A stretch of DNA of 64,000 nucleotides, from NCBI GenBank assembly GCA_029263415.1, contig JAJCXN010000026.1, positions 124,001-188,000 on the forward strand, written 5' to 3'. Below are positions 1 through 64,000 of the stretch, piece after piece; position 1 is the first letter of the stretch; each line of letters opens with the position of its first letter. The translations under genes were made by a program, and so were the position numbers. The notes under the pieces are model-generated. The model saw only the letters and a program-made list of their open reading frames with translations. It had not been told where the DNA came from and did not search any database. The DNA comes from Acidobacteriota bacterium (lineage in GTDB: Bacteria > Acidobacteriota > Thermoanaerobaculia > Multivoradales > Multivoraceae).

Positions 1-814
1 CCGCCTCTTGGTCGCCCAGTTCGATTTTCACGGCATTGTTGTCCGGATCGAGGTAGACGGTGAAGTCTTGAGAGAGTTTGTCGTGCTCCTCACCCTCCAC
101 TTCGCACTGCATCGGGTTGTCGGGGCCGTAGAGCTTCGCCTCAACGACGTTGTCATAGATGTCGAGCTCGTAGATCTCGCCACCGGTGATGTCTTCGCCA
201 GCGAACGCGAACAGTTCCGAGGTGTAGTAAGAGTAGGTGCCCTCGGTACCGTTGAGGTCTTGTGTCCCCATCCCGGTGAGCTCGATCGAAGCCGTGCCCG
301 AGGGCGGAAAATTGGCCGGCATACGAATGATGTGAGTTGGAACTCCGTTCTCTTCGAGGAGTTCCCAGAACGGCCTGCCGGTACGGAGCGATACATAGTC
401 ACCGCCACCAAACGCGAAGTACTTGCCACCGATACATACTCCGAAGCCCTCTTCTCCAGTCTCAGTGGTTGAAGGGACCGGGAACATGGTCTCGGGATCG
501 CGATGGATGAAGTCGAAGATGCCGTGGCCACCTGGATCCATGCCGGTCATGAAGCTTGACCAGGCGACCGGGCTCTGTGGAGGGATCGAGGTCTCAAGCG
601 GCTGAAAGGTGCCTTGCTTGGCTAACTTGGAGATGTTCGGCAGTCGGCCCTCGTCCATCAGTTGGCGGGTGAGCGCCGGGTCCATTCCGTCGAAGCCGAG
701 CACAACCACGCGCGGCCCTTCATAGGCAGCGTCACCACAGCCTGTTACGAGTGGTGCACAGGCCAATGCCGTTATTGCGATGAGCTTTGCGGCGGTTGGG
801 GCGATACGACTCAT
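1..814 (-). CDS. Alkaline-phosphatase-superfamily phosphodiesterase, lipoprotein (C-terminus cut off)
   Basis: Reading the minus strand from an ATG at 814 gives an open frame to the window edge, about 271 residues, so the C-terminus is missing. The N-terminus is a lipoprotein signal: hydrophobic residues 11-24, then V-T-G-C with the lipidated Cys at about residue 26. The metal-binding start of type I phosphodiesterase/nucleotide pyrophosphatase enzymes follows (LGFDGMDP, then LPNISKLA, then SPVAWSSF and GGHGIFDF). This segment is clearly paralogous to the gene just upstream (853-3018). The 38-base gap and shared strand indicate one operon. The substrate cannot be read from sequence; relatives hydrolyse phosphodiester or sulfate-type bonds. 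Location is probably periplasmic, anchored to a membrane by lipid. Confidence 0.85.
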   Translation of the reverse strand, partial: MSRIAPTAAKLIAITALACAPLVTGCGDAAYEGPRVVVLGFDGMDPALTRQLMDEGRLPNISKLAKQGTFQPLETSIPPQSPVAWSSFMTGMDPGGHGIFDFIHRDPETMFPVPSTTETGEEGFGVCIGGKYFAFGGGDYVSLRTGRPFWELLEENGVPTHIIRMPANFPPSGTASIELTGMGTQDLNGTEGTYSYYTSELFAFAGEDITGGEIYELDIYDNVVEAKLYGPDNPMQCEVEGEEHDKLSQDFTVYLDPDNNAVKIELGDQEA

Positions 815-852
815 TGAGTGGCCTTTGCTGAGCGGGCGACTGCTTGTGCGCC

Positions 853-3018
853 TCATGATGCGGTCAATCCAGGGAGGTTCTCTTTTGCCCAAAGCAATCG
901 GCCTTCCATAAAGGCCGGAGCCTTAACACCAAAGAGCTCACACGCGGTTGGGGCGATGTCGAGCAACGAGGGGTCTTCGAGTTCTACTGCTCGATTGCAG
1001 AAGAAGACGCCAGGGACCAAGCGAGGGTCGATGCAGTGATCGCCGCTCCAAGCCTTGACGTTGTCTTCGAACATGGCGGTCGTCACTTGACCCGTGGCGC
1101 AATCCCACGATGTGCGGTAGCCCGAGTTAAATCCCATGAGGAGATCGGGTGCGTTGCGTTTGTAAGGGCCGGAATAGATCTTGTCGGTGTCGAACGCCTC
1201 GTTGATCGCAACTTCGTCGCAGTGATCGTCTCTGAGACCCTTGAGCTTCGCGACCATCTCATCCTTTAAGGCGGCCGCCTCTTCGCCAGGCTTGACGATG
1301 CCGTGCTCTTCGCGACCCTTGAGATTCAAGAAGACCCCGGACAAACCGAGTGCGTAGGCCTTGGTCTTGGACCAGTCGACATCTTGGAGCCAGTCCGTAG
1401 TGCCGTCAGCGCCTTCTTTCAAGGTGAGGTAACCCTCGTCGAGCAGCCACCGGTTGATGTTGACGCCGCGGCGGAAGGAGTCAAAGCCGTGATCGGAGAG
1501 CACCATCAGCAGGTCGTCGTCCTGCAACTTGTCCATGACCCGCCCAATCAGAGCGTCGTTGTGCTTGTAGAGTTCTTCGATCGCGTTGGCGTGTTCCGGG
1601 TTCTCAATGCCCTTTGCTGCAGGATGCCCTTCTTCAAGATAGCGCCAGAACATGTGCTGGATTCGGTCGGTACCGTCGAACACACAAACCAGACTGCCCT
1701 TCTTGAGCTGATCGAGTGAGGAGAAGAACATCTCCTCACGCTCTTTGTCGATGTCGTAACTCTGTTGAAGGAACACGCCGTCCGTGGTGACCTTCTCGTT
1801 GAGAGCCCAGGTGTCCTCAGCTAGACCGAGGGTGGAGTAGGGGCCTAACTTCTTCGATAGATAGGTCGAATAGTAGGACGGGTGAGAGACCGGCATTGCT
1901 GGCTTCTCGGGCGAGATGTTGATCGGAGACAAGTAGAGCGAGACCTCGCCAGTGTCGCCAGCCTCGGTGAGCAGCATGCGGGTGAGTCCGTCGACCTTGA
2001 CGCCAGGGATCGCTGGAAAGGTGAGGGTGACCCAATCGGACAATTCACCTTGAACCAGTTCGATCTCGTCGCGGGCAATCTTGACCGTGGCTCGTCCTGG
2101 TCCAGTGATCTCGAGTCCAATCGGGAGTTGGAGTGGGTCGCCCGACTGCAAGAACGAGTTCTCTGGCCCTTCGATCTCGCTGCGGTAGCTCCCAGAACTG
2201 CCTTCCAGGCGTCGACGGAGACCGCCCTCCTTGAATTCGCTGTTGTCTTTGCGAGTAGTGAAGAGGTGGAAGGTGCCTTGGGTGCCGAGCAGGTCGGGCA
2301 CGCACATAGCGGCCAGTTGCGCGCCGTAGAACTTGTCTGGTGGGAAGGTGATTGGCACCCTCAAAATGGTGCTCCAGATGTTGTGCTCGCCCAGAATCGT
2401 CCAGAACGGCTTGGATTTGCGCAGTAGCCGAAGCTCCGGCTTCTTGAGCGGGATCTGCCACTTGCCAATCTTCAGTTTGCGCTCTAAGCGGCCGATGTAG
2501 GTCGAGGAGAGCTTTGGCAGGTAGCTGCGCAAGTCGCGGTCGAGAAAGTCGAAAATGTTGTGCTTGCCGGGGTTGGTGCCGGTCGAAAACGAGGACCAGG
2601 CCACCGGAGAGAGCGACGGATAGGTCGTCTGGATCCGCTGGTAGCTCCCTGTTGAAGCGAGCTTGGCCATGTTGGGGAGCTTTCCTTCTTCAAGGAAGCG
2701 ATCTGTGAGTCGCGGGTCCTGACCGTCTAGGCCGACTACGATCAAGCGCTTGACGTGCGCCTTCGGTGGGCTCTTTCTCGTCAGCGAGCGCCACAAGATC
2801 CTGAAAGGAAGAATCAGAATGACCGCGAATGCGAGCACAAAGGCGCCCAAGACCCCAGCGGCCCCGCCGACGAGTGCAAAACCAGCTCCCGGACCAACAT
2901 AACCGAGCGTTGGAGTTGCTCCAGCCAAGAGGACGCCGACGCCAATAAGAAGAACGGTCACAGGTCGCCAGTTGCGACGGGGGGGTGTGGTGGTAGTCAA
3001 GATCAGATCTGCTCTCAT
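853..3018 (-). CDS. Membrane-anchored alkaline-phosphatase-superfamily phosphodiesterase
   Basis: The protein is about 721 residues. Two hydrophobic segments (roughly residues 17-36 and 46-70) precede the catalytic domain, so it is membrane anchored. The domain opens with VVGLDGQDP (metal-binding Asp), then LPNMAKLA, SPVAWSSF and NPGKHNIFDFL. A late SDHGFD near residue 507 supplies further metal ligands, as expected for the type I phosphodiesterase/nucleotide pyrophosphatase family. I chose the ATG at 3018; a TTG six codons upstream is possible. It lies 38 bases ahead of a lipoprotein paralogue, so two differently anchored versions are probably co-transcribed. Family assignment is secure; the substrate is unknown. 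Confidence 0.9.
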   Translation of the reverse strand: MRADLILTTTTPPRRNWRPVTVLLIGVGVLLAGATPTLGYVGPGAGFALVGGAAGVLGAFVLAFAVILILPFRILWRSLTRKSPPKAHVKRLIVVGLDGQDPRLTDRFLEEGKLPNMAKLASTGSYQRIQTTYPSLSPVAWSSFSTGTNPGKHNIFDFLDRDLRSYLPKLSSTYIGRLERKLKIGKWQIPLKKPELRLLRKSKPFWTILGEHNIWSTILRVPITFPPDKFYGAQLAAMCVPDLLGTQGTFHLFTTRKDNSEFKEGGLRRRLEGSSGSYRSEIEGPENSFLQSGDPLQLPIGLEITGPGRATVKIARDEIELVQGELSDWVTLTFPAIPGVKVDGLTRMLLTEAGDTGEVSLYLSPINISPEKPAMPVSHPSYYSTYLSKKLGPYSTLGLAEDTWALNEKVTTDGVFLQQSYDIDKEREEMFFSSLDQLKKGSLVCVFDGTDRIQHMFWRYLEEGHPAAKGIENPEHANAIEELYKHNDALIGRVMDKLQDDDLLMVLSDHGFDSFRRGVNINRWLLDEGYLTLKEGADGTTDWLQDVDWSKTKAYALGLSGVFLNLKGREEHGIVKPGEEAAALKDEMVAKLKGLRDDHCDEVAINEAFDTDKIYSGPYKRNAPDLLMGFNSGYRTSWDCATGQVTTAMFEDNVKAWSGDHCIDPRLVPGVFFCNRAVELEDPSLLDIAPTACELFGVKAPAFMEGRLLWAKENLPGLTAS

Positions 3019-3165
3019 GAGCTCTAGGAGCGTCAAGGTGAGTTGCGGGGGAGGTATGGCCGAGTCCGTTGGCGGCAGCCGGCGAGTGAGGCAAGAGGCG
3101 GAATCGCAGTCGTGAGCTGCGAGGTCCGAAATGAGGCAGCGGTTCCGTGCTCGACCGTGGTGGCC

Positions 3166-3180
3166 GTTAGGTTACCTAAC
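3166..3180. promoter_or_regulatory. Perfect inverted repeat GTTAGGT-T-ACCTAAC, possible operator
   Basis: Seven bases pair perfectly around a single central T. The repeat lies 148 bases upstream of the phosphodiesterase ATG and about 360 bases upstream of the sulfotransferase. Odd-length palindromes with very short spacers are typical of dimeric repressor sites and make poor RNA hairpins. No regulator gene is adjacent, so the protein that might bind it is unknown. Confidence 0.35.
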
Positions 3181-3380
3181 AGGATAGAGAGCCCGGCCTA
3201 CTTTCTTCATTCGCATCCTGCGCCGGCACGGATGAGCGCGCGCGTCGCTATGAGGAGTTCGGCGGCCAATAGCCAGCGTGTTGCCACAGTTCGGCCACTC
3301 TATGAGCTTTTGACCCATGCGATCAAGAACTCCAGGTGATGCGATCCTTTTGCTGAGGCGGGGCCCTGCTCTGTGCACTT

Positions 3381-3415
3381 GGCGTTGCGCAAAACGCCTG
3401 GAACTCATAGGTTCC
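3381..3415. promoter_or_regulatory. Two adjacent inverted repeats upstream of the sulfotransferase
   Basis: The first is GGCGTT, six bases, AACGCC (3381-3398); its centre contains the palindrome TTGCGCAA. The second is GGAAC, TCATAG, GTTCC (3400-3415). No T-run follows either, so they do not look like intrinsic terminators. They could be a structured 5' leader or protein-binding sites for the sulfotransferase operon starting at 3542. Confidence 0.25.
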
Positions 3416-3541
3416 GGGGCTAGTGTGATCGAGGAACCGCGCCGGGCCCGCAACCCGCAAGGGAGGCGCAGTGCGATGCGCTCTAGCTCGCGGCTGGCCG
3501 CACGTTTGACCACCATCCAGACTATTTAGAGAGTTCCGAAC

Positions 3542-4150
3542 ATGTTCAAGACCATCTACCGTCGCCTTCGCTATGGAAACCCCGTCATTGTGGTCTCGGG
3601 ATTGCCGCGCTCGGGCACCTCGATGGCGATGAAGATGCTGGACGCGGCGGGTGTCGACGTGGTCACCGATGACCAGCGGACGGCCGATGAGGACAACCCG
3701 AAAGGCTACTTCGAGGATGAACGCGTCAAGGATCTGGCGAACCAAGAGGACAAAAGCTACATCTCGAAGAGTCGCGGGCGCGCGATCAAGGTGATCAGCT
3801 TTTTGCTCAAGGAGCTCCCACCGACGAATTTCTACAAGGTGGTGTTCTTGCGCCGCAACCTCGATGAGGTGCTTGCCTCTCAGCAGAAAATGCTTGAGCG
3901 TCGCGAGGAAGAAGACGCGACCGAAGACGACCGCATGCGTGATCTGTGGGAGAACCACCTGTGGCGTGCGCGCTACCAGCTCAAGAACAGTCCCAACTTC
4001 GATTTCATCGAAGTGCACTACTCTGAAGCTCTGGCGGATCCGGAGTCGGCAGCCCGTCGAATTAGTGAGTTCCTTGGCGGAGGCCACGACGTGCGCAAGA
4101 TGGCTGAGGTCGTGGATCCAGAGCTCTACCGGAACCGCGCCACTTCTTGA
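3542..4150 (+). CDS. Sulfotransferase-family protein
   Basis: The protein is 202 residues. The N-terminal strand-loop VVSGLPRSGTSMAMKML (about residues 18-34) is the 5'-phosphosulfate-binding loop of PAPS-dependent sulfotransferases. Downstream, VVFLRRNLDEVLASQQKML (about 100-118) matches the 3'-phosphate-binding RR-plus-helix region, in which a conserved Arg and Ser contact PAPS. The C-terminus (residues 150-180, YSEALADPESAARRISEFLGG) is the usual final helix region. It is short for the family but complete. The stop codon overlaps the TTG start of the next gene (TTGA), so the two are probably translationally coupled. The acceptor substrate is unknown. A long minus-strand open frame across this gene is a shadow. 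Confidence 0.8.
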   Translation: MFKTIYRRLRYGNPVIVVSGLPRSGTSMAMKMLDAAGVDVVTDDQRTADEDNPKGYFEDERVKDLANQEDKSYISKSRGRAIKVISFLLKELPPTNFYKVVFLRRNLDEVLASQQKMLERREEEDATEDDRMRDLWENHLWRARYQLKNSPNFDFIEVHYSEALADPESAARRISEFLGGGHDVRKMAEVVDPELYRNRATS

Positions 4151-5214
4151 CCACCGATTTGGCCTCGAGCGCTGTGACGTCAGACCGTGCATTGCAGGCC
4201 GTGCGCACGGTGCGCAGCGAGATCGAGAGCCGGCCCTATTCGATTCCGTGGTGGCTCAACGGGGCCCATCGCCAGACCATGTGGAGTCCGGTCTTCCGGC
4301 GCAAAGAACAACTCCGGTGGAAACTGCGACCGCTTGCAACGCCGGATGACGACGAGTTGCGCCTGCATTTCGCGGGGCAGGGAACGGGGCCGACGGTACT
4401 GTTACTCCACGGCTTGGAGGGTTCGGTTCGGTCGAACTACATCGGCGGTCAGGCGGCTCGCTTCGTCGATCGAGGATGGACCGCGGCGGTCATGGAGTTT
4501 CGGACCTGCGGGGGAATCATGAACCGCGGCAAACGGATGTACCACTTGGGCGAGACCAGCGACCTCGATCTGGTGGTTGGGCATCTTGCCGAGCAGATCG
4601 ACCGCCGACTTTTGCGCGGTCCGCTGTATTTGAGCGGGGTATCCTTGGGTGGGAATGTGATTGCCAAGTGGCTCGGCGAGGCGCCCAACCGGGTGCCTTC
4701 GGTCGTCGCGGGAGCCGCCGCGGTGTCGCTCCCATTCGACCTAGAGGTTTCTGGGCCTACGATCGACCACGCCCTTGGAGGCTTCTACACATGGCGGTTC
4801 TTGCGGACGCTGCGCCAGAAGGCCGTTGCTAAGGAGGCGCAGTACCCTGGATGCGTCGATCGCGAGCTGGTGGAACGCGCAAGAACCTTCGTAGAGTTTG
4901 ATACCCATGGCACGGCGCGCCTTCACGGCTTCGCTGACGCCTGGGACTACTGGCGACAGTCGAGTTGCGGCCAGTTTCTGCCTGCGATTCAACGGCCGTT
5001 TCTGTTGATCGCTTCGCAGGACGATCCATTCAATCCAGGGGCCGCGATTCCTCACCAAACGGTGCAGCAGAATCCCTGGCTAGTCGGTCAGTTTCCAGAG
5101 CGTGGCGGACATGTTGGTTTTGTTGGCGGGAAGCCTTGGAGGACCACGCACTGGTCGGAAGAACAGGTCGAACGTTTCTTCGTTGGGCTAGAGAGGCAAC
5201 AGTCGAGTCGGTAG
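4147..5214 (+). CDS. YheT-type alpha/beta-fold hydrolase
   Basis: The protein is 355 residues and matches the YheT/COG0429 group of alpha/beta hydrolases. The N-terminal PWWLNGAHRQTMWSPVF is the characteristic family entry. LLHGLEGS is the oxyanion strand, LSGVSLGGNV carries the nucleophilic Ser, SQDDPFNP the acid and RGGHVGF the His. Related enzymes act on esters of acyl chains or short lipids, and the exact reaction is not settled for most. Translation appears to begin at TTG 4147, inside the stop of the sulfotransferase; the next in-frame alternative is a GTG at 4174. Confidence 0.85.
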   Translation: MTTDLASSAVTSDRALQAVRTVRSEIESRPYSIPWWLNGAHRQTMWSPVFRRKEQLRWKLRPLATPDDDELRLHFAGQGTGPTVLLLHGLEGSVRSNYIGGQAARFVDRGWTAAVMEFRTCGGIMNRGKRMYHLGETSDLDLVVGHLAEQIDRRLLRGPLYLSGVSLGGNVIAKWLGEAPNRVPSVVAGAAAVSLPFDLEVSGPTIDHALGGFYTWRFLRTLRQKAVAKEAQYPGCVDRELVERARTFVEFDTHGTARLHGFADAWDYWRQSSCGQFLPAIQRPFLLIASQDDPFNPGAAIPHQTVQQNPWLVGQFPERGGHVGFVGGKPWRTTHWSEEQVERFFVGLERQQSSR

Positions 5215-5330
5215 CGACGTCCGAACATCGCGTGGCGCTCTGTATAGTTGCGTCCCTAGAACCACCTTTCCGCTGACCCCAGCATTCACGACCAACCGAA
5301 GCCAACGCACAGCTTCGTAGAGGACCTCGG

Positions 5331-6419
5331 ATGACCATTGACGACCGGATCGCGGCTGAAAAAGCAAAACTGGACGAGCACGTGCGGGAGATCGTGCGCT
5401 GGCATTTCGACCCTGAAACCGGCACGCCGTTCTGGCTCGATTTTGCTTCCAAGCTCGATTTCGATCCTCGGACAGACATCAACACCTTCGATGACCTCAA
5501 TCGATTCCCGTCTTTCCAGGATGAATGGCTGCGGGGCGGGCCGGTCAGGCGTTGGGTGCCGAAGGCCTTTGCCGACAAACCCATCTATGTCTTCGAAACG
5601 GGCGGCACCACAGGGCTTCCCAAGAGCAGGATCGCCATCGATGACTTCCGGACTGACTACGAGATGTTCTCGGAGACCCTGCCGGATGACAAGTTCCCGC
5701 TCGGGTCGAACTGGCTCATGCTTGGGCCTTCGGGACCACGGCGCCTGCGTTTGGCGGTCGAGCACATGTGCCAGCACCGCGGAGGCATCTGCTTTTGCAT
5801 CGACCTCGACCCTCGTTGGGTGATCCAGCTCATGAAGAAAGGTTGGAATGAGCACCTTGAGGCCTACAAAAAGCACGTGATCGATCAGGCGGTCAAGATT
5901 CTCAAGGGTGGGCACGAGATCAAGGCAATGTTCGCGACCCCAAAACTGCTTGAGTCGTTGTGTGAAGCGCTCGAGGATCAGGGTACTTCGCTTGCTGAGT
6001 GTGGGGTGCTCGGCATCTTCTCGGGTGGAACAGAGTTCACGCCACAATGGACACGCTTCGCCACCGAAGAGCTGCTCGAGGGCATCTATATGACCCCGAC
6101 CTACGGCAACACGTTGATGGGGCTTGCAGCGTCTCGCCCGGTGACCGCGGAAGAGGACTACAAGATTACGTACTACGCTCCGCAACCACGCGCCGTGCTG
6201 CAGATCGTTGATCCAGACGAGCCGTCACAGGTCGTAGGGTACGGTGAAACGGGTCGGGTGAAATTGACCACCCTCACCAAGGAGTTGTTCGTTCCGGGAT
6301 TCCTCGAGCGAGACGAAGGCGAACGGGAAGAACCGTATGAGGCGTATCCGTGGGATGGCGTCTCAGGAGTCCGCCCGTTCCAGAAGTTCGCCGACAGCAC
6401 CACAGTCGGGGTGTACTAG
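5331..6419 (+). CDS. LuxE-like acyl-adenylating enzyme (acyl-protein synthetase / PaaK relative)
   Basis: The protein is 362 residues. The phosphate-binding A3 motif is clear at FETGGTTGLPKSRI (about residues 84-97), and FSGGTEFTPQW plus YGNTLMG resemble the adenylate-binding motifs of LuxE and phenylacetate-CoA ligase-like proteins. There is no C-terminal ANL subdomain of normal length, which fits LuxE-type proteins rather than full acyl-CoA ligases. The next gene (101 bases downstream) is a LuxC-like aldehyde dehydrogenase-fold protein. Together they suggest activation of a carboxylic acid as acyl-AMP or acyl-thioester followed by reduction to an aldehyde. No luciferase genes are nearby, so the aldehyde has another use. 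The acid could be aliphatic or aromatic. Confidence 0.7.
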   Translation: MTIDDRIAAEKAKLDEHVREIVRWHFDPETGTPFWLDFASKLDFDPRTDINTFDDLNRFPSFQDEWLRGGPVRRWVPKAFADKPIYVFETGGTTGLPKSRIAIDDFRTDYEMFSETLPDDKFPLGSNWLMLGPSGPRRLRLAVEHMCQHRGGICFCIDLDPRWVIQLMKKGWNEHLEAYKKHVIDQAVKILKGGHEIKAMFATPKLLESLCEALEDQGTSLAECGVLGIFSGGTEFTPQWTRFATEELLEGIYMTPTYGNTLMGLAASRPVTAEEDYKITYYAPQPRAVLQIVDPDEPSQVVGYGETGRVKLTTLTKELFVPGFLERDEGEREEPYEAYPWDGVSGVRPFQKFADSTTVGVY

Positions 6420-6520
6420 GGCCGGGGTCCGCGATTCGCGTAGTCGTTGCTTTTTGCAGAAATCTTCCTAGTCATCCCGTGTAGGGATCGCAGTCATCGT
6501 CTTTTGAGGAGTTACAGTTC

Positions 6521-7951
6521 ATGATCAATATTCCCGCGCTGCGTTGGGGCAAGCCGTACGAATCGCTCGACAAAGACGAAGTGGTGCACTTCGAGACCGG
6601 TGAAAAGCTCGCCCAGGTGAGCCAAGCCAATGCTGGCATCATCCAGCGTGACATGCGCAAAGCCAGCCGTGCACGAGCGGCATTGCGAGAGATCCCAGCC
6701 GGTGAACTGATCAAGATGGTGCGCACGGCTGCCGAGCTCTACATGACAGCGGATCTTCCGTTGGGAGATGGCACGCAAGGACCCGATGATTTTGTTCGTT
6801 ATCAGTCGGCGACAACTGGCCTTCCGGAGCACATGTGCCGGGCGAATATGGAGAAGAACCGGTTCGTCCTTGACCGTATGGATCAGGTTCTCGAATCGCT
6901 AACCCGCGGCCTTGATCTCGACATTCTGGGCCGAGGACACGGCATCGAAGAGCGTGGAGTTCCGCTGTCGTTTCAAGCGCAGGCAGACGTTCTGGGCTTG
7001 GTGCTGCCGTCCAATTCGCCAGGCGTTCATACCCTTTGGATGCCTGTCATTCCCCTGCAAGTCGGCTTGGTGTTCAAGCCAGGCCCGCAGGAACCCTGGA
7101 CTCCTTACCGCATGACCGAGGCGTTCTACCAGGCCGGTGTGCCCCGCGAAGCGATTTCGATCTATCCGGGTGGTCCAGACGCAGGCGCCGCTGTTCTTGG
7201 GGCCTGCGAGCGTAGTTTGATCTTTGGCGGCAAGCCGACGGTCGATCAGTACCGCGCCGACCCTAAGGTTCAAGCGCATGGACCAGGCTTCTCGAAGATC
7301 CTGCTCGGAGACGACGTCGTCGATAACTGGGAGAAGTACCTCGATCTGATGGTCGATAGCGTGTTGGTCAACAGTGGTCGTTCCTGCATCAGTTGCTCAG
7401 GGATCTGGGCCTCTCGCCACACCCGCGAAATTGCAACGGCTATGGCTGAGCGCATGGCGGGCGTCGCGCCGAAGCCGACCAACGATCCTGAAAGCGCGCT
7501 CGCCGCCTTCACCGTTCCCGGAGCTGCCAAGGCGATTAGCGGCATGATCGACCAGCAGCTCACTGCCAGCGGAGTCGAAGACATGACTGCCGTGCGCCCG
7601 GATGGTGGCGATCGCCTGGTCGAGATGGAGCGGTGCGACTACTTGCGGCCGACGGTGGTGCATTGCTCATCACCAGAGCCTGAGATCGCCAACACCGAGT
7701 ACATGTTCCCGTTTGTGTCCGTGGTCGAGTGCTCACAAGATCAGATGTTGGGTCGGATCGGCGAGACCCTGATCGGCTCAGTGATCAGCGGTGATGAGAG
7801 CCTGCGCGCCGCAGCTCTGAATGCGACTCACATAGATCGGCTCAACCTCGGCGCGGTGCCGACCATTCAGCTCAACTGGCTGCAGCCGCACGAAGGCAAC
7901 ATTATTGATTTTCTATACCGCAATCGCGCCTACCAGGAGGCCGACCTCTAG
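6521..7951 (+). CDS. Aldehyde-dehydrogenase-fold acyl/aryl reductase (LuxC-like)
   Basis: The protein is 476 residues with an aldehyde dehydrogenase fold. The catalytic Cys sits in NSGRSCISC (Cys289 by my count, with a second Cys at 292). VFKPGPQEPWTP is the nucleotide-binding Lys-Pro region, and SIYPGGPDAGAAVL with SLIFGGKP replaces the usual FTGS loop. It follows a LuxE-like adenylating enzyme, so I infer that it works in the reductive direction, from acyl-enzyme thioester to aldehyde with NAD(P)H, as LuxC does. A GAGGAG ribosome-binding site lies 10-15 bases before the ATG. PEP carboxylase starts 27 bases after the stop. Confidence 0.75.
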   Translation: MINIPALRWGKPYESLDKDEVVHFETGEKLAQVSQANAGIIQRDMRKASRARAALREIPAGELIKMVRTAAELYMTADLPLGDGTQGPDDFVRYQSATTGLPEHMCRANMEKNRFVLDRMDQVLESLTRGLDLDILGRGHGIEERGVPLSFQAQADVLGLVLPSNSPGVHTLWMPVIPLQVGLVFKPGPQEPWTPYRMTEAFYQAGVPREAISIYPGGPDAGAAVLGACERSLIFGGKPTVDQYRADPKVQAHGPGFSKILLGDDVVDNWEKYLDLMVDSVLVNSGRSCISCSGIWASRHTREIATAMAERMAGVAPKPTNDPESALAAFTVPGAAKAISGMIDQQLTASGVEDMTAVRPDGGDRLVEMERCDYLRPTVVHCSSPEPEIANTEYMFPFVSVVECSQDQMLGRIGETLIGSVISGDESLRAAALNATHIDRLNLGAVPTIQLNWLQPHEGNIIDFLYRNRAYQEADL

Positions 7952-7978
7952 GTTGGGTCTTGAGTTGAGTCGAGATCT

Positions 7979-10747
7979 ATGACGCAATCCAGTCCCAACG
8001 AGCCTCTGCGTCAAGTCGACTTCGAGCGTCGTCACGAGCCGCTGCGCGACGACGTTCGCTGGCTCGGAGCGCTGGTTGGTACCGTGCTGCGTGAGCAGGG
8101 TGGCGACAACCTATTCGAGCAGGTGGAGGGGGCCCGAACTGGGGCAATCGCGGGCCGTGAATTGCACCAGGGAGCCTTTGAGCAGGGCCATGGGGAAGTG
8201 CTGGCCGAACTCGAACCAAAGAGTGCCCAGGACCTAGTACGCGCGTTTTCGACCTACTTTCAGGTGGTCAACCTGGCAGAGAAGACGCATCGCATCAGAC
8301 GCCGCCGCGCCTACCAGCAGGATGGCGTTTCTCAACCCGCCGGATTCGCGGCACGGTTGGAACAGCTGAAGACCCAAGGTGCGAGTTTCGAGCAGATCTG
8401 CGACCTGCTCGAAACCTTGGTTATCGAACCAGTGTTTACGGCGCATCCCACTGAGGCCACTCGCCGGAGCTTGCTTGAGAAGGAGCAACGGATCGCTCGA
8501 CTACTCGTCGATCGATTGGGCGATACGAGCCCGCAACAAGAAGCTGGCATTCGCGATCAGATCCGGGCCGAAGTCACGGCCGGCTGGCAGACCGTGGAGC
8601 ACACTGTTGCGCGTCCGACCGTCGCCGACGAACGAGAGCACGTGCTGTTCTATGTAGGCAGGATTCTCTTTCGAATCGTTCCGCGCTTCTATGAAGATTT
8701 GAAGCGGGCCCTAGTCCAAGTCTACGGTCCTGAAGCCAACGACTATCGGGTGCCGCCTATTGTTCGTTTCTCGTCGTGGGTGGGCGGCGATATGGATGGC
8801 AACCCAAACGCGGGCGCTTCAACGATCGAGGCGAGTTTGGTCCGCCATCGTGAGCTGGTGTTGGATCTTTATCGCAGAGAACTTGAGAGTCTTCAGAAGC
8901 GCTTGACGCAGACCGAAGGGCGAGTGCCATTCGATCCGGCGATTCAGATCAGGATCGAAGAGCTCGCAAGAGCAATGCCTGCAGCCTTTGCAGCCGTGCC
9001 TGCACGGCACCGGGAGATGCCTTATCGAGTGCTCTTGGCTTTGGTGTCGGCCAAGCTTGAGGCGACGCAGCAGGACTCAGCGTTTGCCTATCAAGGCCCT
9101 CGAGAGTTCGCCTTGGACGTCGAATTGGTTGCTACTAGTCTTCGGAACCATGCCGGCGAGAAGGCTGGACTGTTCTCGGTTGAGCGCACTTTGAGACGTG
9201 TAGAGACGTTCGGCTTTCATCTGGCCGGGCTCGATTGCCGCCAGGACGCCGAGCTGCACCGCGAGGCTCTCACCGAACTGTTAGGTGTTGACAGTTGGCT
9301 CGATCAGAGCCCGGTAGAGCGGTCCGCGGTACTTTGCCAGCTGATCGAAGCACCAGCCTCAGAGCTGCCTGGCAGGACCGACGGTCCACCTCTCAGTGCC
9401 AAAGCCTCCGACTGCCTGGATGTTTTCCGCGCGATCCATCGATGTCGCAAGCGCTTTGGGCGAGGCGCGATTGGGCCGTTCATCATCTCGATGGCAGAGG
9501 ACGTGGATGATGTCTTGACGATTCTGGTCCTAGCGAAAATGGCGGGCTGTGTTGATACCGCTGAGGACGGCTCGGTTTGCGTTCCGCTCGACGTAGCGCC
9601 GCTATTTGAGACTGTCCCAGATCTCGAACGGTCTGCTCTCGTGCTCGAAAGCTTAGCCAGCGATGCGCTGTATCGAGCCCACCTGGATCGTCGCGGTTCC
9701 CAACAGATGGTCATGCTTGGATATAGCGACAGCTGCAAGGACGGCGGCATCGGCGCCTCTCGGTGGGCGCTACAGAAGGGGCAGGGTTCACTGGTTGCGG
9801 TCGCTAATCGCCACGGCCTGCGTTTGGTGCTGTTTCACGGTCGTGGTGGCACCATCGGTCGCGGCGGCGGCAATACCGATGAGGCGTTGTTCGCTTCGCC
9901 GCATGGCTCGGTCACGGGAACCTTGCGGGTCACTGAACAGGGTGAGGTGATCGACGAAAAGTTCGGCTTGCGACCAATCGCTTTGCGTACCCTTGATCGC
10001 TCGGCTGGCTCCTTGTTGGTCGCAACTTTTCGTGATGCCCAAGAGACCAAAAGTCCAGGGCGGCCTCCTGCCGATCTCGCTGCAATGGAACTTTTGGCCA
10101 GCAAGAGTCGGGAGCACTACCGCTCGTTGGTTGTCGACGATCCCAAGTTCTTCGCGTACTTTCGCGAGGCAACGCCCGTGGATGTGATCGAACGGCTTCA
10201 GCTCGGGTCGAGGCCTAGTTCACGGCGCTCACAGAGCGGGATCGAAGATCTACGGGCGATTCCCTGGGTGTTCTCGTGGACTCAATGCCGGCACTTGCTG
10301 CCGGGTTGGTTCGGCCTGGGTTCGGGCCTTGCCTCGGCGCAGGAATCGGTCGGCATTGAAGGCTTACGGACTTGGCTGCGCGAGTGGCCGTTCTTCGCCA
10401 ACCTCATCTCCGACGCTGAAATGGCTCTTGCCAAGGCAGATATGGGCATCGGTGCGGCCTACGCGCAGCTCAGTCAAGAGCGCTCACTTTTTTCCGGGAT
10501 CCGCGAGGAGTTCGACCGTACAGCCGCCTTGATCCTCGACGTGCGCGAGGCAGACCAACTCTTGTCTCAAGCGTCGACGCTACGCCGAGCAATCCGCCTC
10601 CGCAATCCGTACATCGATCCGATGAGTCACCTACAGATCGACTTGGTGTCGCGTTGGCGGGACAGTGATCGTGAGGATGATGAGCTCTTAGATGCGCTGA
10701 TTGCGACCGTCAACGGCATCGCCCGCGGTCTGCAGAACACCGGTTGA
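7979..10747 (+). CDS. ppc: Phosphoenolpyruvate carboxylase
   Basis: This 922-residue enzyme converts PEP and bicarbonate to oxaloacetate, replenishing the TCA cycle. All signatures are present: VFTAHPTEATRRS with the catalytic His, SWVGGDMDGNPNAG, GYSDSCKDGGIG with the active-site Lys, and FHGRGGTIGRGGGN. The C-terminus RNPYIDPMSHLQ and LIATVNGIARGLQNTG is complete; the terminal Gly replaces the otherwise common final NTG ending only in context, so length and ending are normal for bacterial enzymes. Its TGA stop shares a base with the ATG of the following acyltransferase gene. Confidence 0.97.
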   Translation: MTQSSPNEPLRQVDFERRHEPLRDDVRWLGALVGTVLREQGGDNLFEQVEGARTGAIAGRELHQGAFEQGHGEVLAELEPKSAQDLVRAFSTYFQVVNLAEKTHRIRRRRAYQQDGVSQPAGFAARLEQLKTQGASFEQICDLLETLVIEPVFTAHPTEATRRSLLEKEQRIARLLVDRLGDTSPQQEAGIRDQIRAEVTAGWQTVEHTVARPTVADEREHVLFYVGRILFRIVPRFYEDLKRALVQVYGPEANDYRVPPIVRFSSWVGGDMDGNPNAGASTIEASLVRHRELVLDLYRRELESLQKRLTQTEGRVPFDPAIQIRIEELARAMPAAFAAVPARHREMPYRVLLALVSAKLEATQQDSAFAYQGPREFALDVELVATSLRNHAGEKAGLFSVERTLRRVETFGFHLAGLDCRQDAELHREALTELLGVDSWLDQSPVERSAVLCQLIEAPASELPGRTDGPPLSAKASDCLDVFRAIHRCRKRFGRGAIGPFIISMAEDVDDVLTILVLAKMAGCVDTAEDGSVCVPLDVAPLFETVPDLERSALVLESLASDALYRAHLDRRGSQQMVMLGYSDSCKDGGIGASRWALQKGQGSLVAVANRHGLRLVLFHGRGGTIGRGGGNTDEALFASPHGSVTGTLRVTEQGEVIDEKFGLRPIALRTLDRSAGSLLVATFRDAQETKSPGRPPADLAAMELLASKSREHYRSLVVDDPKFFAYFREATPVDVIERLQLGSRPSSRRSQSGIEDLRAIPWVFSWTQCRHLLPGWFGLGSGLASAQESVGIEGLRTWLREWPFFANLISDAEMALAKADMGIGAAYAQLSQERSLFSGIREEFDRTAALILDVREADQLLSQASTLRRAIRLRNPYIDPMSHLQIDLVSRWRDSDREDDELLDALIATVNGIARGLQNTG

Positions 10748-11583
10748 TGCCCGTTCCCGACCCCAGCGTCTCAGTGCTCGCAGCGACCGATACCGCGAAG
10801 TGCGGGGCGGTCCTGAGATCACTGTCGAGCGCCGCTGATTACGAGCAATGTCTTGATCTCCAGCGGGCCACTTGGGGCGAGGACTTTCGCGAGTTGGTGC
10901 CCCCAACGATCCTCAAGATTGGTCAGAAGGTCGGCGGCGTTGTCGCTGGTGCTTTCGAAGACGAAAGCATGTTGGGTTTCGTCTACGGCCTCAGTGGTGT
11001 AAGAGAAGGTCGACCTGTGCATTGGTCCCACATGCTGGCAGTCCACGAGCAGCATCGCGGCAGAGGGGTTGGGCGGGATCTCAAGCTCTTCCAACGCAGA
11101 TTGCTCGGAGTGCTTGGCATCGACGTGATGTTCTGGAGCTTCGATCCGTTGATCGCCCGAAATGCCGGTCTCAACTTGATCTCATTGGGTGCTCGACCGG
11201 TGGAGTACGTGTGTGACATGTACGGGGCAGACACCGGTAGCGAGCTGCACAGTGGGCTCGGCACGGACCGATTCATCGCGCGTTGGAACCTCAACGCCGA
11301 GGTTCGAGAGTCTTCGACAGCGGCTAAGGCACCAGCTCCACCTGCGGAGGCGATTGCAAGCAGAGCGGGCATGAAAGCTGGTGGCATCAGCTGGGTTGAG
11401 ATCCCGGCTGACATTGATCAGCTCAAGCGGGACGATCCAGACCGAGCCGCGCAATGGCGCACCCAAACGCGAACTGCGCTCCTGGGAGAACTAACTGACG
11501 GCCGTGCCTGCATTGGGCTGCACCGAGATTCGAGTGACCGATACTTCTACGTATTTGCTGAGACTGGTGGAGAACTGGGATGA
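10747..11583 (+). CDS. GNAT-family acyltransferase, candidate amino-acid N-succinyltransferase
   Basis: The protein is 278 residues. The GNAT acetyl/acyl-CoA loop is visible as HMLAVHEQHRGRGVGRDLKLFQR (about residues 97-119 overall, core RGRGVG), and WSFDPLIARNAGLNL resembles the predicted acyltransferases of COG3375. It starts in the last base of the PEP carboxylase stop, and its own stop overlaps the ATG of an enolase-superfamily gene (ATGA). In Geobacillus and relatives, a GNAT of this type is paired with N-succinylamino-acid racemase and adds succinyl to D-amino acids. That function is inferred here from the pairing. A TTG one codon earlier is possible but unlikely. Confidence 0.75.
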   Translation: MPVPDPSVSVLAATDTAKCGAVLRSLSSAADYEQCLDLQRATWGEDFRELVPPTILKIGQKVGGVVAGAFEDESMLGFVYGLSGVREGRPVHWSHMLAVHEQHRGRGVGRDLKLFQRRLLGVLGIDVMFWSFDPLIARNAGLNLISLGARPVEYVCDMYGADTGSELHSGLGTDRFIARWNLNAEVRESSTAAKAPAPPAEAIASRAGMKAGGISWVEIPADIDQLKRDDPDRAAQWRTQTRTALLGELTDGRACIGLHRDSSDRYFYVFAETGGELG

Positions 11584-12815
11584 CGAAACGACAGCCAGAT
11601 GAGAGACAGGTCAACGAGAGGCACGCCAATGTGCTCCCCGAGGAACATACGCAGGCATCTTCGATCTACGAAGGCCTCGAACCTGTTGCGCTCGAACGGC
11701 TGGTCCTGCGCGAGATTCAGTTGCCACTGGTCGAGCCGTTCCGGATCTCCTCAGGCGTCACCACAACGAGGCGAATCTTCTTGCTGGAGCTGTTCGATCG
11801 GGATGGCTCTTCGACCTGGGCCGAGTGTGTCGCCGGTGACGTGCCGAACTATTCGCCCGAGACCATCGACACCGCCTGGCTTGCAGTTCGCGAATGGCTT
11901 GCGCCGAAGCTGATCGGCAAGACGGTTCATCCTGCGAATGCATCAGCGCTCTTGGATCACGACGTTCGCGGGCACGAGATGGCGAAAGCGGGCCTAGAGA
12001 TGGGCCTTTGGGCTCTAGCCGGGACTAAAGCCGGAATCAGCTTGAGTCAGGCAATTGGAGGGGTTCGCGAGTCGGTTGAGACCGGGATCTCTTTGGGCAT
12101 TCAGTCGAGCCCTCAGGAGTTGGTCGACAAAGCGCGCGCTGCGATCGACGAGGGCTACCGCAAGGTCAAGATCAAGATCAAACCAGGCATGGACGTCGCC
12201 TATGTTGCCGAGGTCCGGCAGCAGCTGGGCTCGTCAGCCCCATTGATGGTGGACGCCAACAACGCGTACTCGCTTGATTCGAGTGGCCAGGACGGCACCT
12301 CAGCGCTACTTGCGTTGGACGATCTTGATCTGGTGATGATCGAACAGCCGTTGGCCTGGGATGACGTGGTGCGGCACGCTCAGCTGCAACGACAGATGAA
12401 GACGCGGATTTGCCTCGACGAATCGATCACCAACCTGGCCAAGGCCCAGGACATGATTGATCTCGGCTCCGGTCGGATCATCAACATCAAACCGGGTCGT
12501 GTGGGCGGATTCGCGACCTCGCTTCGGATTCACGACCTTTGTGTGGCGCACGCGATTCCAGTGTGGTGTGGAGGCATGCTCGAAAGTGGGATTGGCCGGG
12601 CCTACAACGTGGCTCTCGCCTCGCTCGGGGGTTTCACGATTCCTGGTGATGTGAGCCCCTCCGCCCGCTACTGGAAGCAGGATGTGGTCACTCCGGAATG
12701 GACAATGAATTCGGACGGGCAGATCGCAGTGCCCACGAGCCCTGGATTGGGGATCGAGGTAGATGCTGAGCGCATCGAGTCTCTCGCGATCCGGACCGAG
12801 GTCCTCGAGGCCTAG
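11580..12815 (+). CDS. Enolase-superfamily enzyme: o-succinylbenzoate synthase / N-succinylamino-acid racemase
   Basis: The protein is 411 residues. After a roughly 35-residue hydrophilic N-terminal extension, the muconate-lactonizing/OSBS fold begins (VEPFRISSGVTTTRRIFLLEL). The catalytic Lys pair lies in KVKIKIKPG, metal ligands in VDANNAY, IEQPLAWDD and LDESI, and the second Lys in NIKPGRVGG. GGMLESGIGRA is typical of the NSAR/OSBS subgroup. No other menaquinone genes are in the window, and the coupled GNAT upstream favours the racemase role: N-succinyl-D- to N-succinyl-L-amino acid. The expected deacylase partner is not adjacent. OSBS activity cannot be excluded, as many family members are bifunctional. 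Confidence 0.85.
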   Translation: MTKRQPDERQVNERHANVLPEEHTQASSIYEGLEPVALERLVLREIQLPLVEPFRISSGVTTTRRIFLLELFDRDGSSTWAECVAGDVPNYSPETIDTAWLAVREWLAPKLIGKTVHPANASALLDHDVRGHEMAKAGLEMGLWALAGTKAGISLSQAIGGVRESVETGISLGIQSSPQELVDKARAAIDEGYRKVKIKIKPGMDVAYVAEVRQQLGSSAPLMVDANNAYSLDSSGQDGTSALLALDDLDLVMIEQPLAWDDVVRHAQLQRQMKTRICLDESITNLAKAQDMIDLGSGRIINIKPGRVGGFATSLRIHDLCVAHAIPVWCGGMLESGIGRAYNVALASLGGFTIPGDVSPSARYWKQDVVTPEWTMNSDGQIAVPTSPGLGIEVDAERIESLAIRTEVLEA

Positions 12816-12895
12816 AAAGCCATTCGCGCGCCGGTTCTCGAGTCCTTTCGGGCGTCTATGCTTAGACCGTAGATCTGCACCAGCGCGGCGGGACT

Positions 12896-12913
12896 CTCCG
12901 CATTTATGTGGAG
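12896..12913. terminator. Small stem-loop between convergent genes
   Basis: CTCCGCA and TGTGGAG pair across a TTTA loop with one G-U wobble. The element lies in the 100-base gap between the converging racemase-like gene and the enoyl-CoA hydratase gene. There is no strong T-tract, so intrinsic termination is plausible but weak. Confidence 0.3.
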
Positions 12914-12915
12914 GT

Positions 12916-13707
12916 CTACTTGCCTTGCCAGTTGGGTGCGCGCTTCTCGGCGAAGGCCTGTGGTCCTTCGACGAAATCTTCCGATTGGAGCATCGCCGCT
13001 TGTCCTGGCATGACCGTCCTGAGAGCATCTCGCAAAGTCATGTTGCGACCCTCGAGGACTGCTTCCTTGCTGGCCCGGATCGACAGTGGCGAGCACTCGA
13101 GAATCTGCGATGCCCAGCGCCTGGCTGCAGCCATCAACTCCTCGGGTGGAACGACTTCGTTGACGAAGCCGAGTGCTTGACCTTCCGTAGCGTTCACCCG
13201 TCGGCCAGTCAAGATCATGCCCATGGCCTGATGAAAACCGATGTGGCGGGGTAGCCGGTGCACTCCGCCGGCGGCAGCCATGAGTCCGACTCGCGGTTCT
13301 GGCAGGCCGAATACCGCGGTCTCCGACGCGATAATCAAGTCGCAAGCGAGTGCGAGCTCGAAACCGCCGCCAAGAGCGAACCCGTTGACCGCGGCGATGA
13401 CCGGTTTGGTCAACCCTTCGCGCGCCGTGATGCCACCGAAGCCGCCTTGTACGTCCTTCATGGCTTCGCGCATTGCAGCGGAGCCATGGAAGGCCTGGTG
13501 CTTGAGGTCGTTGCCTGCCGAGAAGGCACGCTTACCAGCGCCAGTCAGGATTGCGACCCATTGATCGGCGTCCTCGGCGAAGTCGGTCCAAACCTCGTCT
13601 AACTCAATCGTGGTCGGAGGATGAATGGCATTGAGCGAATCGGGCCGATTAATGGTGACAATTGTGAGGTGTCCGTCGCGCTCGACCTGGATGTGTTCGT
13701 ACGACAT
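12916..13707 (-). CDS. Enoyl-CoA hydratase/isomerase (crotonase) family
   Basis: The protein is 263 residues with a crotonase fold. The first oxyanion-hole loop is AFSAGNDLK (about residues 62-70) and the second is NGFALGGGFELALACDL. A catalytic-type Glu sits in LPEPRVGL, but the next Glu position of classical hydratases is replaced in LMAAAGGVHRLPR, so the exact reaction (hydratase, isomerase, or carnitinyl-CoA dehydratase-like) is open. An AAGGAG lies 14 bases before the ATG, a long spacing. It faces the racemase-like gene and precedes the aryl-polyene cluster, and it may be unrelated to either. Confidence 0.85.
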   Translation of the reverse strand: MSYEHIQVERDGHLTIVTINRPDSLNAIHPPTTIELDEVWTDFAEDADQWVAILTGAGKRAFSAGNDLKHQAFHGSAAMREAMKDVQGGFGGITAREGLTKPVIAAVNGFALGGGFELALACDLIIASETAVFGLPEPRVGLMAAAGGVHRLPRHIGFHQAMGMILTGRRVNATEGQALGFVNEVVPPEELMAAARRWASQILECSPLSIRASKEAVLEGRNMTLRDALRTVMPGQAAMLQSEDFVEGPQAFAEKRAPNWQGK

Positions 13708-13861
13708 TGAGTATGCATCTCCTTTCCGTGATTCTGGCTTGGTCGAGTTCAGCGATGGCTCGATCGGCCGGGTATCTGATCCGCCAGTGCATCATGCGCC
13801 TTCCACCCATTGGCTTCTCCCACGACGCCGTTGGTCTCGTGGCGGTGGTATTGACCGGCTG

Positions 13862-14836
13862 CTAGAGCGGCGCGAAAACCCCTTCGATTTCCACCATGAG
13901 CTCTTCGCGGCAGATATCGACGCTGAAGAGTTCCACCTCTCCTTTGGTAGGGAAGGTACGCTCCACGAATCGTTTGACCCGTTCTCGATCCTCAGGTCGG
14001 CGGTGATAGATGCGCAAGTGCTCGAAATGGCCGTGCCAGTCTGATCGCGCGTCGGTCACCAATGCGGCCAATGCGCGCAAGTTTAGTTCTGTCTCGTCCA
14101 GCTGTGCTGCCAGGTCGTCGCGGTGATGGCTGTCTTCACCACGCACGCTCGCCGTGCCACCGATCAGAAGCTTGCACGCGGTTGAAGCATTGGGTTGAAG
14201 AAGTTCGAGAGCGGTAGCGCGAGAGAAGCACGGAGGACGTGGCCCGAATCGCTCTGAGTACCGATAGGCCGGCACCTGGCGGGGGTTCTCAAGTGGCCGC
14301 CCCGCTGCGGCGGCACTCAGGCAGTGGATAGTGAGGTCATCGTTGTCGCGGAGGTTGCCGACGCCGGTCGCTGTTGGCAGTGAACTCTCGAACGCGTTAT
14401 CTGAGCGTAGACTGAATGCTCGATAGCGGCTTTGATTGAACACCATGTAGCGATGATCGAGACCGCCCAACGGCTCTAGAATGCCAGGAATCACGTTCCA
14501 CATCCGGATCGGAAACGATGCTTGAAGAGTGGGAAGCGTGTCGAGGACAATTCCGTACGCCTGTTCGGTCGCCTCCGAGAACTGGTCGTGGCTGAGCCGG
14601 CGTGCCCCTGGAACACACACTGAAATGAGTCCGTGCTGACGCTCGTTGACGATGCGGATGGCAATCTGATCTTCGCGGCGTGGCCCACCGTCAAGCGCTC
14701 GCCATGGATCGCTGTCCACTCCGACCGACTCGAGATCTGGCAAAGCCCAGACCCAGGAAGGTACTGCTGCGACCGCGCTGCATGGGGTTGATGGCGGCTC
14801 GGATTGTCCACGGGAGAAAGGAAGGATTGCGTTCAT
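13862..14836 (-). CDS. Chorismatase family protein (FkbO/XanB2-like), hydroxybenzoate starter synthesis
   Basis: I do not see a common housekeeping family here. The 324-residue protein shows the pattern of chorismatases formerly called pteridine-dependent dioxygenases: MWNVIPGILEP, then RYMVFNQSRYRAF, LPTATGVGN, RPLENPRQVPAYRYSERFGPRPPCFSRA and a C-terminal LRIYHRRPEDRERVKRFV. The Asn-Pro-Arg-Gln-plus-YSERFGPRPP region is the most diagnostic. Such enzymes split chorismate to 3- or 4-hydroxybenzoate and pyruvate. Next to an acyl ligase, ACP and ketosynthases, this would supply the aryl starter unit of an aryl polyene, as XanB2 does in Xanthomonas. I chose the ATG at 14836; an upstream in-frame start at 14908 looks too early. 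Confidence 0.75.
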   Translation of the reverse strand: MNAILPFSRGQSEPPSTPCSAVAAVPSWVWALPDLESVGVDSDPWRALDGGPRREDQIAIRIVNERQHGLISVCVPGARRLSHDQFSEATEQAYGIVLDTLPTLQASFPIRMWNVIPGILEPLGGLDHRYMVFNQSRYRAFSLRSDNAFESSLPTATGVGNLRDNDDLTIHCLSAAAAGRPLENPRQVPAYRYSERFGPRPPCFSRATALELLQPNASTACKLLIGGTASVRGEDSHHRDDLAAQLDETELNLRALAALVTDARSDWHGHFEHLRIYHRRPEDRERVKRFVERTFPTKGEVELFSVDICREELMVEIEGVFAPL

Positions 14837-14950
14837 TGAGGTAGCGAATCTACCAGGAGCGAAGGCAATTAGCAGCACGCCGACGACTTCCCGACAGCGC
14901 CGCGACAACCCCGCAACAACTCCGCGATTGACCCGGGTTCGATTCTGCGG

Positions 14951-15745
14951 TCACGCCTCGTTTGCCCCGTGCTTGAGCTGGCGGGCTGTGAGGTTCATTG
15001 CCTCGATCTGATCGAGCAACGGTTCAAGCACTTTGAGCACCATCGGTTCGCCGTCGTCAGTCGTTGCAGCGTTGCCGTCATGGAGGAGCAGGATCTCGCC
15101 TGCACTGAGTCCTTGGGTGAGGCGTCTCAAGACGCGTCCGGGATCTCGCTGGGAGGTGTCGAAGCCCCGCCGAGACCATGAGGTGAGCTCTAGCCCCATT
15201 TGTGAGAGGACCGGTTGCAGCCAAGGGCTTCTGACCCCGGCCGGTGCTCGGAAACGGGTTGGCGCAGGGGCGCCGGCATCGCAAATCGCCTGTTGTGCTG
15301 TCATGCACTCACGTCGCAATTGTTTGAGGGTGTAGGTGCAGAACCATGAGGAATGGTGCTGGGTATGGTTTTCGACGCCGTGCCCGGCGGCCACAATCTG
15401 TGACACCAGTTTTGGGTGTAAAGACGCGCGCTCGCCAATCAAAAAGAAGGTGGCCTTGACCCCACGGCGTTCGAGCACGTCGAGCACCTGGGGTGTGACC
15501 TCGGGATCTGGCCCGTCATCGAAGGTTAGTGCGACGGCGCTGGGATCATCGATGGTAGTGCGGTTCGGGCCAAGCAAGGTGGAGCGCGGAATGGTCCCCG
15601 CGATGCTGAGGACACCGTGTTGCAGCACAATCCAGAACACAACCCAGGGCCAAGCGCCAGGTACCAGGACCGCTGGCAACGCAGCCAGTTGCAACAAGAC
15701 GGACGCACGGACGGGAAAGCTGAGCCCGTGCCAAAGCGTCTTCAA
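14951..15745 (-). CDS. NodB-type polysaccharide deacetylase
   Basis: The protein is 264 residues. Two hydrophobic segments near the N-terminus (about residues 10-50) suggest membrane anchoring. The carbohydrate esterase 4 motifs follow: ALTFDDGPDPEVT (catalytic Asp and metal Asp), HGVENHTQHH (metal His), RFRAPAG and LLLHDG. Family members deacetylate N-acetylated sugars. It starts at a TTG within the stop of the upstream acyl-ligase gene (TTGA), so the two are coupled and it belongs to the pigment cluster. A role in trimming the sugar head group that carries the polyene is possible but not shown. Confidence 0.85.
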   Translation of the reverse strand: MKTLWHGLSFPVRASVLLQLAALPAVLVPGAWPWVVFWIVLQHGVLSIAGTIPRSTLLGPNRTTIDDPSAVALTFDDGPDPEVTPQVLDVLERRGVKATFFLIGERASLHPKLVSQIVAAGHGVENHTQHHSSWFCTYTLKQLRRECMTAQQAICDAGAPAPTRFRAPAGVRSPWLQPVLSQMGLELTSWSRRGFDTSQRDPGRVLRRLTQGLSAGEILLLHDGNAATTDDGEPMVLKVLEPLLDQIEAMNLTARQLKHGANEA

Positions 15746-17244
15746 TGTTCCTTGGCCTCACACAGGCGCCGAGCAGCCGCACGATCGAGCTTGCCGCGTT
15801 CAGTGCGCGGTAGCTCTGCGACAACGGTGATGCTACGGGGAACCTTGTATTCGGCGAGGTTGTCGCGGCAATGGCTCAGGATGGTGGCGCGGTCAAGGCT
15901 CGCTGGTCCAACGATCAGCGCCTTGAGGTGCAGTGAGTTAGGACGGTTGGCTTTGGATTCGGCGAAGACGTAGGCATCCTGGACACGATCGAATGAGGTG
16001 AGGACGCGTTCAACCTCGCTGGGGTGGAGTTTCTTCCCTTTGAGGTTGAGGACGTCGTCTGAGCGTCCTTGGAGTCGCAGCAGGCCGCCGTCGAGAGTCG
16101 CCAGATCGCTGCTCAAGAAGCCACTAGCAAAGTGCTCGAAGCTGGTCGTTTGGTCCGGCTGTGCGGCAGCGTGAAGGTAACCACTAGCCAGGGCTTCGGA
16201 GGTCACTCGAACCTGCCCGATGGGAGCGCCGTTGTGAACTGAGTGGTCCAGTTCTAGCGTGACGCCCTCGACTGCGGTTCCCAGGGCCCCATCAAGACCG
16301 GCAGCGCCGGTTCGATCGAAGGCGATGCCGCCGCATTCACTGGCTCCGTAGAAAGTCTTGATGGGCAAGCCGAAGCGGGCATGAAATCGTCGGGCCGTTT
16401 CTTGCAGCAAGGGTGCACCCGCGGAGATGACTAGCCGAACCGTTCCAAGGGGGGCGCGTTGCGAGGAAGCCTCGATCTGAGATGGAGTGTTGGACTGGGG
16501 GGAAGCGTTGGATTGAGGTGCACCTAGTCCAACCATGGCCTGGAGCCAGGCGGGCACCGAAGGGAAGAAGGTGACATTTGCGGTGCGCAGGGTTTTCAAG
16601 GCGTCCACCGGGCTGTCGGAGATGGGCATGACGATGGTCATGTCGCGAAGCAAAGCAGCCAAGGCAATCGAACTTAGACCATAGGAGTGCGACAACGGAA
16701 TCGTAGTGAGCACGCGCTCTTGACCGAGCTGCATGGATGCGTAGAGCGCAGCCTCATCGGCAAGCAGGGCGGCTTCTGTGACCATGACCCCTCTTGGCCC
16801 ACCGGTGGAGCCCGATGTGAGTTTGATCACCGTGGTTTGGGCGCTTGCAACTGCGGCTTCTGTGGCTTCTGTGACGGGCGTTCGAGGTAGTACGGTCCAG
16901 CTCCAGGCCACGCTCGAACAGGGGTCTGTGTTCACCAGGCTTGCACCGCATCCGAAGGTCAATCCCAGCCGTTCGACCTCGACTGGTGGAGTGGCCGCAT
17001 CCACCAGTAGAACCGTCGCCCCGAGACGCTTCAGGCCGACTAAGGCGGCCAGAAATTCGGGGCCGTTGGCGCATTTCAGGCAGACGACCGCATTCTCCCT
17101 CAGCGTTGGAGCCGACTCAGCGAGTCGGCGTGACAAAGCACTGATCTGGGCGCGCGTCCAGATCGAGTGGCCTCGTTCGATCAAAGGGAAGCCTGGATCG
17201 GCTTTTGTTTGCGCCTCAAAGGCGGCGAGCAGGGTCGAGTCCAT
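15742..17244 (-). CDS. Acyl/aryl-activating ligase of the ANL superfamily (aryl-polyene cluster)
   Basis: The protein is 500 residues. Adenylation motifs are clear: KLTSGSTGGPRGVMV (A3), TIPLSHSYGLSS, FYGASECGG, LQGRSDDVLNLKGKKLHP and the C-terminal catalytic Lys in RTERGKLDR. The substrate is probably the hydroxybenzoate made by the chorismatase-family protein two genes downstream, activated as acyl-AMP and loaded on the ACP encoded divergently. Residues about 247-270 contain a low-complexity loop (SNASPQSNTPSQ) rich in Ser, Asn, Gln and Pro that looks like a recent repeat insertion. Start is ATG at 17244. A start elsewhere is not suggested. Confidence 0.88.
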   Translation of the reverse strand: MDSTLLAAFEAQTKADPGFPLIERGHSIWTRAQISALSRRLAESAPTLRENAVVCLKCANGPEFLAALVGLKRLGATVLLVDAATPPVEVERLGLTFGCGASLVNTDPCSSVAWSWTVLPRTPVTEATEAAVASAQTTVIKLTSGSTGGPRGVMVTEAALLADEAALYASMQLGQERVLTTIPLSHSYGLSSIALAALLRDMTIVMPISDSPVDALKTLRTANVTFFPSVPAWLQAMVGLGAPQSNASPQSNTPSQIEASSQRAPLGTVRLVISAGAPLLQETARRFHARFGLPIKTFYGASECGGIAFDRTGAAGLDGALGTAVEGVTLELDHSVHNGAPIGQVRVTSEALASGYLHAAAQPDQTTSFEHFASGFLSSDLATLDGGLLRLQGRSDDVLNLKGKKLHPSEVERVLTSFDRVQDAYVFAESKANRPNSLHLKALIVGPASLDRATILSHCRDNLAEYKVPRSITVVAELPRTERGKLDRAAARRLCEAKEH

Positions 17245-17482
17245 AGGGCCGTTGGTCGAAGTCGTCGCGACGGGTTGAGGCTTGAGGTCCGGCCTTGTTA
17301 CGGGGCGGACGGATGGCGAAAGGCCACCATATTGCGTGAACCACGACAGAGGCGCCGCGTTTAAGCGGCAGTATACTTGGCGCCTAGAACCGTGCGGGTG
17401 AGCTGTTCTTCGAACTCAACCGATTGTTCGCAGCGGATCCCCGAAGCATTGAAGATCCCTTAGCAAGAGTAGATATTCCACA
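17245..17482. promoter_or_regulatory. Divergent promoter region of the aryl-polyene cluster
   Basis: This 238-base gap separates the minus arm (ligase, deacetylase, chorismatase) from the plus arm (ACP onward). A TATACT at 17372-17377, inside the palindrome AGTATACT, is a good -10 candidate for the plus arm, but I cannot find a matching -35. Two GGCGCC hexamers flank it (17351-17356 and about 17379-17384). The arrangement would allow one regulator to control both arms. No regulator gene is present nearby. Confidence 0.4.
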
Positions 17483-17758
17483 ATGAGTGAATCGTCGGTC
17501 CGTGATCGGATCAAAGCAGTGATTATTGAGAGCCTTGGACTCGAAGGCATGACCATCGACGAGATCGGTGACGAGATGCCCCTATTTGGTGAAGAAGGCC
17601 TTGGTCTGGACAGTGTCGACGCTCTCGAACTGATGGTGGTCATGGAGAAAGACTTCGGGGTGACCATGGACACCGAAGAGATGGATCCCGAGGTGTTCAG
17701 CACTGTGTCGAGCCTCGAACGATTCTTGTCGGCAAATGCGGCACCCTCTCAGGAGTGA
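17483..17758 (+). CDS. Acyl carrier protein (aryl-polyene type)
   Basis: The protein is 91 residues, acidic and helical, with the phosphopantetheine attachment Ser in GLGLDSVDALEL (Ser44). The pattern of a longer first helix and PLFGEEGLGLDS is typical of ACPs in aryl-polyene clusters rather than the housekeeping fatty acid ACP. Its stop overlaps the GTG start of the ketosynthase (GTGA), so the two are coupled. It would carry the aryl starter and the growing polyene chain. Confidence 0.92.
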   Translation: MSESSVRDRIKAVIIESLGLEGMTIDEIGDEMPLFGEEGLGLDSVDALELMVVMEKDFGVTMDTEEMDPEVFSTVSSLERFLSANAAPSQE

Positions 17759-19197
17759 GTCAGTCCTCTGTTTTTGAGTCTTTGGATTCCGGATCTTCTG
17801 AGTCCGAATCTGCTGAGTCCGAGTCTTCTGAGTCTGGGCCTTCTGATTTCGGATGTTCTGATTCAGAGTCGCGCGATTCTGGTGCGCGTGCTTCTGCAAC
17901 GCTGGGCGCACCGTCGGCCGAGACTCACCTAGATGGGGCTGCGGTGATTGGGCTGGGGGCGGTGACGGCTTTTGGCTGGACTTCCGCCGACCTGCGGCGA
18001 GGGTTAGCGACTGGAACCACCACGGTCCGTGAGCCGGTCGAGTTCTCGACTGCGGGCCATCGCACCGCGCTTGCCTCGGAGGTGTCTGCTGGTCCTGAGC
18101 CGTCAGTGGCCCTTGGCGACCGGGTCGGGTGGAACCGGTTGTCCCGAGCGGATCAGTTCGCGGTCGTTGCTGCACGGGAGGCTTGGGCGGCCTCGACAGT
18201 CGCTGATTGGGTCGACCCTTGCCGCGTCGGGGTGTTCTTCGGCGGTAGTACTGCGGCCATGGCTGAAGCCGAGGGCTTCTTCGGCCAGACCCTCAAGAAC
18301 GATGGTCCAAGACCGCGGTTACGAAGTCTCGAGTCGCAACAGCTCAATGGTCCTGGTGACGCGGTTGCTCGTGAACTGGGCGTCAGCGGTCCGGTGGTGT
18401 CGATGTCCTCGGCCTGCGCCAGCGGCGCGTTGGCGATTGAAGCGGCGCTCGAAGCTCTACGCAGCGGCGAGGTTGACGTCGCTGTTGCTGGAGGTTCGGA
18501 CAGCCTGTGCCAGATGACCTACGCCGGCTTCAATGCACTACGAGCGGTGGACCCTGAACGGAGTCGACCGTTTCGCGTAGAGCGCTCTGGACTCAATCTC
18601 GGTGAGGGAGCGGGGGTTCTGGTGCTGGTGCGGGCCGAATCGCTGAAGCAGAACCGTGATTCGGTGGTGGCGCCGATGGCGTGGCTACGCGGGGCTGGAG
18701 GATCGTGCGATGCCCATCACATGACGGCGCCGCACCCGGAGGGTGCAGGAGCTGCAGCCTCCATGCGCGCCGCACTACGCGATGGCGGGCTCGAACCGCT
18801 CGCTGCTTCCTTCGTGAACGCTCACGGTACCGGCACACCCCATAACGACAGTGCAGAGGCAGCCGCGATTGCCGATGTTTTCGAAGACGGGTTGCCAGTG
18901 ACGTCCGTCAAAGGAGCCATAGGTCACCTGCTAGGCGCCGCCGGCGCCGTTGAGGCTGTGGCGACTGTGCTCGCGCTATCGGATGGTGCTGTGCAACCGA
19001 CCGCCGAGACAAAGGGGACCCGTACTGAGATCCAGCAAACCGGCACACTGGAACCTGGCGTCGACTTGGTGCTCGGTGCACCACGAGTGTTGCCAGCTGG
19101 GGCAGACCGGGTCGGGGTGTCGAATAGTTTTGCCTTCGGTGGTGCAAACGCGTCGCTGGTGTTCTCGACCTCACCCGTTTGCGGTCCAACGTTGTGA
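17755..19197 (+). CDS. Beta-ketoacyl-ACP synthase (catalytic ketosynthase, KS-alpha)
   Basis: The protein is 480 residues as called. Residues 61 onward form a complete FabF-type thiolase fold with the full catalytic set: Cys221 in SSACASG, His357 in NAHGTGTPHND, Lys386 and His391 in KGAIGHLLG. The first 60 residues are low complexity, repeating Ser-Glu and Ser-Asp, encoded by degenerate GAGTCT-like repeats; they are absent from normal ketosynthases and may be a repeat expansion or a disordered tail. GTG 17755 overlaps the ACP stop. The next gene is a catalytically dead partner, so the pair resembles a KS/chain-length-factor heterodimer that elongates the aryl polyene. Confidence 0.92.
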   Translation: MSQSSVFESLDSGSSESESAESESSESGPSDFGCSDSESRDSGARASATLGAPSAETHLDGAAVIGLGAVTAFGWTSADLRRGLATGTTTVREPVEFSTAGHRTALASEVSAGPEPSVALGDRVGWNRLSRADQFAVVAAREAWAASTVADWVDPCRVGVFFGGSTAAMAEAEGFFGQTLKNDGPRPRLRSLESQQLNGPGDAVARELGVSGPVVSMSSACASGALAIEAALEALRSGEVDVAVAGGSDSLCQMTYAGFNALRAVDPERSRPFRVERSGLNLGEGAGVLVLVRAESLKQNRDSVVAPMAWLRGAGGSCDAHHMTAPHPEGAGAAASMRAALRDGGLEPLAASFVNAHGTGTPHNDSAEAAAIADVFEDGLPVTSVKGAIGHLLGAAGAVEAVATVLALSDGAVQPTAETKGTRTEIQQTGTLEPGVDLVLGAPRVLPAGADRVGVSNSFAFGGANASLVFSTSPVCGPTL

Positions 19198-20477
19198 GTC
19201 GCGATCGACCGGCGATCGCCGTTTCAGGCGTAGGGGTGGTCTCTGGTCATGGCGCTGACCTCGAAGCCCACCGAGCCGCCTACCGTGAAGGCCGGTGCGT
19301 CTTGCGAGAAGTGGATCGGGCCGCGGGCTATCACCGCGAGAACTCGGCGCGTTCCGCGTCTCTTGTGGATGCAAGTTGCTATCGCGAGGTTCTTCCGCCG
19401 ATGAAGGCCCGGCGGATGAGCCCACCATCACGGTTCAGCATGGTGGCAGCGCTGGCAGCGCTCGAGGACGCCGGACTCTCGCGCGACGCTTTGGCCGCCG
19501 ATCATGGCGGCGATGTCACCGCCGTTGTGTTTGGGACGTCCTATGGTCCGTCGTCTTACACCGAGCGCATTCTGAGGCAGATTCTGTTGGAGTCTCCACA
19601 GGCGGCCTCGCCAATGCTGTTCACTGAGTCTGTCGCAAATGCCCCCGCCGCGCAGGTTGCGCTGGCATTGGGCTGCAAGGGACCCAATATCACGGTGACT
19701 CAGCGTGAGGCGAGCGCTCTAGTGGCGGTGGGACAAGGCGCTGCATTGATCCGCTCCGGTCGTGCTCGACGAGCCTTGGTCGGGGGCGTCGAGGAACTGA
19801 ATCCGCTGCTGCATTCGATTCTTGATCGGTTTGGCGCTCTTACCGGTAGCCGGGGCATGGCACGCACGGATGCGGCCGATCCCGAGGCACGGCCCCTTGA
19901 TCTCAGGCGCTCGGGATTTGTCGCAGCTGAGGGTGCAGCGGTCTTGGTGCTCGAACGCACCGATGACCTGTTAGATAGGGCGGGTAGAGCTCGCGCCCTG
20001 GTCGGGCCGATGGCCCGAGCATTTGACCCTGAGGCGCCAGCGACAGGTTGGGGCCGCACCGCCCCAACCACGGCACGCCGTCTACTGAGCGAATGGCGGC
20101 GCCAGGGTGGGGTTGAGGGTGCGTCCGAACTGGCCGGGGTTGTGGCCGGTGCGAATGGCAGCCGCCGTCACGATCTTTTCGAGTCTGGGTTGCTGCGCGA
20201 GGTCATGGCCCTGCCATCGAATGGTACCGCCGGCCGAGACCCCACGGAAGCACGCGTGCTGACGCCAAAGCGCTTCATGGGTGAGCAGGGAGTGGCAACG
20301 CTGGTGGGCGCACTGCTCGCCCTTGAGGGCAATAGTGGCGGCTCGCCGTCAGGTTTCGAGGTCGATCCGTTGATATGTCTCGTGCCCAGCGATGACCGGG
20401 TCCAGCCCGGAAAGTTGTTGCTGTCCGCCGCGGCTGCCGGTGGCTCCTGCTGCTGGCTCGGGCTAGAGTCGCCATGA
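19194..20477 (+). CDS. Chain-length-factor-like ketosynthase homologue without catalytic residues (KS-beta)
   Basis: The protein is 427 residues with a ketosynthase fold, but the active site is gone. By alignment to its neighbour, the Cys position is Glu172 (in TQREAS), the NAHGTGT His lies in a changed GANGSRRHD, and the KGAIGH motif reads KRFMGE. Loss of the nucleophile and both His residues is expected of a chain-length factor, which pairs with an active ketosynthase and sets chain length. It starts at GTG 19194 inside the ketosynthase stop. An earlier TTG at 19179 is less likely. Confidence 0.88.
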   Translation: MSRDRPAIAVSGVGVVSGHGADLEAHRAAYREGRCVLREVDRAAGYHRENSARSASLVDASCYREVLPPMKARRMSPPSRFSMVAALAALEDAGLSRDALAADHGGDVTAVVFGTSYGPSSYTERILRQILLESPQAASPMLFTESVANAPAAQVALALGCKGPNITVTQREASALVAVGQGAALIRSGRARRALVGGVEELNPLLHSILDRFGALTGSRGMARTDAADPEARPLDLRRSGFVAAEGAAVLVLERTDDLLDRAGRARALVGPMARAFDPEAPATGWGRTAPTTARRLLSEWRRQGGVEGASELAGVVAGANGSRRHDLFESGLLREVMALPSNGTAGRDPTEARVLTPKRFMGEQGVATLVGALLALEGNSGGSPSGFEVDPLICLVPSDDRVQPGKLLLSAAAAGGSCCWLGLESP

Positions 20478-20521
20478 CCCGTGCTACCGCCGCCATGAAC
20501 CCGTGCTGCCGCCGCCATGAA
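20470..20521 (+). repeat. Imperfect 21-22-base tandem repeat at the 3' end of the KS-beta gene
   Basis: A unit of the form CGCCATGACCCGTGCTACCG occurs about two and a half times, beginning over the last codons and stop of the chain-length-factor gene and running into the gap before the glycosyltransferase. It is not a CRISPR: units are adjacent, with no spacers. Confidence 0.6.
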
Positions 20522-20596
20522 GTGTGAAAAGCGGCACCGAGCTAGCGCTTGTAACCTGCACCTAGACTGTTACCAACGACTCCTGCATAGGCTTCA

Positions 20597-21484
20597 ATGA
20601 CCCTCAACTCCCCCAAGCGCCTTGACGAGATGGAGACCCAGCCCGCTGGCTTGCTCGTACCGTTGCGGCCAGAACGTGCGCTCGAACTGCAGCCAGAGGC
20701 CGAGGGCGCCAGCGATACCCCATTAGACCTGGTTGCGCCGTTTCCGGTACTGGGCCCCCACAACGTAGCGGCGGTGATCCCTGCCTACCAAGCTGAGCCG
20801 TGGATTGCGGAAGTGGCTCGGTCGGCGGCGGATCAGGTGCATCGTGTTCTGGTCGTTGATGACGGCTCAACCGATGGAACACAAGAGCAGGCACTGAGGG
20901 TCGGCGGCGCAGTTGAAGTCACTCGGCTCGACGAGAACTTGGGCAAGGGAGCTGCGCTTAGGCATGGCTTCATGCTCCTCATGGAGGAGCCGACGGTCGA
21001 GGCGATCATCACTCTTGACGCAGACGGACAACACCGCCCGACTGAGATGCCCAAGTTGCTAGAGGGTGCTGACGAGGCCGATTTGGTCTTGGGTTGTCGC
21101 AGTCACCTGTTCGGCAGTATGTTCTGGCTTAGACGGTTGGCCAACACCACCTCTGCTCGACTGATTTCCCTGGCGGCTGGTCGGCCGCTGCGCGATGTTC
21201 AGACTGGCTTTAGGCTCTATCGCCGACGTTTGCTCGAGCGTCTTCCTCTGGCAGAAGATGGATTCGAGGCGGAGAGTGCCGTCGTTGTGCGCGCCGCTCG
21301 GCAAGGCTACCGGATCGAGTCGGTGAGCATCGATCTGGCCGAGGTCGATGGTCGCTCAACCAGTCACTATCGCCCGTTGGTGGACAGTCTTCGCATTCTG
21401 CTCGGGGTTGTTGCCGCGCGGGCACTTGGTCCCGTGGACAATGCGGGTAGAAAGCCGAACTCTCAAGAAAAACACTCCTCTTGA
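20597..21484 (+). CDS. GT2-family glycosyltransferase (dolichol-phosphate-mannose-synthase-like)
   Basis: The protein is 295 residues. The GT-A fold begins at about residue 55 with AAVIPAYQAEPW, VLVVDDGSTDGT and the metal-binding TLDADGQHRP; QTGFRLYRR is the acceptor-side motif of DPM1-like enzymes. The first 55 residues are an unusual low-homology extension. There is no C-terminal membrane domain. Aryl-polyene clusters commonly carry a GT2, which is thought to help attach the pigment to a membrane carrier. Its TGA overlaps the TTG start of the ketoreductase. Confidence 0.88.
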   Translation: MTLNSPKRLDEMETQPAGLLVPLRPERALELQPEAEGASDTPLDLVAPFPVLGPHNVAAVIPAYQAEPWIAEVARSAADQVHRVLVVDDGSTDGTQEQALRVGGAVEVTRLDENLGKGAALRHGFMLLMEEPTVEAIITLDADGQHRPTEMPKLLEGADEADLVLGCRSHLFGSMFWLRRLANTTSARLISLAAGRPLRDVQTGFRLYRRRLLERLPLAEDGFEAESAVVVRAARQGYRIESVSIDLAEVDGRSTSHYRPLVDSLRILLGVVAARALGPVDNAGRKPNSQEKHSS

Positions 21485-22230
21485 GCGTCATAGAAGACAT
21501 TGCAGTGAGTGAACAGCAGGTGTTGGTGACTGGTGGAAGCAATGGCATCGGTCGGGCCGTGGTGCAGGCATTGTGTTCCGCGGGCCACCGTGTCGCGCTC
21601 ACCTACCGGTCCGATTCAGCCTCGGCGGACGCGGTTGTCAAGCAGTGCAGTGGGCTCGCGACCGCGCATCACCTTGACTTGGCGTCGCGTTCGGCTCCAA
21701 AAGAACTGATTGACCGCTTGGAACAAGACGGGCCGGTGGTGGGGCTGGTGAACAACGCTGGGATGCAGTCGTCTTCACTCTTGGCCATGACCTCGGACAC
21801 TAACTGGGACCAGATGATTGATATCAATCTGTCAGGAGCCTTTCGCTGCTGTCGAGCGGTTTTGCCTTTCATGGTGCGGCGGCGCGGCGGTGCCATCGTG
21901 AACATCTCGTCGCTCGGAGCGGAACGAGGGATTGCAGGCCAAGCTGGCTACGCGGCGTCGAAGGCTGGACTGCTCGCCATGACGCGTGTGCTCGCGCGGG
22001 AGATGGGGCGGCGGGGTATCCGAGTGAATTCAGTGATCCCAGGCTTTGTCGAAACCGGGTTGACTGCGGCACTGCCTGAATCGGCAAGGGCGACGCTGAG
22101 GGCAGCTGAGTGCTTGCCCGCCGGCACCACTGCCAACTCGGTCGCGGACGCAGTGGCATTCCTGCTATCGGATCGCGCCTCGTCGATCACCGGCGAGAGC
22201 CTGCACGTAGATGCGGGTGCGTCGTGCTGA
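21481..22230 (+). CDS. 3-oxoacyl-ACP reductase, FabG-like SDR of the polyene cluster
   Basis: The protein is 249 residues, an SDR of classical length. The NADPH-binding loop is VLVTGGSNGIGRA, followed by NNAG, and the catalytic Ser-Tyr-Lys set is in NISSLGAERG and YAASKAG. In this setting it would reduce each ketoacyl-ACP to the hydroxy form before dehydration, making the conjugated chain. The start is uncertain: TTG 21481 overlaps the upstream stop, as other genes here do, while GTG 21505 would give the more usual N-terminus. Confidence 0.93.
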   Translation: MSVIEDIAVSEQQVLVTGGSNGIGRAVVQALCSAGHRVALTYRSDSASADAVVKQCSGLATAHHLDLASRSAPKELIDRLEQDGPVVGLVNNAGMQSSSLLAMTSDTNWDQMIDINLSGAFRCCRAVLPFMVRRRGGAIVNISSLGAERGIAGQAGYAASKAGLLAMTRVLAREMGRRGIRVNSVIPGFVETGLTAALPESARATLRAAECLPAGTTANSVADAVAFLLSDRASSITGESLHVDAGASC

Positions 22231-22285
22231 TGCTGACGCTGCTGGTCGGCGTTCGATAGTCCGACTTCCCGAAGTTCCCTCAACG

Positions 22286-25200
22286 ATGTACACCAAAGTG
22301 GCTTCATTCGCGCGTCACCCGTGGCGCTGGTTGTTGTTGATGGGCATCTTGGCGCTGGGCGGAGCCTGGTTGGGGACCGCTATGCGGCTCCCGGCAGACT
22401 TGCTGTCGATGCTGCCTGGCGACGTACCGGCCGCGCGTGCTTATCGAACGTTGCTAGAGGAATTTGGCGGGCTCGAACGGATCTTCGTGGTGGTCTCACA
22501 TCAGGCCGATTCGACCGCCGGAAGGGAGGCCAGTTCTAGCGACAGTGCGGAGAGCCGGGTCCTCGATGCGGCGCTCGAACTGGAAGAGCGACTGGCTCGT
22601 GAACCCCTCATTGCCGGCGTCCGAGCGGGCGTCGAGCCCGAGGATGAGCGCTTCCTGTTCGAGTATGTGGTACCTCGGGAGGTTCTCCGCAATTCCGAAT
22701 GGACGATTGATCGCATTGCAGACCGCCTGACCGAAGTGTCGATCGCGAAGCGGGTTCAACTACTCCGCGACAAGATCCGCAGTCCGGCGGGGGAGTTTGA
22801 CGTTCGCCTAGCGCGGTTCGATCCGCTGGGCTTCGCAGAGTCGAGCTTGCTCACTCGAGCCTCCGAACTTGGGTTGTCGGTCGATCCGCTATCAGGAGTT
22901 TTCCGGTCAGAGCAGGGTTCTGCGCTCTTGATGTTGGAGCCCAAGGCTTCAGAGCTGGATTCGGTGGTTGGCCGCGAGCTGGCTGACGCGCTAGCTCGGA
23001 TCTTTGCTGAGGTGCAGATCATGATGGGTCCGGGCATTTCGATCACCGCCGCGGGTGGCCCGCTCTACGCCGCTGAGGACGAAGAACTGATTCGCTCAGA
23101 TCTCGAATGGACCATCTCGCTGTCGGTCGCTGGCTGCCTCCTAGTCCTGCTCTTAGCTTTTGGCAGCTGGCGTGCGACGGTGGTGGCAAGTTTTGTACTG
23201 GCCGGAGCGTTTGCGCTTGCCTTCGGTACGCTGGTACTGCTGCGCGGGGAGATGCTGGCGGTGAGCCTTGGCTTCGCCGCTGTTTTGGTGGGGCTCGGCA
23301 TCGACTATGTGATTCACGCGATCACTCGATTCCGGCAGAGCCTCGAGTCAGGGGCAGATGCGGAGGCCGCCTTGATGGAGGTAGCGCGGGAATCGGGACC
23401 GCCGCTCGTGGCCTCGTCCTTCACCACCGCAGCAGCGTTTGCGGTGTTGCTTGGGTCGGCCATGAGACCGCTGGTTGAAGTCGGCCTGCTGGTGTCGGTG
23501 GGCATCGTGATGATGATGGTGTGTACCGCAGTCGTGGGCGGGCCCTTGATGGCTCTGTTGATCAAGGTGCCAGTGCGACCAGGGCGCCGCGTAGGTGGAC
23601 GACTTGCCTGGCTTTGGCGACCATCACAGCTAGTACCCCAGGCGATGACGCGGTTTTCGCGCAGACGCTCGTGGGCGGTGTTGGGTGTTACAGCTCTGGT
23701 GCTGTTGATGTCGTTGTGGAGCGCGCGTGGCTTGCGCTTTGAGCCGAAGTTCGAGGACCTCCGGCCAGACGATCATCCCTTGGAGCTGACCGAACGACAA
23801 CTGGTGCAAGAGTTCGGACTCGAAGAAGACAGCGTCACGGTTCTGGTTCAAGGTGAGACGGTTGATCAAGCATTGGCGCGCAGTGAATCGATAGTGCGAT
23901 TTCTCGAGGATCCCGAGAACCCATTGTTGGGCGAGATTCAGCGCTCGGTGTCTTCGCCGTCCACTGTCTTGATGGCCGAAGCAGCTTTGAGCGAGCGCCT
24001 GAGCGAGCTCTCTGAGCTGCCGTGGGCAGAGGCTGCTACCAGGCTCGAGCGGTTGTTGCCGGAAGCCGGGCTGTCGGCTCGCGGCTTTGGGCCGGGCCTT
24101 GCGGTTCTTCGTGATTTCGCTGGTGGTCGGGAACCTCGGGCTGGCGCAGATCTTGCGAAGCCTGATTGGGTGACCTCGCAGTTTCAGCTGCGCGAGGACG
24201 GCACTGCACTGGTCGCTATTCGGGTGAGAACCGATCCTGAAGGGTCGCGGGTGCTTGCGACTGACGCTGTTGCCGAGGCGTTGCAGAGTCTTGTTGAAGG
24301 CAGCGAAACGGTCACAGTGGCGAGTGCATTTGCTCTCGGTGAGCAGCTTCGTGTGGTGGGTGAGCGAGAAGTGGGCGTACTTGCACTGGCCAGCCTGGGT
24401 GTGGTGCTTCTGGTGGTGTCGATCTCGCTCGGGTTCTCGCCGATGGCGACGGTGATTGCGCTGCTCCCTATTGGCATCGGTGCAACAGCTGCCTTCGGAT
24501 TCTTGGGAGTGACGGCGGGGCATCTCGATTTCCTGAGTCTTGCGATCGTCCCAATGCTGTTCGGCATTGGGATCGACGACGGTCTGCACGCGTTGTGTGG
24601 AGCGGTCCCAAAGGGCTATCGGGGCCTTGGCCTCTCGAGGCGAGAGCATAGGCGCCGGTTGCTCTCGTCCATGCTCAAGCGGATCGACGGCGCATCTAGA
24701 GCGATTACGCTGACCACAGTAACCACCGCCGTTGGTTTTGGCAGTTTGCTGGCATCGTCGATGCCCGGCCTACGGGTCGGCGGGATGATTGTGGCGGTCG
24801 GCGTCTGCGCATGCTGGTTGGCAACGGTGATGGTGTTGCCGGCCCTTGCCACCGTGCTGTTGGGTCCCGAACCTAGCGGCGAAGATCCTCAGCAGATAGG
24901 CACGCTAGCCCCGGAGACGCGGTGGCGGAGCGCGCTCGGAGTGCTGCATTTCAGCAGCCCTGTTTGGTACAGGTTGCATGCGTTGTTGATGCGTTTGCTG
25001 CCGTCGTGGGCGATCTCGGTGATCATGCTTCCTGTTTTGGCTGCGTTCTATCTGTTGTTGGGGAATGTCAGACGAGCGTTGCTTGTGAATCAGCGAGCGG
25101 CGTCGCAAGGAAGGACCACGGGGCTGTTGGGCGCTCATCGCCGCGCGTTCGCCACGCTGACCAATTTTGCGTGGTGCTTCAGTGAAACCTACGAGGGCCT

Positions 25201-25834
25201 GTTTGATCCGCAGACTCGGTCGGTAGCGTCGGTCGAGGGGGTCGAGAACTGGCAAACAGTAATGGCAGACGGCCGCGGCTTCATCATTGTCACCGCGCAC
25301 GTTGGACACTGGGAAGTCGGATCGCACTTGTCGAAGTTTGATCGGCCTCGCAAGGTCAACGTGGTGCGCGAGCCAGAGATGAACCCACGAGCGCAGGCCT
25401 TCCTGGAGGAACTCTTCGGTCGTGATGATTCAGGGCACTATCAGGTTCACTTCGCACGACCTGAGGACCCGATGCTGGGCGGGCGTCTGTTGAGTGCTCT
25501 CAGGCGGGGGGAGATCGTGGCGTTGCAGGGCGATCGCCCTCGAGCAGACGGGAAGACGGTCGCAGTCGAACTCTTGGATCGCTCCTACGAGTTGCCGGTC
25601 GGGCCCTTCGCAATGGCCCGTGCTGCATGTGTTTCGATCTTGCCGGTGTTCGTGTTCCGAGATGGACGCCGCCGCTCAGCGCTACATCTGAGAGAACCGA
25701 TCATCGTTGATCGAACTAGAGTGCGAGACACTGACTTCGCGAAGGCCGCTAGCCAGTTTGCAGTTGAGGTCGAATGGGCGATCACTCAGCGACCGCAGCA
25801 GTGGTTTTGCCTGCGTAAGTTGTGGGACGAGTGA
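22286..25834 (+). CDS. RND/MMPL exporter fused to an LpxL-type acyltransferase
   Basis: A single uninterrupted frame encodes about 1182 residues. Residues 1-870 are an RND/MMPL transporter: TM1 near the N-terminus, an extracytoplasmic domain, a TM cluster around 280-440 with GLGIDYVIHAITRFRQSL, then a second half with TM7, a second domain and GIGIDDGLHALCG in the final TM cluster. From about residue 886 a lauroyl/myristoyl acyltransferase domain follows, with the catalytic HVGHWE (His1005, Glu1010) and ALQGDRPRADG. Aryl-polyene clusters normally encode these as separate proteins, so here export and acyl transfer are joined. I chose ATG 22286; an in-frame ATG at 22211 overlaps the ketoreductase gene. 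Confidence 0.88.
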   Translation: MYTKVASFARHPWRWLLLMGILALGGAWLGTAMRLPADLLSMLPGDVPAARAYRTLLEEFGGLERIFVVVSHQADSTAGREASSSDSAESRVLDAALELEERLAREPLIAGVRAGVEPEDERFLFEYVVPREVLRNSEWTIDRIADRLTEVSIAKRVQLLRDKIRSPAGEFDVRLARFDPLGFAESSLLTRASELGLSVDPLSGVFRSEQGSALLMLEPKASELDSVVGRELADALARIFAEVQIMMGPGISITAAGGPLYAAEDEELIRSDLEWTISLSVAGCLLVLLLAFGSWRATVVASFVLAGAFALAFGTLVLLRGEMLAVSLGFAAVLVGLGIDYVIHAITRFRQSLESGADAEAALMEVARESGPPLVASSFTTAAAFAVLLGSAMRPLVEVGLLVSVGIVMMMVCTAVVGGPLMALLIKVPVRPGRRVGGRLAWLWRPSQLVPQAMTRFSRRRSWAVLGVTALVLLMSLWSARGLRFEPKFEDLRPDDHPLELTERQLVQEFGLEEDSVTVLVQGETVDQALARSESIVRFLEDPENPLLGEIQRSVSSPSTVLMAEAALSERLSELSELPWAEAATRLERLLPEAGLSARGFGPGLAVLRDFAGGREPRAGADLAKPDWVTSQFQLREDGTALVAIRVRTDPEGSRVLATDAVAEALQSLVEGSETVTVASAFALGEQLRVVGEREVGVLALASLGVVLLVVSISLGFSPMATVIALLPIGIGATAAFGFLGVTAGHLDFLSLAIVPMLFGIGIDDGLHALCGAVPKGYRGLGLSRREHRRRLLSSMLKRIDGASRAITLTTVTTAVGFGSLLASSMPGLRVGGMIVAVGVCACWLATVMVLPALATVLLGPEPSGEDPQQIGTLAPETRWRSALGVLHFSSPVWYRLHALLMRLLPSWAISVIMLPVLAAFYLLLGNVRRALLVNQRAASQGRTTGLLGAHRRAFATLTNFAWCFSETYEGLFDPQTRSVASVEGVENWQTVMADGRGFIIVTAHVGHWEVGSHLSKFDRPRKVNVVREPEMNPRAQAFLEELFGRDDSGHYQVHFARPEDPMLGGRLLSALRRGEIVALQGDRPRADGKTVAVELLDRSYELPVGPFAMARAACVSILPVFVFRDGRRRSALHLREPIIVDRTRVRDTDFAKAASQFAVEVEWAITQRPQQWFCLRKLWDE

Positions 25835-26259
25835 AGTCGATGTCGGATTTCCTCGCACCAAAGGACGTGCTTCCGCATCGCGACTCGCTCTTGTTGCTGC
25901 GCCGGATTCTCGAACTCGATCAAGATCACCTCGCCGCGATCGCGATGGTCGGCACCGACTGCGCCTTGGATCGTGGTGGCGTGGTCCCGACGACCCTACT
26001 GGTCGAGATGGCGGCTCAGGCTGCGGCCTACCATGCCAGCGTGGGCGCAGTTCAAGATGGCAACGAGCCGGCGGAGAAGGGCTTCTTGGTGCGGCTCCGC
26101 AAGGTCGAGTTCGAGGTGGAAACGATGGATTCGGGCCGCGAGGTGGTCGTGCGAGTGAGCCGTGTGGGAGCGATGGGCGGCCTCGCGATGTATGACTTTA
26201 AGTGCTCGTTGGAGCAACGTGAAGTGTCCCAGGGTTCACTGTCGATCATGACCGGCTAG
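25831..26259 (+). CDS. ApeP/FabZ-like 3-hydroxyacyl-ACP dehydratase
   Basis: The protein is 142 residues with a hotdog fold. The N-terminal LPHRDSLLLLRRI supplies the catalytic His, and PTTLLVEMAAQAAAYH the catalytic Glu and central helix. This layout matches the ApeP-type dehydratases of aryl-polyene clusters, which remove water from the hydroxyacyl-ACP. It is shorter and more divergent than the housekeeping fabZ at 59466. GTG 25831 overlaps the stop of the exporter gene; the ATG at 25840 is an equally likely start. Confidence 0.82.
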   Translation: MKSMSDFLAPKDVLPHRDSLLLLRRILELDQDHLAAIAMVGTDCALDRGGVVPTTLLVEMAAQAAAYHASVGAVQDGNEPAEKGFLVRLRKVEFEVETMDSGREVVVRVSRVGAMGGLAMYDFKCSLEQREVSQGSLSIMTG

Positions 26260-26284
26260 AAGGTTCTTGCAATACCATGGAACG

Positions 26285-27991
26285 ATGTCGATGAGCGCGA
26301 GCACAGACCTGTCAGCAACCGCAGCGCCTCCAGCCTCGACGGCCAATGGCCCGGACTGCTCTGACTACCCGGACTGCTCTGGCCCCCCGGACTGCACTGA
26401 CTACGACGTGGTTGTGGTCGGTGGTTCGCTCGCAGGCGCCAGTACCGCGTTGCTACTGCGTCGGGCGAATCCGGAACTCCGGATCCTGATCGTTGAACAG
26501 GCTGAGCGCTTTGGCCACAAGGTTGGCGAGGCGACGGTCGAGGTATCTGGCTTCTTTCTCGAACAGGTTCTCGGCCTCGGCGACCATCTGCATCGCAAGC
26601 ACCTGCCGAAGCACGGGTTGCGCTATTGGTTCAGCAGCCGCTCTGACGACACCCTAGAGACTATGGGTGAAGTGGGGCCAATGATGGCGCCTCATGTTCC
26701 GAGTTTTCAGCTCGATCGATCGGTGTTGGACCAGCATGTTTTGGAGTTGGCGGTCCAAGAGGGTTGCAAGCTCATGCGCCCTGCGCGGGTGAAGCAGTAC
26801 CAGGAGGCGTGGCCTGCGAGTGAGGTGACGATCGTTCCCGACGATCCATCAGACGGCCCGGCCGAATCCCATACGGTGAGCTGTCGCTGGCTGGTGGATG
26901 GTTCCGGTCGCCACGCGTTCCTCGCCCGCAAGAAGCGCCTGATTGAACGCCTAGAAGAGCACCCGACCAATGCAACCTGGAGTCGCTGGCGGGGCACTCT
27001 TGATCTGGACAGTCCAGGGTTCACAGACACCGTTGGAGGACAGAGCCTGCCTCGGTTGCGCGCGCAGCGACGACTGGCCACGAATCACTTCACCGGTCGA
27101 GGCTGGTGGTGCTGGGTGATTCCGCTCTCCAACGGCAAGACCAGCGTTGGATTGGTTTCAGACCGAAGGCTCTTCGATCTGAGGGAGCGCGATGGAGATG
27201 CACCGAGTACGGCACGTGATCGATATGAACGCTTTGTGCGTTCACAGCCTGGTCTAAAACAGCTCCTAGCCGATGCCGAAATGTGTGACGACTGTGACAG
27301 CTACTCGTTTATGCCCTATCGCACGTCGAAGTACATGGACGCCGGGTGGGCCTTGGTCGGCGATGCGGCGTCCTTCATAGACCCGTACTACAGCCCAGGA
27401 CTGGATCACCTGGCGATGTCAGTGACGGCAACTGTTGAAATCTTGGGCCAAGACCTCAACCAGGAACTCGACAAGGTCGAACTCATCGACAAGATTGCCG
27501 CGCACAACAAGGCGTTCACCGTTTCGTATCGACGATGGTTCGAGGCGCTCTATCAGGACAAGTACCAGATCCTTGGAGACGGGGATCTAGTGACCGCCTC
27601 CTTCTTGGTGGAGACGTCGCTCTACTACTTTGGGGTGGTCACTCCAATCCTGCGCGAGCCTAGTGCGATAAGGAACCCAGTGTTCGGTGCTCCATTGCCT
27701 CAGTCACGCGTCGCCTTTCGCTTGGCTCGGGCGTTTCGCCGACGCATGGTTCGCCTTGCCGAGTTGAGGACGCGGAAGGGACTCTACGGACATCGGAACT
27801 CGGACTGGTCCTACTATCCAAAGGGGTTCGGACTCGGTTGGCGTGTGTGGCCGACCCTGCTCAAGGGGCTTTCGGTTTGGGCGCGCTGCGAGTTTGAGCA
27901 GATCTTCGCTGGCTCCAAAGCACGTCCGACCGTGGACAAAGAGGCTGCACCGGACCTAGGTCCGAATGGCACCCCGGACACTGCCAGCTAG
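26285..27991 (+). CDS. Flavin-dependent halogenase-like FAD oxidoreductase
   Basis: The protein is about 568 residues. After a short repetitive N-terminus (three near copies of PDCSD), the FAD-binding VVVVGGSLAGAS appears, then KVGEAT typical of the halogenase group. The halogenase signature is only partly kept: WWCWVIP holds the W-x-W-x-I-P core, but the leading Gly of GWxWxIP is a Trp. GDAASFIDPYYSPGLDH is the second FAD motif. In brominated xanthomonadins a halogenase modifies the ring; this protein could do so, or act as a monooxygenase or dehydrogenase. I chose ATG 26285; ATG 26291 and TTG 26267 are alternatives. It ends 6 bases before the convergent nadE. Confidence 0.8.
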   Translation: MSMSASTDLSATAAPPASTANGPDCSDYPDCSGPPDCTDYDVVVVGGSLAGASTALLLRRANPELRILIVEQAERFGHKVGEATVEVSGFFLEQVLGLGDHLHRKHLPKHGLRYWFSSRSDDTLETMGEVGPMMAPHVPSFQLDRSVLDQHVLELAVQEGCKLMRPARVKQYQEAWPASEVTIVPDDPSDGPAESHTVSCRWLVDGSGRHAFLARKKRLIERLEEHPTNATWSRWRGTLDLDSPGFTDTVGGQSLPRLRAQRRLATNHFTGRGWWCWVIPLSNGKTSVGLVSDRRLFDLRERDGDAPSTARDRYERFVRSQPGLKQLLADAEMCDDCDSYSFMPYRTSKYMDAGWALVGDAASFIDPYYSPGLDHLAMSVTATVEILGQDLNQELDKVELIDKIAAHNKAFTVSYRRWFEALYQDKYQILGDGDLVTASFLVETSLYYFGVVTPILREPSAIRNPVFGAPLPQSRVAFRLARAFRRRMVRLAELRTRKGLYGHRNSDWSYYPKGFGLGWRVWPTLLKGLSVWARCEFEQIFAGSKARPTVDKEAAPDLGPNGTPDTAS

Positions 27992-28001
27992 CTCCGGCTA
28001 G
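27988..28001. terminator. Tiny hairpin containing both convergent stop codons
   Basis: CTAGC, TCCG, GCTAG folds into a perfect 5-base stem with a UNCG tetraloop on the plus transcript. The TAG of the halogenase-like gene lies in the left arm and the reversed TAG of nadE in the right arm. It could help end transcription in both directions, though neither side has a T-run. Confidence 0.3.
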
Positions 28002-30109
28002 GCCTCAGCGTCGTCAGGGAGGTCAGGGACGTTGCGTTCGAGTTCATCGAGCCACACCCTGGCTGTTGAATCACTGGGGGCGCGCCAGTCGCCCCGAGGC
28101 GAAAGCGACCCGCCCGATCCCACCTTGGGCCCGTTGGGGAGTGCTGAGCGCTTGAACTGGCTCGTTCGAAAGAAGCGGTCAAGGAAGACCGCAAGCCAGC
28201 GCTTGATCTCCGCGCGTTGGTAGGCATTGCGCTCGACCGCGTCCGTAGCGCCCATGCCAGGAGGCCAGTGACCGCGCGCGAGATCTGACCAGGCCTGTTC
28301 CGCCAGGTAGGCGACCTTGCTAGGCGCATAGCCATAGCGGGTGGTGTAGTACAGGTGGAAGTCCTGAAGTTCGTAGGGGCCAATGGTCGCTTCAGTGGCT
28401 TGTGATGGGCCTCCGGAGGAGGCTCCATCTGGGCATTTGTCAGCAGGGATCAGTTCGGGGGAAATCTCGGTGTCGACGATCGATTGGAGCACTGCGCTGA
28501 CCGTGGCACCGAGCCGGTCCTTGGCAACCAACCACCGGAGGAGATGTTGAATCAGAGTTTTGGGTACCGAACCGTTGACGTTGTAGTGCGACATCTGATC
28601 ACCCACGCCGTAGGTGGACCAGCCGAGCGCGAGCTCTGAAAGGTCGCCGGTGCCGAGCACAAGAGCGCCTTGCTGATTGGCGAGTCGGAACAGGTGTGAC
28701 GTCCGCTCGCCTGCTTGCACGTTCTCGAAGGTGATGTCGTACAGCGGCTTGCCTTCAGCGAAGGGATGGTCGAGATCTTTCAACATCTGCAAACACGACG
28801 GTTTGATGTCGATTTCGTGTGCTGTAACGCCGGTGGCGCGCATCAGTGCGTGCGCGTTGTCGAGGGTGTGAGCACTGGTTGCAAAGCCAGGCATGGTGTA
28901 TGCGAGCACGTTGGATGATGGAAGGCCCAAGCGGCGCATGGCGCGCAGGCCGACGACCAGGGCGTGGGTGGAGTCGAGTCCTCCTGAGACGCCGATGACG
29001 ATGCGCTCGATGCCAGTTGCCTGTAGTCGTTTGACCAGGCCGTGAACTTGGATCTGGTACGCCTCTTCACAGCGCTCGTCGTATTCAGCTGGATCGTTGG
29101 GGACGTAGGGGAAGCGGGCCACGTCGCGTTTCAGTGCCGCGTCGGACTCAGGCAGAATCGGTGCGGTGATTCCGAGCTGAAGCCGCCGAAAGTCAGGTGC
29201 TTGTTCGAATCGTTCTACCGAGTCTTGAAAGCTGGACAAGCGCAGCCGCTCGCAGGACAGGCGGTCGAGGTCGATGTCGCGGACGACGATTTGGCCTTCG
29301 TGGCGAAAGAGCTCTGACTCGCCGATCAGGTCGGCGTTCTCGCAGATCAACGCCTGACCATCCCAGGCGAGGTCAGTGGTGCTCTCACCGTGCCCGGTAC
29401 CAGCGTAGATATAGGCGGAAGCGGTCCGTCCTGAATGTGCCTTGCACAGCAAGCGGCGATACTGCGGTTTAGAGACTGTGACGTTGGAAGCGGAGAGGTT
29501 GCATAACACCGTGGCGCCAGCGAGCGCTGCGTAGGTCGACGGAGGAATCGGTGCCCATAGGTCTTCGCAGATCTCGATTCCGATCCGAAACCCCGGAATT
29601 GCTGGTGCCTCGAACAGCAGGTCGGTACCGAAAGGGACCAGGTCGCTGAGCAGTTCGATCTCTTCCATGCGAGCGACCGGTGCGTGAGCGAAGTAGCGCT
29701 TTTCGTAGTATTCGCGGTAGTTCGGTAGGTAGGACTTGGGCACGACGCCGACCACACGCCCGCTTGAAACCACCGCTGCGACGTTGAACAGAGCGTCATC
29801 AAGCAAGAGTGGTAGCCCGACCATGAGGATCGAGTTGAGGGCGGCGGTTTCCTCAGCAACCGTGGCGAGTGCACGCAGCGCCTCGCGCTGTAGTGCCGAT
29901 TGGTGGAACAAGTCGTCACAGCTGTATCCAGTGAGCGAAAGCTCAGGGAACACAATGATCGACGCGCCAGCGTGCGCGGCGGTGCTGGCAAGTTCGATGA
30001 TCCGCGACGCGTTTCTCTTTGGATCGGCCAGGGCGACCTCTGGGATCGCGGCGGCCGCGCGGACGAATCCGTGCCGGTACGGGTGGCTGTATTGAAGCTG
30101 TTCAATCAT
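27998..30109 (-). CDS. nadE: Glutamine-dependent NAD+ synthetase
   Basis: The enzyme is 703 residues, the long two-domain form that amidates nicotinate adenine dinucleotide using glutamine. The N-terminal nitrilase-type glutaminase has its Glu in [10 protein letters not shown], Lys in [18 protein letters not shown] and nucleophilic Cys in [10 protein letters not shown]. The C-terminal synthetase shows the P-loop [13 protein letters not shown] and [16 protein letters not shown]. The ATG is at 30109. It is transcribed toward the pigment cluster and away from the SDR at 30288, leaving a shared 178-base upstream region. Confidence 0.96.
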
Positions 30110-30287
30110 CAGAGGAGGGCTCGGTCATGGTCCTGCGATTCCGCCTGCAAGACCAATGGATGCTGTGGTTTACGTCTATTCGAACCTGCCACACCGAAGC
30201 ATAGCGGGACTACGGCTACACTGCCGGTCTCATTTCTTCGAAACGCTGGCCTTGCTGCTAAGTGTTCAGACCTCCAAGGAGACGACC

Positions 30288-31058
30288 ATGGCCTTCGCAC
30301 CCTTCGACCTCACCGGAAAAGTTGCACTGATCACCGGCGGCAACTCTGGCATCGGACTCGGATTTGCCCGAGGACTCGCTCAATCCGGAGCCGACGTCTG
30401 CATCTGGGGCACCAACGAAGAGAAGAACGCTAAAGCAAGGGCTGAACTCGAGGCTTATGGAGGCCGGGTGTTGACACTGCGCTGCGATGTGGGTGACCAG
30501 TCGGCGGTGGAGGAGAGCTTTGGCAAGACGCTCTCCAAGTTCGGCCGCGTCGACTCTTGTTTTGCCAATGCTGGGATCGGCGGTAGCGGCACCCCGTTCG
30601 CTCAGATGAGCCACGAGGAGTGGCGACGCATTTTCCAGGTCAACATGGACGGCGTGTTCTTCACCTTCCAACAGGCGATTCGTCACATGGTCGAGAATGG
30701 TGAAGGCGGATCCTTGGTTGTGACCAGCTCGCTATCGGCGCGCGAAGGGGCTCCGAGATCGCAGCACTACGCCGCCACCAAAGCTGGCGTCAACGCCATG
30801 ATTCGGGGCCTTGCTGTCGAGCACGCACGGCATGGCATCCGAGCGAACTCTGTTCTTCCCGGGTGGATCGAGACCGCAATGACCGCGGGAGCTGTGGCCT
30901 CGCCCGTGTTTCAAGAGAAGGTGATCAAGCGTGTGCCGATGCGCCGATGGGGCACCGGTGACGATTTCTCAGGCATCGCCGTGTACCTTGCTAGCGAGGC
31001 GTCGAGTTTCCACACTGGCGATAGCTTTGTGATCGATGGAGGCTACGGAGTCTTCTAA
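30288..31058 (+). CDS. Short-chain dehydrogenase/reductase
   Basis: The protein is 256 residues, a classical SDR. The cofactor loop is ITGGNSGIGLG, then ANAG, with the catalytic Ser in VVTSSLSAREG and Tyr-Lys in HYAATKAG. The C-terminus YLASEASSFHTGDSFVIDGGYG is standard. An AAGGAG sits 7-12 bases before the ATG at 30288, which fixes the start over a longer upstream frame. It is not part of the pigment cluster by position. The substrate is unknown. Confidence 0.93.
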   Translation: MAFAPFDLTGKVALITGGNSGIGLGFARGLAQSGADVCIWGTNEEKNAKARAELEAYGGRVLTLRCDVGDQSAVEESFGKTLSKFGRVDSCFANAGIGGSGTPFAQMSHEEWRRIFQVNMDGVFFTFQQAIRHMVENGEGGSLVVTSSLSAREGAPRSQHYAATKAGVNAMIRGLAVEHARHGIRANSVLPGWIETAMTAGAVASPVFQEKVIKRVPMRRWGTGDDFSGIAVYLASEASSFHTGDSFVIDGGYGVF

Positions 31059-31091
31059 GACCGTATGTTCCGAGAGGAGGGTGACGGCGGA

Positions 31092-31532
31092 CTAACCCAC
31101 CATCCTGTGGAATCCAGCCTGTAGCTCGTCGCTCACCCGACACACCCGTCCGGTTTGGGAATTCACCCAGGTGTGTTCGGTGACTCCTCGGGCCAGGACT
31201 TTCGTTGGCTCACCGCTCTCAAGGCGGCTGACGTCGTAGCCGAAGTGCATCAGCCGACTGCGGGTTTTGTGGACCCAGGCGCCCACGCGCAAGCTGTCTC
31301 CGTACTTGGCGCCCGAGCGGTAGTCGACATGCACTCTGGTGACCATCAACCAATAGCCCATCTGCTCAATCTCGGGATAGCTCTTGCCAGACCGCTCGCA
31401 CAAGGCAGTTCTCGCTAACTCGAACCACACCAAGTAGTTGGCATGGTGAACAACTCCCATCTGATCCGTCTCCGCATAGCGGACCTCGATGTCGACCTCG
31501 TGGATGGTCCGATCTGTAGGGCGCTTGTTCAT
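31092..31532 (-). CDS. YbgC/4-hydroxybenzoyl-CoA-type thioesterase
   Basis: The protein is 146 residues with a single hotdog fold. The N-terminal VRYAETDQMGVVHHANYLVWFELAR is the classic YbgC/FcbC signature; the core ETDQMGVVHHANYLVWF carries the catalytic Asp. Such enzymes hydrolyse short or aromatic acyl-CoAs. It lies 57 bases downstream of a GT2 on the same strand; the gap is filled with short tandem repeats. Because it is only 3 kb from an aryl-polyene cluster, an aromatic thioester substrate is conceivable, but nadE lies between them. Confidence 0.9.
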   Translation of the reverse strand: MNKRPTDRTIHEVDIEVRYAETDQMGVVHHANYLVWFELARTALCERSGKSYPEIEQMGYWLMVTRVHVDYRSGAKYGDSLRVGAWVHKTRSRLMHFGYDVSRLESGEPTKVLARGVTEHTWVNSQTGRVCRVSDELQAGFHRMVG

Positions 31533-31595
31533 GCCCGTGCCATTGCCCGTGCCATTGCCCGTGTCATCGGCCGGTTCATCACTGGTTCATCACGG
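31533..31595. repeat. Two runs of short tandem repeats between GT2 and thioesterase genes
   Basis: A 12-base unit, GCCCGTGCCATT, occurs three times (third copy slightly changed), followed by an 11-base unit GGTTCATCACT/G twice. The second run overlaps the stop of the GT2 gene. Copy number here could vary among strains. Confidence 0.65.
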
Positions 31596-32345
31596 GTTTA
31601 GCCGACTGACCGAGTTGGCCGGGCGTGAGGGCATGAGGGAGTACCAAAGAATGGTCGTGATGATTTTGTAACCAGCACGAACGGTGCCAACGACGGTGCC
31701 CGTGATCTTGGAAACGCCGACCCGGCGGCGGTAGCTGACCGGCACCTCAATCACACGTAGCTTGCGCTTGAGGGCCTTGACCTGCAGTTCCGCGGTCCAC
31801 CCGAAGTTGGGATCGCGCATTCCTAGGGATTCGTAGCTGGTCCATCGGATCGCTCTAAAGGGACCCAGGTCGGTGTACCGATGGCCATACAGCACACGGA
31901 TCATGCGGCAAGCGAGCCAGTTGCCGAAGCGGGCCTGGGGTAGAAGAGCGCCGGGCTCGGACTCGCCGAGAGTCCGCGAACCGATGACCACATCTGCCTC
32001 GCCGTTGAGGATGGGAGCTACCAGTGTTTCGATCTCTTCCGGGTGATCCGAATAGTCCGCGTCCAAGAAAACGAGGATGTCCGGAGCGCCTCGCTGACGG
32101 AGGCACTCGACCCCTACCTGGCACGCACTGCCGTAGCCTTGTTTGGGGGCCGCCACAACGACCGCGCCAGCCTTGTCGGCGACCTTCGCGGTGGCGTCGG
32201 TGGAGTTGTTGTCGGCGACCACGACGCGCCTCACCAGAACGTGCGATAGGTCGCGCAGGACCAACGGGATCGACTCCTCCTCGTTGAAGGCCGGGATCAC
32301 CACATCGACGGTGTCCTTGTGGGGCAGTTCTTTGAAAAATGACAT
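31590..32345 (-). CDS. GT2-family glycosyltransferase (DPM1-like)
   Basis: The protein is 251 residues. It shows VDVVIPAFNEEESIPLV, VVVADNNSTDATA, VFLDADYSDHPEEIE (metal-binding DAD) and GPFRAIRW. The short C-terminal hydrophobic stretch (residues about 215-235) may associate with the membrane. These enzymes usually transfer a sugar from a nucleotide donor to a polyprenyl phosphate. It is followed by the thioesterase gene on the same strand. It differs from the cluster GT2 at 20597, sharing only family motifs. Confidence 0.92.
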   Translation of the reverse strand: MSFFKELPHKDTVDVVIPAFNEEESIPLVLRDLSHVLVRRVVVADNNSTDATAKVADKAGAVVVAAPKQGYGSACQVGVECLRQRGAPDILVFLDADYSDHPEEIETLVAPILNGEADVVIGSRTLGESEPGALLPQARFGNWLACRMIRVLYGHRYTDLGPFRAIRWTSYESLGMRDPNFGWTAELQVKALKRKLRVIEVPVSYRRRVGVSKITGTVVGTVRAGYKIITTILWYSLMPSRPANSVSRLNP

Positions 32346-32453
32346 GGGGTTGCGTGAGGGTAGTTTGCGCGATCAGAAGCACCGAGGGCCTACGGTTTGT
32401 CGGGAGTTGAACCAACAACCTGCGCTACACTTCCGCGCTCTCGTGGGATCCCC

Positions 32454-32471
32454 GTTTTCAATGATGAAAAC
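32454..32471 (+). promoter_or_regulatory. Inverted repeat upstream of the carbonic-anhydrase-like gene
   Basis: GTTTTCA, ATGA, TGAAAAC is a perfect 7-base inverted repeat, AT-rich against a GC-rich background. It is 46 bases upstream of the ATG at 32518 and 108 bases upstream of the divergent GT2, so it could be an operator or a 5' leader hairpin for the gamma-CA-hisS operon. Confidence 0.35.
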
Positions 32472-32517
32472 AGGCACCTACCCTTACATTATTTCCGACT
32501 TCAAGACTGTCAAGTAG

Positions 32518-33060
32518 ATGCCGACCTATTCCTATCGTGGCGTCTGGCCAACGTGTGGAGAGCGTGTCTTTCTCGCGCCCAGTGCCGACGTTACTGGTGA
32601 CGTTGAGTTGGGCGATGACGTTTCGTTCTGGTTCCAGACCGCGGCTAGGGGCGATGTCAATCGCATTCGCATTGGTGCACGGTGCAATGTCCAAGATGGA
32701 ACTGTGCTCCACGTAACGTACAAGACCCATCCACTAGAAATCGGCGAAGATGTGGTGATTGGACACAGCGCGGTCGTGCACGGCTGCGTTCTAGAGAGTG
32801 GCTCGATGGTGGGAATGGGCGCCCGCGTCCTCGACGGATGCGTGGTGGAGGAGGGTGCTCAGATCGGTGCAGGAGCCGTAGTCGCTCCGGGCACCAGAAT
32901 CCCAGCCGGACATCTGGCGCTTGGTATTCCGGCCAGGGTCAAGCGTCCGCTGAGCGCGGAGGACCAACAGACGATCCGCGATATCGCTGACAGGTATCGG
33001 CGGCTCAAGGACGAATACACCGAGACCCTGGGTACAGGATTGACGCGCGTAGGGCTTTGA
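32518..33060 (+). CDS. Gamma-carbonic-anhydrase family protein (left-handed beta-helix)
   Basis: The protein is 180 residues. Hexapeptide repeats build a left-handed beta-helix through residue 145, followed by an alpha-helix. RGDVNRIRIGARCNVQDGTVLH and VIGHSAVVHGC contain the conserved Arg, Gln and three zinc-binding His positions of the YrdA/gamma-class family. Many members bind metal without proven carbonic anhydrase activity. It precedes hisS by 3 bases, so they are co-transcribed. Confidence 0.9.
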   Translation: MPTYSYRGVWPTCGERVFLAPSADVTGDVELGDDVSFWFQTAARGDVNRIRIGARCNVQDGTVLHVTYKTHPLEIGEDVVIGHSAVVHGCVLESGSMVGMGARVLDGCVVEEGAQIGAGAVVAPGTRIPAGHLALGIPARVKRPLSAEDQQTIRDIADRYRRLKDEYTETLGTGLTRVGL

Positions 33061-33063
33061 TCG

Positions 33064-34341
33064 ATGAACCAAATTCGTAATGTCAAAGGTACCCGTGACC
33101 TCCTCGAGGATTCCTCGGCGCTGTGGAATGTTGTCGAACAACACGTTCGCGCTACGTTCAACCTCTACGGTTTCGGAGAAATTCGAACCCCGATCCTCGA
33201 AGATACGTCGCTGTTTGTTCGAGGCGTAGGGGAGAGTTCCGACATCGTTGGCAAGGAGATGTACACCTTCCCGGATCGGAAGGGTAGGTCCTTGTGCTTA
33301 AGGCCAGAGAGCACTGCGGCCGTGGCTCGCGCCTATGTGCAGCATCGATTGCAGGACCAGCCACAGCCAGTGAGGCTCTACTACATCGGGCCGCAGTTTC
33401 GTTATGAGCGGCCGCAGAAGGGGCGTTACCGGCAGTTCCAGCAGATCGGCGCGGAGGTGATCGGCGATGCCGGTCCCGAGTCAGACGCAGAACTCTTGGT
33501 AATGCTTCTGCGCTTTCTCGAGGGTATGGACTTTGAGGGTTTGGTCGTTCGGCTCAACACGGTCGGCGATATCGAATCGCGCAATCGGTTCGGTGCGGCG
33601 CTCAGGGACTACCTTGAGCCTCATCGCGCGTCGCTGAGCGAAGATAGCCAGCGTCGCTTAGATACCAACCCGTTGCGCATTTTGGACACCAAGGCACCTG
33701 CTGAGCGAGCACTGCTGGAGGGTGCCCCGGAGTTGTCTGAGTTCTTGACCAGCGACTGTCGTGAGCACTTCGCCGGGGTACGTCGCTTGCTGGATCGCTT
33801 CGGCGTTCGCTACGAGATCGAGCCTGACTTGGTGCGTGGCCTCGACTACTACACCAGGACCGTTTTTGAGATCGCTGCTACGGGTCTCGGCGCTCAAGAT
33901 TCGATTCTTGGTGGTGGGCGCTACGACGGCCTGATCGAACAGTTGGGCGGGGCCGAGACCCCGGGCATCGGTTTTGCGATTGGTCAGGATCGACTCATCG
34001 ACGTGCTGCCGCAGTCTTTCAAGGATCGGCACCAGCGGCAGCGACCGGTGGTGGTCGTTCCTATCGGTCTCGAGCAAGGCGCAGACATCGCACTCGATAT
34101 TGCAGAGCAGTTGCGCACCGCTGGCATCCACTCCGTTGCTGAGCTCTCGGGTAAGTCGATGAAGGCCGGAATGCGGCTTGCGAGCAAGCTCGAAGCGATC
34201 GGGGTGGTGCTCATCGGGGAGGACGAGCTCGCCGCGGGCACTGTCACCTACAAGAATTTTGCCAGCAGAGAACAGTCGAGTGTTGATCGCAAGGATCTCG
34301 CTCAAATCATCACCACGTCGATCAACAGATCGACCGACTAA
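33064..34341 (+). CDS. hisS: Histidyl-tRNA synthetase
   Basis: The enzyme is 425 residues, a class II synthetase that charges tRNA-His. It begins with the typical VKGTRDLLEDSSALW. Motif 2 is YYIGPQFRYERPQKGRYRQFQQIGAEVIG, and the His-specific GLDYYTRTVFE and GGGRYDGL follow. The C-terminal anticodon-binding domain runs from about residue 325. It is expressed with the gamma-CA-like gene. Two hairpins follow its stop, before aspS. Confidence 0.98.
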   Translation: MNQIRNVKGTRDLLEDSSALWNVVEQHVRATFNLYGFGEIRTPILEDTSLFVRGVGESSDIVGKEMYTFPDRKGRSLCLRPESTAAVARAYVQHRLQDQPQPVRLYYIGPQFRYERPQKGRYRQFQQIGAEVIGDAGPESDAELLVMLLRFLEGMDFEGLVVRLNTVGDIESRNRFGAALRDYLEPHRASLSEDSQRRLDTNPLRILDTKAPAERALLEGAPELSEFLTSDCREHFAGVRRLLDRFGVRYEIEPDLVRGLDYYTRTVFEIAATGLGAQDSILGGGRYDGLIEQLGGAETPGIGFAIGQDRLIDVLPQSFKDRHQRQRPVVVVPIGLEQGADIALDIAEQLRTAGIHSVAELSGKSMKAGMRLASKLEAIGVVLIGEDELAAGTVTYKNFASREQSSVDRKDLAQIITTSINRSTD

Positions 34342-34347
34342 TCACTC

Positions 34348-34364
34348 CCGGCCGCTACGGCCGG
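34348..34364 (+). terminator. Hairpin after hisS
   Basis: CCGGCCG and CGGCCGG pair perfectly around CTA, 7 bases after the hisS stop, and are followed by CTTCTT rather than a clean T-run. It could be a weak terminator or an mRNA-stabilising element. Confidence 0.4.
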
Positions 34365-34373
34365 CTTCTTAGG

Positions 34374-34393
34374 GCGAGCTCCCGAGAGCTCGC
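34374..34393 (+). promoter_or_regulatory. Hairpin 16 bases before the aspS start
   Basis: GCGAGCTC and GAGCTCGC pair perfectly around CCGA. It lies just upstream of the aspS ATG and could affect ribosome access or termination between the two synthetase genes. No T-box-like features are visible. Confidence 0.3.
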
Positions 34394-34409
34394 GTAGGGC
34401 TCTCTTCTC

Positions 34410-36293
34410 ATGACCGAATCACAACCAACACTCAGACGGAGTCCGTGTGGCTCCTTGACTGCCGATCAGGTCGGCGAACGGGTCTTACTCAAGGCCTGGG
34501 TACATCGTCGCCGGGATCACGGCGGCGTCACGTTTCTGGATCTGCGCGACCGGTCCGGCCGTGTCCAGGTGGTGTTCCACGCGGATCAACAGAAGGTCGT
34601 CGCGGAAGCTCTGTCGCCAGTGCGCAACGAGTGGGTTGTGGAGGTTGAGGGGACGGTTGGGCGCCGGGTGCCGTCGGCGGTGAATCCGAACATGGCGACC
34701 GGCGAGATCGAGATTACTGCGGAACGTGCGGAGGTGCTCGCTGAGTGCCAGCCGATGCCGTTCGGGGTCGATGGTGGGGCTGATTCCAGTGAGGAGACTC
34801 GGCTTCGGTATCGCTATTTAGACCTGCGTCGAGAGAACCTACAGAAGGCAATTCAATTGCGGCACGCGGTGACCTTGGAGACGCTTAAGTACCTCGACGG
34901 GGAGGGTTTCTTGAATATCGAGACGCCGATGTTGACGAGGTCGACGCCTGAAGGCGCCCGCGACTATCTGGTTCCGAGTCGTGTTCATCACGGTGAGTTC
35001 TTCGCGTTGCCGCAATCGCCACAGATCTTTAAGCAGATCTTGATGATCAGCGGTTTCGAACGCTACGTCCAGATCGCACGCTGCTTTCGCGATGAGGATC
35101 TGCGCGCTGACCGTCAACCTGAGTTCACTCAGATCGATCTTGAGATGTCGTTCATCGATGAAGAGGACGTGTACCAACTAGTCGAAGGGCTCTTCGCACG
35201 GATCTTTCCGCTCGCGGGAATCGAACCCGAGGCTCCCTATCGCCGTTTGGGCTACGACGAGGCGATGCTGCGATTTGGGTCGGATCGGCCTGACTTGCGT
35301 GCCGACCTCGAGATTCACGACATCACCGAGACCGTCACGGGCAGCACATTTCGTGCGTTCCAGGCAACGATTGAGGCTGGAGGAGTGGTGCGAGCGCTGC
35401 CCGTTCCTCAGGCCGCCGCAGCCAGTCGAAAGCAGCTCAACGGCTGGGTCGAGATTGCCCAGCGCTACGGTGCGCAAGGTGTACTCACCTTGAAGCAACG
35501 GGACGGCCTCACCGAGTTCCAGGTGAAAGGAACGCTGAGTGAGGAACAACTCACTGCTCTTCGCGAGCAGCTCGCTCTCAACGATGGCGACATGGCTTTG
35601 GTGGTGGCTGCTTCCGCCAAGGTGGCTGCTGCCTCACTCGGCGCGCTGCGGGTCGAGCTTGCCAAGGAGTACGGGCATTTTCGTGAGGACGACTGGGAGT
35701 TCTTGTGGGTGACCGACTTTCCGTTGGTGGAGGAGGATCCTGAGAATGACCGTTGGGATGCGATGCATCATCCGTTCACCAGTCCTGAGCCCGAACACAT
35801 GGAACTGCTCGAGACCGACCCGGGTGCTGTTCGGTCGCGGGCCTATGACGTCGTTCTGAATGGCAACGAGCTCGGCGGCGGTTCAATCCGTAACCATCGG
35901 CTCGATGTGCAACAGAAAGTGTTCAAGCTGATCGGTATTGACGATTCTGAGGCCAAGGAGCGGTTCGGCTTTCTGCTGGACGCGCTGTCATATGGCGCGC
36001 CACCGCACGGTGGCTTAGCTCTCGGCCTAGATCGCTTGGTGATGCTGATGGCTGGAGCGACATCGCTGCGCGATGTAATTCCCTTTCCCAAGACAGCGTC
36101 TGCCACCTGTCTGATGACCGAGGCGCCGTCTGCAGTCGGGCTAGATCAACTGCAGGAGCTAGGCATCCGCCTGGCGAAGCCGCAAGCGGTGGCGGTCGGG
36201 CCGGATGCACTCGGGTCTAGTGAACCTAAGCTGGATACCACTGAAGCTGGCGTTGGCGCAGACGTTGCGGACTCATCGAATGGTGAAGGCTGA
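34410..36293 (+). CDS. aspS: Aspartyl-tRNA synthetase
   Basis: The enzyme is 627 residues, the long bacterial class II form. The N-terminal OB-fold anticodon domain contains HRRRDHGGVTFLDLRDRSG. Motif 2 is CFRDEDLRADRQPEFTQID. The bacterial GAD insertion lies at about residues 285-420, and motif 3 is GGLALGLDRLVMLM. The last 45 residues are a Ser/Asp/Val-rich tail not needed for catalysis. Whether it also charges tRNA-Asn cannot be judged here. aroB follows 12 bases later. Confidence 0.98.
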   Translation: MTESQPTLRRSPCGSLTADQVGERVLLKAWVHRRRDHGGVTFLDLRDRSGRVQVVFHADQQKVVAEALSPVRNEWVVEVEGTVGRRVPSAVNPNMATGEIEITAERAEVLAECQPMPFGVDGGADSSEETRLRYRYLDLRRENLQKAIQLRHAVTLETLKYLDGEGFLNIETPMLTRSTPEGARDYLVPSRVHHGEFFALPQSPQIFKQILMISGFERYVQIARCFRDEDLRADRQPEFTQIDLEMSFIDEEDVYQLVEGLFARIFPLAGIEPEAPYRRLGYDEAMLRFGSDRPDLRADLEIHDITETVTGSTFRAFQATIEAGGVVRALPVPQAAAASRKQLNGWVEIAQRYGAQGVLTLKQRDGLTEFQVKGTLSEEQLTALREQLALNDGDMALVVAASAKVAAASLGALRVELAKEYGHFREDDWEFLWVTDFPLVEEDPENDRWDAMHHPFTSPEPEHMELLETDPGAVRSRAYDVVLNGNELGGGSIRNHRLDVQQKVFKLIGIDDSEAKERFGFLLDALSYGAPPHGGLALGLDRLVMLMAGATSLRDVIPFPKTASATCLMTEAPSAVGLDQLQELGIRLAKPQAVAVGPDALGSSEPKLDTTEAGVGADVADSSNGEG

Positions 36294-36305
36294 TCGAGAA
36301 GACTA

Positions 36306-37400
36306 ATGGGCGAATCCCAATCGAGCGCAGCTGAGACCATCACCGTCGCGCACGATCGCGGCGAGTACCAGGTTACTGTTGGCAGTGGTCTACTCGAGAG
36401 CGAGCCCCTGGCCGCCGCGCTTCGCGGTCGGCGCGTGTTCGTGGTGAGCTCCGAGCCAATTCGATCACTACATGGTCGTCGCCTCCACCACGTACTGTCG
36501 CAGGCAAACTCCGTTGAGTGGATGATGGTCCCAGATGGCGAGGCGGCCAAGAACCTGGACACCGCGTCCCAGCTTTGGAACCGCATGCTCAAGCTGGGCG
36601 GCAAGCGAGACAGTGTTGTGCTGGCCTTCGGTGGCGGCAGCGTCGGAGACTTGGCAGGGTTCGTGGCCGCGACGTTCCTGCGCGGTATCGACTTCGTTCA
36701 AGTGCCGACCACCCTGCTCGCTCAGGTTGATGCGTCGGTAGGCGGTAAGGTGGCGGTAGATCTGCCGCTGGGCAAGAACACGGTTGGCGCGTTTCATCAG
36801 CCGCAGCTGGTGGTCGCCGATGTAGACCTGTTGACGACGCTCTCGCAGCGCGACCTGGTCAGTGGCTTGGTGGAGTCGTTCAAGATGGGTGTGATCCTCG
36901 ATGCGAGTTTGGCAGGCGCCATCGAGACCCGGCTGGCAGAGTTGCTCAAAGCTGACCCAAACGCTTTGATCCAGGTAGTTGCGCATTCGATCCGCACCAA
37001 GGCCGCTGTGGTTGAACGGGACGCATTCGAGAGTGGCGAGCGCATGCTGCTGAACTTCGGTCATACCCTGGGACACGCGATCGAGGTTTGCCTGGAGTAT
37101 GGTGGCCTGCGTCACGGGGAGGCGGTTGCGCATGGCATCTTGTTCGCCGTCGAGCTTTCGCGCCTGCGGGGGCTTAGTGAAGGCGATGCGGCTCGCATCG
37201 AACGAGGGGTGAAGGCGTTGCCGTTGCCACCGCTACCGTCTCTTGACGTCGACGCACTCTTGGATGCTTGCAGTCGTGACAAGAAGGCGACTGAAGGTTC
37301 ACTCACTTGGGTGTTGTGTCCCGGCATCGGGCGTGGTCTGACAGTCAATGACTTCAGCCACGCGGAGATCCGTAGCGCGCTTGAACGCTTCCTCTGCTAG
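36306..37400 (+). CDS. aroB: 3-dehydroquinate synthase
   Basis: The enzyme is 364 residues and catalyses the second step of the shikimate pathway, DAHP to 3-dehydroquinate, NAD- and metal-dependent. Recognisable blocks are VPDGEAAKNLDTA, AFGGGSVGDLAGFVAATFLRG, QVPTTLLAQVDASVGGK, LPLGKNTVGAFHQP and the metal-binding NFGHTLGHAIE with HGEAVAHG. The pathway feeds chorismate, the presumed source of the pigment starter unit. It follows aspS closely and is probably in the same transcript. Confidence 0.98.
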   Translation: MGESQSSAAETITVAHDRGEYQVTVGSGLLESEPLAAALRGRRVFVVSSEPIRSLHGRRLHHVLSQANSVEWMMVPDGEAAKNLDTASQLWNRMLKLGGKRDSVVLAFGGGSVGDLAGFVAATFLRGIDFVQVPTTLLAQVDASVGGKVAVDLPLGKNTVGAFHQPQLVVADVDLLTTLSQRDLVSGLVESFKMGVILDASLAGAIETRLAELLKADPNALIQVVAHSIRTKAAVVERDAFESGERMLLNFGHTLGHAIEVCLEYGGLRHGEAVAHGILFAVELSRLRGLSEGDAARIERGVKALPLPPLPSLDVDALLDACSRDKKATEGSLTWVLCPGIGRGLTVNDFSHAEIRSALERFLC

Positions 37401-37434
37401 GGCTTCTTGATTCTTCGGAACCACTGGGGCCGGA

Positions 37435-37471
37435 ATACGAAGGCACACAGTGCCGACAGCGTTCGTATACT
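37435..37471 (+). promoter_or_regulatory. Nested inverted repeats over a -10-like TATACT
   Basis: ATACGAA (37435) pairs with TTCGTAT (37462-37468); inside it GGCAC-ACA-GTGCC forms a second perfect stem. TATACT at 37466-37471 overlaps the right arm, and a third pair GACAG/CTGTC overlaps too. It is 86-122 bases ahead of the HD-GYP gene. The layout fits an operator at a promoter, though no -35 is obvious. Confidence 0.4.
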
Positions 37472-37556
37472 GTCGTGATTGTGCTCTCTTTGGCTGGCGC
37501 CTCGAGGGTCGCCACTTCTGGCCGGAGAGCACTGACGTTTGCATCAGAATACCCCT

Positions 37557-39317
37557 ATGAAGTTTACGGCTAGATTTCGCAACGTCCGCCTGCAGACGCT
37601 GCTGTTCGCGTTCCTGGCAGTCTTCGGCATCTTGCCGATACTGCTGAACTCGTTCATCGGTATCTCGAGGAATCGGACCTTCTATGAGCGCGAGGAGAAG
37701 ATTGATCTGAGCCGCCAGGCAGAGGATCTGTCCGAGCGCTTCGGGATGATGTTGCGTTCGACCGACCGCCAGCTAGAGTTGGTTGGTTCGATGATGCAGG
37801 CGATCCCAGCAACCGTTCGCGGCGAGGCGCGCGATCGTTGGCTGCAAGACCACCTGAGGGCGTTCGTCGCGGGTGCGAGTTTGGGGTTCTATCCCTATGT
37901 TGTGGAGCTCGGGACAGGGGAGCCGCGCGCCTATCTAGCAGCAGGTGTGCCGGAAGCTATTCGACTGGCAGCGCTTGCAGCGGTGCCAGATGCCCAGGCG
38001 GGCCGCCTGAAGCGGTATGCATTTGTGGCCGAGGCCAACAGTGGCGGTGTTGGACCCTGGGTCTTGGTGTCGCGCACGGTTCCTGGGGCGGCCGGCCAGA
38101 GCCAGTACCTGTTGCTAGCCGCCGTCGCAGTGCCGTTGCAGAGCGTTGGCGAGGAAGAGATATTCCTAATTGAGCGTGAGCAGCTGTCAGTGTTGTGGTC
38201 CTCTGGGTCGCGGTCTGAGTTGCTCGACCAGTCGGTCGAGCGATCACCTGAAATTCGTGGTGCGCTCCGCATGACCGGTGGGTACCCGGTTCTGAGCTAC
38301 GAACTTCGGGTCGGCTCTTCGAAGCGGCGAATGATCGGCCAGTTGAGTGCTTTGGGTGAGACCGGATGGACTGCACTGGTGCAAAAGCGAGAGACCGCCG
38401 CTCTCGCTTCGGTGGGCACCATGGTCAGGGGCGCTGCTTTGACCGCCGCGATCACCATCCTCCTGGCGCTCGGATTAGGCGGTCTGGCTAGTCGGGTCTT
38501 GTCGAACCCGATCAAGGCACTCGCGGAAACCAGTCACGAAATGGCTTCGGGCCGCTTTGGGAAGCGCGTCGAGAGCGAGGGGCTTGGGGCGGAACTGCAT
38601 GATCTCGCGCAGTCGTTCAACAGCATGAGCGCTCAGGTTCAAGAACAACTGGGCATGCTGCGCAGCGCGGCGAAAGACAATCGGGAGCTGTTCATTGGCA
38701 CCATCCGGGCCATGTTGCGCGCAGTCGAAGCCAAGGAACCTTACACCCGAGGGCACTCAGAACGGGTCGCTTCCTACAGCCAAGCGATTAGCCACCGACT
38801 GGGCGAGAGCCGTGAGTTTCAAGATGAGATATGGGTGGCAGCGCTGTTGCACGACGTCGGCAAGATCGGCATCGAGGATCGTGTTCTCAACAAGGGCGAT
38901 GTGCTGACCAGCGAAGAGTTCGAAGAGATGAAACGGCACCCGGTGATCGGCGCTGAGATCATGTCCTCGATCGAGGCTTTGCGCGGCCAGCTTCCTGCGA
39001 TTCGCTGGCATCACGAACGATGGGCCGGAGGCGGATACCCGGATGGCCTCTCGGGGAATGAGATCCCGCTGATGGCCCGGGTGGTGGCGGTCGCTGACAC
39101 CTTCGATGCGGTGACCACTCAACGCGTTTATCAAGACCCCTACACTCTGGAAGAGGCGGTGGCGATCATCCGAAAACTCTCCGGCATCAACTTTGATCCT
39201 CGAGTGGCGGATGCGTTCCTAGAGGCGTGGGAGGCCGGGGATATTTCGCTGGTACCGTCACAGTTCGAGCAGCGCGCAGCGCGACCGATCGACGAGTTCC
39301 AACCCGCTCATAGCTAG
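37557..39317 (+). CDS. Membrane sensor with HAMP and HD-GYP c-di-GMP phosphodiesterase domain
   Basis: The protein is about 586 residues. TM1 is near residues 12-33, a periplasmic sensor region follows to about 285, TM2 lies near 290-312, a HAMP linker with SNPIKALAETSHEMASGRFG follows, then a short coiled coil and the HD-GYP domain. LLHDVGKIGIEDRVLNK carries the HD pair and RWHHERWAGGGYPDGLSG the GYP loop. HD-GYP enzymes break down c-di-GMP. The output therefore depends on an unknown periplasmic signal. ATG 37557 is chosen over an upstream TTG. Confidence 0.95.
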   Translation: MKFTARFRNVRLQTLLFAFLAVFGILPILLNSFIGISRNRTFYEREEKIDLSRQAEDLSERFGMMLRSTDRQLELVGSMMQAIPATVRGEARDRWLQDHLRAFVAGASLGFYPYVVELGTGEPRAYLAAGVPEAIRLAALAAVPDAQAGRLKRYAFVAEANSGGVGPWVLVSRTVPGAAGQSQYLLLAAVAVPLQSVGEEEIFLIEREQLSVLWSSGSRSELLDQSVERSPEIRGALRMTGGYPVLSYELRVGSSKRRMIGQLSALGETGWTALVQKRETAALASVGTMVRGAALTAAITILLALGLGGLASRVLSNPIKALAETSHEMASGRFGKRVESEGLGAELHDLAQSFNSMSAQVQEQLGMLRSAAKDNRELFIGTIRAMLRAVEAKEPYTRGHSERVASYSQAISHRLGESREFQDEIWVAALLHDVGKIGIEDRVLNKGDVLTSEEFEEMKRHPVIGAEIMSSIEALRGQLPAIRWHHERWAGGGYPDGLSGNEIPLMARVVAVADTFDAVTTQRVYQDPYTLEEAVAIIRKLSGINFDPRVADAFLEAWEAGDISLVPSQFEQRAARPIDEFQPAHS

Positions 39318-39390
39318 CTCTCGGTTTCCTTGGCACTTTTGCTCGTCGACGAGCGGAGAGTGGAGCTGGCACGCTGCTAAACTGTGGGCG

Positions 39391-39780
39391 ATGAGTGCCT
39401 TCTACCAAATTCTGGACGACCTGATCATCGCCGATCGCGCTACGTGCGCCATTTTCGTCGACGATTCAGGGGAAACCGTGGACCTAGCGATGGCTTCGAG
39501 CGCCGAAGACGCCGAAGAGATGCGGTTATTGGCCGCCTATGCCGGGATCTACCTGCGCCAAACTTCGCGTTTCTGCGCTGCGGAGAAGGTCGGTACGGTC
39601 AGTAACGTGTCGGTGGCCTGCGAGGGCCTTCATGTGCATGCGTTGCGCTTACGCGAGGGCTACTCGTTGATCGTGATCAGCCGTCAGGCTCGGTTGGATG
39701 CGGTCAGTCGGCGACGTTTCGAGGCCACAGCAGTGAAGATCGAGCTTGAAGCGTTCGGAGCGATCGCGAGCGAGGCGTAG
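39391..39780 (+). CDS. Roadblock/LC7-like small protein
   Basis: The protein is 129 residues, with no signal or membrane segment. The pattern FYQILDDLIIADRATCAIFVDDSGETV, then repeated hydrophobic strands and a C-terminal helix (SRRRFEATAVKIELEAFGAI) resembles MglB/roadblock-type regulators, which often act on small GTPases. Similarity is by fold pattern, not exact motif, so the assignment is tentative. It sits between an HD-GYP gene and ftsY, all on the plus strand. Confidence 0.5.
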   Translation: MSAFYQILDDLIIADRATCAIFVDDSGETVDLAMASSAEDAEEMRLLAAYAGIYLRQTSRFCAAEKVGTVSNVSVACEGLHVHALRLREGYSLIVISRQARLDAVSRRRFEATAVKIELEAFGAIASEA

Positions 39781-39943
39781 ATTCGGAAGCAGGCGCCTTG
39801 TACCCGCCCGATGCTGGAGTTGGGTTGATTCTGCTGTGGCGACTGGCTAGGCAGCTCGTGCGACAACGGAAGGTCGCGCGACTCTGCACGACAGGCTTGC
39901 GGATGAGCGTCACTCGAAGTGCCTCACGGCGCGGGTATGGAAG

Positions 39944-40894
39944 ATGAACAAGATGAGCAGTAGCACTATGGCAGACGAGAAGAAGAAGGGGTTCTGGAGC
40001 CAGCTGAAGCGTGGCTTGACCATGACCCACACCGAGATCTTTGAACACATCGGTGCCGCGGTCGATGGTCGCGATGTGGTCAATGAATCGACTCTCGAGG
40101 AACTCGAAGAGAGCCTGATTGCAGCAGATCTCGGTGTGCAGACCGCCGTCGATTTGGTGGAAGGTCTACGCGGCCAAGTGAAGCGAGGCCAGGGCAAAGA
40201 CATCGTGAAGTTGCGAGAGTTGCTGGTTGACGAGGTGTCAATCCTGCTCTTGGACGCGCCGAAGATGCCGGCTCTCACAACCCCTTGTCTGACGCTGGTG
40301 GTTGGGGTCAACGGTGTGGGTAAGACCACCTCGATCGCGAAGTTGGCCTCTCGGTCGAAGATGGAAGGACATCGCGTAGTGCTGGCGGCTGCGGATACTT
40401 TTCGGGCCGCCGCGATCGAGCAACTGTCGGTGTGGGGTGATCGCATCGGGGTTGATGTGGTCAAGCATCAAGCAGGCTCCGACCCAGCAGCCGTGGTCTT
40501 TGACGCGCTGCAAGCGGCGAAGGCGCGGAAGGCAGACCACATTATCGTCGACACCGCTGGTCGCCTACACACCAAGAGTAACCTGATGGAAGAACTGGCC
40601 AAGATTGGTCGGGTGATCGACCGTGAGGGTGAAGGCTGGAACCGGAGAACACTGTTGGTGGTCGATGCGACCAACGGACAGAACGCTGTCAGTCAAGCCC
40701 GTGAGTTTTGCAAGACCGTGCCGGTAGATGGTCTGGTCTTGAGCAAGCTCGATGGCACCGCTAAGGGCGGTGTGGTGGTCGCCATTGCACGGGAACTGAG
40801 GCTGCCGGTCGCTCATCTAGGAGTGGGTGAAGGCCACGAAGACCTAGTCGACTTTGACGCGCGCGAGTTCGCGCGGGCACTCTTCGGTGCCTGA
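39944..40894 (+). CDS. ftsY: Signal recognition particle receptor FtsY
   Basis: The protein is 316 residues, a short form without the long acidic A domain of E. coli. The N domain starts at about residue 20. The G domain has G1 VVGVNGVGKTTSIAKLA, ADTFRAAAIEQL, DTAGRLHTKSNLMEEL, and LSKLDGTAKGG. It docks SRP-ribosome complexes at the membrane for co-translational insertion. The ribD gene begins inside its last codons. Confidence 0.98.
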   Translation: MNKMSSSTMADEKKKGFWSQLKRGLTMTHTEIFEHIGAAVDGRDVVNESTLEELEESLIAADLGVQTAVDLVEGLRGQVKRGQGKDIVKLRELLVDEVSILLLDAPKMPALTTPCLTLVVGVNGVGKTTSIAKLASRSKMEGHRVVLAAADTFRAAAIEQLSVWGDRIGVDVVKHQAGSDPAAVVFDALQAAKARKADHIIVDTAGRLHTKSNLMEELAKIGRVIDREGEGWNRRTLLVVDATNGQNAVSQAREFCKTVPVDGLVLSKLDGTAKGGVVVAIARELRLPVAHLGVGEGHEDLVDFDAREFARALFGA

Positions 40895-42086
40895 ACACGC
40901 GAAGTCGGGGTGCGGGCTCAGTTCGGCCGACTTGGCCGCTCTGGAGCGCACGCTCGATTTGGCGGCGTTGGGTCGTGCAGTCGTTGCCCCTAACCCGATG
41001 GTAGGTGCAGTGGTGATGACCGGTGAGGTGACATTGGGCGAGGGCTTTCATCGAGGTGCGGGCGGCCCTCACGGAGAGATCGAAGCCTTGAACGATGCCG
41101 ATCTTCGCGGTAACAGGGAGTCCCTGGCCGGCGCCACGTTGTACGTGAATCTCGAGCCATGTTGCCACCACGGCCGGACTGGCCCGTGCACCGAGGCGGT
41201 GCTGCGGTCGGGTGTCAGTCGCGTGGTGTGTTGCCATCGTGATCCCAATCCTGAGGCACGAGGTGGCGCAGAACTGCTGCGTGAAGCGGGGCTTGAGATC
41301 GCCTTTCTGTCACCCGCAGTGCCCGTTGAGCAGGACCTGCTTGAACGAGCGACGGTGTTGAATGCTTCGTTCTTGGTTCCAGTGGTGCGCGGTAGGCCAC
41401 TGGTGACCCTCAAATGGGCCATGTCTCTGGACGGAAAGATAGCGACTCGCAGCGGCGAAAGTCAGTGGATTTCGTCTCCTGCAGCCAGGGATTGGGCGGT
41501 GTCGCAGCGCGACTCTCATGATGCGATTTTGGTGGGAAGCGGTACGGCGATCGCCGACGATCCGCGCCTCAATCGCCGAAGTGGCGCGAACGAAGGCTCG
41601 ATTGCTCGCGTGGTTCTTGACCGTCGTTTGAGGGTCTCTCCGGTCGCAGCCATGCTTCAAGTGGAGGGCCCGGTGGTGATCATGACCTCGAACGGAGCAG
41701 CAAGCGCCGAGGGCGGTCCCACCAAGGTGGCACAGCTCGAAGCGGCTGGCGCCACAGTGGTGAGCTTGGAGGAACTGACCCCAGCAACAGCCGTTGCCGC
41801 ATTAGGGGAGCGAGGTATTCAATCGATACTTGTAGAAGGCGGGTCGGAGATTCTCGGCGCCTTCCTCGACGAGGGCCTTTGCGATCGCGTCGGGGTATGC
41901 TGCGCGGGGTTGTTGATTGGCGGGGCATCGGCTCCCGGTGCGTTCGCTGGTCGCGGTGTTGAGAGTCTGTCGAACGGGCTGCGGCTGGCGAGATCGAGCG
42001 CTTCGATGGTTGGAGCGGATTGTGTGATCGAAGGGATCGAAGAGACGTGTTTACAGGACTTGTTGTCGAGCGTGGCCGAGTCGTAG
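40887..42086 (+). CDS. ribD: Riboflavin biosynthesis bifunctional deaminase/reductase
   Basis: The protein is 399 residues. The N-terminal cytidine-deaminase-type domain has the zinc site GGPHGEIEAL and LEPCCHHGRTGPC. The C-terminal reductase domain has LKWAMSLDGKIATRSGESQWIS and SILVEGGSEILGAFLDEGL. It performs steps two and three of flavin synthesis. GTG 40887 is the best start and overlaps the ftsY stop region by 8 bases. It also overlaps the next gene by 40 bases. Confidence 0.96.
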   Translation: MPEHAKSGCGLSSADLAALERTLDLAALGRAVVAPNPMVGAVVMTGEVTLGEGFHRGAGGPHGEIEALNDADLRGNRESLAGATLYVNLEPCCHHGRTGPCTEAVLRSGVSRVVCCHRDPNPEARGGAELLREAGLEIAFLSPAVPVEQDLLERATVLNASFLVPVVRGRPLVTLKWAMSLDGKIATRSGESQWISSPAARDWAVSQRDSHDAILVGSGTAIADDPRLNRRSGANEGSIARVVLDRRLRVSPVAAMLQVEGPVVIMTSNGAASAEGGPTKVAQLEAAGATVVSLEELTPATAVAALGERGIQSILVEGGSEILGAFLDEGLCDRVGVCCAGLLIGGASAPGAFAGRGVESLSNGLRLARSSASMVGADCVIEGIEETCLQDLLSSVAES

Positions 42087-42790
42087 CCTCTGGACCTCGA
42101 CGTCTGGAAGAGGGGCTTTGGCTCGAGATTGAGATCAGTCAGGAACTGCAAGAACGGCTACCGATCGGTGCCAGCCTTGCGGTTGAGGGCTGCTGTTTGA
42201 CGGTGGTAAAGAAGAGCGATGATGGGGTTGGCGAGAGCAGCGATGAACAGTCTGAGTCTGGCGGCGATCTCTGCTCGGTTGGTCTCGAACTCTCCTCTGA
42301 GACGCTGAGACGGACGACTCTCTGTTCGTTGGTTGCTGGCGATCGCGTCAATCTGGAGCCCGCGATGACCCTTGGCGATGCGCTCGGTGGCCATTGGGTG
42401 CAAGGTCATGTCGATACCACCAGTGACTTAGTTGAGCGCGAGGATGCCGATGATTTCAGCACCTTCTGGTGGACCCTCCCTGCAGGCTATGAAGCATCGT
42501 TCGTTGAGAAGGGCTCGGTGACGGTAGACGGTGTCAGTCTGACGGTGGCGGCGATCAGCAATGGGTTGTTCAGTGTGGCCTTGATTCCCCACACCCTGGC
42601 AGTAACCACGTTGGGTGATCGCAGGCCCGGCTCACGCTCGAACATTGAAGTAGATGTGCTGGCTAAGTACGTTGCCAAATGCGCTGCTAGAGGCGCGGCA
42701 ACAGTGACAGATCCTTCGATCCAGGAGCGCGTGGCCGTGCTCGAAGCGGAGCTCGAGCGGTTGCGCAATCCTTGTATCGGTGATCACTGA
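42047..42790 (+). CDS. ribE: Riboflavin synthase, alpha subunit
   Basis: The protein is about 247 residues, longer than the usual 200-220. The N-terminal VFTGLVVERGRVV is the family start, read from GTG 42047 within ribD. The two lumazine-binding repeats include EGCCLTVVKK and GSVTVDGVSLTVA, with LGGHWVQGHVDTT between them. An acidic insert (residues about 63-80, Ser/Glu/Asp rich) and a roughly 30-residue C-terminal helix are additions. No ribBA or ribH gene follows in the window. The protein dismutates two lumazine molecules to riboflavin. Confidence 0.93.
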   Translation: MFTGLVVERGRVVASGPRRLEEGLWLEIEISQELQERLPIGASLAVEGCCLTVVKKSDDGVGESSDEQSESGGDLCSVGLELSSETLRRTTLCSLVAGDRVNLEPAMTLGDALGGHWVQGHVDTTSDLVEREDADDFSTFWWTLPAGYEASFVEKGSVTVDGVSLTVAAISNGLFSVALIPHTLAVTTLGDRRPGSRSNIEVDVLAKYVAKCAARGAATVTDPSIQERVAVLEAELERLRNPCIGDH

Positions 42791-42802
42791 GGGCTCCAGA
42801 GC

Positions 42803-43903
42803 TTGAACCAGCTGCGGCTTGCTTCGGTCAGAACCGAGCCATCAAACTTGTGGATTCGATCGACTGTGCATCCGTGGCCAACCGGCGCGCCGTGGCTGGC
42901 TGCGACCCCAATGGTGGATCTTGCGTTTGGTCAGCTAAGGGTGCCAGCCGGCGAGGAGTGGGTTCCTGCAATGTCGGAGCCTCAACCATTGAGTCCTGAA
43001 GGCCGTCTGTATTTGCCTTGGGCTCCTAGCTTGGATTCGCTTGAGAGTGCGATTGAGTGGCTTGAGGCGGTGGTCGTTGCGCTCAGGGGCACCGGGTGTG
43101 CTTTGACTCTGCAGATGCCGGCCGATCGACTCGCTGCTTCAGTTCTAGATCGAACCTTCGCGACCGACCTGAGTGCTGTTTCCACAGTGGTCGTTCTCGA
43201 TCCGACGTGTGGGCTCGATACCATGGGTGCCAAGACCCGCCGGGCTGAGATCGCTCTGCGCTGCGCGTCGCGCGGTTTGGGGAAACCGGTGCTGGCCGCT
43301 CCGTTGATCGGGGGGCTTGTGAGTCGACAGACGCTCGCTAGTTGGCTGGCGTGGGCAAGTCTCAATGAGGTGACCTCGATCGTGCCGATCCAGGTGACTC
43401 CGGACCCAAAGGCGTCGAGACGGCTGTTGGATTGGGCGAGGGCTGTTGGAGAACCGCTCGATCCGTCCGTGGAGATGGCCTTGTTTCAGTCAGACCCGCT
43501 TGAAGTTCGAGACGCTGCCTCGATGATCGCTGCGAGCGAGATGCGCTGGTGGATTGATCCCGAACCTAACGGGGCGGGCGGGCGTGGAGTTCGGAACGGC
43601 TTGGTTGCGGCACAGCTTCTGCTGCTCGCTGATGTGGCCGGTTGGCTAGGGGAACCTCTGGGCTTCGTTGAAGGACATCGGCAAGCAGCTCGACGTGTCG
43701 GGGGCTTTGAGCACGACGCTTGGAGCCTTGTGCAGGGCGGAAACCTACGCTTGCTGGACTGGCTCGATCAACGAGCCGTTGCCACGCTTGAAGAGTGGGT
43801 CGCGGCAGCGAGCGGGGAGTCAGCCGAACCGTCGAGTGAGCCGCCGGCACTTGGTCGTTTCCGCTCGCGCTTCGTGGCAGACTCGAAGGCGTCGGCAAAG
43901 TAG
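42803..43903 (+). CDS. Uncharacterised protein downstream of riboflavin genes
   Basis: I do not recognise this 366-residue protein. It has no signal peptide or membrane segment. Alternating hydrophobic strands and helices in the middle (STVVVLDPTCGLDT, PVLAAPLIGGLVS, EVTSIVPIQVT) suggest an alpha/beta, perhaps TIM-barrel, fold. The C-terminal 40 residues are Ser/Ala/Glu rich. It starts at a TTG 12 bases after riboflavin synthase, with GAGGG upstream, so it is likely in the rib operon. Confidence 0.65.
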   Translation: MNQLRLASVRTEPSNLWIRSTVHPWPTGAPWLAATPMVDLAFGQLRVPAGEEWVPAMSEPQPLSPEGRLYLPWAPSLDSLESAIEWLEAVVVALRGTGCALTLQMPADRLAASVLDRTFATDLSAVSTVVVLDPTCGLDTMGAKTRRAEIALRCASRGLGKPVLAAPLIGGLVSRQTLASWLAWASLNEVTSIVPIQVTPDPKASRRLLDWARAVGEPLDPSVEMALFQSDPLEVRDAASMIAASEMRWWIDPEPNGAGGRGVRNGLVAAQLLLLADVAGWLGEPLGFVEGHRQAARRVGGFEHDAWSLVQGGNLRLLDWLDQRAVATLEEWVAAASGESAEPSSEPPALGRFRSRFVADSKASAK

Positions 43904-43930
43904 GGATCACCATGGAGGTCGTCGCAGCAA

Positions 43931-44704
43931 ATGATCGCAGTTTCAAATCCAACCGTGTTTCGGTCGAGCCTTGGTGGTCTCAGATGTTGCCTGCTGACAC
44001 TTCTGGTCCTCTCCTTGTGTGTGAGCGCCGCTCAAGCACAGGACTTCTTCCCCGGGAGCCCGGAACAGCTCGGTCAGCTGCACGAGCATTTTGCGACGGC
44101 TGTTTATCCGTACGCTCGGCATGGCGCACAGCCTCTGGGCATCACTGGATTCGAGATCTTCGGCGAGATCGCTGCCGACGAGGATCTCAAGACCCAACCC
44201 TACGGGATGCTGGTCGAGGGCCTTCCGGCCGATCTACTGACAGCGCTTCGGGTAGGCGTTCGCAAGGGACTACCTGCCGGCATTGATGTCGGCGCGTCCT
44301 ATACGCAGGTTCTCGATCTCGGCTACGAGGCCTACTCGTTCGACGTCCAGAAGGCCATTTTTAAGCCGACGGCTCTCAAACCTGGCCTCGGCCTCCGCGT
44401 TGCTTACTCCAAGGGAGAGTCGGGGTCCATCTACTCACTCGAACAGATTGGTGCGGAGCTGATCGCCTCCAAGGGGTTCACCGCGGTCTCGATCTTCGGT
44501 GGCGTTGGCGTGGTGCGCAGCGAGGGGGACTTCCGGTTCCCTTCCACGGACCCGCTTGATTCCGTCTTGGTTGTTTCTCCATCCTCGACAGACACCGTCC
44601 TATTTGCCGGCGTTCGGGTGAATCTCCTGTTGCCCAAGATCACCGTCGCGGTGGAGAAGACGAAAGAACTGCAAGGTGTGGTGCGTATTGCCTTCGGTTG
44701 GTAG
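43931..44704 (+). CDS. Exported protein, probable outer-membrane beta-barrel
   Basis: The protein is 257 residues. A Sec signal peptide is clear: basic start, hydrophobic LTLLVLSLCVSA, then cleavage after A-Q-A. The mature part alternates polar and hydrophobic residues in short strands with Gly and aromatic residues, and ends in an aromatic (IAFGW), as many outer-membrane barrels do. A family is not recognisable. It is 27 bases downstream of the uncharacterised gene and may be co-transcribed. Confidence 0.65.
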   Translation: MIAVSNPTVFRSSLGGLRCCLLTLLVLSLCVSAAQAQDFFPGSPEQLGQLHEHFATAVYPYARHGAQPLGITGFEIFGEIAADEDLKTQPYGMLVEGLPADLLTALRVGVRKGLPAGIDVGASYTQVLDLGYEAYSFDVQKAIFKPTALKPGLGLRVAYSKGESGSIYSLEQIGAELIASKGFTAVSIFGGVGVVRSEGDFRFPSTDPLDSVLVVSPSSTDTVLFAGVRVNLLLPKITVAVEKTKELQGVVRIAFGW

Positions 44705-44773
44705 GCCAAGTTGGAGGGCCGAGCAGCAGGTGCCTCAACGGGCGCGGCCGTCGGTTGCTACGTTTCCGATGAG

Positions 44774-45310
44774 CTAGTTGTCGACTACGCCGATGTAGGG
44801 GAGGTTGCGGAAGAGTTCTGCGTCGTCTAACCCGTAGCCCACTACGAATACTGGCTCGACTTCAAACCCGTAGTAGTCAACCTCAATTTTGACTTCACGC
44901 TTGGCCTTCTTGTCGAGAAGTGCGCACAGTTTGACTGATCTTGCCCCTCGGAACTCGAGCAGCGCGAGCACGGTACGCAAGGTATGGCCGGTATCGACGA
45001 TGTCTTCGATCAAGAGCACATCTTTGCCCTTGACTGAAAGATCAATGTCCTTGCGGATGCGAACCTCACCCGGGGTCTTGTTGGGCCCGTAACTCGCAGT
45101 TTGGAAGAAGTCCACCGTCAGCGGCACCGTGATTTGCTTCAACAAATCGGTCATGAAGAATACGGAGCCCTTGAGTACTCCGATACAGGACAGCATTTGG
45201 GTGTCGGCGTAGTCGCGGTTGATCTCGTCGGCCAATTGAGCGACGCGCTCTTGCAGGCGTTCAGGGGAGATCAGGACTCTCGGTGTGGCTGCTTGTTCGG
45301 CGAGGGTCAT
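44774..45310 (-). CDS. hpt: Hypoxanthine phosphoribosyltransferase
   Basis: The enzyme is 178 residues and salvages hypoxanthine or guanine to IMP or GMP using PRPP. The PRPP-binding loop is VLLIEDIVDTGHTLRTVL, preceded by IGVLKGSVFFMTDLL and followed by KAKREVKIEVDYYGFEV with the base-contacting residues. ATG 45310 is preferred over GTG 45316. No Shine-Dalgarno is visible, so it may be leaderless or weakly initiated. It diverges from the large hypothetical gene. Confidence 0.96.
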   Translation of the reverse strand: MTLAEQAATPRVLISPERLQERVAQLADEINRDYADTQMLSCIGVLKGSVFFMTDLLKQITVPLTVDFFQTASYGPNKTPGEVRIRKDIDLSVKGKDVLLIEDIVDTGHTLRTVLALLEFRGARSVKLCALLDKKAKREVKIEVDYYGFEVEPVFVVGYGLDDAELFRNLPYIGVVDN

Positions 45311-45488
45311 GTGCACATATACTTTCTAGCCGGCGTTCATTGAGCAGGCAACGATGGATGGATGCAAGGGAGCTTTGCGGCTTAGGCGCTGAGGCGTGAA
45401 GCCGCCAAATCTTAGCCGCCCACGTCCCAACGGGCCAGATCTTTGCTTCTGAGACTCACCAAATGTTTCCCTGTCTCGGAGCGCTCCT

Positions 45489-45505
45489 AGGGACCTTTGG
45501 TCCCT
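45489..45505. promoter_or_regulatory. Perfect hairpin AGGGACC-TTT-GGTCCCT between divergent genes
   Basis: This sits in the 272-base gap between hpt and the large hypothetical gene, 78 bases before the latter's ATG. The stem is perfect with a 3-base loop and no T-run, so an operator or leader structure is more likely than a terminator. Nothing else in the gap stands out. Confidence 0.35.
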
Positions 45506-45582
45506 GTCGGAATCGTTCGTTGCAGGTACCATTGCTTCGTACTGAGAATGGTTCGGCACCTATGCACTATTGAAATGAGACC

Positions 45583-47643
45583 ATGACGAATCCTTCTGAA
45601 ACGAGTCCCGGTGAGTTCAGCACTGCCGAGTCGGGCAGTGATCTGCTGAGCGAGCTGCACGACAGGTACTTGCTGCTGTCAGGGAGGTTTAAGTCCGCCT
45701 GGACCTTTCATCAGTTTCTCAAAGGCGTGAACAAGGTGTTTGCGGAGCAGTCCTTGGAGTTGGGGACAATCTCCTTTCAGAGCATCTATAGCGAACTCAA
45801 GGTTGCCTCGAAGAATCTGAACGTCGCGAGCGCTGAGACGGCTAACCGGCATTTGGACGGAGCCGAGAAGGAGCTTGAGAGTCGGCTGGAGTTGCTACTG
45901 GATGTCGATGATCGGCTAACACCGACCTTGCTACGTCGCTTCTTCAAGCGAGTCCGCAACTACGACGCTCGGATTCTCGGGCAGCTTCTGAAGTTCTACT
46001 TGTTCACTCGGGGTTCCAGGTGGAGCGAAGACCGGCTGGACAAGGCGGACTTCCTGATGACGCGCTTAGGAGAACTCTTGCTCGAGCTCGACCTCGATCC
46101 AGTAGAGCGCCAGCCACAGGCGCTAAGGGACGCGCTGCGTGGAATATGGCAAGTGGTCGGTGAAGAGCAGCCATCGAATCAAGTCGTAGAGGCGGCGGAA
46201 GGCAGGCTCGAGGCATTGCAGGCGTCGATGAAGACCATCGAAACGCTGGAAGATTTTCACGAAATGGGATCGATCCAGTCCTATCGACAATTGAAGAAGG
46301 AGCTGGGAAGCGTCTTCTTTCATCCCAGAGTGGCCCATCACATTGTTGATATCAATCTGTTGCTGGCGAGCCGTGTTGAGGAGCTCTATCAGCGGGAAGA
46401 ACGGCGTGTAGCAGTTGAGTACAACAAAGTCTTTGATCTAGAGCGGGGGGTACCGCAGCTGGAGGACACGCTGGATTCCGACCTGCGCATGTTCCGCTCG
46501 CAGGTCGAAGACCTTGAGAAGAGCGTCGAGGGTCAGAACGTTAAGATCGACCTGTTTGTCGGCGTCAAGGAAACCGCGCGTGAGTTAATCCCACGTCTTG
46601 AAGGACTGGGCAAGGGAGGGATCCATAGCGATGACGATTTCCACGACGGAGCGGGACCGGTGGGGCTCGAGTGGCCCGATGAAGAAGTGGTTGAGCAAGC
46701 TGAGCAAATTCACGCCGCCGAACCTGCCGGATTCCTAGCTGATGCGTCGACGGAGCGCGTAGGCAACGAACCGCAAGCGGAGTCCGCTGAACAATCGGCG
46801 GAAGAACTCGCCGAAGGATCGCTGACGGATGCGGCGGAGGCCTCGCCTGATTTACTCGAGCAAGCTCCCGCACTGCCGGACTTCTTTGTGGCTCCACTGG
46901 GGCCGCCCCGAAGCCTCGCGGCAGAGCTGGACGGCGAGCCACGCGCAAGTACAGCTGCAGGTGAAGAGGTCGGCGATACGTTGGCCGACCTCGATTCACA
47001 CCAGCCCAGCGAACTCGAGGACGACCTACAAGGTTGGAGACCGCGAGCTCTCGCGGCGCAGGCTCAGTTAGCGGCCGTTGCAGATGCCAGGGCTGCCGCT
47101 GGGGTCATGGGGGGTGAGGATGACTGGCGAGAGGGTCTTTCGGCTGAGCGCCCCGAGGAGACCCTCAGGATTCGGACCGCCCATGCAGATGAACTCGGAG
47201 ATGTTCTGCGGCAAGTGCTCCAGGTCCTAGAGCAAACGGATTGGCAGCAGGCGCCGAAGCTGGCAGTGCATGTTCCTGAGGTGCGGGGAATGCGTTTGGA
47301 GCCGCGCGAGATCCTTGCTTATCGCAGACTCTTCTTCCCAGACCGTTTTGACCGCCCGATCGAACAATTCTTGGTCGAAGCAGCGTCGTTGCGGGTGCTG
47401 ATGGCCCACCAAGCAGAAGAAATTGCCGACTTCGTTGATTCCGCTGACGAACCGCGAACCGGCGCCCTGCACGAACAGGCCCTGCACACGACCGCTCTCG
47501 CGAGCGAGTTTGAAAAGCGCTGCAACCACTTCGTGCAACAAGCCGTGCTCGAGCGTCGAGTAGCCGACGCCTCCGCCTTTCAAGTGATCTGGATGCGGCT
47601 CTTACGAGAGTACTCAGGTCTTTGGCTACTGCTTCATCGCTAG
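45583..47643 (+). CDS. Large uncharacterised cytoplasmic protein with acidic linker
   Basis: The protein is 686 residues, with no signal or membrane segment. Residues 20-340 are predicted helical and coiled-coil-like (LLSELHDRYLLLSGRFKSAW; DSDLRMFRSQVEDLEKSVEG). Residues about 350-520 form a long acidic, Ala/Glu-rich low-complexity linker. The last 150 residues are helical again (EPREILAYRRLFFPDRFDRP). I recognise no family. Its stop is 4 bases before a purine nucleoside phosphorylase gene, but no functional link is evident. A scaffold or regulatory role would be guesswork. Confidence 0.7.
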   Translation: MTNPSETSPGEFSTAESGSDLLSELHDRYLLLSGRFKSAWTFHQFLKGVNKVFAEQSLELGTISFQSIYSELKVASKNLNVASAETANRHLDGAEKELESRLELLLDVDDRLTPTLLRRFFKRVRNYDARILGQLLKFYLFTRGSRWSEDRLDKADFLMTRLGELLLELDLDPVERQPQALRDALRGIWQVVGEEQPSNQVVEAAEGRLEALQASMKTIETLEDFHEMGSIQSYRQLKKELGSVFFHPRVAHHIVDINLLLASRVEELYQREERRVAVEYNKVFDLERGVPQLEDTLDSDLRMFRSQVEDLEKSVEGQNVKIDLFVGVKETARELIPRLEGLGKGGIHSDDDFHDGAGPVGLEWPDEEVVEQAEQIHAAEPAGFLADASTERVGNEPQAESAEQSAEELAEGSLTDAAEASPDLLEQAPALPDFFVAPLGPPRSLAAELDGEPRASTAAGEEVGDTLADLDSHQPSELEDDLQGWRPRALAAQAQLAAVADARAAAGVMGGEDDWREGLSAERPEETLRIRTAHADELGDVLRQVLQVLEQTDWQQAPKLAVHVPEVRGMRLEPREILAYRRLFFPDRFDRPIEQFLVEAASLRVLMAHQAEEIADFVDSADEPRTGALHEQALHTTALASEFEKRCNHFVQQAVLERRVADASAFQVIWMRLLREYSGLWLLLHR

Positions 47644-47647
47644 CGCC

Positions 47648-48502
47648 ATGACGACCGACTTTTGCTACGAGAAAGAGCTAGCGGCTGCAGCCGAGGCCTG
47701 GGTCAAGGACGGTCTGGCGTCACCTGATGTGGTGTTGATCGCAGGCTCAGGCGTTGGCGGGGATTTTGGCCACACGCTTTGTGAACCGCGAGCGTTGTCC
47801 TCGGTATTGCCCTTCGAGGCCTCAGGAATCGCAGGTCATGCGTTGTCGATGGAGCTGTTGGCGGCTCCCGCGGCCAGTATGTCCGGGGAAGTGGTTGTCC
47901 TTTGCTACCGAGGTAGGCTGCATGCATACCAGGGCTTCACCGCACATCAGGTGGTGTTTCCAATTAGGCTCGCAGCTCTCCTGGGAGCCAAGGTTGCGGT
48001 AGTCACAAACGCCTCTGGCGGGCTCTACGATGGCGTCGAGGCCGGGCATCTTGCATTGATCCAAGACCACATCAACTTCACCGGTCTTAACCCACTGCGC
48101 GGTCAGGTTCCAGAGTCTTGGGGACCACAGTTTCCCGATATGAGCGATGCCTATGATGTTGACCTGCGGAAGGTCGCACGGTTGCACGCAGAGCGCTTAG
48201 GGATCAGTCTTGTCGACGCCACCTACCTGGGGGTGTTGGGCCCCTGCTACGAAACGCCAGCCGAGATCAGGGCTTTCCAGTCGATGGGTGCTGGTCTAGT
48301 GGGTATGTCGACCGTACTCGAGGTGATCGCAGCAAAGCATATGGGAATGAGATGTTTGGGTTTGTCCTTGGTCACCAACCCTGCGGCCGGAATGGGAAGC
48401 GAGGCTCTCGATCATCATGACGTGCTCGAAATCGGCCGCAACACAGTCAGCAAGGTGCAGCGGCTGGTCGGTGCGGTGCTGCAAGATGAGGCCGTGCTCT
48501 AG
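47648..48502 (+). CDS. punA: Purine nucleoside phosphorylase (trimeric, PNP-I type)
   Basis: The protein is 284 residues and cleaves inosine and guanosine with phosphate. Blocks include LIAGSGVGGDFG (phosphate loop), YRGRLHAYQG, VTNASGGL, QDHINFTGLNPLRG, GPCYETPAEIRAFQSMGAGLVGMSTVLEV and SLVTNPAAG; the Asn there favours 6-oxopurines. It works with hpt (44774) and mtnP (62040) in purine salvage. It is on the transcript of the large hypothetical gene. Confidence 0.95.
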   Translation: MTTDFCYEKELAAAAEAWVKDGLASPDVVLIAGSGVGGDFGHTLCEPRALSSVLPFEASGIAGHALSMELLAAPAASMSGEVVVLCYRGRLHAYQGFTAHQVVFPIRLAALLGAKVAVVTNASGGLYDGVEAGHLALIQDHINFTGLNPLRGQVPESWGPQFPDMSDAYDVDLRKVARLHAERLGISLVDATYLGVLGPCYETPAEIRAFQSMGAGLVGMSTVLEVIAAKHMGMRCLGLSLVTNPAAGMGSEALDHHDVLEIGRNTVSKVQRLVGAVLQDEAVL

Positions 48503-48639
48503 GCCTCCACTCGGCTTCACAGGTTGAAGGTCGGTGGTATGTTTGCGCGCGATTTCAAGGTGCTTTCGAGTGCCGTGCACAGAGGCCTCCCGAAGGTCTC
48601 CCGAAGGCCGAACGCCTAATTGATGAGGGCCGCAAGAAA

Positions 48640-50199
48640 GTGTCTGAACTAGAGCAACAGATCGAGCACCGTAGAGCCAAGCGGACAGCTCTCGAGGAGC
48701 GTGGGATTGAAGTGTTCCCCCGCCGATGTGCGTACGACCACGAGCCAACAGCAGTCCATGCGCTGTACAACGAACTGGATGCCGAAGCACTGGATGCGAA
48801 GGCACTCAAGCTCGGCGTGCCGGGACGGGTGCGGGGCATTCGGGAGCATGGCAAGGTCACCTTCCTCGACATCTCAGATGGTGCATCCAAGCTTCAACTG
48901 TTCTGCCGCAAGAACAACCTTGGCGACGACGGTTGGTGGCTCCTTTCCCAGCTCGATCTCGGCGACATACTTCTGGCCAAGGGCCAACTCATGCGGACCC
49001 GTGCAGGTGAGCTGACCTTGATGGTGGATGCGCTCGAGATCATGGCCAAGTCGATGAGGCCCATGCCCGCCAAGTGGCACGGATTAGCGGACGTCGAGGT
49101 GCGATATCGCCAACGGTACTTGGACTTGATGGTAAGTCCTGAATCTCGCGCGGTGTTCGAGACCCGAGCGCTGGTGGTTCGGGAGATTCGTCGATTCTTG
49201 GAGGACAGGAACTTCCTCGAAGTCGAAACGCCGATGATGCAAACCCTTGCAGGCGGTGCTGCCGCTCGCCCCTTCAAGACCAATCACAACGCGTTGGGCA
49301 TCGATCTGTACCTACGGATCGCGCCTGAGCTCTATCTGAAACGGTTAGTTGTGGGTGGCTTGCATCGGGTGTTTGAGATCAATCGGAACTTTCGCAACGA
49401 AGGTGTTTCAACCCAGCACAACCCTGAGTTCACCATGCTCGAGTTCTACTGGGCGTACGCCGACGTGGAGCAACTGATCGAGCTCACCGAAGAGATGCTC
49501 AGTAGCCTGGGCGAGAAGGTCGCGCCCGAGGGACTCGAATGGAAGGGTAGGGCACTCTCGTTCGCGGCGCCGTTCAAGCGCTACACTGTCCTAGAGGCAC
49601 TGTGTGAACTCGGCGGAGTCGACCCAGCGGCGCTGGAATCGGTTGAGAGCCTCAAGACCGAGTTCGCTGTTCGAGAACTCGAGGAACCACGACCCGCCAA
49701 CTACGGCAAGCTGTTGATGGATCTGTTTGATGAGCTGGTCGAATCGCAGCTCCATGAGCCTACTTTCATCACCGACTACCCAGTTGAGGTGTCCCCTTTC
49801 GCCAAGGCACGTGGCGATGACTCGCGCTTTACTGAACGGTTCGAGTTGTTTGTCGGCGGCATGGAGTTGGCCAACGCATTCACCGAATTGAATGACCCGG
49901 AGGTGCAGGCCGCGCGATTCAAGGAGCAGCTCGCTGCTCGCGAGGGTGGCGACGAAGAGGCGCATGAGTACGACGAAGACTACGTGCGTGCGCTGGAACA
50001 CGGCATGCCACCCGCAGGCGGGGAAGGGCTCGGCATCGACCGATTGGTGATGCTGTTGACCGGCTCGACCTCAATTCGCGACGTCATCCTCTTCCCTTTG
50101 TTGCGACCGAAGACCATTCGAGAGATGGACGAGCTTGCGGCCGCGGAAGAAGAGGCCGAAGCGGATGGGGAAGCACCTGGCGGTTCCGAAGGCGCATGA
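48640..50199 (+). CDS. lysS: Lysyl-tRNA synthetase, class II
   Basis: The enzyme is 519 residues. The N-terminal OB domain precedes MPAKWHGLADVEVRYRQRYLDLM. Motif 2 is FEINRNFRNEGVSTQHNPEFTMLEFYWAYAD, and motif 3 is GGEGLGIDRLVMLLTGSTSIRDVILFPLLRP. It starts at a GTG (48640). Its stop overlaps the ATG of the lipoprotein-export permease gene, an unusual but tight coupling. Upstream, the unit CTCCCGAAGG appears twice in tandem near 48586-48607. Confidence 0.97.
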   Translation: MSELEQQIEHRRAKRTALEERGIEVFPRRCAYDHEPTAVHALYNELDAEALDAKALKLGVPGRVRGIREHGKVTFLDISDGASKLQLFCRKNNLGDDGWWLLSQLDLGDILLAKGQLMRTRAGELTLMVDALEIMAKSMRPMPAKWHGLADVEVRYRQRYLDLMVSPESRAVFETRALVVREIRRFLEDRNFLEVETPMMQTLAGGAAARPFKTNHNALGIDLYLRIAPELYLKRLVVGGLHRVFEINRNFRNEGVSTQHNPEFTMLEFYWAYADVEQLIELTEEMLSSLGEKVAPEGLEWKGRALSFAAPFKRYTVLEALCELGGVDPAALESVESLKTEFAVRELEEPRPANYGKLLMDLFDELVESQLHEPTFITDYPVEVSPFAKARGDDSRFTERFELFVGGMELANAFTELNDPEVQAARFKEQLAAREGGDEEAHEYDEDYVRALEHGMPPAGGEGLGIDRLVMLLTGSTSIRDVILFPLLRPKTIREMDELAAAEEEAEADGEAPGGSEGA

Positions 50200-51467
50200 A
50201 TCCGACCAGCGTCCGTCGTCTAAGAGCAGAGGTTGCGGTAGCCTGGCGTTACTTGCGCTCCGTGCGGGACGACGCGTTGATTCATCAGCTATCGAGAATC
50301 ACAGTGGGTGGATTGGCCCTCGGCGTCGCCGCCTTAATCCTTGCGCTCTCAGTTTTGACGGGCTTTCAAGAACATCTCTTAGGGGATGTGCTTGAGCGCA
50401 GTCCTGAGCTTCAGATTGAGTTGCCGATGGGTGACCCAAGCGAGGCGCTGATCGCTCGCATCGCTGCAGTACCAGGCGTCGCAGGTGTTCAGCCCCTGCG
50501 CCAAGGCCAGGGCTGGCTGCGCGTTCGCGGCGACGTGCGCGCAATCGAAGTAGTTTCCTACCGCGACTCGATTCCAACTTGGTTGCTACCGGATTCGCCC
50601 CTTGAGCCTGCGCAAACGCTGTTGGAACCGACCGCGTTGGGCGGGGTGCATATTCCTCTCGGGTTGGCACAGAGCCTCGGCTTGGGCATTGGCGACGTCG
50701 TCGAGTTGGTAACTCCGAAGCCCTCGATGACGCCGCTGGGGGCCAAGAAGCCGTCAATTCGTCGCTTGCCGATCGCGGGATTCTTGTCGGGAAGCCGGGT
50801 TCAAGAGGTGATCCGCGATCGAGTGGCAATCCCGCTCACGGCTGGCCTGGCGCTGGTCGGCGCAGGAGGTGCCGTTCTCGATCTCACGCTCGCCTCAGGA
50901 ACTCCGGAGCGTGCGGTCGGTGCTGCGGTCGAAATTGCTATCCGGGACTTCCTTGCCACCGCCGAACCCGGAATGGGGCAAGGGGAGGCAACTCCGCGCC
51001 AGGTCACCTGGCGGGATCGACATGCGGCCCTGCTGTTTGTGTTGAAGCTGGAGAAGGCCGCAGTGTTCCTCAGCGTTACGTTGATTGTGTTGGTTGCTTC
51101 GTTTGCGCTGGTGTCTTCACTGGCGCTGATCTTGAGCGCTAAGCGTCAGGAATTGGGAGTCCTGAGCGCGGTTGGCATGTCCCGGCGACGCATCAGGCGT
51201 CTGTTTCTTCTCCTAGGAGCGATGTTTGCAGCGAGTGGCGCGTTGGTAGGGGGTGTTGTTGGCACGGTCATCGCCTGGGCGCTGGATCGCTTCGAGCTGA
51301 TTCCGCTGCCGGGTGACGTCTTTGTCGTCGATCACGTTCCGTTTGCTCTGCGAGCACCGGAGCTGAGCGCAGTGCTGCTGGCGACCATGATTGTGACTCT
51401 AGTGGCCGCCGCATTTGGCGCGCGGGGTGCGACCAGTTGGACTCCGGTGGAGGCATTGAGACGGTGA
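50196..51467 (+). CDS. Lipoprotein-releasing ABC transporter permease (LolC/LolE family)
   Basis: The protein is 423 residues. TM1 lies near residues 30-55 (GGLALGVAALILALSVLTGFQEHLLG), a periplasmic domain follows to about 280, then three TM segments (ending LLATMIVTLVAAAFGARG). This is the LolC/E or MacB-like topology; the family uses ATP hydrolysis by LolD to move lipoproteins from the inner membrane to LolA. Only one permease gene is here, so it may form a homodimer as LolF does, or the partner may lie elsewhere. It overlaps both neighbours by 4 bases. Confidence 0.9.
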   Translation: MNPTSVRRLRAEVAVAWRYLRSVRDDALIHQLSRITVGGLALGVAALILALSVLTGFQEHLLGDVLERSPELQIELPMGDPSEALIARIAAVPGVAGVQPLRQGQGWLRVRGDVRAIEVVSYRDSIPTWLLPDSPLEPAQTLLEPTALGGVHIPLGLAQSLGLGIGDVVELVTPKPSMTPLGAKKPSIRRLPIAGFLSGSRVQEVIRDRVAIPLTAGLALVGAGGAVLDLTLASGTPERAVGAAVEIAIRDFLATAEPGMGQGEATPRQVTWRDRHAALLFVLKLEKAAVFLSVTLIVLVASFALVSSLALILSAKRQELGVLSAVGMSRRRIRRLFLLLGAMFAASGALVGGVVGTVIAWALDRFELIPLPGDVFVVDHVPFALRAPELSAVLLATMIVTLVAAAFGARGATSWTPVEALRR

Positions 51468-52159
51468 GTACCTCAGAGCTAGCAGTCAAACTGGCAGCAG
51501 TCAGCCGTACCTACCGCGATGGCGGGCTCGGTGGTCGTGATGTACCCGTGCTGTCCTCCATTGATCTAGAAGTCGCCACTGGCGAGACCTTGGCCGTTGT
51601 GGGGCCATCTGGTTCGGGAAAGTCGACGCTTTTGAATCTCCTGGGTGCCTTAGATCATCCAGACGGAGGCACGGTCGAGTTGTTGGGGCGCGATGTTGCG
51701 AATCTCGACGATGAGGGGCTCGCCCAGCTCCGCAGCGACGAGATTGGGTTTGTCTTCCAGTTTCATCAACTGCTGCCCGACTTCACGATCATCGAGAACG
51801 TCGAAATGCCGGGCCGGATTTCCGGTCGACCGCTGTCAGAGATCCGTTCTCGAGCTAGCGAACTGTTGGTCGAGGTCGGGCTGACTGACCGTGAAGACTT
51901 CTTTCCATCAGAGCTGTCGGGGGGCGAGCGACAACGGGTGGCGATCTGTCGGGCTCTGGCCAACCGTCCTTCGCTCTTGCTTGCTGATGAGCCCACCGGC
52001 AATCTGGATGCTGAGAGTGGGGCGGTCGTACTTGACCTGTTCATGGCAATGCGTCAGCGCCACGAGATGACTGCAATCATCGTGACCCACAACGACGCCG
52101 TCGCGGCGCGGTGCGAGCGCGTTGTCCGGCTGGACTCGGGACGTCTCACGGCGCTCTAG
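51464..52159 (+). CDS. lolD: Lipoprotein-releasing ABC transporter ATPase
   Basis: The protein is 231 residues. Walker A is [20 protein letters not shown], the Q-loop is in [18 protein letters not shown], the signature is [16 protein letters not shown] and Walker B is [12 protein letters not shown], with a switch His in IVTHND. The [11 protein letters not shown] stretch is characteristic of LolD. GTG 51464 overlaps the permease stop, so the two are made together. Confidence 0.95.
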
Positions 52160-52193
52160 TTCAGGGGTCGCTCTCGGCGCCGGTTGTCTAGCT

Positions 52194-52214
52194 CTAACTG
52201 CTGGTATGAGTTAG
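52194..52214 (+). promoter_or_regulatory. Inverted repeat upstream of clpC
   Basis: CTAACT and AGTTAG flank a 9-base loop, 52 bases before the clpC GTG. It could be a terminator fragment for lolD or a heat-shock operator; it does not match the CIRCE or CtsR consensus I know. Confidence 0.25.
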
Positions 52215-52266
52215 GGTTACGCGATTAGCCATCACTAGATTCAACCAATTCTCGAGCGAGCCAGAC

Positions 52267-54777
52267 GTGTTCGAAAAGTACAACGAGAAGGCACGAAGAG
52301 CCCTCTTCTTTGCCCGCTATGAAGCCAGCAAACTCGGGTCACGAGTGATCGAATCCGAGCACATCTTGCTCGGTATTCTGCGAGAGGGCGAGGAGACCAC
52401 AGCTGAGATTTTGCGTCGCTTCAGGGTCAAACCCGAGGATCTCAGGCGCGAGATCGAGGGCGAGCGAGTGTTTGTTGAGCGCATCTCCTCAACCGCCGAA
52501 TTGCCATTGTCAGAGGACAGCAAGAAGATCTTGGCTCAAGCCTCGAGGGAAGCCGAGGAGCAAGGTGCTACGTCGGTGGGGTCCGAGCATCTGCTCATTG
52601 GAATCTTGCTGGTTAAGGATTGCCTGGCGATGAGGGTTCTGTCTCAGTACGGCTTGGATACCTACGCCGTGCGCGACGAGGCGAGCACGATTGTGCGGGA
52701 TCGCGAGAAGGTTCGGCAGAAGGACGAGCTACCGTACCTCTACGAGTTTGGGCGTGACCTGAACTCGCTAGCCGAAGCCAATGAGTTTGACCCGTTGATC
52801 GGTAGAACGGATGAGCTTGAACGCATTCTTCAGATCCTTTCGCGTCGCACCAAGAACAACCCGATTCTCATTGGCGAGCCCGGGGTTGGTAAGACCGCCA
52901 TTGTGGAAGGGCTCGCGCAGCGGATTGTTAGCGGAGACGTACCGGTCTCGCTGTCTCGCAAACGCGTGATTGCTCTGGATCTCTCGCTAGTGGTTGCAGG
53001 AACCAAATATCGCGGGCAGTTCGAGGAGCGGCTCAAGGGCATTCTGAAGGAACTGTCGGACTCTGAAGATCTGATCATCTTCATCGATGAGATCCATTCG
53101 CTGATTGGAGCTGGATCTGCTGAAGGCTCTTTAGACGCGGCAAACATTCTTAAACCCGCTCTTTCGCGCGGTGAGATCTCCTGCATTGGCGCGACCACCA
53201 TGAAGGAGTACCGCAAGTACATCGAAAAGGATCGCTCGTTGTTGCGGCGGTTTCAGGCAGTGCAAGTTGCGCCGCCGAGTGACGAGGAGTCAATGGCAAT
53301 CCTCGAGGGGCTTCGCGAGCGCTACGAGACCTTCCACGGTGTTGCCTACGCACCCGAGGCGCTGCGCGCTGCCGTGCGGCAGTCCAGTCGCTACGTCACA
53401 GACCGATTCCAGCCCGACAAGTCGATCGACTTGATCGATGAGGCTGGGGCGAAGGTCAAGTTGTTGCAGGTGCGCAATACCCAAAACCTCCGAGGGGTCG
53501 AGCGTGAGATGCGTCGCACGGTAACCGAGATGAAAGGCGCGATTTCAGACAAAGACTTCGAACGTGCCGTCTACTTGCGGGATCGCGAAATCGAATTGCG
53601 CTCAGAGCTCGAGGCCGTACGACTGATGCCGGACGCCGACGCGCCACGGGTCGTCACGGCCGCGGACATTAACGAAGTCATCGCCATGTGGACGGGAGTA
53701 CCGATCAACAACCTTGCAGACGACGAGAGCGAGCGGCTACGCCACATGGAGGGGTCTCTGCGGCGCCGCGTGGTCGGTCAGGACCGAGCCATCAGTGCGC
53801 TGAGCCGCGCGATCAGGCGCTCTCGCTTGGGCGTCTCAGATCCCATGCGTCCGGCTGGATCCTTTGTGTTCCTCGGGCCGTCTGGGGTTGGCAAGACGGA
53901 GGTTGCTCGCCAGTTGTCGATGTTCCTGTTTGGCACCCAAGACGCGCTGGTTCGGTTCGACATGAGTGAATACATGGAGAAGCATGCAGTCTCGAAGCTA
54001 ATTGGCTCCCCTCCCGGATACGTTGGACATGAGGACGGTGGTCAGCTCACTGAGCGCGTGCGACAGCAGCCCTATTCGATCGTTCTGTTTGACGAAATTG
54101 AGAAGGCGCATCCTGATGCCGCCAACTTGCTCCTCCAGATTCTCGAGGACGGCGTATTGACCGACTCGTATGGGAATCACGTCGATTTTCGCAATACCGT
54201 CTTGATCCTGACCTCGAACCTTGGCTCCAATCTGGTTCTGCGCGGCGGTCGAGTGGGCTTTTCCGGACAGTCCGAAGCAGCTGACTTTGTCCGGATCGAG
54301 GAAGAGATTTTGGCTGAGTTGAAGCGCTCTTTTTCGCCAGAGTTCATCAATCGACTCGATGAAGTGATCGTTTTTCAACCGCTTGGACACGAGCAATTGC
54401 GGCGAATCGTCGATATTCTTCTGGCCGACGTGAATGCCCACCTGTCACAGATGGGATTGGCGGTCGAACTCGATGACGAGGCCAAGGATTGGTTGCTCGA
54501 ACAGGCTGGGATCGATCCGTCTACTGGGGCGCGGCCATTGCGGCGTGCGATTCAGCGTCATGTCCAAGATTCGATTTCCGATGTTTTGATTGAGAATCGG
54601 CAGCTCGTTCGTTCGGTTGATGGTTCGTACCAAACCGCCCAAGGTGGAAGCGACGCCGTCGACGAAGGAGTGCGCGGCGCTGATTCGGAATCTGCACTCT
54701 CAACGTTGCGCGGTTCGCTGTCTAGTGGCGGCCTGAGCTTCGAACTCCTTGAAGCAGAGGTGCTCGCCTCCAGCTAA
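52267..54777 (+). CDS. clpC: ClpC-type AAA+ protease ATPase
   Basis: The protein is 836 residues. Two N-terminal Clp repeats (residues 1-145) precede AAA1 with Walker [14 protein letters not shown] and Walker [19 protein letters not shown]-type coiled coil follows (residues about 415-450), and AAA2 has [14 protein letters not shown] and [20 protein letters not shown]. The UVR domain marks it as ClpC rather than ClpA or ClpB. It unfolds substrates for ClpP. The last 60 residues are variable. It starts at GTG 52267. Confidence 0.95.
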
Positions 54778-55018
54778 GTTCCTGCTTGCGAATCTCTGGG
54801 CTCACCCATGCCAAGATGGCCGAGTCGAAGCTCAAGAGGATTCTCCCAATTACTCCGGTCGGTCTCCGAAGAAGCACCAGAAGGTGGCGATCTGAGGGAA
54901 CACGAGCGGGTGTGGCGGCGTTTTGCCACCTAACAACGCTTCTCCTTCGCGTCGTTCACCCGCTACGCTCGACGACCTCGCTCTCCTTCGTGCCTCTCTC
55001 CGTAACGACTGATCGACC

Positions 55019-57526
55019 ATGAAACGCGCCCCAATGAAAAACAGCACCCGACTGAGAACACCCATGGGAACTCTTCCAGTAGCCGACGTTCGAGTAGCCG
55101 GCGGTTGGCGCCGGATCCCGGCGACCGCACTCCTAGTCCTCTTGGGCTTGTTGAGCGCGACCAGCTCCCAGGCCCAGGGCTTCGCTGGTCTCGAGATCCG
55201 CGAGATCGAGTATCAGCAGCTCGAGTCGCTCTTAGAAGACAGCATGAACTTCTACCTCGGATTGGAGGTGGGCAAGTCCTATAACCCAGCCGAAGTCGAC
55301 GACAACATTCACAAGCTGTGGGACCGCAGCTTGGTCGACGATGTGGTGGTACGCGCTGAACGCCTGGATGGTGGAGTCAAGCTGATCATCTTGATCAAGG
55401 AGCGTCCGCGCATCGTCGCCATCGAATATGAGGGGCTGGACAAGGTCAAACGCAACGATATTGGGGACGCTGTCGATAAAGAGCGGATCGAGCTCTACGA
55501 GGGCAGCGATCTACGACTTGGCGAGCTGGTGCGCCTCAAGCAGACGATTGAGGAACTCTACGCCGAGCGCGGATACCGCTTTGCGGAGGTTCAGCTCGCA
55601 ACCACCAAAGCGGGTCCCGGTGAACGTCGCATCATGATCACGGTAGACGAGGGCAGCAAGGTCAAGATCGGGCAGGTCGACTTCGAGGGCAACGAAGTTT
55701 TCTCGAGCGGGCGCCTGGGTCGGTCGATGAAGAAAACCAAAGAGACCGGCATCCTCTCGAATATTCGGAAGCGCAACATCTTCAACCCGGTCACGGTGGA
55801 AGAGGACCTTGAGGTCGTACGAACGCTCTACAAGGAGATGGGGTACAAGGATGTCGAGACCGGCGAGCCCGTGATCGAGGTGATCGAGGGTAAGCAGGCC
55901 GAGTCTGCGAAGCGCCGCTTACGTTTGATCATTCCGATTGAAGAGGGTGCCCGCTGGAAGCTCGGCGAGGTCCTGTTCGAGGGCAATGAGATTCTCGGAG
56001 ATCAGATCCTGGGTTCGGTATTCGAGCAGCCGAAGGGTGGCTGGCTCCGCTCGGATGTGGTGGACGACGGCATCGAGAAGATCAGTGAGTTCTACAACAA
56101 CGCTGGTTACTTGTTTGCGCGTATCGAGAAAGAGGTCGTTGAGCGGGAAGACCGGGTCGCAGATATCTTGATTAAGGTCGAAGAGAACGATCAGTTCAAG
56201 GTCGGTCGAATGGAGTTTTCCGGCAACACCAGGACTCGAGATCGTGTGCTCAGGCGAGAGATGCGGGTTCAAGAAGGGCTGATCTTCAATTCAGGAGGCT
56301 TGCGCAACAGTCTCCTGAAGATCAATCAGCTTGAGTACTTCAAGCTGGATGAGGACGATCCGGTGGGCTTGGACTACGACTCTGAGGGGAAGACTGTTGA
56401 TCTGGTGATCAAGGGCGACGAGGCCGAACGCACCGAGCTGCAGTTCGGTGGCGGGTACTCAGAACTCGACGGATTCTTCGCTCAGACATCGATCCGCACA
56501 AGGAACTTTCTTGGACGAGGCGAGACGCTCGCGGTCTCCTTCCAGTCGGGGCGCTTCCGCGACCTGCTCGACGTCTCGTACTTCAGACCTTGGTTGCTTG
56601 ATCGACCACAGAGCGTCGGCTTGCAGATCTTCGATCGCGATCTTGACTTCGATCTGCTGAGCGACCAGGTGTTTCGGCGTAAGGAGACTGGTGCGGTCCT
56701 CACCTATGGCAGGTCGTTCCGACTATTCGAAGGTGTGAGCTTTGCTTACACCTTGTCGGAGTTCGAGGATTTTCAATCGCAACGGTTCGTTACCGATCCG
56801 ACCATGCCGGAAGGCATGATCCTGAGCCAGGGATTCAATTTCGAAAAGAGCTCGATCAGCGCCAGCTACAACTTCGACAGCCACAACAGCAGGCTGGAGC
56901 CGACCACCGGCACTCGATTCTCGTGGTCGACTGAGGTTGCTGGTGGCGCGCTGGGTGGGCAGAACCAGTTCGTTCGCAACAACCTCAACTTCGCCTTGAC
57001 GCGGCCCCTTCGCAAGAAAGGTTTGAGGACCGTAGGCCGGCTCAATCTGGATGCCGCGTACGTCGAGCCGTTTGGTACTGATCGGGAGACCGGCCTCGAT
57101 CAAGAGCTGTTCTTCCTCGATCGGGTCCTCCTTGGTGGCGAGAACAGCGTTCGTGGCTACCGGTTTCGCTCGATCTGGGTGAGAGACCCGGAAACCGGCG
57201 CCACCATCCGTGACACCAACGGGTTTCCGGTGGGTGGTAACAGCGCGTTGTACCTCAACCTCGAGCATCACTTTGTAGTCAACGGCCCCTTCCGCATCAT
57301 TCTCTATGCTGACGCTGGCGGGGTGTTCGACAGTAGCCTGGGAGTGGATCCGTCGTTTGACGCTCTGCGCGCAGTTGCTGGCATCGAACTGCGGATCAAT
57401 GTGCCACTGTTTGGCGCGCCGCTACGGTTTATCTGGGCGAACCAGCTGAATCCCTTCGATGATCTCAACTTCGGCGATGAAGAACGCTTCGATAGCTTCG
57501 ACTTCAGCATCGGAGTGAGCTTCTAG
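55019..57526 (+). CDS. bamA: Outer-membrane assembly factor BamA
   Basis: The protein is 835 residues. After an N-terminal basic stretch and hydrophobic signal (TALLVLLGLLSATSSQA), five POTRA domains occupy residues about 55-430 (for example KVKIGQVDFEGNEVFSSGRL). A 16-strand barrel follows, with the conserved VRGYRF loop (in ENSVRGYRFRS) and the terminal aromatic FSIGVSF that serves as an assembly signal. It inserts barrels into the outer membrane. It heads an envelope operon with skp and lpx genes. ATG 55019 is used; an ATG five codons later is possible. Confidence 0.96.
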   Translation: MKRAPMKNSTRLRTPMGTLPVADVRVAGGWRRIPATALLVLLGLLSATSSQAQGFAGLEIREIEYQQLESLLEDSMNFYLGLEVGKSYNPAEVDDNIHKLWDRSLVDDVVVRAERLDGGVKLIILIKERPRIVAIEYEGLDKVKRNDIGDAVDKERIELYEGSDLRLGELVRLKQTIEELYAERGYRFAEVQLATTKAGPGERRIMITVDEGSKVKIGQVDFEGNEVFSSGRLGRSMKKTKETGILSNIRKRNIFNPVTVEEDLEVVRTLYKEMGYKDVETGEPVIEVIEGKQAESAKRRLRLIIPIEEGARWKLGEVLFEGNEILGDQILGSVFEQPKGGWLRSDVVDDGIEKISEFYNNAGYLFARIEKEVVEREDRVADILIKVEENDQFKVGRMEFSGNTRTRDRVLRREMRVQEGLIFNSGGLRNSLLKINQLEYFKLDEDDPVGLDYDSEGKTVDLVIKGDEAERTELQFGGGYSELDGFFAQTSIRTRNFLGRGETLAVSFQSGRFRDLLDVSYFRPWLLDRPQSVGLQIFDRDLDFDLLSDQVFRRKETGAVLTYGRSFRLFEGVSFAYTLSEFEDFQSQRFVTDPTMPEGMILSQGFNFEKSSISASYNFDSHNSRLEPTTGTRFSWSTEVAGGALGGQNQFVRNNLNFALTRPLRKKGLRTVGRLNLDAAYVEPFGTDRETGLDQELFFLDRVLLGGENSVRGYRFRSIWVRDPETGATIRDTNGFPVGGNSALYLNLEHHFVVNGPFRIILYADAGGVFDSSLGVDPSFDALRAVAGIELRINVPLFGAPLRFIWANQLNPFDDLNFGDEERFDSFDFSIGVSF

Positions 57527-57615
57527 TTCGATAGTTTTCGTACCCTTAGGCGCTGTCGCGTTGGCGCTCGCCCCTGAACCCTGATTCATCAATTTTTTCT
57601 CTGAGGAGTCTTCTA

Positions 57616-58173
57616 ATGTTGACCCTGAATCCGATCCAGCCGCTGGCACGACGCTCGCTGTCTGGCCGGTGTGTGCTCGCTGCTCTACTCTGTTTGACTT
57701 TCGTTGGTGCCGCTGGTGCTCAGACCAAGATGGCGGTGATCGATGTCGAGAAGATCTTGACCGACTCCGATCGCGGCAAGGCGGTCATTGAAGAGATTAA
57801 GACGTTCTCGAAGAACAAGTCGGAGGAGCTTGTCGCGATGCAGAAGCAGATCGAGGCACTCGGCAAGACCTTTGAAGACGGACGTCTTTCGTTGGCAGAA
57901 GATGTGTTGGCCGACATGCAGAAGGAACTCGAGGACAAAACCATTGAAATCCGACGCGCACAGGATGACGCGGAGCGGGAGTTGAAGGAAATGCAATCCG
58001 AGCGGTTCCAGAAGATCGAGGAAGATGTCCTGCCGATCATCACGGAGGTGGGCAAGGATGGCGGCTACACCATGATCTTGAACAAGTACCAGAGCGGCCT
58101 TGTCTATGCTGACCCAATGATCGATATCACCCCGACGGTGATCGAGCGCTTCGACGCTGCTGGTAGCCAATAG
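57616..58173 (+). CDS. skp: Periplasmic chaperone Skp/OmpH
   Basis: The protein is 185 residues with a Sec signal (CVLAALLCLTFVGAAGA, cleavage after about residue 35). The mature part starts KMAVIDVEKILTDSDRGK, the usual first strand, then a long helical hairpin (KNKSEELVAMQKQIEAL ... IRRAQDDAERELKEMQ), ending in YTMILNKYQSGLVYADPMIDIT. It holds unfolded outer-membrane proteins and delivers them to BamA. A GAGGAG lies 8-13 bases before the ATG. Confidence 0.93.
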   Translation: MLTLNPIQPLARRSLSGRCVLAALLCLTFVGAAGAQTKMAVIDVEKILTDSDRGKAVIEEIKTFSKNKSEELVAMQKQIEALGKTFEDGRLSLAEDVLADMQKELEDKTIEIRRAQDDAERELKEMQSERFQKIEEDVLPIITEVGKDGGYTMILNKYQSGLVYADPMIDITPTVIERFDAAGSQ

Positions 58174-58244
58174 GTCCTAGATTTCCTAGTCGCTCAGCGT
58201 CGCACGGGTTTTGCACGTGACGCGGCGCTTGGCAAATTCCTGGC

Positions 58245-59318
58245 ATGGCTGAACTGCAACAAACGCTCACTCTGGGCGAACTCTCAGACGCACTCGGAGG
58301 AGAGTGCATTGGGGACGCTGGTTTTGTGATCCGTGGTGTGAAGCCATTGGCGGTCGCCGGTGCTGACGATCTTTCCTTCGTTACCAATCCCAAGTACGTC
58401 GCCGCAGCAAAGACAACCCAAGCGGGTGCTCTGCTGATCGCAAAGGACTCTGGTCTCGAGTCTGCGGGGTTGAACGCTGGTCTGATCGTCGTCGACGATC
58501 CTCATCTTGCGTTAGCGCGAGTCCTAGAGTTGGGGTTCCCGGAGTCAAACCGAGAGACGGGTGTGCACCCTACGGCGATTGTGGGGAAGGGCTGCACCAT
58601 GGGCGCGGATACTTCAGTGGGTCCCTACTGCGTCGTTGGCGACGATGTGGTCCTTGGAGATCGCGTCCGGCTCGGCGCTCGGGTCAATGTGGGCGACGGC
58701 TGTGTCTTGGGTGCTGATTCGGCGATCTACCCGGGGGTGGTGCTGTATGACCGTGTGGTGATGGGCCAGCGATGCGTGGTTCACTCCGGCGCGGTGATCG
58801 GTTCAGACGGATTCGGCTACGCCTCGGCTACCGGGCTTCCAACCAAGATTCGACAGGTCGGTCGCGTGGTCTTGGGCGACGATGTGGAGGTGGGTGCGAA
58901 CTCTGCGATCGATCGAGCAATGCTTGAAGAAACGGTGATCGGCAGTGGCACCAAGATCGACAACTTGGTGCAAGTAGGTCACAACGTGGTGGTCGGCGAA
59001 GGTTGTCTCCTATGCGGCCAGGCCGGGATCGCCGGCAGTGCGGTGCTTGGTGATCGGGTTGTGCTTGCAGGCCAGGCGGGGGTGTCGGGGCATCTCGAGG
59101 TTGGCAGTGGTGTGCAGGTGGCGGCTAAGTCGGCAGTCCTGCAGACGACAACTCCCGGATCGATCGTCGCGGGGATCCCGGCTCGTCCGATTCGCGATTG
59201 GCAGCGACAGGATGTCGCGACGAAACGACTGCCTGAACTCATGCGCCGGGTACGTCAATTGGAACGGGCGCAAGAAGTCAAGGACGTGGATTCGGACCAG
59301 GACGCGGATTCAGGCTAG
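58245..59318 (+). CDS. lpxD: UDP-3-O-(3-hydroxyacyl)glucosamine N-acyltransferase
   Basis: The protein is 357 residues and adds the second 3-hydroxyacyl chain in lipid A synthesis. The N-terminal domain includes [19 protein letters not shown]. The left-handed beta-helix has GSDGFGYAS and the catalytic His in [13 protein letters not shown]. The C-terminal helix ends in an acidic tail ([10 protein letters not shown]) encoded by short repeats. fabZ follows after 147 bases. Confidence 0.97.
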
Positions 59319-59465
59319 GACGCGGGCCAGGCCCTTTGATCACTTCTACTGTGGTTCGGTGGTGAGCGGGTGGCCTGGGCTGCGTCCAGCGAATAGGATC
59401 GGTCCTCACAGAATTTCCCGCGAGGAACTACTGGCGTCGCCAGCAGTCGAGGAACGAAAAGGCAC

Positions 59466-59957
59466 ATGAGCGATACTGATACCGATACCGATACAAATAC
59501 AGCCGAGGCGCTAACGCTGCCACTCGAGCAAGACTGGATCACGTCAGTCCTTCCGCACCGATACCCGATGCTTCTAGTCGATCGCGTGATCGAGATCGAG
59601 CCAAGGAAGAGCATCGTTGCGATCAAGAACGTGACTCGGAACGAGCCGTTCTTCGACGGCCACTTTCCCCAGTTTCCGATCATGCCGGGCGTATTGGTCG
59701 TCGAGGCGTTGGCTCAAGCAGCAGGGCTCTTGATGATGCACGACAACCCGGCCCTCCGCGGGCGCATCATCTATTTCACCGGCATCGAGAAGGCGCGGTT
59801 CCGTCGGCCGATCACGCCGGGCGATCAGGTTCGGCTCGAGGTCGAGCTTTTGCGCCAAAGGCGCTTCCATGCCAAGTTCGCGTGCAAGGCACGCGTCGAC
59901 GGAGAGATTGCGGTCGAAGCGACTGCCAGCTCAATGCTCGCGCAAGATCGCGATTGA
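59466..59957 (+). CDS. fabZ: 3-hydroxyacyl-ACP dehydratase FabZ
   Basis: The protein is 163 residues. The catalytic His is in [14 protein letters not shown], and the Glu in [29 protein letters not shown] is the family signature. It supplies enoyl-ACP to fatty acid synthesis and shares its operon with the lipid A acyltransferases, as in many diderms. The first 12 residues repeat Asp-Thr ([12 protein letters not shown]), encoded by a hexanucleotide repeat, and are not part of the enzyme fold. Confidence 0.97.
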
Positions 59958-59994
59958 ACGGCGTGCACAACCCTGCGCTCATGGGCCTTCAAGG

Positions 59995-60828
59995 ATGACA
60001 ACTTTGATTCACGCAACCGCGGTCCTCGATCCCTCCGTAGAGCTGGGCGAAGGAGTTGAAATTGGGCCGTACGCGGTGTTGGGACCGCGGGTGTCGGTTG
60101 GCGATCGCACCAAGATCGACGGTCATGCCCAGATCAGCGGTTTCACTCGAATCGGCCGTGACAACCACATCTTCCCTTATGCCAGCTTAGGCACTGAGCC
60201 TCAAGACCTGAAGTTCGACGGGGAAGAATGTTGGCTTGAGATTGGCGACCACAACAGCATTCGAGAGTTCTGCACCTTCAATCGGGGCACCGTCGGTGGC
60301 GGTGGTATTACCAAAGTCGGGAGTCACGGCCTGTTCATGGCCTACTCGCACATTGGGCACGACTCAAACGTCGGTGACCGCGTGGTGTTCGCCAACAACG
60401 GCACACTAGCCGGACACGTTGAGGTGCAAGACTGGGCGGGAGTTGGTGCTTTCTCATCAGTTCATCAGTTCTGTCGGGTTGGCAAGCACGCGTACATCGG
60501 TGGCTACTCGGTGATCGTGCAGGACGTATTGCCGTTCGGTATTACTGTGGGGGAGAAGCCCCGCTGCACCGGCCTCAATCGGATTGGGCTCGAGCGACGT
60601 GGGTTCTCCAAAGAATCGATGGTGGCTCTGGAGCGGGCGTTTCGGAAACTACTGCGCTCGAAACTGAATACCAAGCAGGCGCTCGACGCCATCAAAGACG
60701 ATGAGTCGCTGATCGGTGAAGGCGCATTGGGACTCGAGCCCGAGGTTGGCTTCTTGGTTGATTTTGTTGCAGGCAGTGAGCGTGGCGTGATCAAGATGAA
60801 GCGACGGGGTAGTCGGGGTGCGGGTTGA
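59995..60828 (+). CDS. lpxA: UDP-N-acetylglucosamine O-acyltransferase
   Basis: The protein is 277 residues, the first enzyme of lipid A synthesis. Hexapeptide repeats form the beta-helix; the catalytic His lies in AYSHIGHDSNVGD, and the acyl-ruler region reads FCRVGKHAYIGGYS, keeping the Gly (E. coli Gly173 equivalent) that allows longer chains rather than the Met that restricts to C10. ATG 59995 has an AAGG just upstream and is preferred over a longer frame overlapping fabZ. Confidence 0.96.
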   Translation: MTTLIHATAVLDPSVELGEGVEIGPYAVLGPRVSVGDRTKIDGHAQISGFTRIGRDNHIFPYASLGTEPQDLKFDGEECWLEIGDHNSIREFCTFNRGTVGGGGITKVGSHGLFMAYSHIGHDSNVGDRVVFANNGTLAGHVEVQDWAGVGAFSSVHQFCRVGKHAYIGGYSVIVQDVLPFGITVGEKPRCTGLNRIGLERRGFSKESMVALERAFRKLLRSKLNTKQALDAIKDDESLIGEGALGLEPEVGFLVDFVAGSERGVIKMKRRGSRGAG

Positions 60829-60856
60829 TCTGCGAACCGCAGAGGGGAGCTAGCGA

Positions 60857-61846
60857 GTGACTGTGCTGCGAACGGGAGTTGTTGGAACCGGTGCGCTTGG
60901 TCGTCACCATGTGCGGATCCTGGGTGAGATGCCCGAGGCTGAGCTGGTCGGTGTCTTCGACGAACGGAGCGATGTTGCTCAAGCGCTGGTTGAGGCCAAC
61001 GGCGGGCGACTCATGGCCAGCGTTTCTGAGCTCTTCGGCGCCGTCGATGCCGTCGTTATCGCCACTCCCACCGTTAGCCACTGCGACTTAGGCGTAGAGG
61101 CACTCGAGGCGGGCTGCCACGTGATGGTTGAAAAGCCCATGGCCACTACCTTGGAGCAGGCCGACGACCTCGTACGCGCGGCGGCTGCTGCGGAGAAGAT
61201 TCTGGCCGTTGGTCACGTCGAGTTCTACAATCCTGCTGTTCAGCGACTGTTGACCATGCCCGGGTCGCCACGCTTCTTAGAGATCCAACGGCTGTCGTCT
61301 TTCTCACCGCGTAGCCTCGATATCGATGTGATCTTGGATCTCATGATTCACGACCTACAGATCGTTCAGGCGTTGTGCGGCCCCAATCCGATTGATCTGA
61401 GAGCGGTGGGAATAGACGTGCTCTCGCCTCGGATCGATCTGGCCGACGTTCGCATGGAGTTCGAGCCCAAGGGCGATGAAGCATCGGGCTGTGTCGCAAG
61501 CATTCGTGCCTCGCGCGTATCAGACCAACGAGTGCGTCAGCTTCGGTTGTTCTCGGACCGCTATTACTGCTCGTTGGACTACCAAGAGCAGACCATCAAG
61601 GGCTATGAGCTACGCGAAGGCGAACTCGACGATGCCGCCAAGATCGACGGATCTGCTCCGACTCAGGGGCATGGTCTGAAGCAAATCGTGCCGATTCGGA
61701 TGCCGGTGGAGTCGGCCGAGCCGCTTCGGCAAGAGTTGGAGCACTTTCTCTCCGCGTGCCGCGGGGAGGACCCCAAGCTGGTCGACGGCGCGGCTGGCAG
61801 AGATGCCCTGCGGTTGGCGCTTGAGATCGCTGATTTGGTCGCCTGA
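60857..61846 (+). CDS. Gfo/Idh/MocA-family oxidoreductase in the lipid A operon
   Basis: The protein is 329 residues. The Rossmann motif is GVVGTGALGRHHVRIL, and VEKPMATTLEQADDL carries the conserved E-K-P Lys; GHVEFYNPAVQRL follows. It lies 28 bases after lpxA. In some bacteria, an lpxA-linked oxidoreductase of this family (GnnA) makes the 3-keto sugar used for GlcNAc3N-type lipid A, with an aminotransferase partner (GnnB). No aminotransferase is visible here, so that role is a hypothesis. GTG 60857 is the start. Confidence 0.88.
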   Translation: MTVLRTGVVGTGALGRHHVRILGEMPEAELVGVFDERSDVAQALVEANGGRLMASVSELFGAVDAVVIATPTVSHCDLGVEALEAGCHVMVEKPMATTLEQADDLVRAAAAAEKILAVGHVEFYNPAVQRLLTMPGSPRFLEIQRLSSFSPRSLDIDVILDLMIHDLQIVQALCGPNPIDLRAVGIDVLSPRIDLADVRMEFEPKGDEASGCVASIRASRVSDQRVRQLRLFSDRYYCSLDYQEQTIKGYELREGELDDAAKIDGSAPTQGHGLKQIVPIRMPVESAEPLRQELEHFLSACRGEDPKLVDGAAGRDALRLALEIADLVA

Positions 61847-61982
61847 TTCTGAATCGGTTCCGACTCAAAGATCAGAGACCAAAGACCACAGACGGGGGAC
61901 CGAACCCAAAGTTGGAGGGGCCTTGCCGCTCTTACGCCTGGATCGGTGGCCACAGGCACCAACACCCAAGGGCCAAGGTTTA

Positions 61983-62007
61983 GGCATCGTGCTCGATGCC
62001 AGATTTT
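61983..62007 (+). terminator. Hairpin after the lipid A operon
   Basis: GGCATCG, TGCT, CGATGCC is a perfect 7-base stem followed by AGATTTT. It sits in the 193-base gap before mtnP and is the best terminator candidate in the window, though the T-run is short. The gap also has a run of near-repeats of AGACCA near 61880-61905. Confidence 0.5.
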
Positions 62008-62033
62008 CAAAGTACAGATATTCAAAGTAGAGA
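62004..62033 (+). repeat. 15-base direct repeat just before mtnP
   Basis: TTTTCAAAGTACAGA is followed directly by TATTCAAAGTAGAGA, differing at two positions. The second copy supplies part of the AGAGAGG ribosome-binding site, so the repeat could be a recent duplication that reshaped the mtnP leader. Confidence 0.6.
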
Positions 62034-62039
62034 GAGGCC

Positions 62040-62945
62040 ATGAACGAGATCAAACTAGGCGTTATCGGCGGAACCGGTCTCTATGAGATGCCGGCTCTCG
62101 AGATCGTTGAAGACCGCGAGGTACAGACGCCCTTCGGGCAGCCCTCAGACAGCATCACTATTGGGCGGATGCACGGGATCGATGTTGCGTTTCTGCCGCG
62201 GCACGGGCGTGGGCATCGCATTCTGCCCAATGAGCTGAACTTCAGAGCCAACATCTGGAGCCTCAAGAGCCTGGGCGTTGACACCATCGTTTCGGTGTCC
62301 GCGGTCGGTTCTTTGAAGGAGGAGTACGTGCCAACGCATCTCCTAGTGCCGGACCAGTTCATTGACCGGACCCGCCACCGGGCCGACACGTTCTTTGGTG
62401 ACGGATTGGCGGCTCACGTGGCGTTTGCGGACCCAATCTGCGGCTCGCTGGCCAAGCTGGTAGGAGACGCTGCTGAAATGGTGCACACGGAGCCGAGTCC
62501 AGGAGGCGTTGCTGCTCAGGTTCATCGCGGCGGCACCTATGTGTGTATGGAAGGGCCTCAATTCTCCACGCGCGCCGAGTCCCTGCTCTATCGATCCTGG
62601 GGTGCGGATGTCATTGGTATGACCAATCTGCAGGAGGCGAAACTCGCCAGAGAGGCTGAGATCTGTTACGCCACGCTGGCGCTGATCACCGACTACGACT
62701 GCTGGCATGAAGGCGAAGAAGACGTTGACGGTGCAGCTGTTCTGGAGGTCTTGCGCCAGAACTCGAAGGTCGCCCAAGGCGTCTTGGCCGAGGCGATTTG
62801 CCGAGTTGCCCAGGGCCGTCAGCGCGAGTGCGGTTGCGCAGATGCGCTGGCACTGGCGCTGGTGACACCGCGCGATCTCATTCCCGAAGAGACTTTTGAA
62901 CGCCTTGAACCACTGATCGGAAAGTACTTTGACTCACCAACTTAG
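62040..62945 (+). CDS. mtnP: S-methyl-5'-thioadenosine phosphorylase
   Basis: The protein is 301 residues and cleaves methylthioadenosine to adenine and methylthioribose-1-phosphate, salvaging sulfur and purine. Blocks are LGVIGGTGLYEMP, PRHGRGHRILPNELNFRANI, CMEGPQFSTRAES, GMTNLQEAKLAREAEICYA and ITDYDCWH, where the Asp residues favour adenine. RBS AGAGAGG lies just before the ATG. Confidence 0.97.
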   Translation: MNEIKLGVIGGTGLYEMPALEIVEDREVQTPFGQPSDSITIGRMHGIDVAFLPRHGRGHRILPNELNFRANIWSLKSLGVDTIVSVSAVGSLKEEYVPTHLLVPDQFIDRTRHRADTFFGDGLAAHVAFADPICGSLAKLVGDAAEMVHTEPSPGGVAAQVHRGGTYVCMEGPQFSTRAESLLYRSWGADVIGMTNLQEAKLAREAEICYATLALITDYDCWHEGEEDVDGAAVLEVLRQNSKVAQGVLAEAICRVAQGRQRECGCADALALALVTPRDLIPEETFERLEPLIGKYFDSPT

Positions 62946-62975
62946 AATCGGCCTGGGCCACAACTGGCGATCCTC

Positions 62976-63785
62976 GTGAAGCGAATTCTCCTGTCAAACG
63001 ATGATGGCTACCGCGCAGAGGGCATTCGATCGATTGCTCGAGCCCTTTCCGAGTGGGCTGAGGTCAAGGTGGTCGCACCCGATCGTGAGCGTAGCGGTAG
63101 CGGCCACGCAATCACTCTCGATCGGCCGCTGCGGCTGCGGCCAATGGAGGAGTCGGTGAAAGCTGATCTTGCTGGCGAGTGGCACCTGGTCGATGGCACG
63201 CCCACCGACTGCGTCAACTTGGGATTGCATGTCCTCTTTGCGGGCGAGAAGCCTGATGCGGTGGTCTCCGGGATCAACCATGGCGTGAACCTCGGCAACG
63301 ATGTGACCTATTCAGGGACCGTCGGCGGTGCCCTGGAAGGCCAAACCTATGGCGTTCCGGGGTTCGCTCTGTCGCAGAGAACCGATGGGGCTTTTGATTT
63401 CTCGCGCACCGCCGAGCGTGCGAGCGAGTTCATCCGTAGAGCCTTGATGAATGATCAGTTCGGATGCAACAGCGCGGCTGGTAAGCCTCCTGGGCAGGGG
63501 ACTTCGGAGGTGCGAACGCCGCTATTGAATCTGAATTTTCCGATCGGTGAGCTGGGTGACTTCGAAGTGACCGTGTTGGGCACGAGATCCTATCGAGACT
63601 CCGTAGCATCGCGAAGCGACCCGCGAGGGCGCTCGTATTATTGGATCGCCGGTTCGCCGGACTGGGACGCAACCGAAGGCACCGACGTTGCCGCGGTTCG
63701 GGCTGGCCGTGTTTCAGTGACCCCATTGACGGGGGACTTGACTGAACGCGCTGCTCTTGCCGATTTGCGCTTGCTTCTGGCATAG
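62976..63785 (+). CDS. surE: 5'/3'-nucleotidase SurE
   Basis: The protein is 269 residues. The N-terminal ILLSNDDGYRAEGI carries the metal-binding Asp pair, APDRERSGSGHAITL the catalytic region, and GINHGVNLGNDVTYSGTVGGALEG the Asn ligand. It dephosphorylates nucleoside monophosphates. GTG 62976 is the start, 30 bases after mtnP. The two genes probably share a transcript. Confidence 0.97.
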   Translation: MKRILLSNDDGYRAEGIRSIARALSEWAEVKVVAPDRERSGSGHAITLDRPLRLRPMEESVKADLAGEWHLVDGTPTDCVNLGLHVLFAGEKPDAVVSGINHGVNLGNDVTYSGTVGGALEGQTYGVPGFALSQRTDGAFDFSRTAERASEFIRRALMNDQFGCNSAAGKPPGQGTSEVRTPLLNLNFPIGELGDFEVTVLGTRSYRDSVASRSDPRGRSYYWIAGSPDWDATEGTDVAAVRAGRVSVTPLTGDLTERAALADLRLLLA

Positions 63786-63941
63786 GCTCTTAGCTCAACT
63801 CCCGTCGGTGACACGTCTGAACAGAGCCGATTCAACAGACCCGTCTCAACAGACGCGCCCAAAAAGACCTAAGGTCGGTCTCGAACGGCGCAATGGTGTC
63901 TGCTCCTTCCCTCCCTCGCGTTCCTCTTAACCGTGACGCTC

Positions 63942-64000
63942 ATGTCCTCACTCAAAGCTGGCTCGTCCCAGGATTCATACCGCCATCCCCGCGAGCGCAT
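63942..64000 (+). CDS. Start of an unidentified gene, cut by the window end
   Basis: An ATG at 63942 (or GTG 63933, in frame) opens a frame that reaches the window edge: about 19 residues, MSSLKAGSSQDSYRHPRER. In many genomes surE is followed by pcm (protein-L-isoaspartate methyltransferase), whose N-terminus often contains a similar Arg-rich start before an RMVEEQL-type motif. That identity is a guess from position only. Confidence 0.35.
   Translation, partial: MSSLKAGSSQDSYRHPRER

Follow-up and report, generated by a model that had tools for sequence, protein, structure and literature searches.

A divergent Acidobacteriota gene cluster with a full-length chain-length factor and a predicted aryl-polyene-type product

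Described polyene systems and layout of the locus

The arcuflavin genes of Azoarcus sp. BH72 are described as encoding a chorismatase (arcB), an AMP ligase (arcT), an acyl carrier protein (ACP, arcV), a ketosynthase (KS), a ketoreductase (KR) and a dehydratase (DH), together with a glycosyltransferase (arcE), acyltransferases (arcD/arcR), an exporter (arcP), a halogenase (arcA) and a polysaccharide deacetylase (arcN) (PMC3949708). The same account lists a chain-length factor (CLF)-like protein as an N-terminal ketoacyl synthase domain, and includes LolA, separate loci and an added dialkylresorcinol part (PMC3949708). Xanthomonadin-type clusters of Xanthomonas and Lysobacter are reported to contain an XanB2-type chorismatase, type II KS, KR, DH and ACP proteins and an acyltransferase (PMC3691225; fetched stretch L129), and the description of these clusters adds a half-length CLF, LolA and, for Xanthomonas, a halogenase (PMC3691225). 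For the aryl polyene (APE) cluster of E. coli CFT073 (L153), the published gene list has 18 genes, which provide an ACP, KS, KR, ligase, glycosyltransferase/acyltransferase and RND exporter logic, as well as the half CLF ApeC, two ACPs, a second KS (ApeR), ApeG, ApeL, ApeN and a methyltransferase, and that list names neither a chorismatase nor a deacetylase (PMC8253772).

We analysed a 64,000-nucleotide stretch of DNA from an acidobacterium (the window), in which positions 13862-27991 hold a divergent cluster of eleven genes in two arms (Table 1). Neighbouring genes within an arm overlap by 4-20 bp or are separated by gaps of 7-119 bp, and the intergenic region between the arms is presumed to control both of them. 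An initial annotation had named ten gene families here, all of which are confirmed by Pfam in the open reading frames of Table 1, but its count of ten overlooked the polysaccharide deacetylase gene that lies between the chorismatase and ligase genes. Its view that the host is neither a gammaproteobacterium nor a member of the Bacteroidota is also supported, with the order-mates of this acidobacterium belonging to the Thermoanaerobaculia. An enoyl-CoA hydratase gene at 12916-13707 was considered as a member and rejected, as no hydratase row occurs among 17 other type-A loci of the phylum; NAD synthase, SDR and 4HBT thioesterase genes on the right were likewise left out, with no NAD synthase or 4HBT row in the same 17 loci.

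Table 1 Features of the divergent cluster (window coordinates).
Feature	Coordinates	Strand	Evidence
Chorismatase, FkbO/Hyg5/XanB2 family	13862..14908	-	Pfam PF21168 (FkbO_Hyg5-like_N)
Polysaccharide deacetylase (NodB fold), hydrophobic N-terminus	14951..15745	-	PF01522, 100.6 bits
AMP-dependent acyl ligase	15742..17244	-	PF00501 (AMP-binding), PF13193
Divergent intergenic region, 238 bp (putative control region)	17245..17482	.	Gene spacing
Acyl carrier protein (ACP)	17483..17758	+	PF00550 (PP-binding)
Ketosynthase (KS-alpha), Cys-His-His intact	17755..19197	+	PF00109/PF02801 (ketoacyl-synt)
Full-length chain-length factor (CLF)	19179..20477	+	ketoacyl-synt; active-site columns; AlphaFold model
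GT2 glycosyltransferase, polyprenyl-phosphate sugar kind	20597..21484	+	PF00535 (Glycos_transf_2)
FabG-like ketoreductase (KR)	21481..22230	+	PF13561/PF00106 (adh_short)
MMPL exporter fused to LpxL-type acyltransferase, 1207 aa	22211..25834	+	PF03176 (MMPL) + PF03279 (Lip_A_acyltrans), one ORF
ApeP-like hotdog protein (DH) without FabZ catalytic His	25822..26259	+	FabA-like Pfam match; alignment with E. coli ApeP
Flavin-dependent halogenase-like protein	26267..27991	+	PF04820 (Trp_halogenase), 54 bits

The window has the enzyme families listed above for arcuflavin, with a halogenase-like protein as the candidate counterpart of the halogenase, but in a single locus, with a full-length CLF, without LolA among its eleven genes and with its exporter and acyltransferase fused. 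Its gene order is unlike that of the xanthomonadin-type clusters, and its fusion differs from that of E. coli ApeJ, which joins a glycosyltransferase to an acyltransferase. At the level of Pfam families, the ACP, ligase, KR, glycosyltransferase/acyltransferase and RND exporter of the APE part list are all present in the window. Direct phmmer matches were obtained to E. coli ApeE, ApeQ and ApeJ, and comparison of the window ligase and MMPL protein with ApeH and ApeM gave no match at E 1. ApeC, ApeG and ApeL of E. coli had no phmmer match in the window and the 17 loci (E 1e-3 for ApeL and ApeG). In several canonical clusters the same queries found ApeL at only 27-57 bits, so that weak ApeL or ApeG genes in the 17 loci could be missed, and ApeN gave no row for any locus, which makes it uninformative; by Pfam, each of the eleven window genes belongs to a family other than ApeL or ApeG. 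No cyclase or aromatase family was found by Pfam among the cluster proteins.

What is new is the architecture and not the phylum. The initial annotation had presented the cluster as an occurrence beyond Proteobacteria and Bacteroidota, a novelty that falls away because arylpolyene clusters are already mentioned from Acidobacteriota (PMC8692599) and from a Verrucomicrobiota isolate (PMC9865893). In the open-licence literature searched, we found no published description of this cluster type.

Ketosynthase, chain-length factor and ACP

In the active-site alignment the KS retains Cys-His-His, whereas all three residues are gone from the CLF, in which Glu replaces the Cys. The triad is lost in all 24 aligned CLF rows (the window, 18 other type-A and 5 f7-type sequences), with Glu in the Cys column of 23 and Gln in one. 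The CLF has 432 residues, which form two thiolase halves in an AlphaFold model (pLDDT 89.5, pTM 0.91), and in a structure search this model matches KS folds along its whole length. Its top match is a chain of the ishigamide KS/CLF (PDB 6kxd), tied with FabF at Z 49.6. Ishigamide is the product of a type II polyketide synthase in which, as in the window, a polyene-forming KS is paired with a full-length CLF; we know of no aryl starter or lipid-anchor set in that system. Judged from the alignment and the predicted fold, the window CLF is catalytically dead and full length, unlike the APE type, which is described as half-size with one thiolase domain (PMC8358021).

Among NCBIfam models the KS scores best with PRK09185 (299 bits, cut-off 407) and the ACP with PRK09184 (56.7 bits, cut-off 70), models that cover E. 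coli ApeO and E. coli ApeE, respectively. In a 63-row unrooted IQ-TREE phylogeny, sampled without Xanthomonas (the fetched stretch L129 holds no KS), act KS or flexirubin sequences, the type-A KSs group together in a clade of their own (100/100), and the clade that holds ApeO (100/99) is separate from it. Five Actinomycete KS rows are separate from type A, with a branch between them of only 91/85. The initial annotation had put the cluster forward as a candidate APE cluster and had itself named a KS placement outside the APE clade as evidence to the contrary. The tree and the full-length CLF go against that proposal, while an AU test does not reject a tree in which type A and ApeO are constrained together (p-AU 0.203). 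A search of plasmids matched 772 KS records, of which the best 40 of 772 were considered, all below 60% identity, along with 11 of 11 chorismatase records. Five plasmid regions (H3, H19, H2, H48 and H50) were looked at more closely; H3, H19 and H2 contributed their KSs as rows of the tree and nothing more, and H48 and H50 contributed nothing.

Starter unit, tailoring and lipid anchor

The start of the chorismatase gene is ambiguous between TTG at 14908, as listed in Table 1, and ATG at 14836, with the N-termini of relatives too variable to decide. Its nearest solved structure is 5ag3 (107 bits), which we take to be Hyg5, followed by FkbO (4bps) at 79 bits. Aligned with these, the window protein has a Cys at Hyg5 C327 and a Gly at Hyg5 G240, where FkbO has Ala, and the Cys and the catalytic Glu are invariant in 9/9 aligned sequences. 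A third Gly of the Hyg5 subfamily (PMC7170507; site set by a constant offset) is also kept, yet it does not discriminate because FkbO has Gly at that site as well. The Hyg5-type Cys and Gly make 3-hydroxybenzoate the likely starter, produced from chorismate by this enzyme, and the acyl ligase is predicted to load it; for chorismatases, the arcuflavin study states that the reaction is not settled by sequence alone (PMC3949708). Against TIGR04444 the protein scores 142 bits, under the cut-off of 325. That the KS, ACP and chorismatase all lie below the curated NCBIfam cut-offs of their nearest models counts against the pathway reading given below. So do the departures of the CLF and KS from the APE type, the missing phmmer matches to ApeH, ApeM, ApeC, ApeG and ApeL, the DH without its catalytic His and the gaps in many of the related loci.

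The KR scores best in NCBIfam with 3-oxoacyl-ACP reductase (219 bits, cut-off 297.75), matches E. coli ApeQ at 116 bits (phmmer) and has FlxB-like similarity of 174 bits (cut-off 340). The DH matches the FabA-like Pfam family at exactly its cut-off, 23 bits; identification as a normal FabZ was rejected because the catalytic His is absent in the alignment with E. coli ApeP. An E. coli ApeI search of the genome gave at best 16.8 bits. A genome search with PF07977 at E 0.001 found only FabZ; as it failed to pick up even the DH of the window, other divergent dehydratases may have escaped it.

RadH is the nearest solved structure to the halogenase-like protein. Pairwise alignment with RadH places a Trp opposite the catalytic Lys, presumably K74, and this Trp is conserved there in 9/9 orthologues, which pointed to loss of the halogenase Lys; this was overturned by a wider multiple alignment, in which every row with letters at that site has Lys. 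NCBIfam ranks the flavin-dependent monooxygenase QhpG first at 70 bits, narrowly ahead of LodB and of CmlS, a halogenase, which score 68 bits each; all three are far under their cut-offs. Together with the pairwise Trp, this ranking would fit a ring hydroxylase or other monooxygenase and an unhalogenated pigment, a serious possibility that we place somewhat short of an even chance. Against it stand the Lys of the wider alignment and the motifs K-x-G, WxWxIP and FxDPxxSxG, which are kept in the window and 8 close orthologues, with the middle residue of K-x-G varying. In more distant sequences, one of WxWxIP and FxDPxxSxG is broken in L084 and in L138, and Ala takes the place of the K-x-G Gly in L095 and L138.

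The GT2 protein has four solved-structure matches, three undecaprenyl-phosphate Ara4FN transferases (ArnC) and a dolichol monophosphate mannose synthase, and the deacetylase is predicted to be an N-deacetylase of a sugar head group. Xenorhabdus APE lipids reportedly carry a galactosamine-phosphate-glycerol anchor. The GT2-deacetylase pair offers a testable route to the lipid anchor of aryl-polyene-type pigments, which is poorly understood. In the acyltransferase domain the HX4E motif reads HVGHWE. The MMPL and acyltransferase domains share one open frame in locus L064 too, and their fusion suggests that attachment is coupled to export.

Proposed pathway and recurrence of the gene set

We favour, with moderate confidence, a pigment-lipid pathway that works like those for xanthomonadin and arcuflavin and has its own KS-CLF lineage. 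The chorismatase would convert chorismate to 3-hydroxybenzoate, which the ligase would place on the ACP. The KS and the inactive full-length CLF would extend it with malonyl units, each keto group would be reduced by the FabG-like protein, and dehydration by the ApeP-like protein, along with or replaced by housekeeping FabZ, would give a conjugated aryl polyene, expected because the cluster has no separate enoyl reductase. Halogenation or hydroxylation of the ring may be the task of the halogenase-like flavoprotein. The GT2 and deacetylase, an ArnC/ArnD-like pair, would supply a lipid-phosphate-linked amino sugar, to which the LpxL-type acyltransferase domain would join the polyene, and the fused MMPL domain would carry the product across the inner membrane. 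The predicted product is probably a yellow, membrane-anchored polyene from a benzoate starter. If so, aryl-polyene-type pigments of a major, largely uncultured phylum come from a distinct synthase lineage, one that may be overlooked or wrongly labelled by models based on the half-size CLF of APE clusters.

The cluster could instead be an ordinary member of the APE/xanthomonadin family that has diverged only in sequence. The best NCBIfam models of its KS and ACP, the unrejected joint clade with ApeO and the sharing of most families with arcuflavin agree with this, while the strongly supported separation of the type-A and ApeO clades, the CLF with two thiolase halves in place of the half-size form (PMC8358021) and the missing phmmer matches to ApeC, ApeG and ApeL make it unlikely. 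We regard as more doubtful still a highly reducing type II system, nearer to the ishigamide type, that supplies a short or partly reduced polyene acyl chain to a non-pigment glycolipid. Such a system would explain the full-length KS-CLF pair and its tied-top match to the ishigamide chain, and locus L154 on a Streptomyces plasmid has several genes of the KS family alongside an ACP, a reductase and two dehydratases. However, chorismatase co-occurrence and the presence of the lipid-anchor genes fit xanthomonadin-like clusters, and the KS rows from Actinomycetes fall apart from type A, subject to the modest branch support given above. As a bolder extension of the favoured pathway, the Acidobacteriota system may have evolved independently, its full-length KS-CLF converging with half-CLF APE systems on hydroxybenzoate-primed polyenes, with an ArnC/ArnD-like amino-sugar anchor and a fusion coupling attachment to export; this proposal is tentative, and we do not expect all of it to hold.

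The KS and CLF genes occur together in 17/17 other type-A loci of the phylum and the remaining genes in 4 to 12 of them: ligase in 12 (at least 100 bits), deacetylase in 11 (at least 150 bits), ACP in 11, GT2 and KR in 10 each, chorismatase and acyltransferase in 8 each, MMPL in 7, DH in 6 and the halogenase-like gene in 4, the missing parts being due in part to ends of contigs or fetched stretches. Across 396 genomes of the phylum, with only the best few first-look candidates scored per genome and kinship ignored, a chorismatase was found in 19 of the 22 genomes that carry either this CLF or its relative at class level and in 21 of 374 without (p 1.4e-18), and a deacetylase of at least 170 bits in 13/22 and 2/374 (p 6.4e-17). 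Because the KS-CLF pair recurs in every locus and the co-occurrence across the phylum is strong, the gene set reflects more than chance, and the gene families support the initial annotation's proposal of a type II pathway of the polyene type that is linked to a chorismatase and has an arm for lipid anchoring and export. Rows of profile A1 came from 8 of the 19 chorismatase-positive genomes, and two chorismatase matches (G038 and G373) contain internal stop codons.

Gene layout and enzymes of the cluster

The cluster is built of two divergent arms, and because neighbouring genes within each arm overlap by 4-20 bp or stand 7-119 bp apart, each arm probably forms a single operon. The gene families named in the initial annotation are present across both arms, but that list had missed the polysaccharide deacetylase.

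Features of the cluster and two further genes in the window
Feature	Position	Strand	Description
Left arm		-	Order: ligase, polysaccharide deacetylase, chorismatase
Divergent intergenic gap	17245-17482		238 bp, separates the two arms
Right arm		+	Order: ACP, KS, CLF, GT2, ketoreductase, MMPL-acyltransferase fusion, ApeP-like hotdog protein, halogenase-like flavoprotein
4HBT thioesterase	31092-31532	-	Scores 56 bits against E. coli ApeK; located 3 kb from the cluster, past genes for an NAD synthase and an SDR
FabZ	59397-59957		PF07977 protein

In alignment, the ketosynthase (KS) retains an intact Cys-His-His triad, while in the chain-length factor (CLF) the cysteine is replaced by glutamate (glutamine in one row) and both histidines are gone in all 24 aligned CLF rows. 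The CLF is predicted to form a complete double thiolase fold (pLDDT 89.5, pTM 0.91), and an ishigamide KS/CLF chain and FabF share the top place among the structural matches of this model. The GT2 protein has four solved-structure matches, of which three are ArnC and the fourth is dolichol monophosphate mannose synthase; the deacetylase is NodB-type with a hydrophobic N terminus. By analogy, this pair resembles the logic of ArnC and ArnD, the latter of which we take to be the deacetylase partner of ArnC; no ArnD-named chain occurs among the 34 solved-structure matches of the deacetylase. The flavoprotein keeps halogenase motifs, yet among curated models a monooxygenase fits it best. The window occupies C26:124001-188000 of a host genome of 6.89 Mb in 60 contigs, in which contigs C2, C40, and C49 carry large open frames of 2273-5765 aa with ketosynthase domains, which are probably modular PKS genes.

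Relation to the aryl polyene family

The initial annotation had proposed a xanthomonadin-like aryl polyene (APE) cluster. The cluster is predicted to work like a xanthomonadin/arcuflavin pathway, and the arcuflavin gene set, which also includes a polysaccharide deacetylase (arcN), is the nearest known. However, its KS-CLF pair departs from that of the APE family: the KS falls in a separate clade, E. coli ApeC has no match, and the CLF is full length, whereas two reports describe the APE CLF as about half the size of the KS with one thiolase domain (PMC8358021; PMC3691225). In a KS tree of 63 rows, the 17 rows of the window's type, hereafter type A (the window and loci L051-L066, with the partial L050 omitted), form a single clade (100/100). 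E. coli ApeO and 14 ApeO-like rows, including Nitrospirota and Myxococcota MAGs, form another (100/99). A tree constrained to unite type A with ApeO is 5.8 log units worse, and the AU test does not reject it (p-AU 0.203); nor does it reject a constraint that joins type A to the f7 and Phycisphaerae types (p-AU 0.181). ApeC, ApeG, and ApeL matched nothing in the window or the 17 other type-A loci, and ApeK nothing in the same 17 loci; the ApeN query is uninformative, with no match in any locus listed.

The initial annotation regarded occurrence outside Proteobacteria and Bacteroidota as notable, but earlier reports already place arylpolyene clusters in Acidobacteriota (PMC8692599) and in a Verrucomicrobiota isolate (PMC9865893), and KS-CLFs in Acidobacteria (PMC10132072). 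A chorismatase-linked cluster of this build with a full-length CLF was not found in the literature searched.

Loci L108, L114, L126, L130, and L142 likewise have a deacetylase homologue (164-233 bits) close to a chorismatase. Canonical ApeO/ApeC-type clusters with a chorismatase occur in named non-proteobacterial MAGs of Nitrospirota (L125, L145, L148) and Myxococcota (L099). At eight chorismatase loci from Phycisphaerae (Planctomycetota; L073, L078, L083, L084, L090, L092, L107, L121), the KS ORF is 728-1039 aa long and its KS is followed by a further KS/CLF-like domain, which scores 78-129 bits against the CLF profile, mostly over that profile's first two thirds; these ORFs are apparent KS-CLF fusions.

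Predicted starter unit and dehydration

The chorismatase scores 107 bits against Hyg5 and 79 against FkbO. It has cysteine and glycine at Hyg5 positions C327 and G240, where FkbO has alanine at both; these and a third glycine, which is non-discriminating here, are hallmarks of the Hyg5 subfamily according to PMC7170507. The cysteine and the catalytic glutamate are unchanged in 9 of 9 aligned rows. From these Hyg5-type residues and the better Hyg5 match, the product is predicted to be 3-hydroxybenzoate, with the caution, from PMC3949708, that chorismatase sequence alone does not settle the product.

Dehydration is the weakest step of the proposed pathway. Like E. coli ApeP, with which it aligns, the hotdog protein has no FabZ histidine. 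E. coli ApeI found nothing above 16.8 bits in the host genome and matched type-A loci L064 and L065 weakly (23 and 24 bits). The FabZ in the table was the sole host protein found with PF07977, in a search that is not exhaustive, having also missed the window's own dehydratase. Among the loci scanned, the hotdog ORFs of L056, L061, and L064 place an ApeI-like GHF half in one open frame with an ApeP-like half, which suggests a complete dehydratase that the window lacks.

Distribution across Acidobacteriota

CLF matches were found in 22 of 396 phylum genomes (E 1e-35). Within the host's family, the orthologue (47-49% identity) occurs in the host, G001, and G023, the 21 genomes of genus g3 giving weak matches alone (best 5e-22); order-mates G337 and G373 carry a window-type CLF. 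The gene maps of these two agree with those of L074 and L076, both from Thermoanaerobaculia MAGs, and the host is accordingly an acidobacterium, most likely a member of Thermoanaerobaculia. We compared 22 neighbourhoods, from 20 of the 21 other CLF genomes (G090 omitted) plus G001 and G023, and 17 are type A. With bit cut-offs of our choosing, and with several stretches cut by contig ends, these 17 contain KS (17), CLF (17), ligase (12), deacetylase (11), ACP (11), GT2 (10), ketoreductase (10), chorismatase (8), acyltransferase (8), MMPL (7), dehydratase (6), and halogenase-like protein (4). The exporter-acyltransferase fusion recurs in L064 as a single open frame.

Chorismatase was detected in 40 of 396 genomes (profile A1, E 1e-15): 19 of the 22 with a CLF, all except G139, G243, and G283, versus 21 of the 374 lacking one (Fisher p 1.4e-18, uncorrected for relatedness). 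Eight of these 19 supplied rows to profile A1; in the remaining 11, chorismatase and CLF are on different contigs. The deacetylase occurs in 18/22 CLF genomes versus 20/374 others at E 1e-30, and in 13/22 versus 2/374 at 170 bits or more, likewise uncorrected. Scoring for co-occurrence took in no more than 4 to 6 first-look candidates from each genome. In G137, where no CLF was matched, a chorismatase lies ~2 kb from a strong deacetylase (C51:4144-7908), a locus we read as a cluster whose KS-CLF is missing or of another kind.

The other five neighbourhoods (L067-L071) represent a second, more distant, class-level KS-CLF type whose CLF carries a T[QE]RES motif. Ligase, ACP, and GT2 adjoin the KS-CLF in all five, and the chorismatases of these genomes lie on other contigs.
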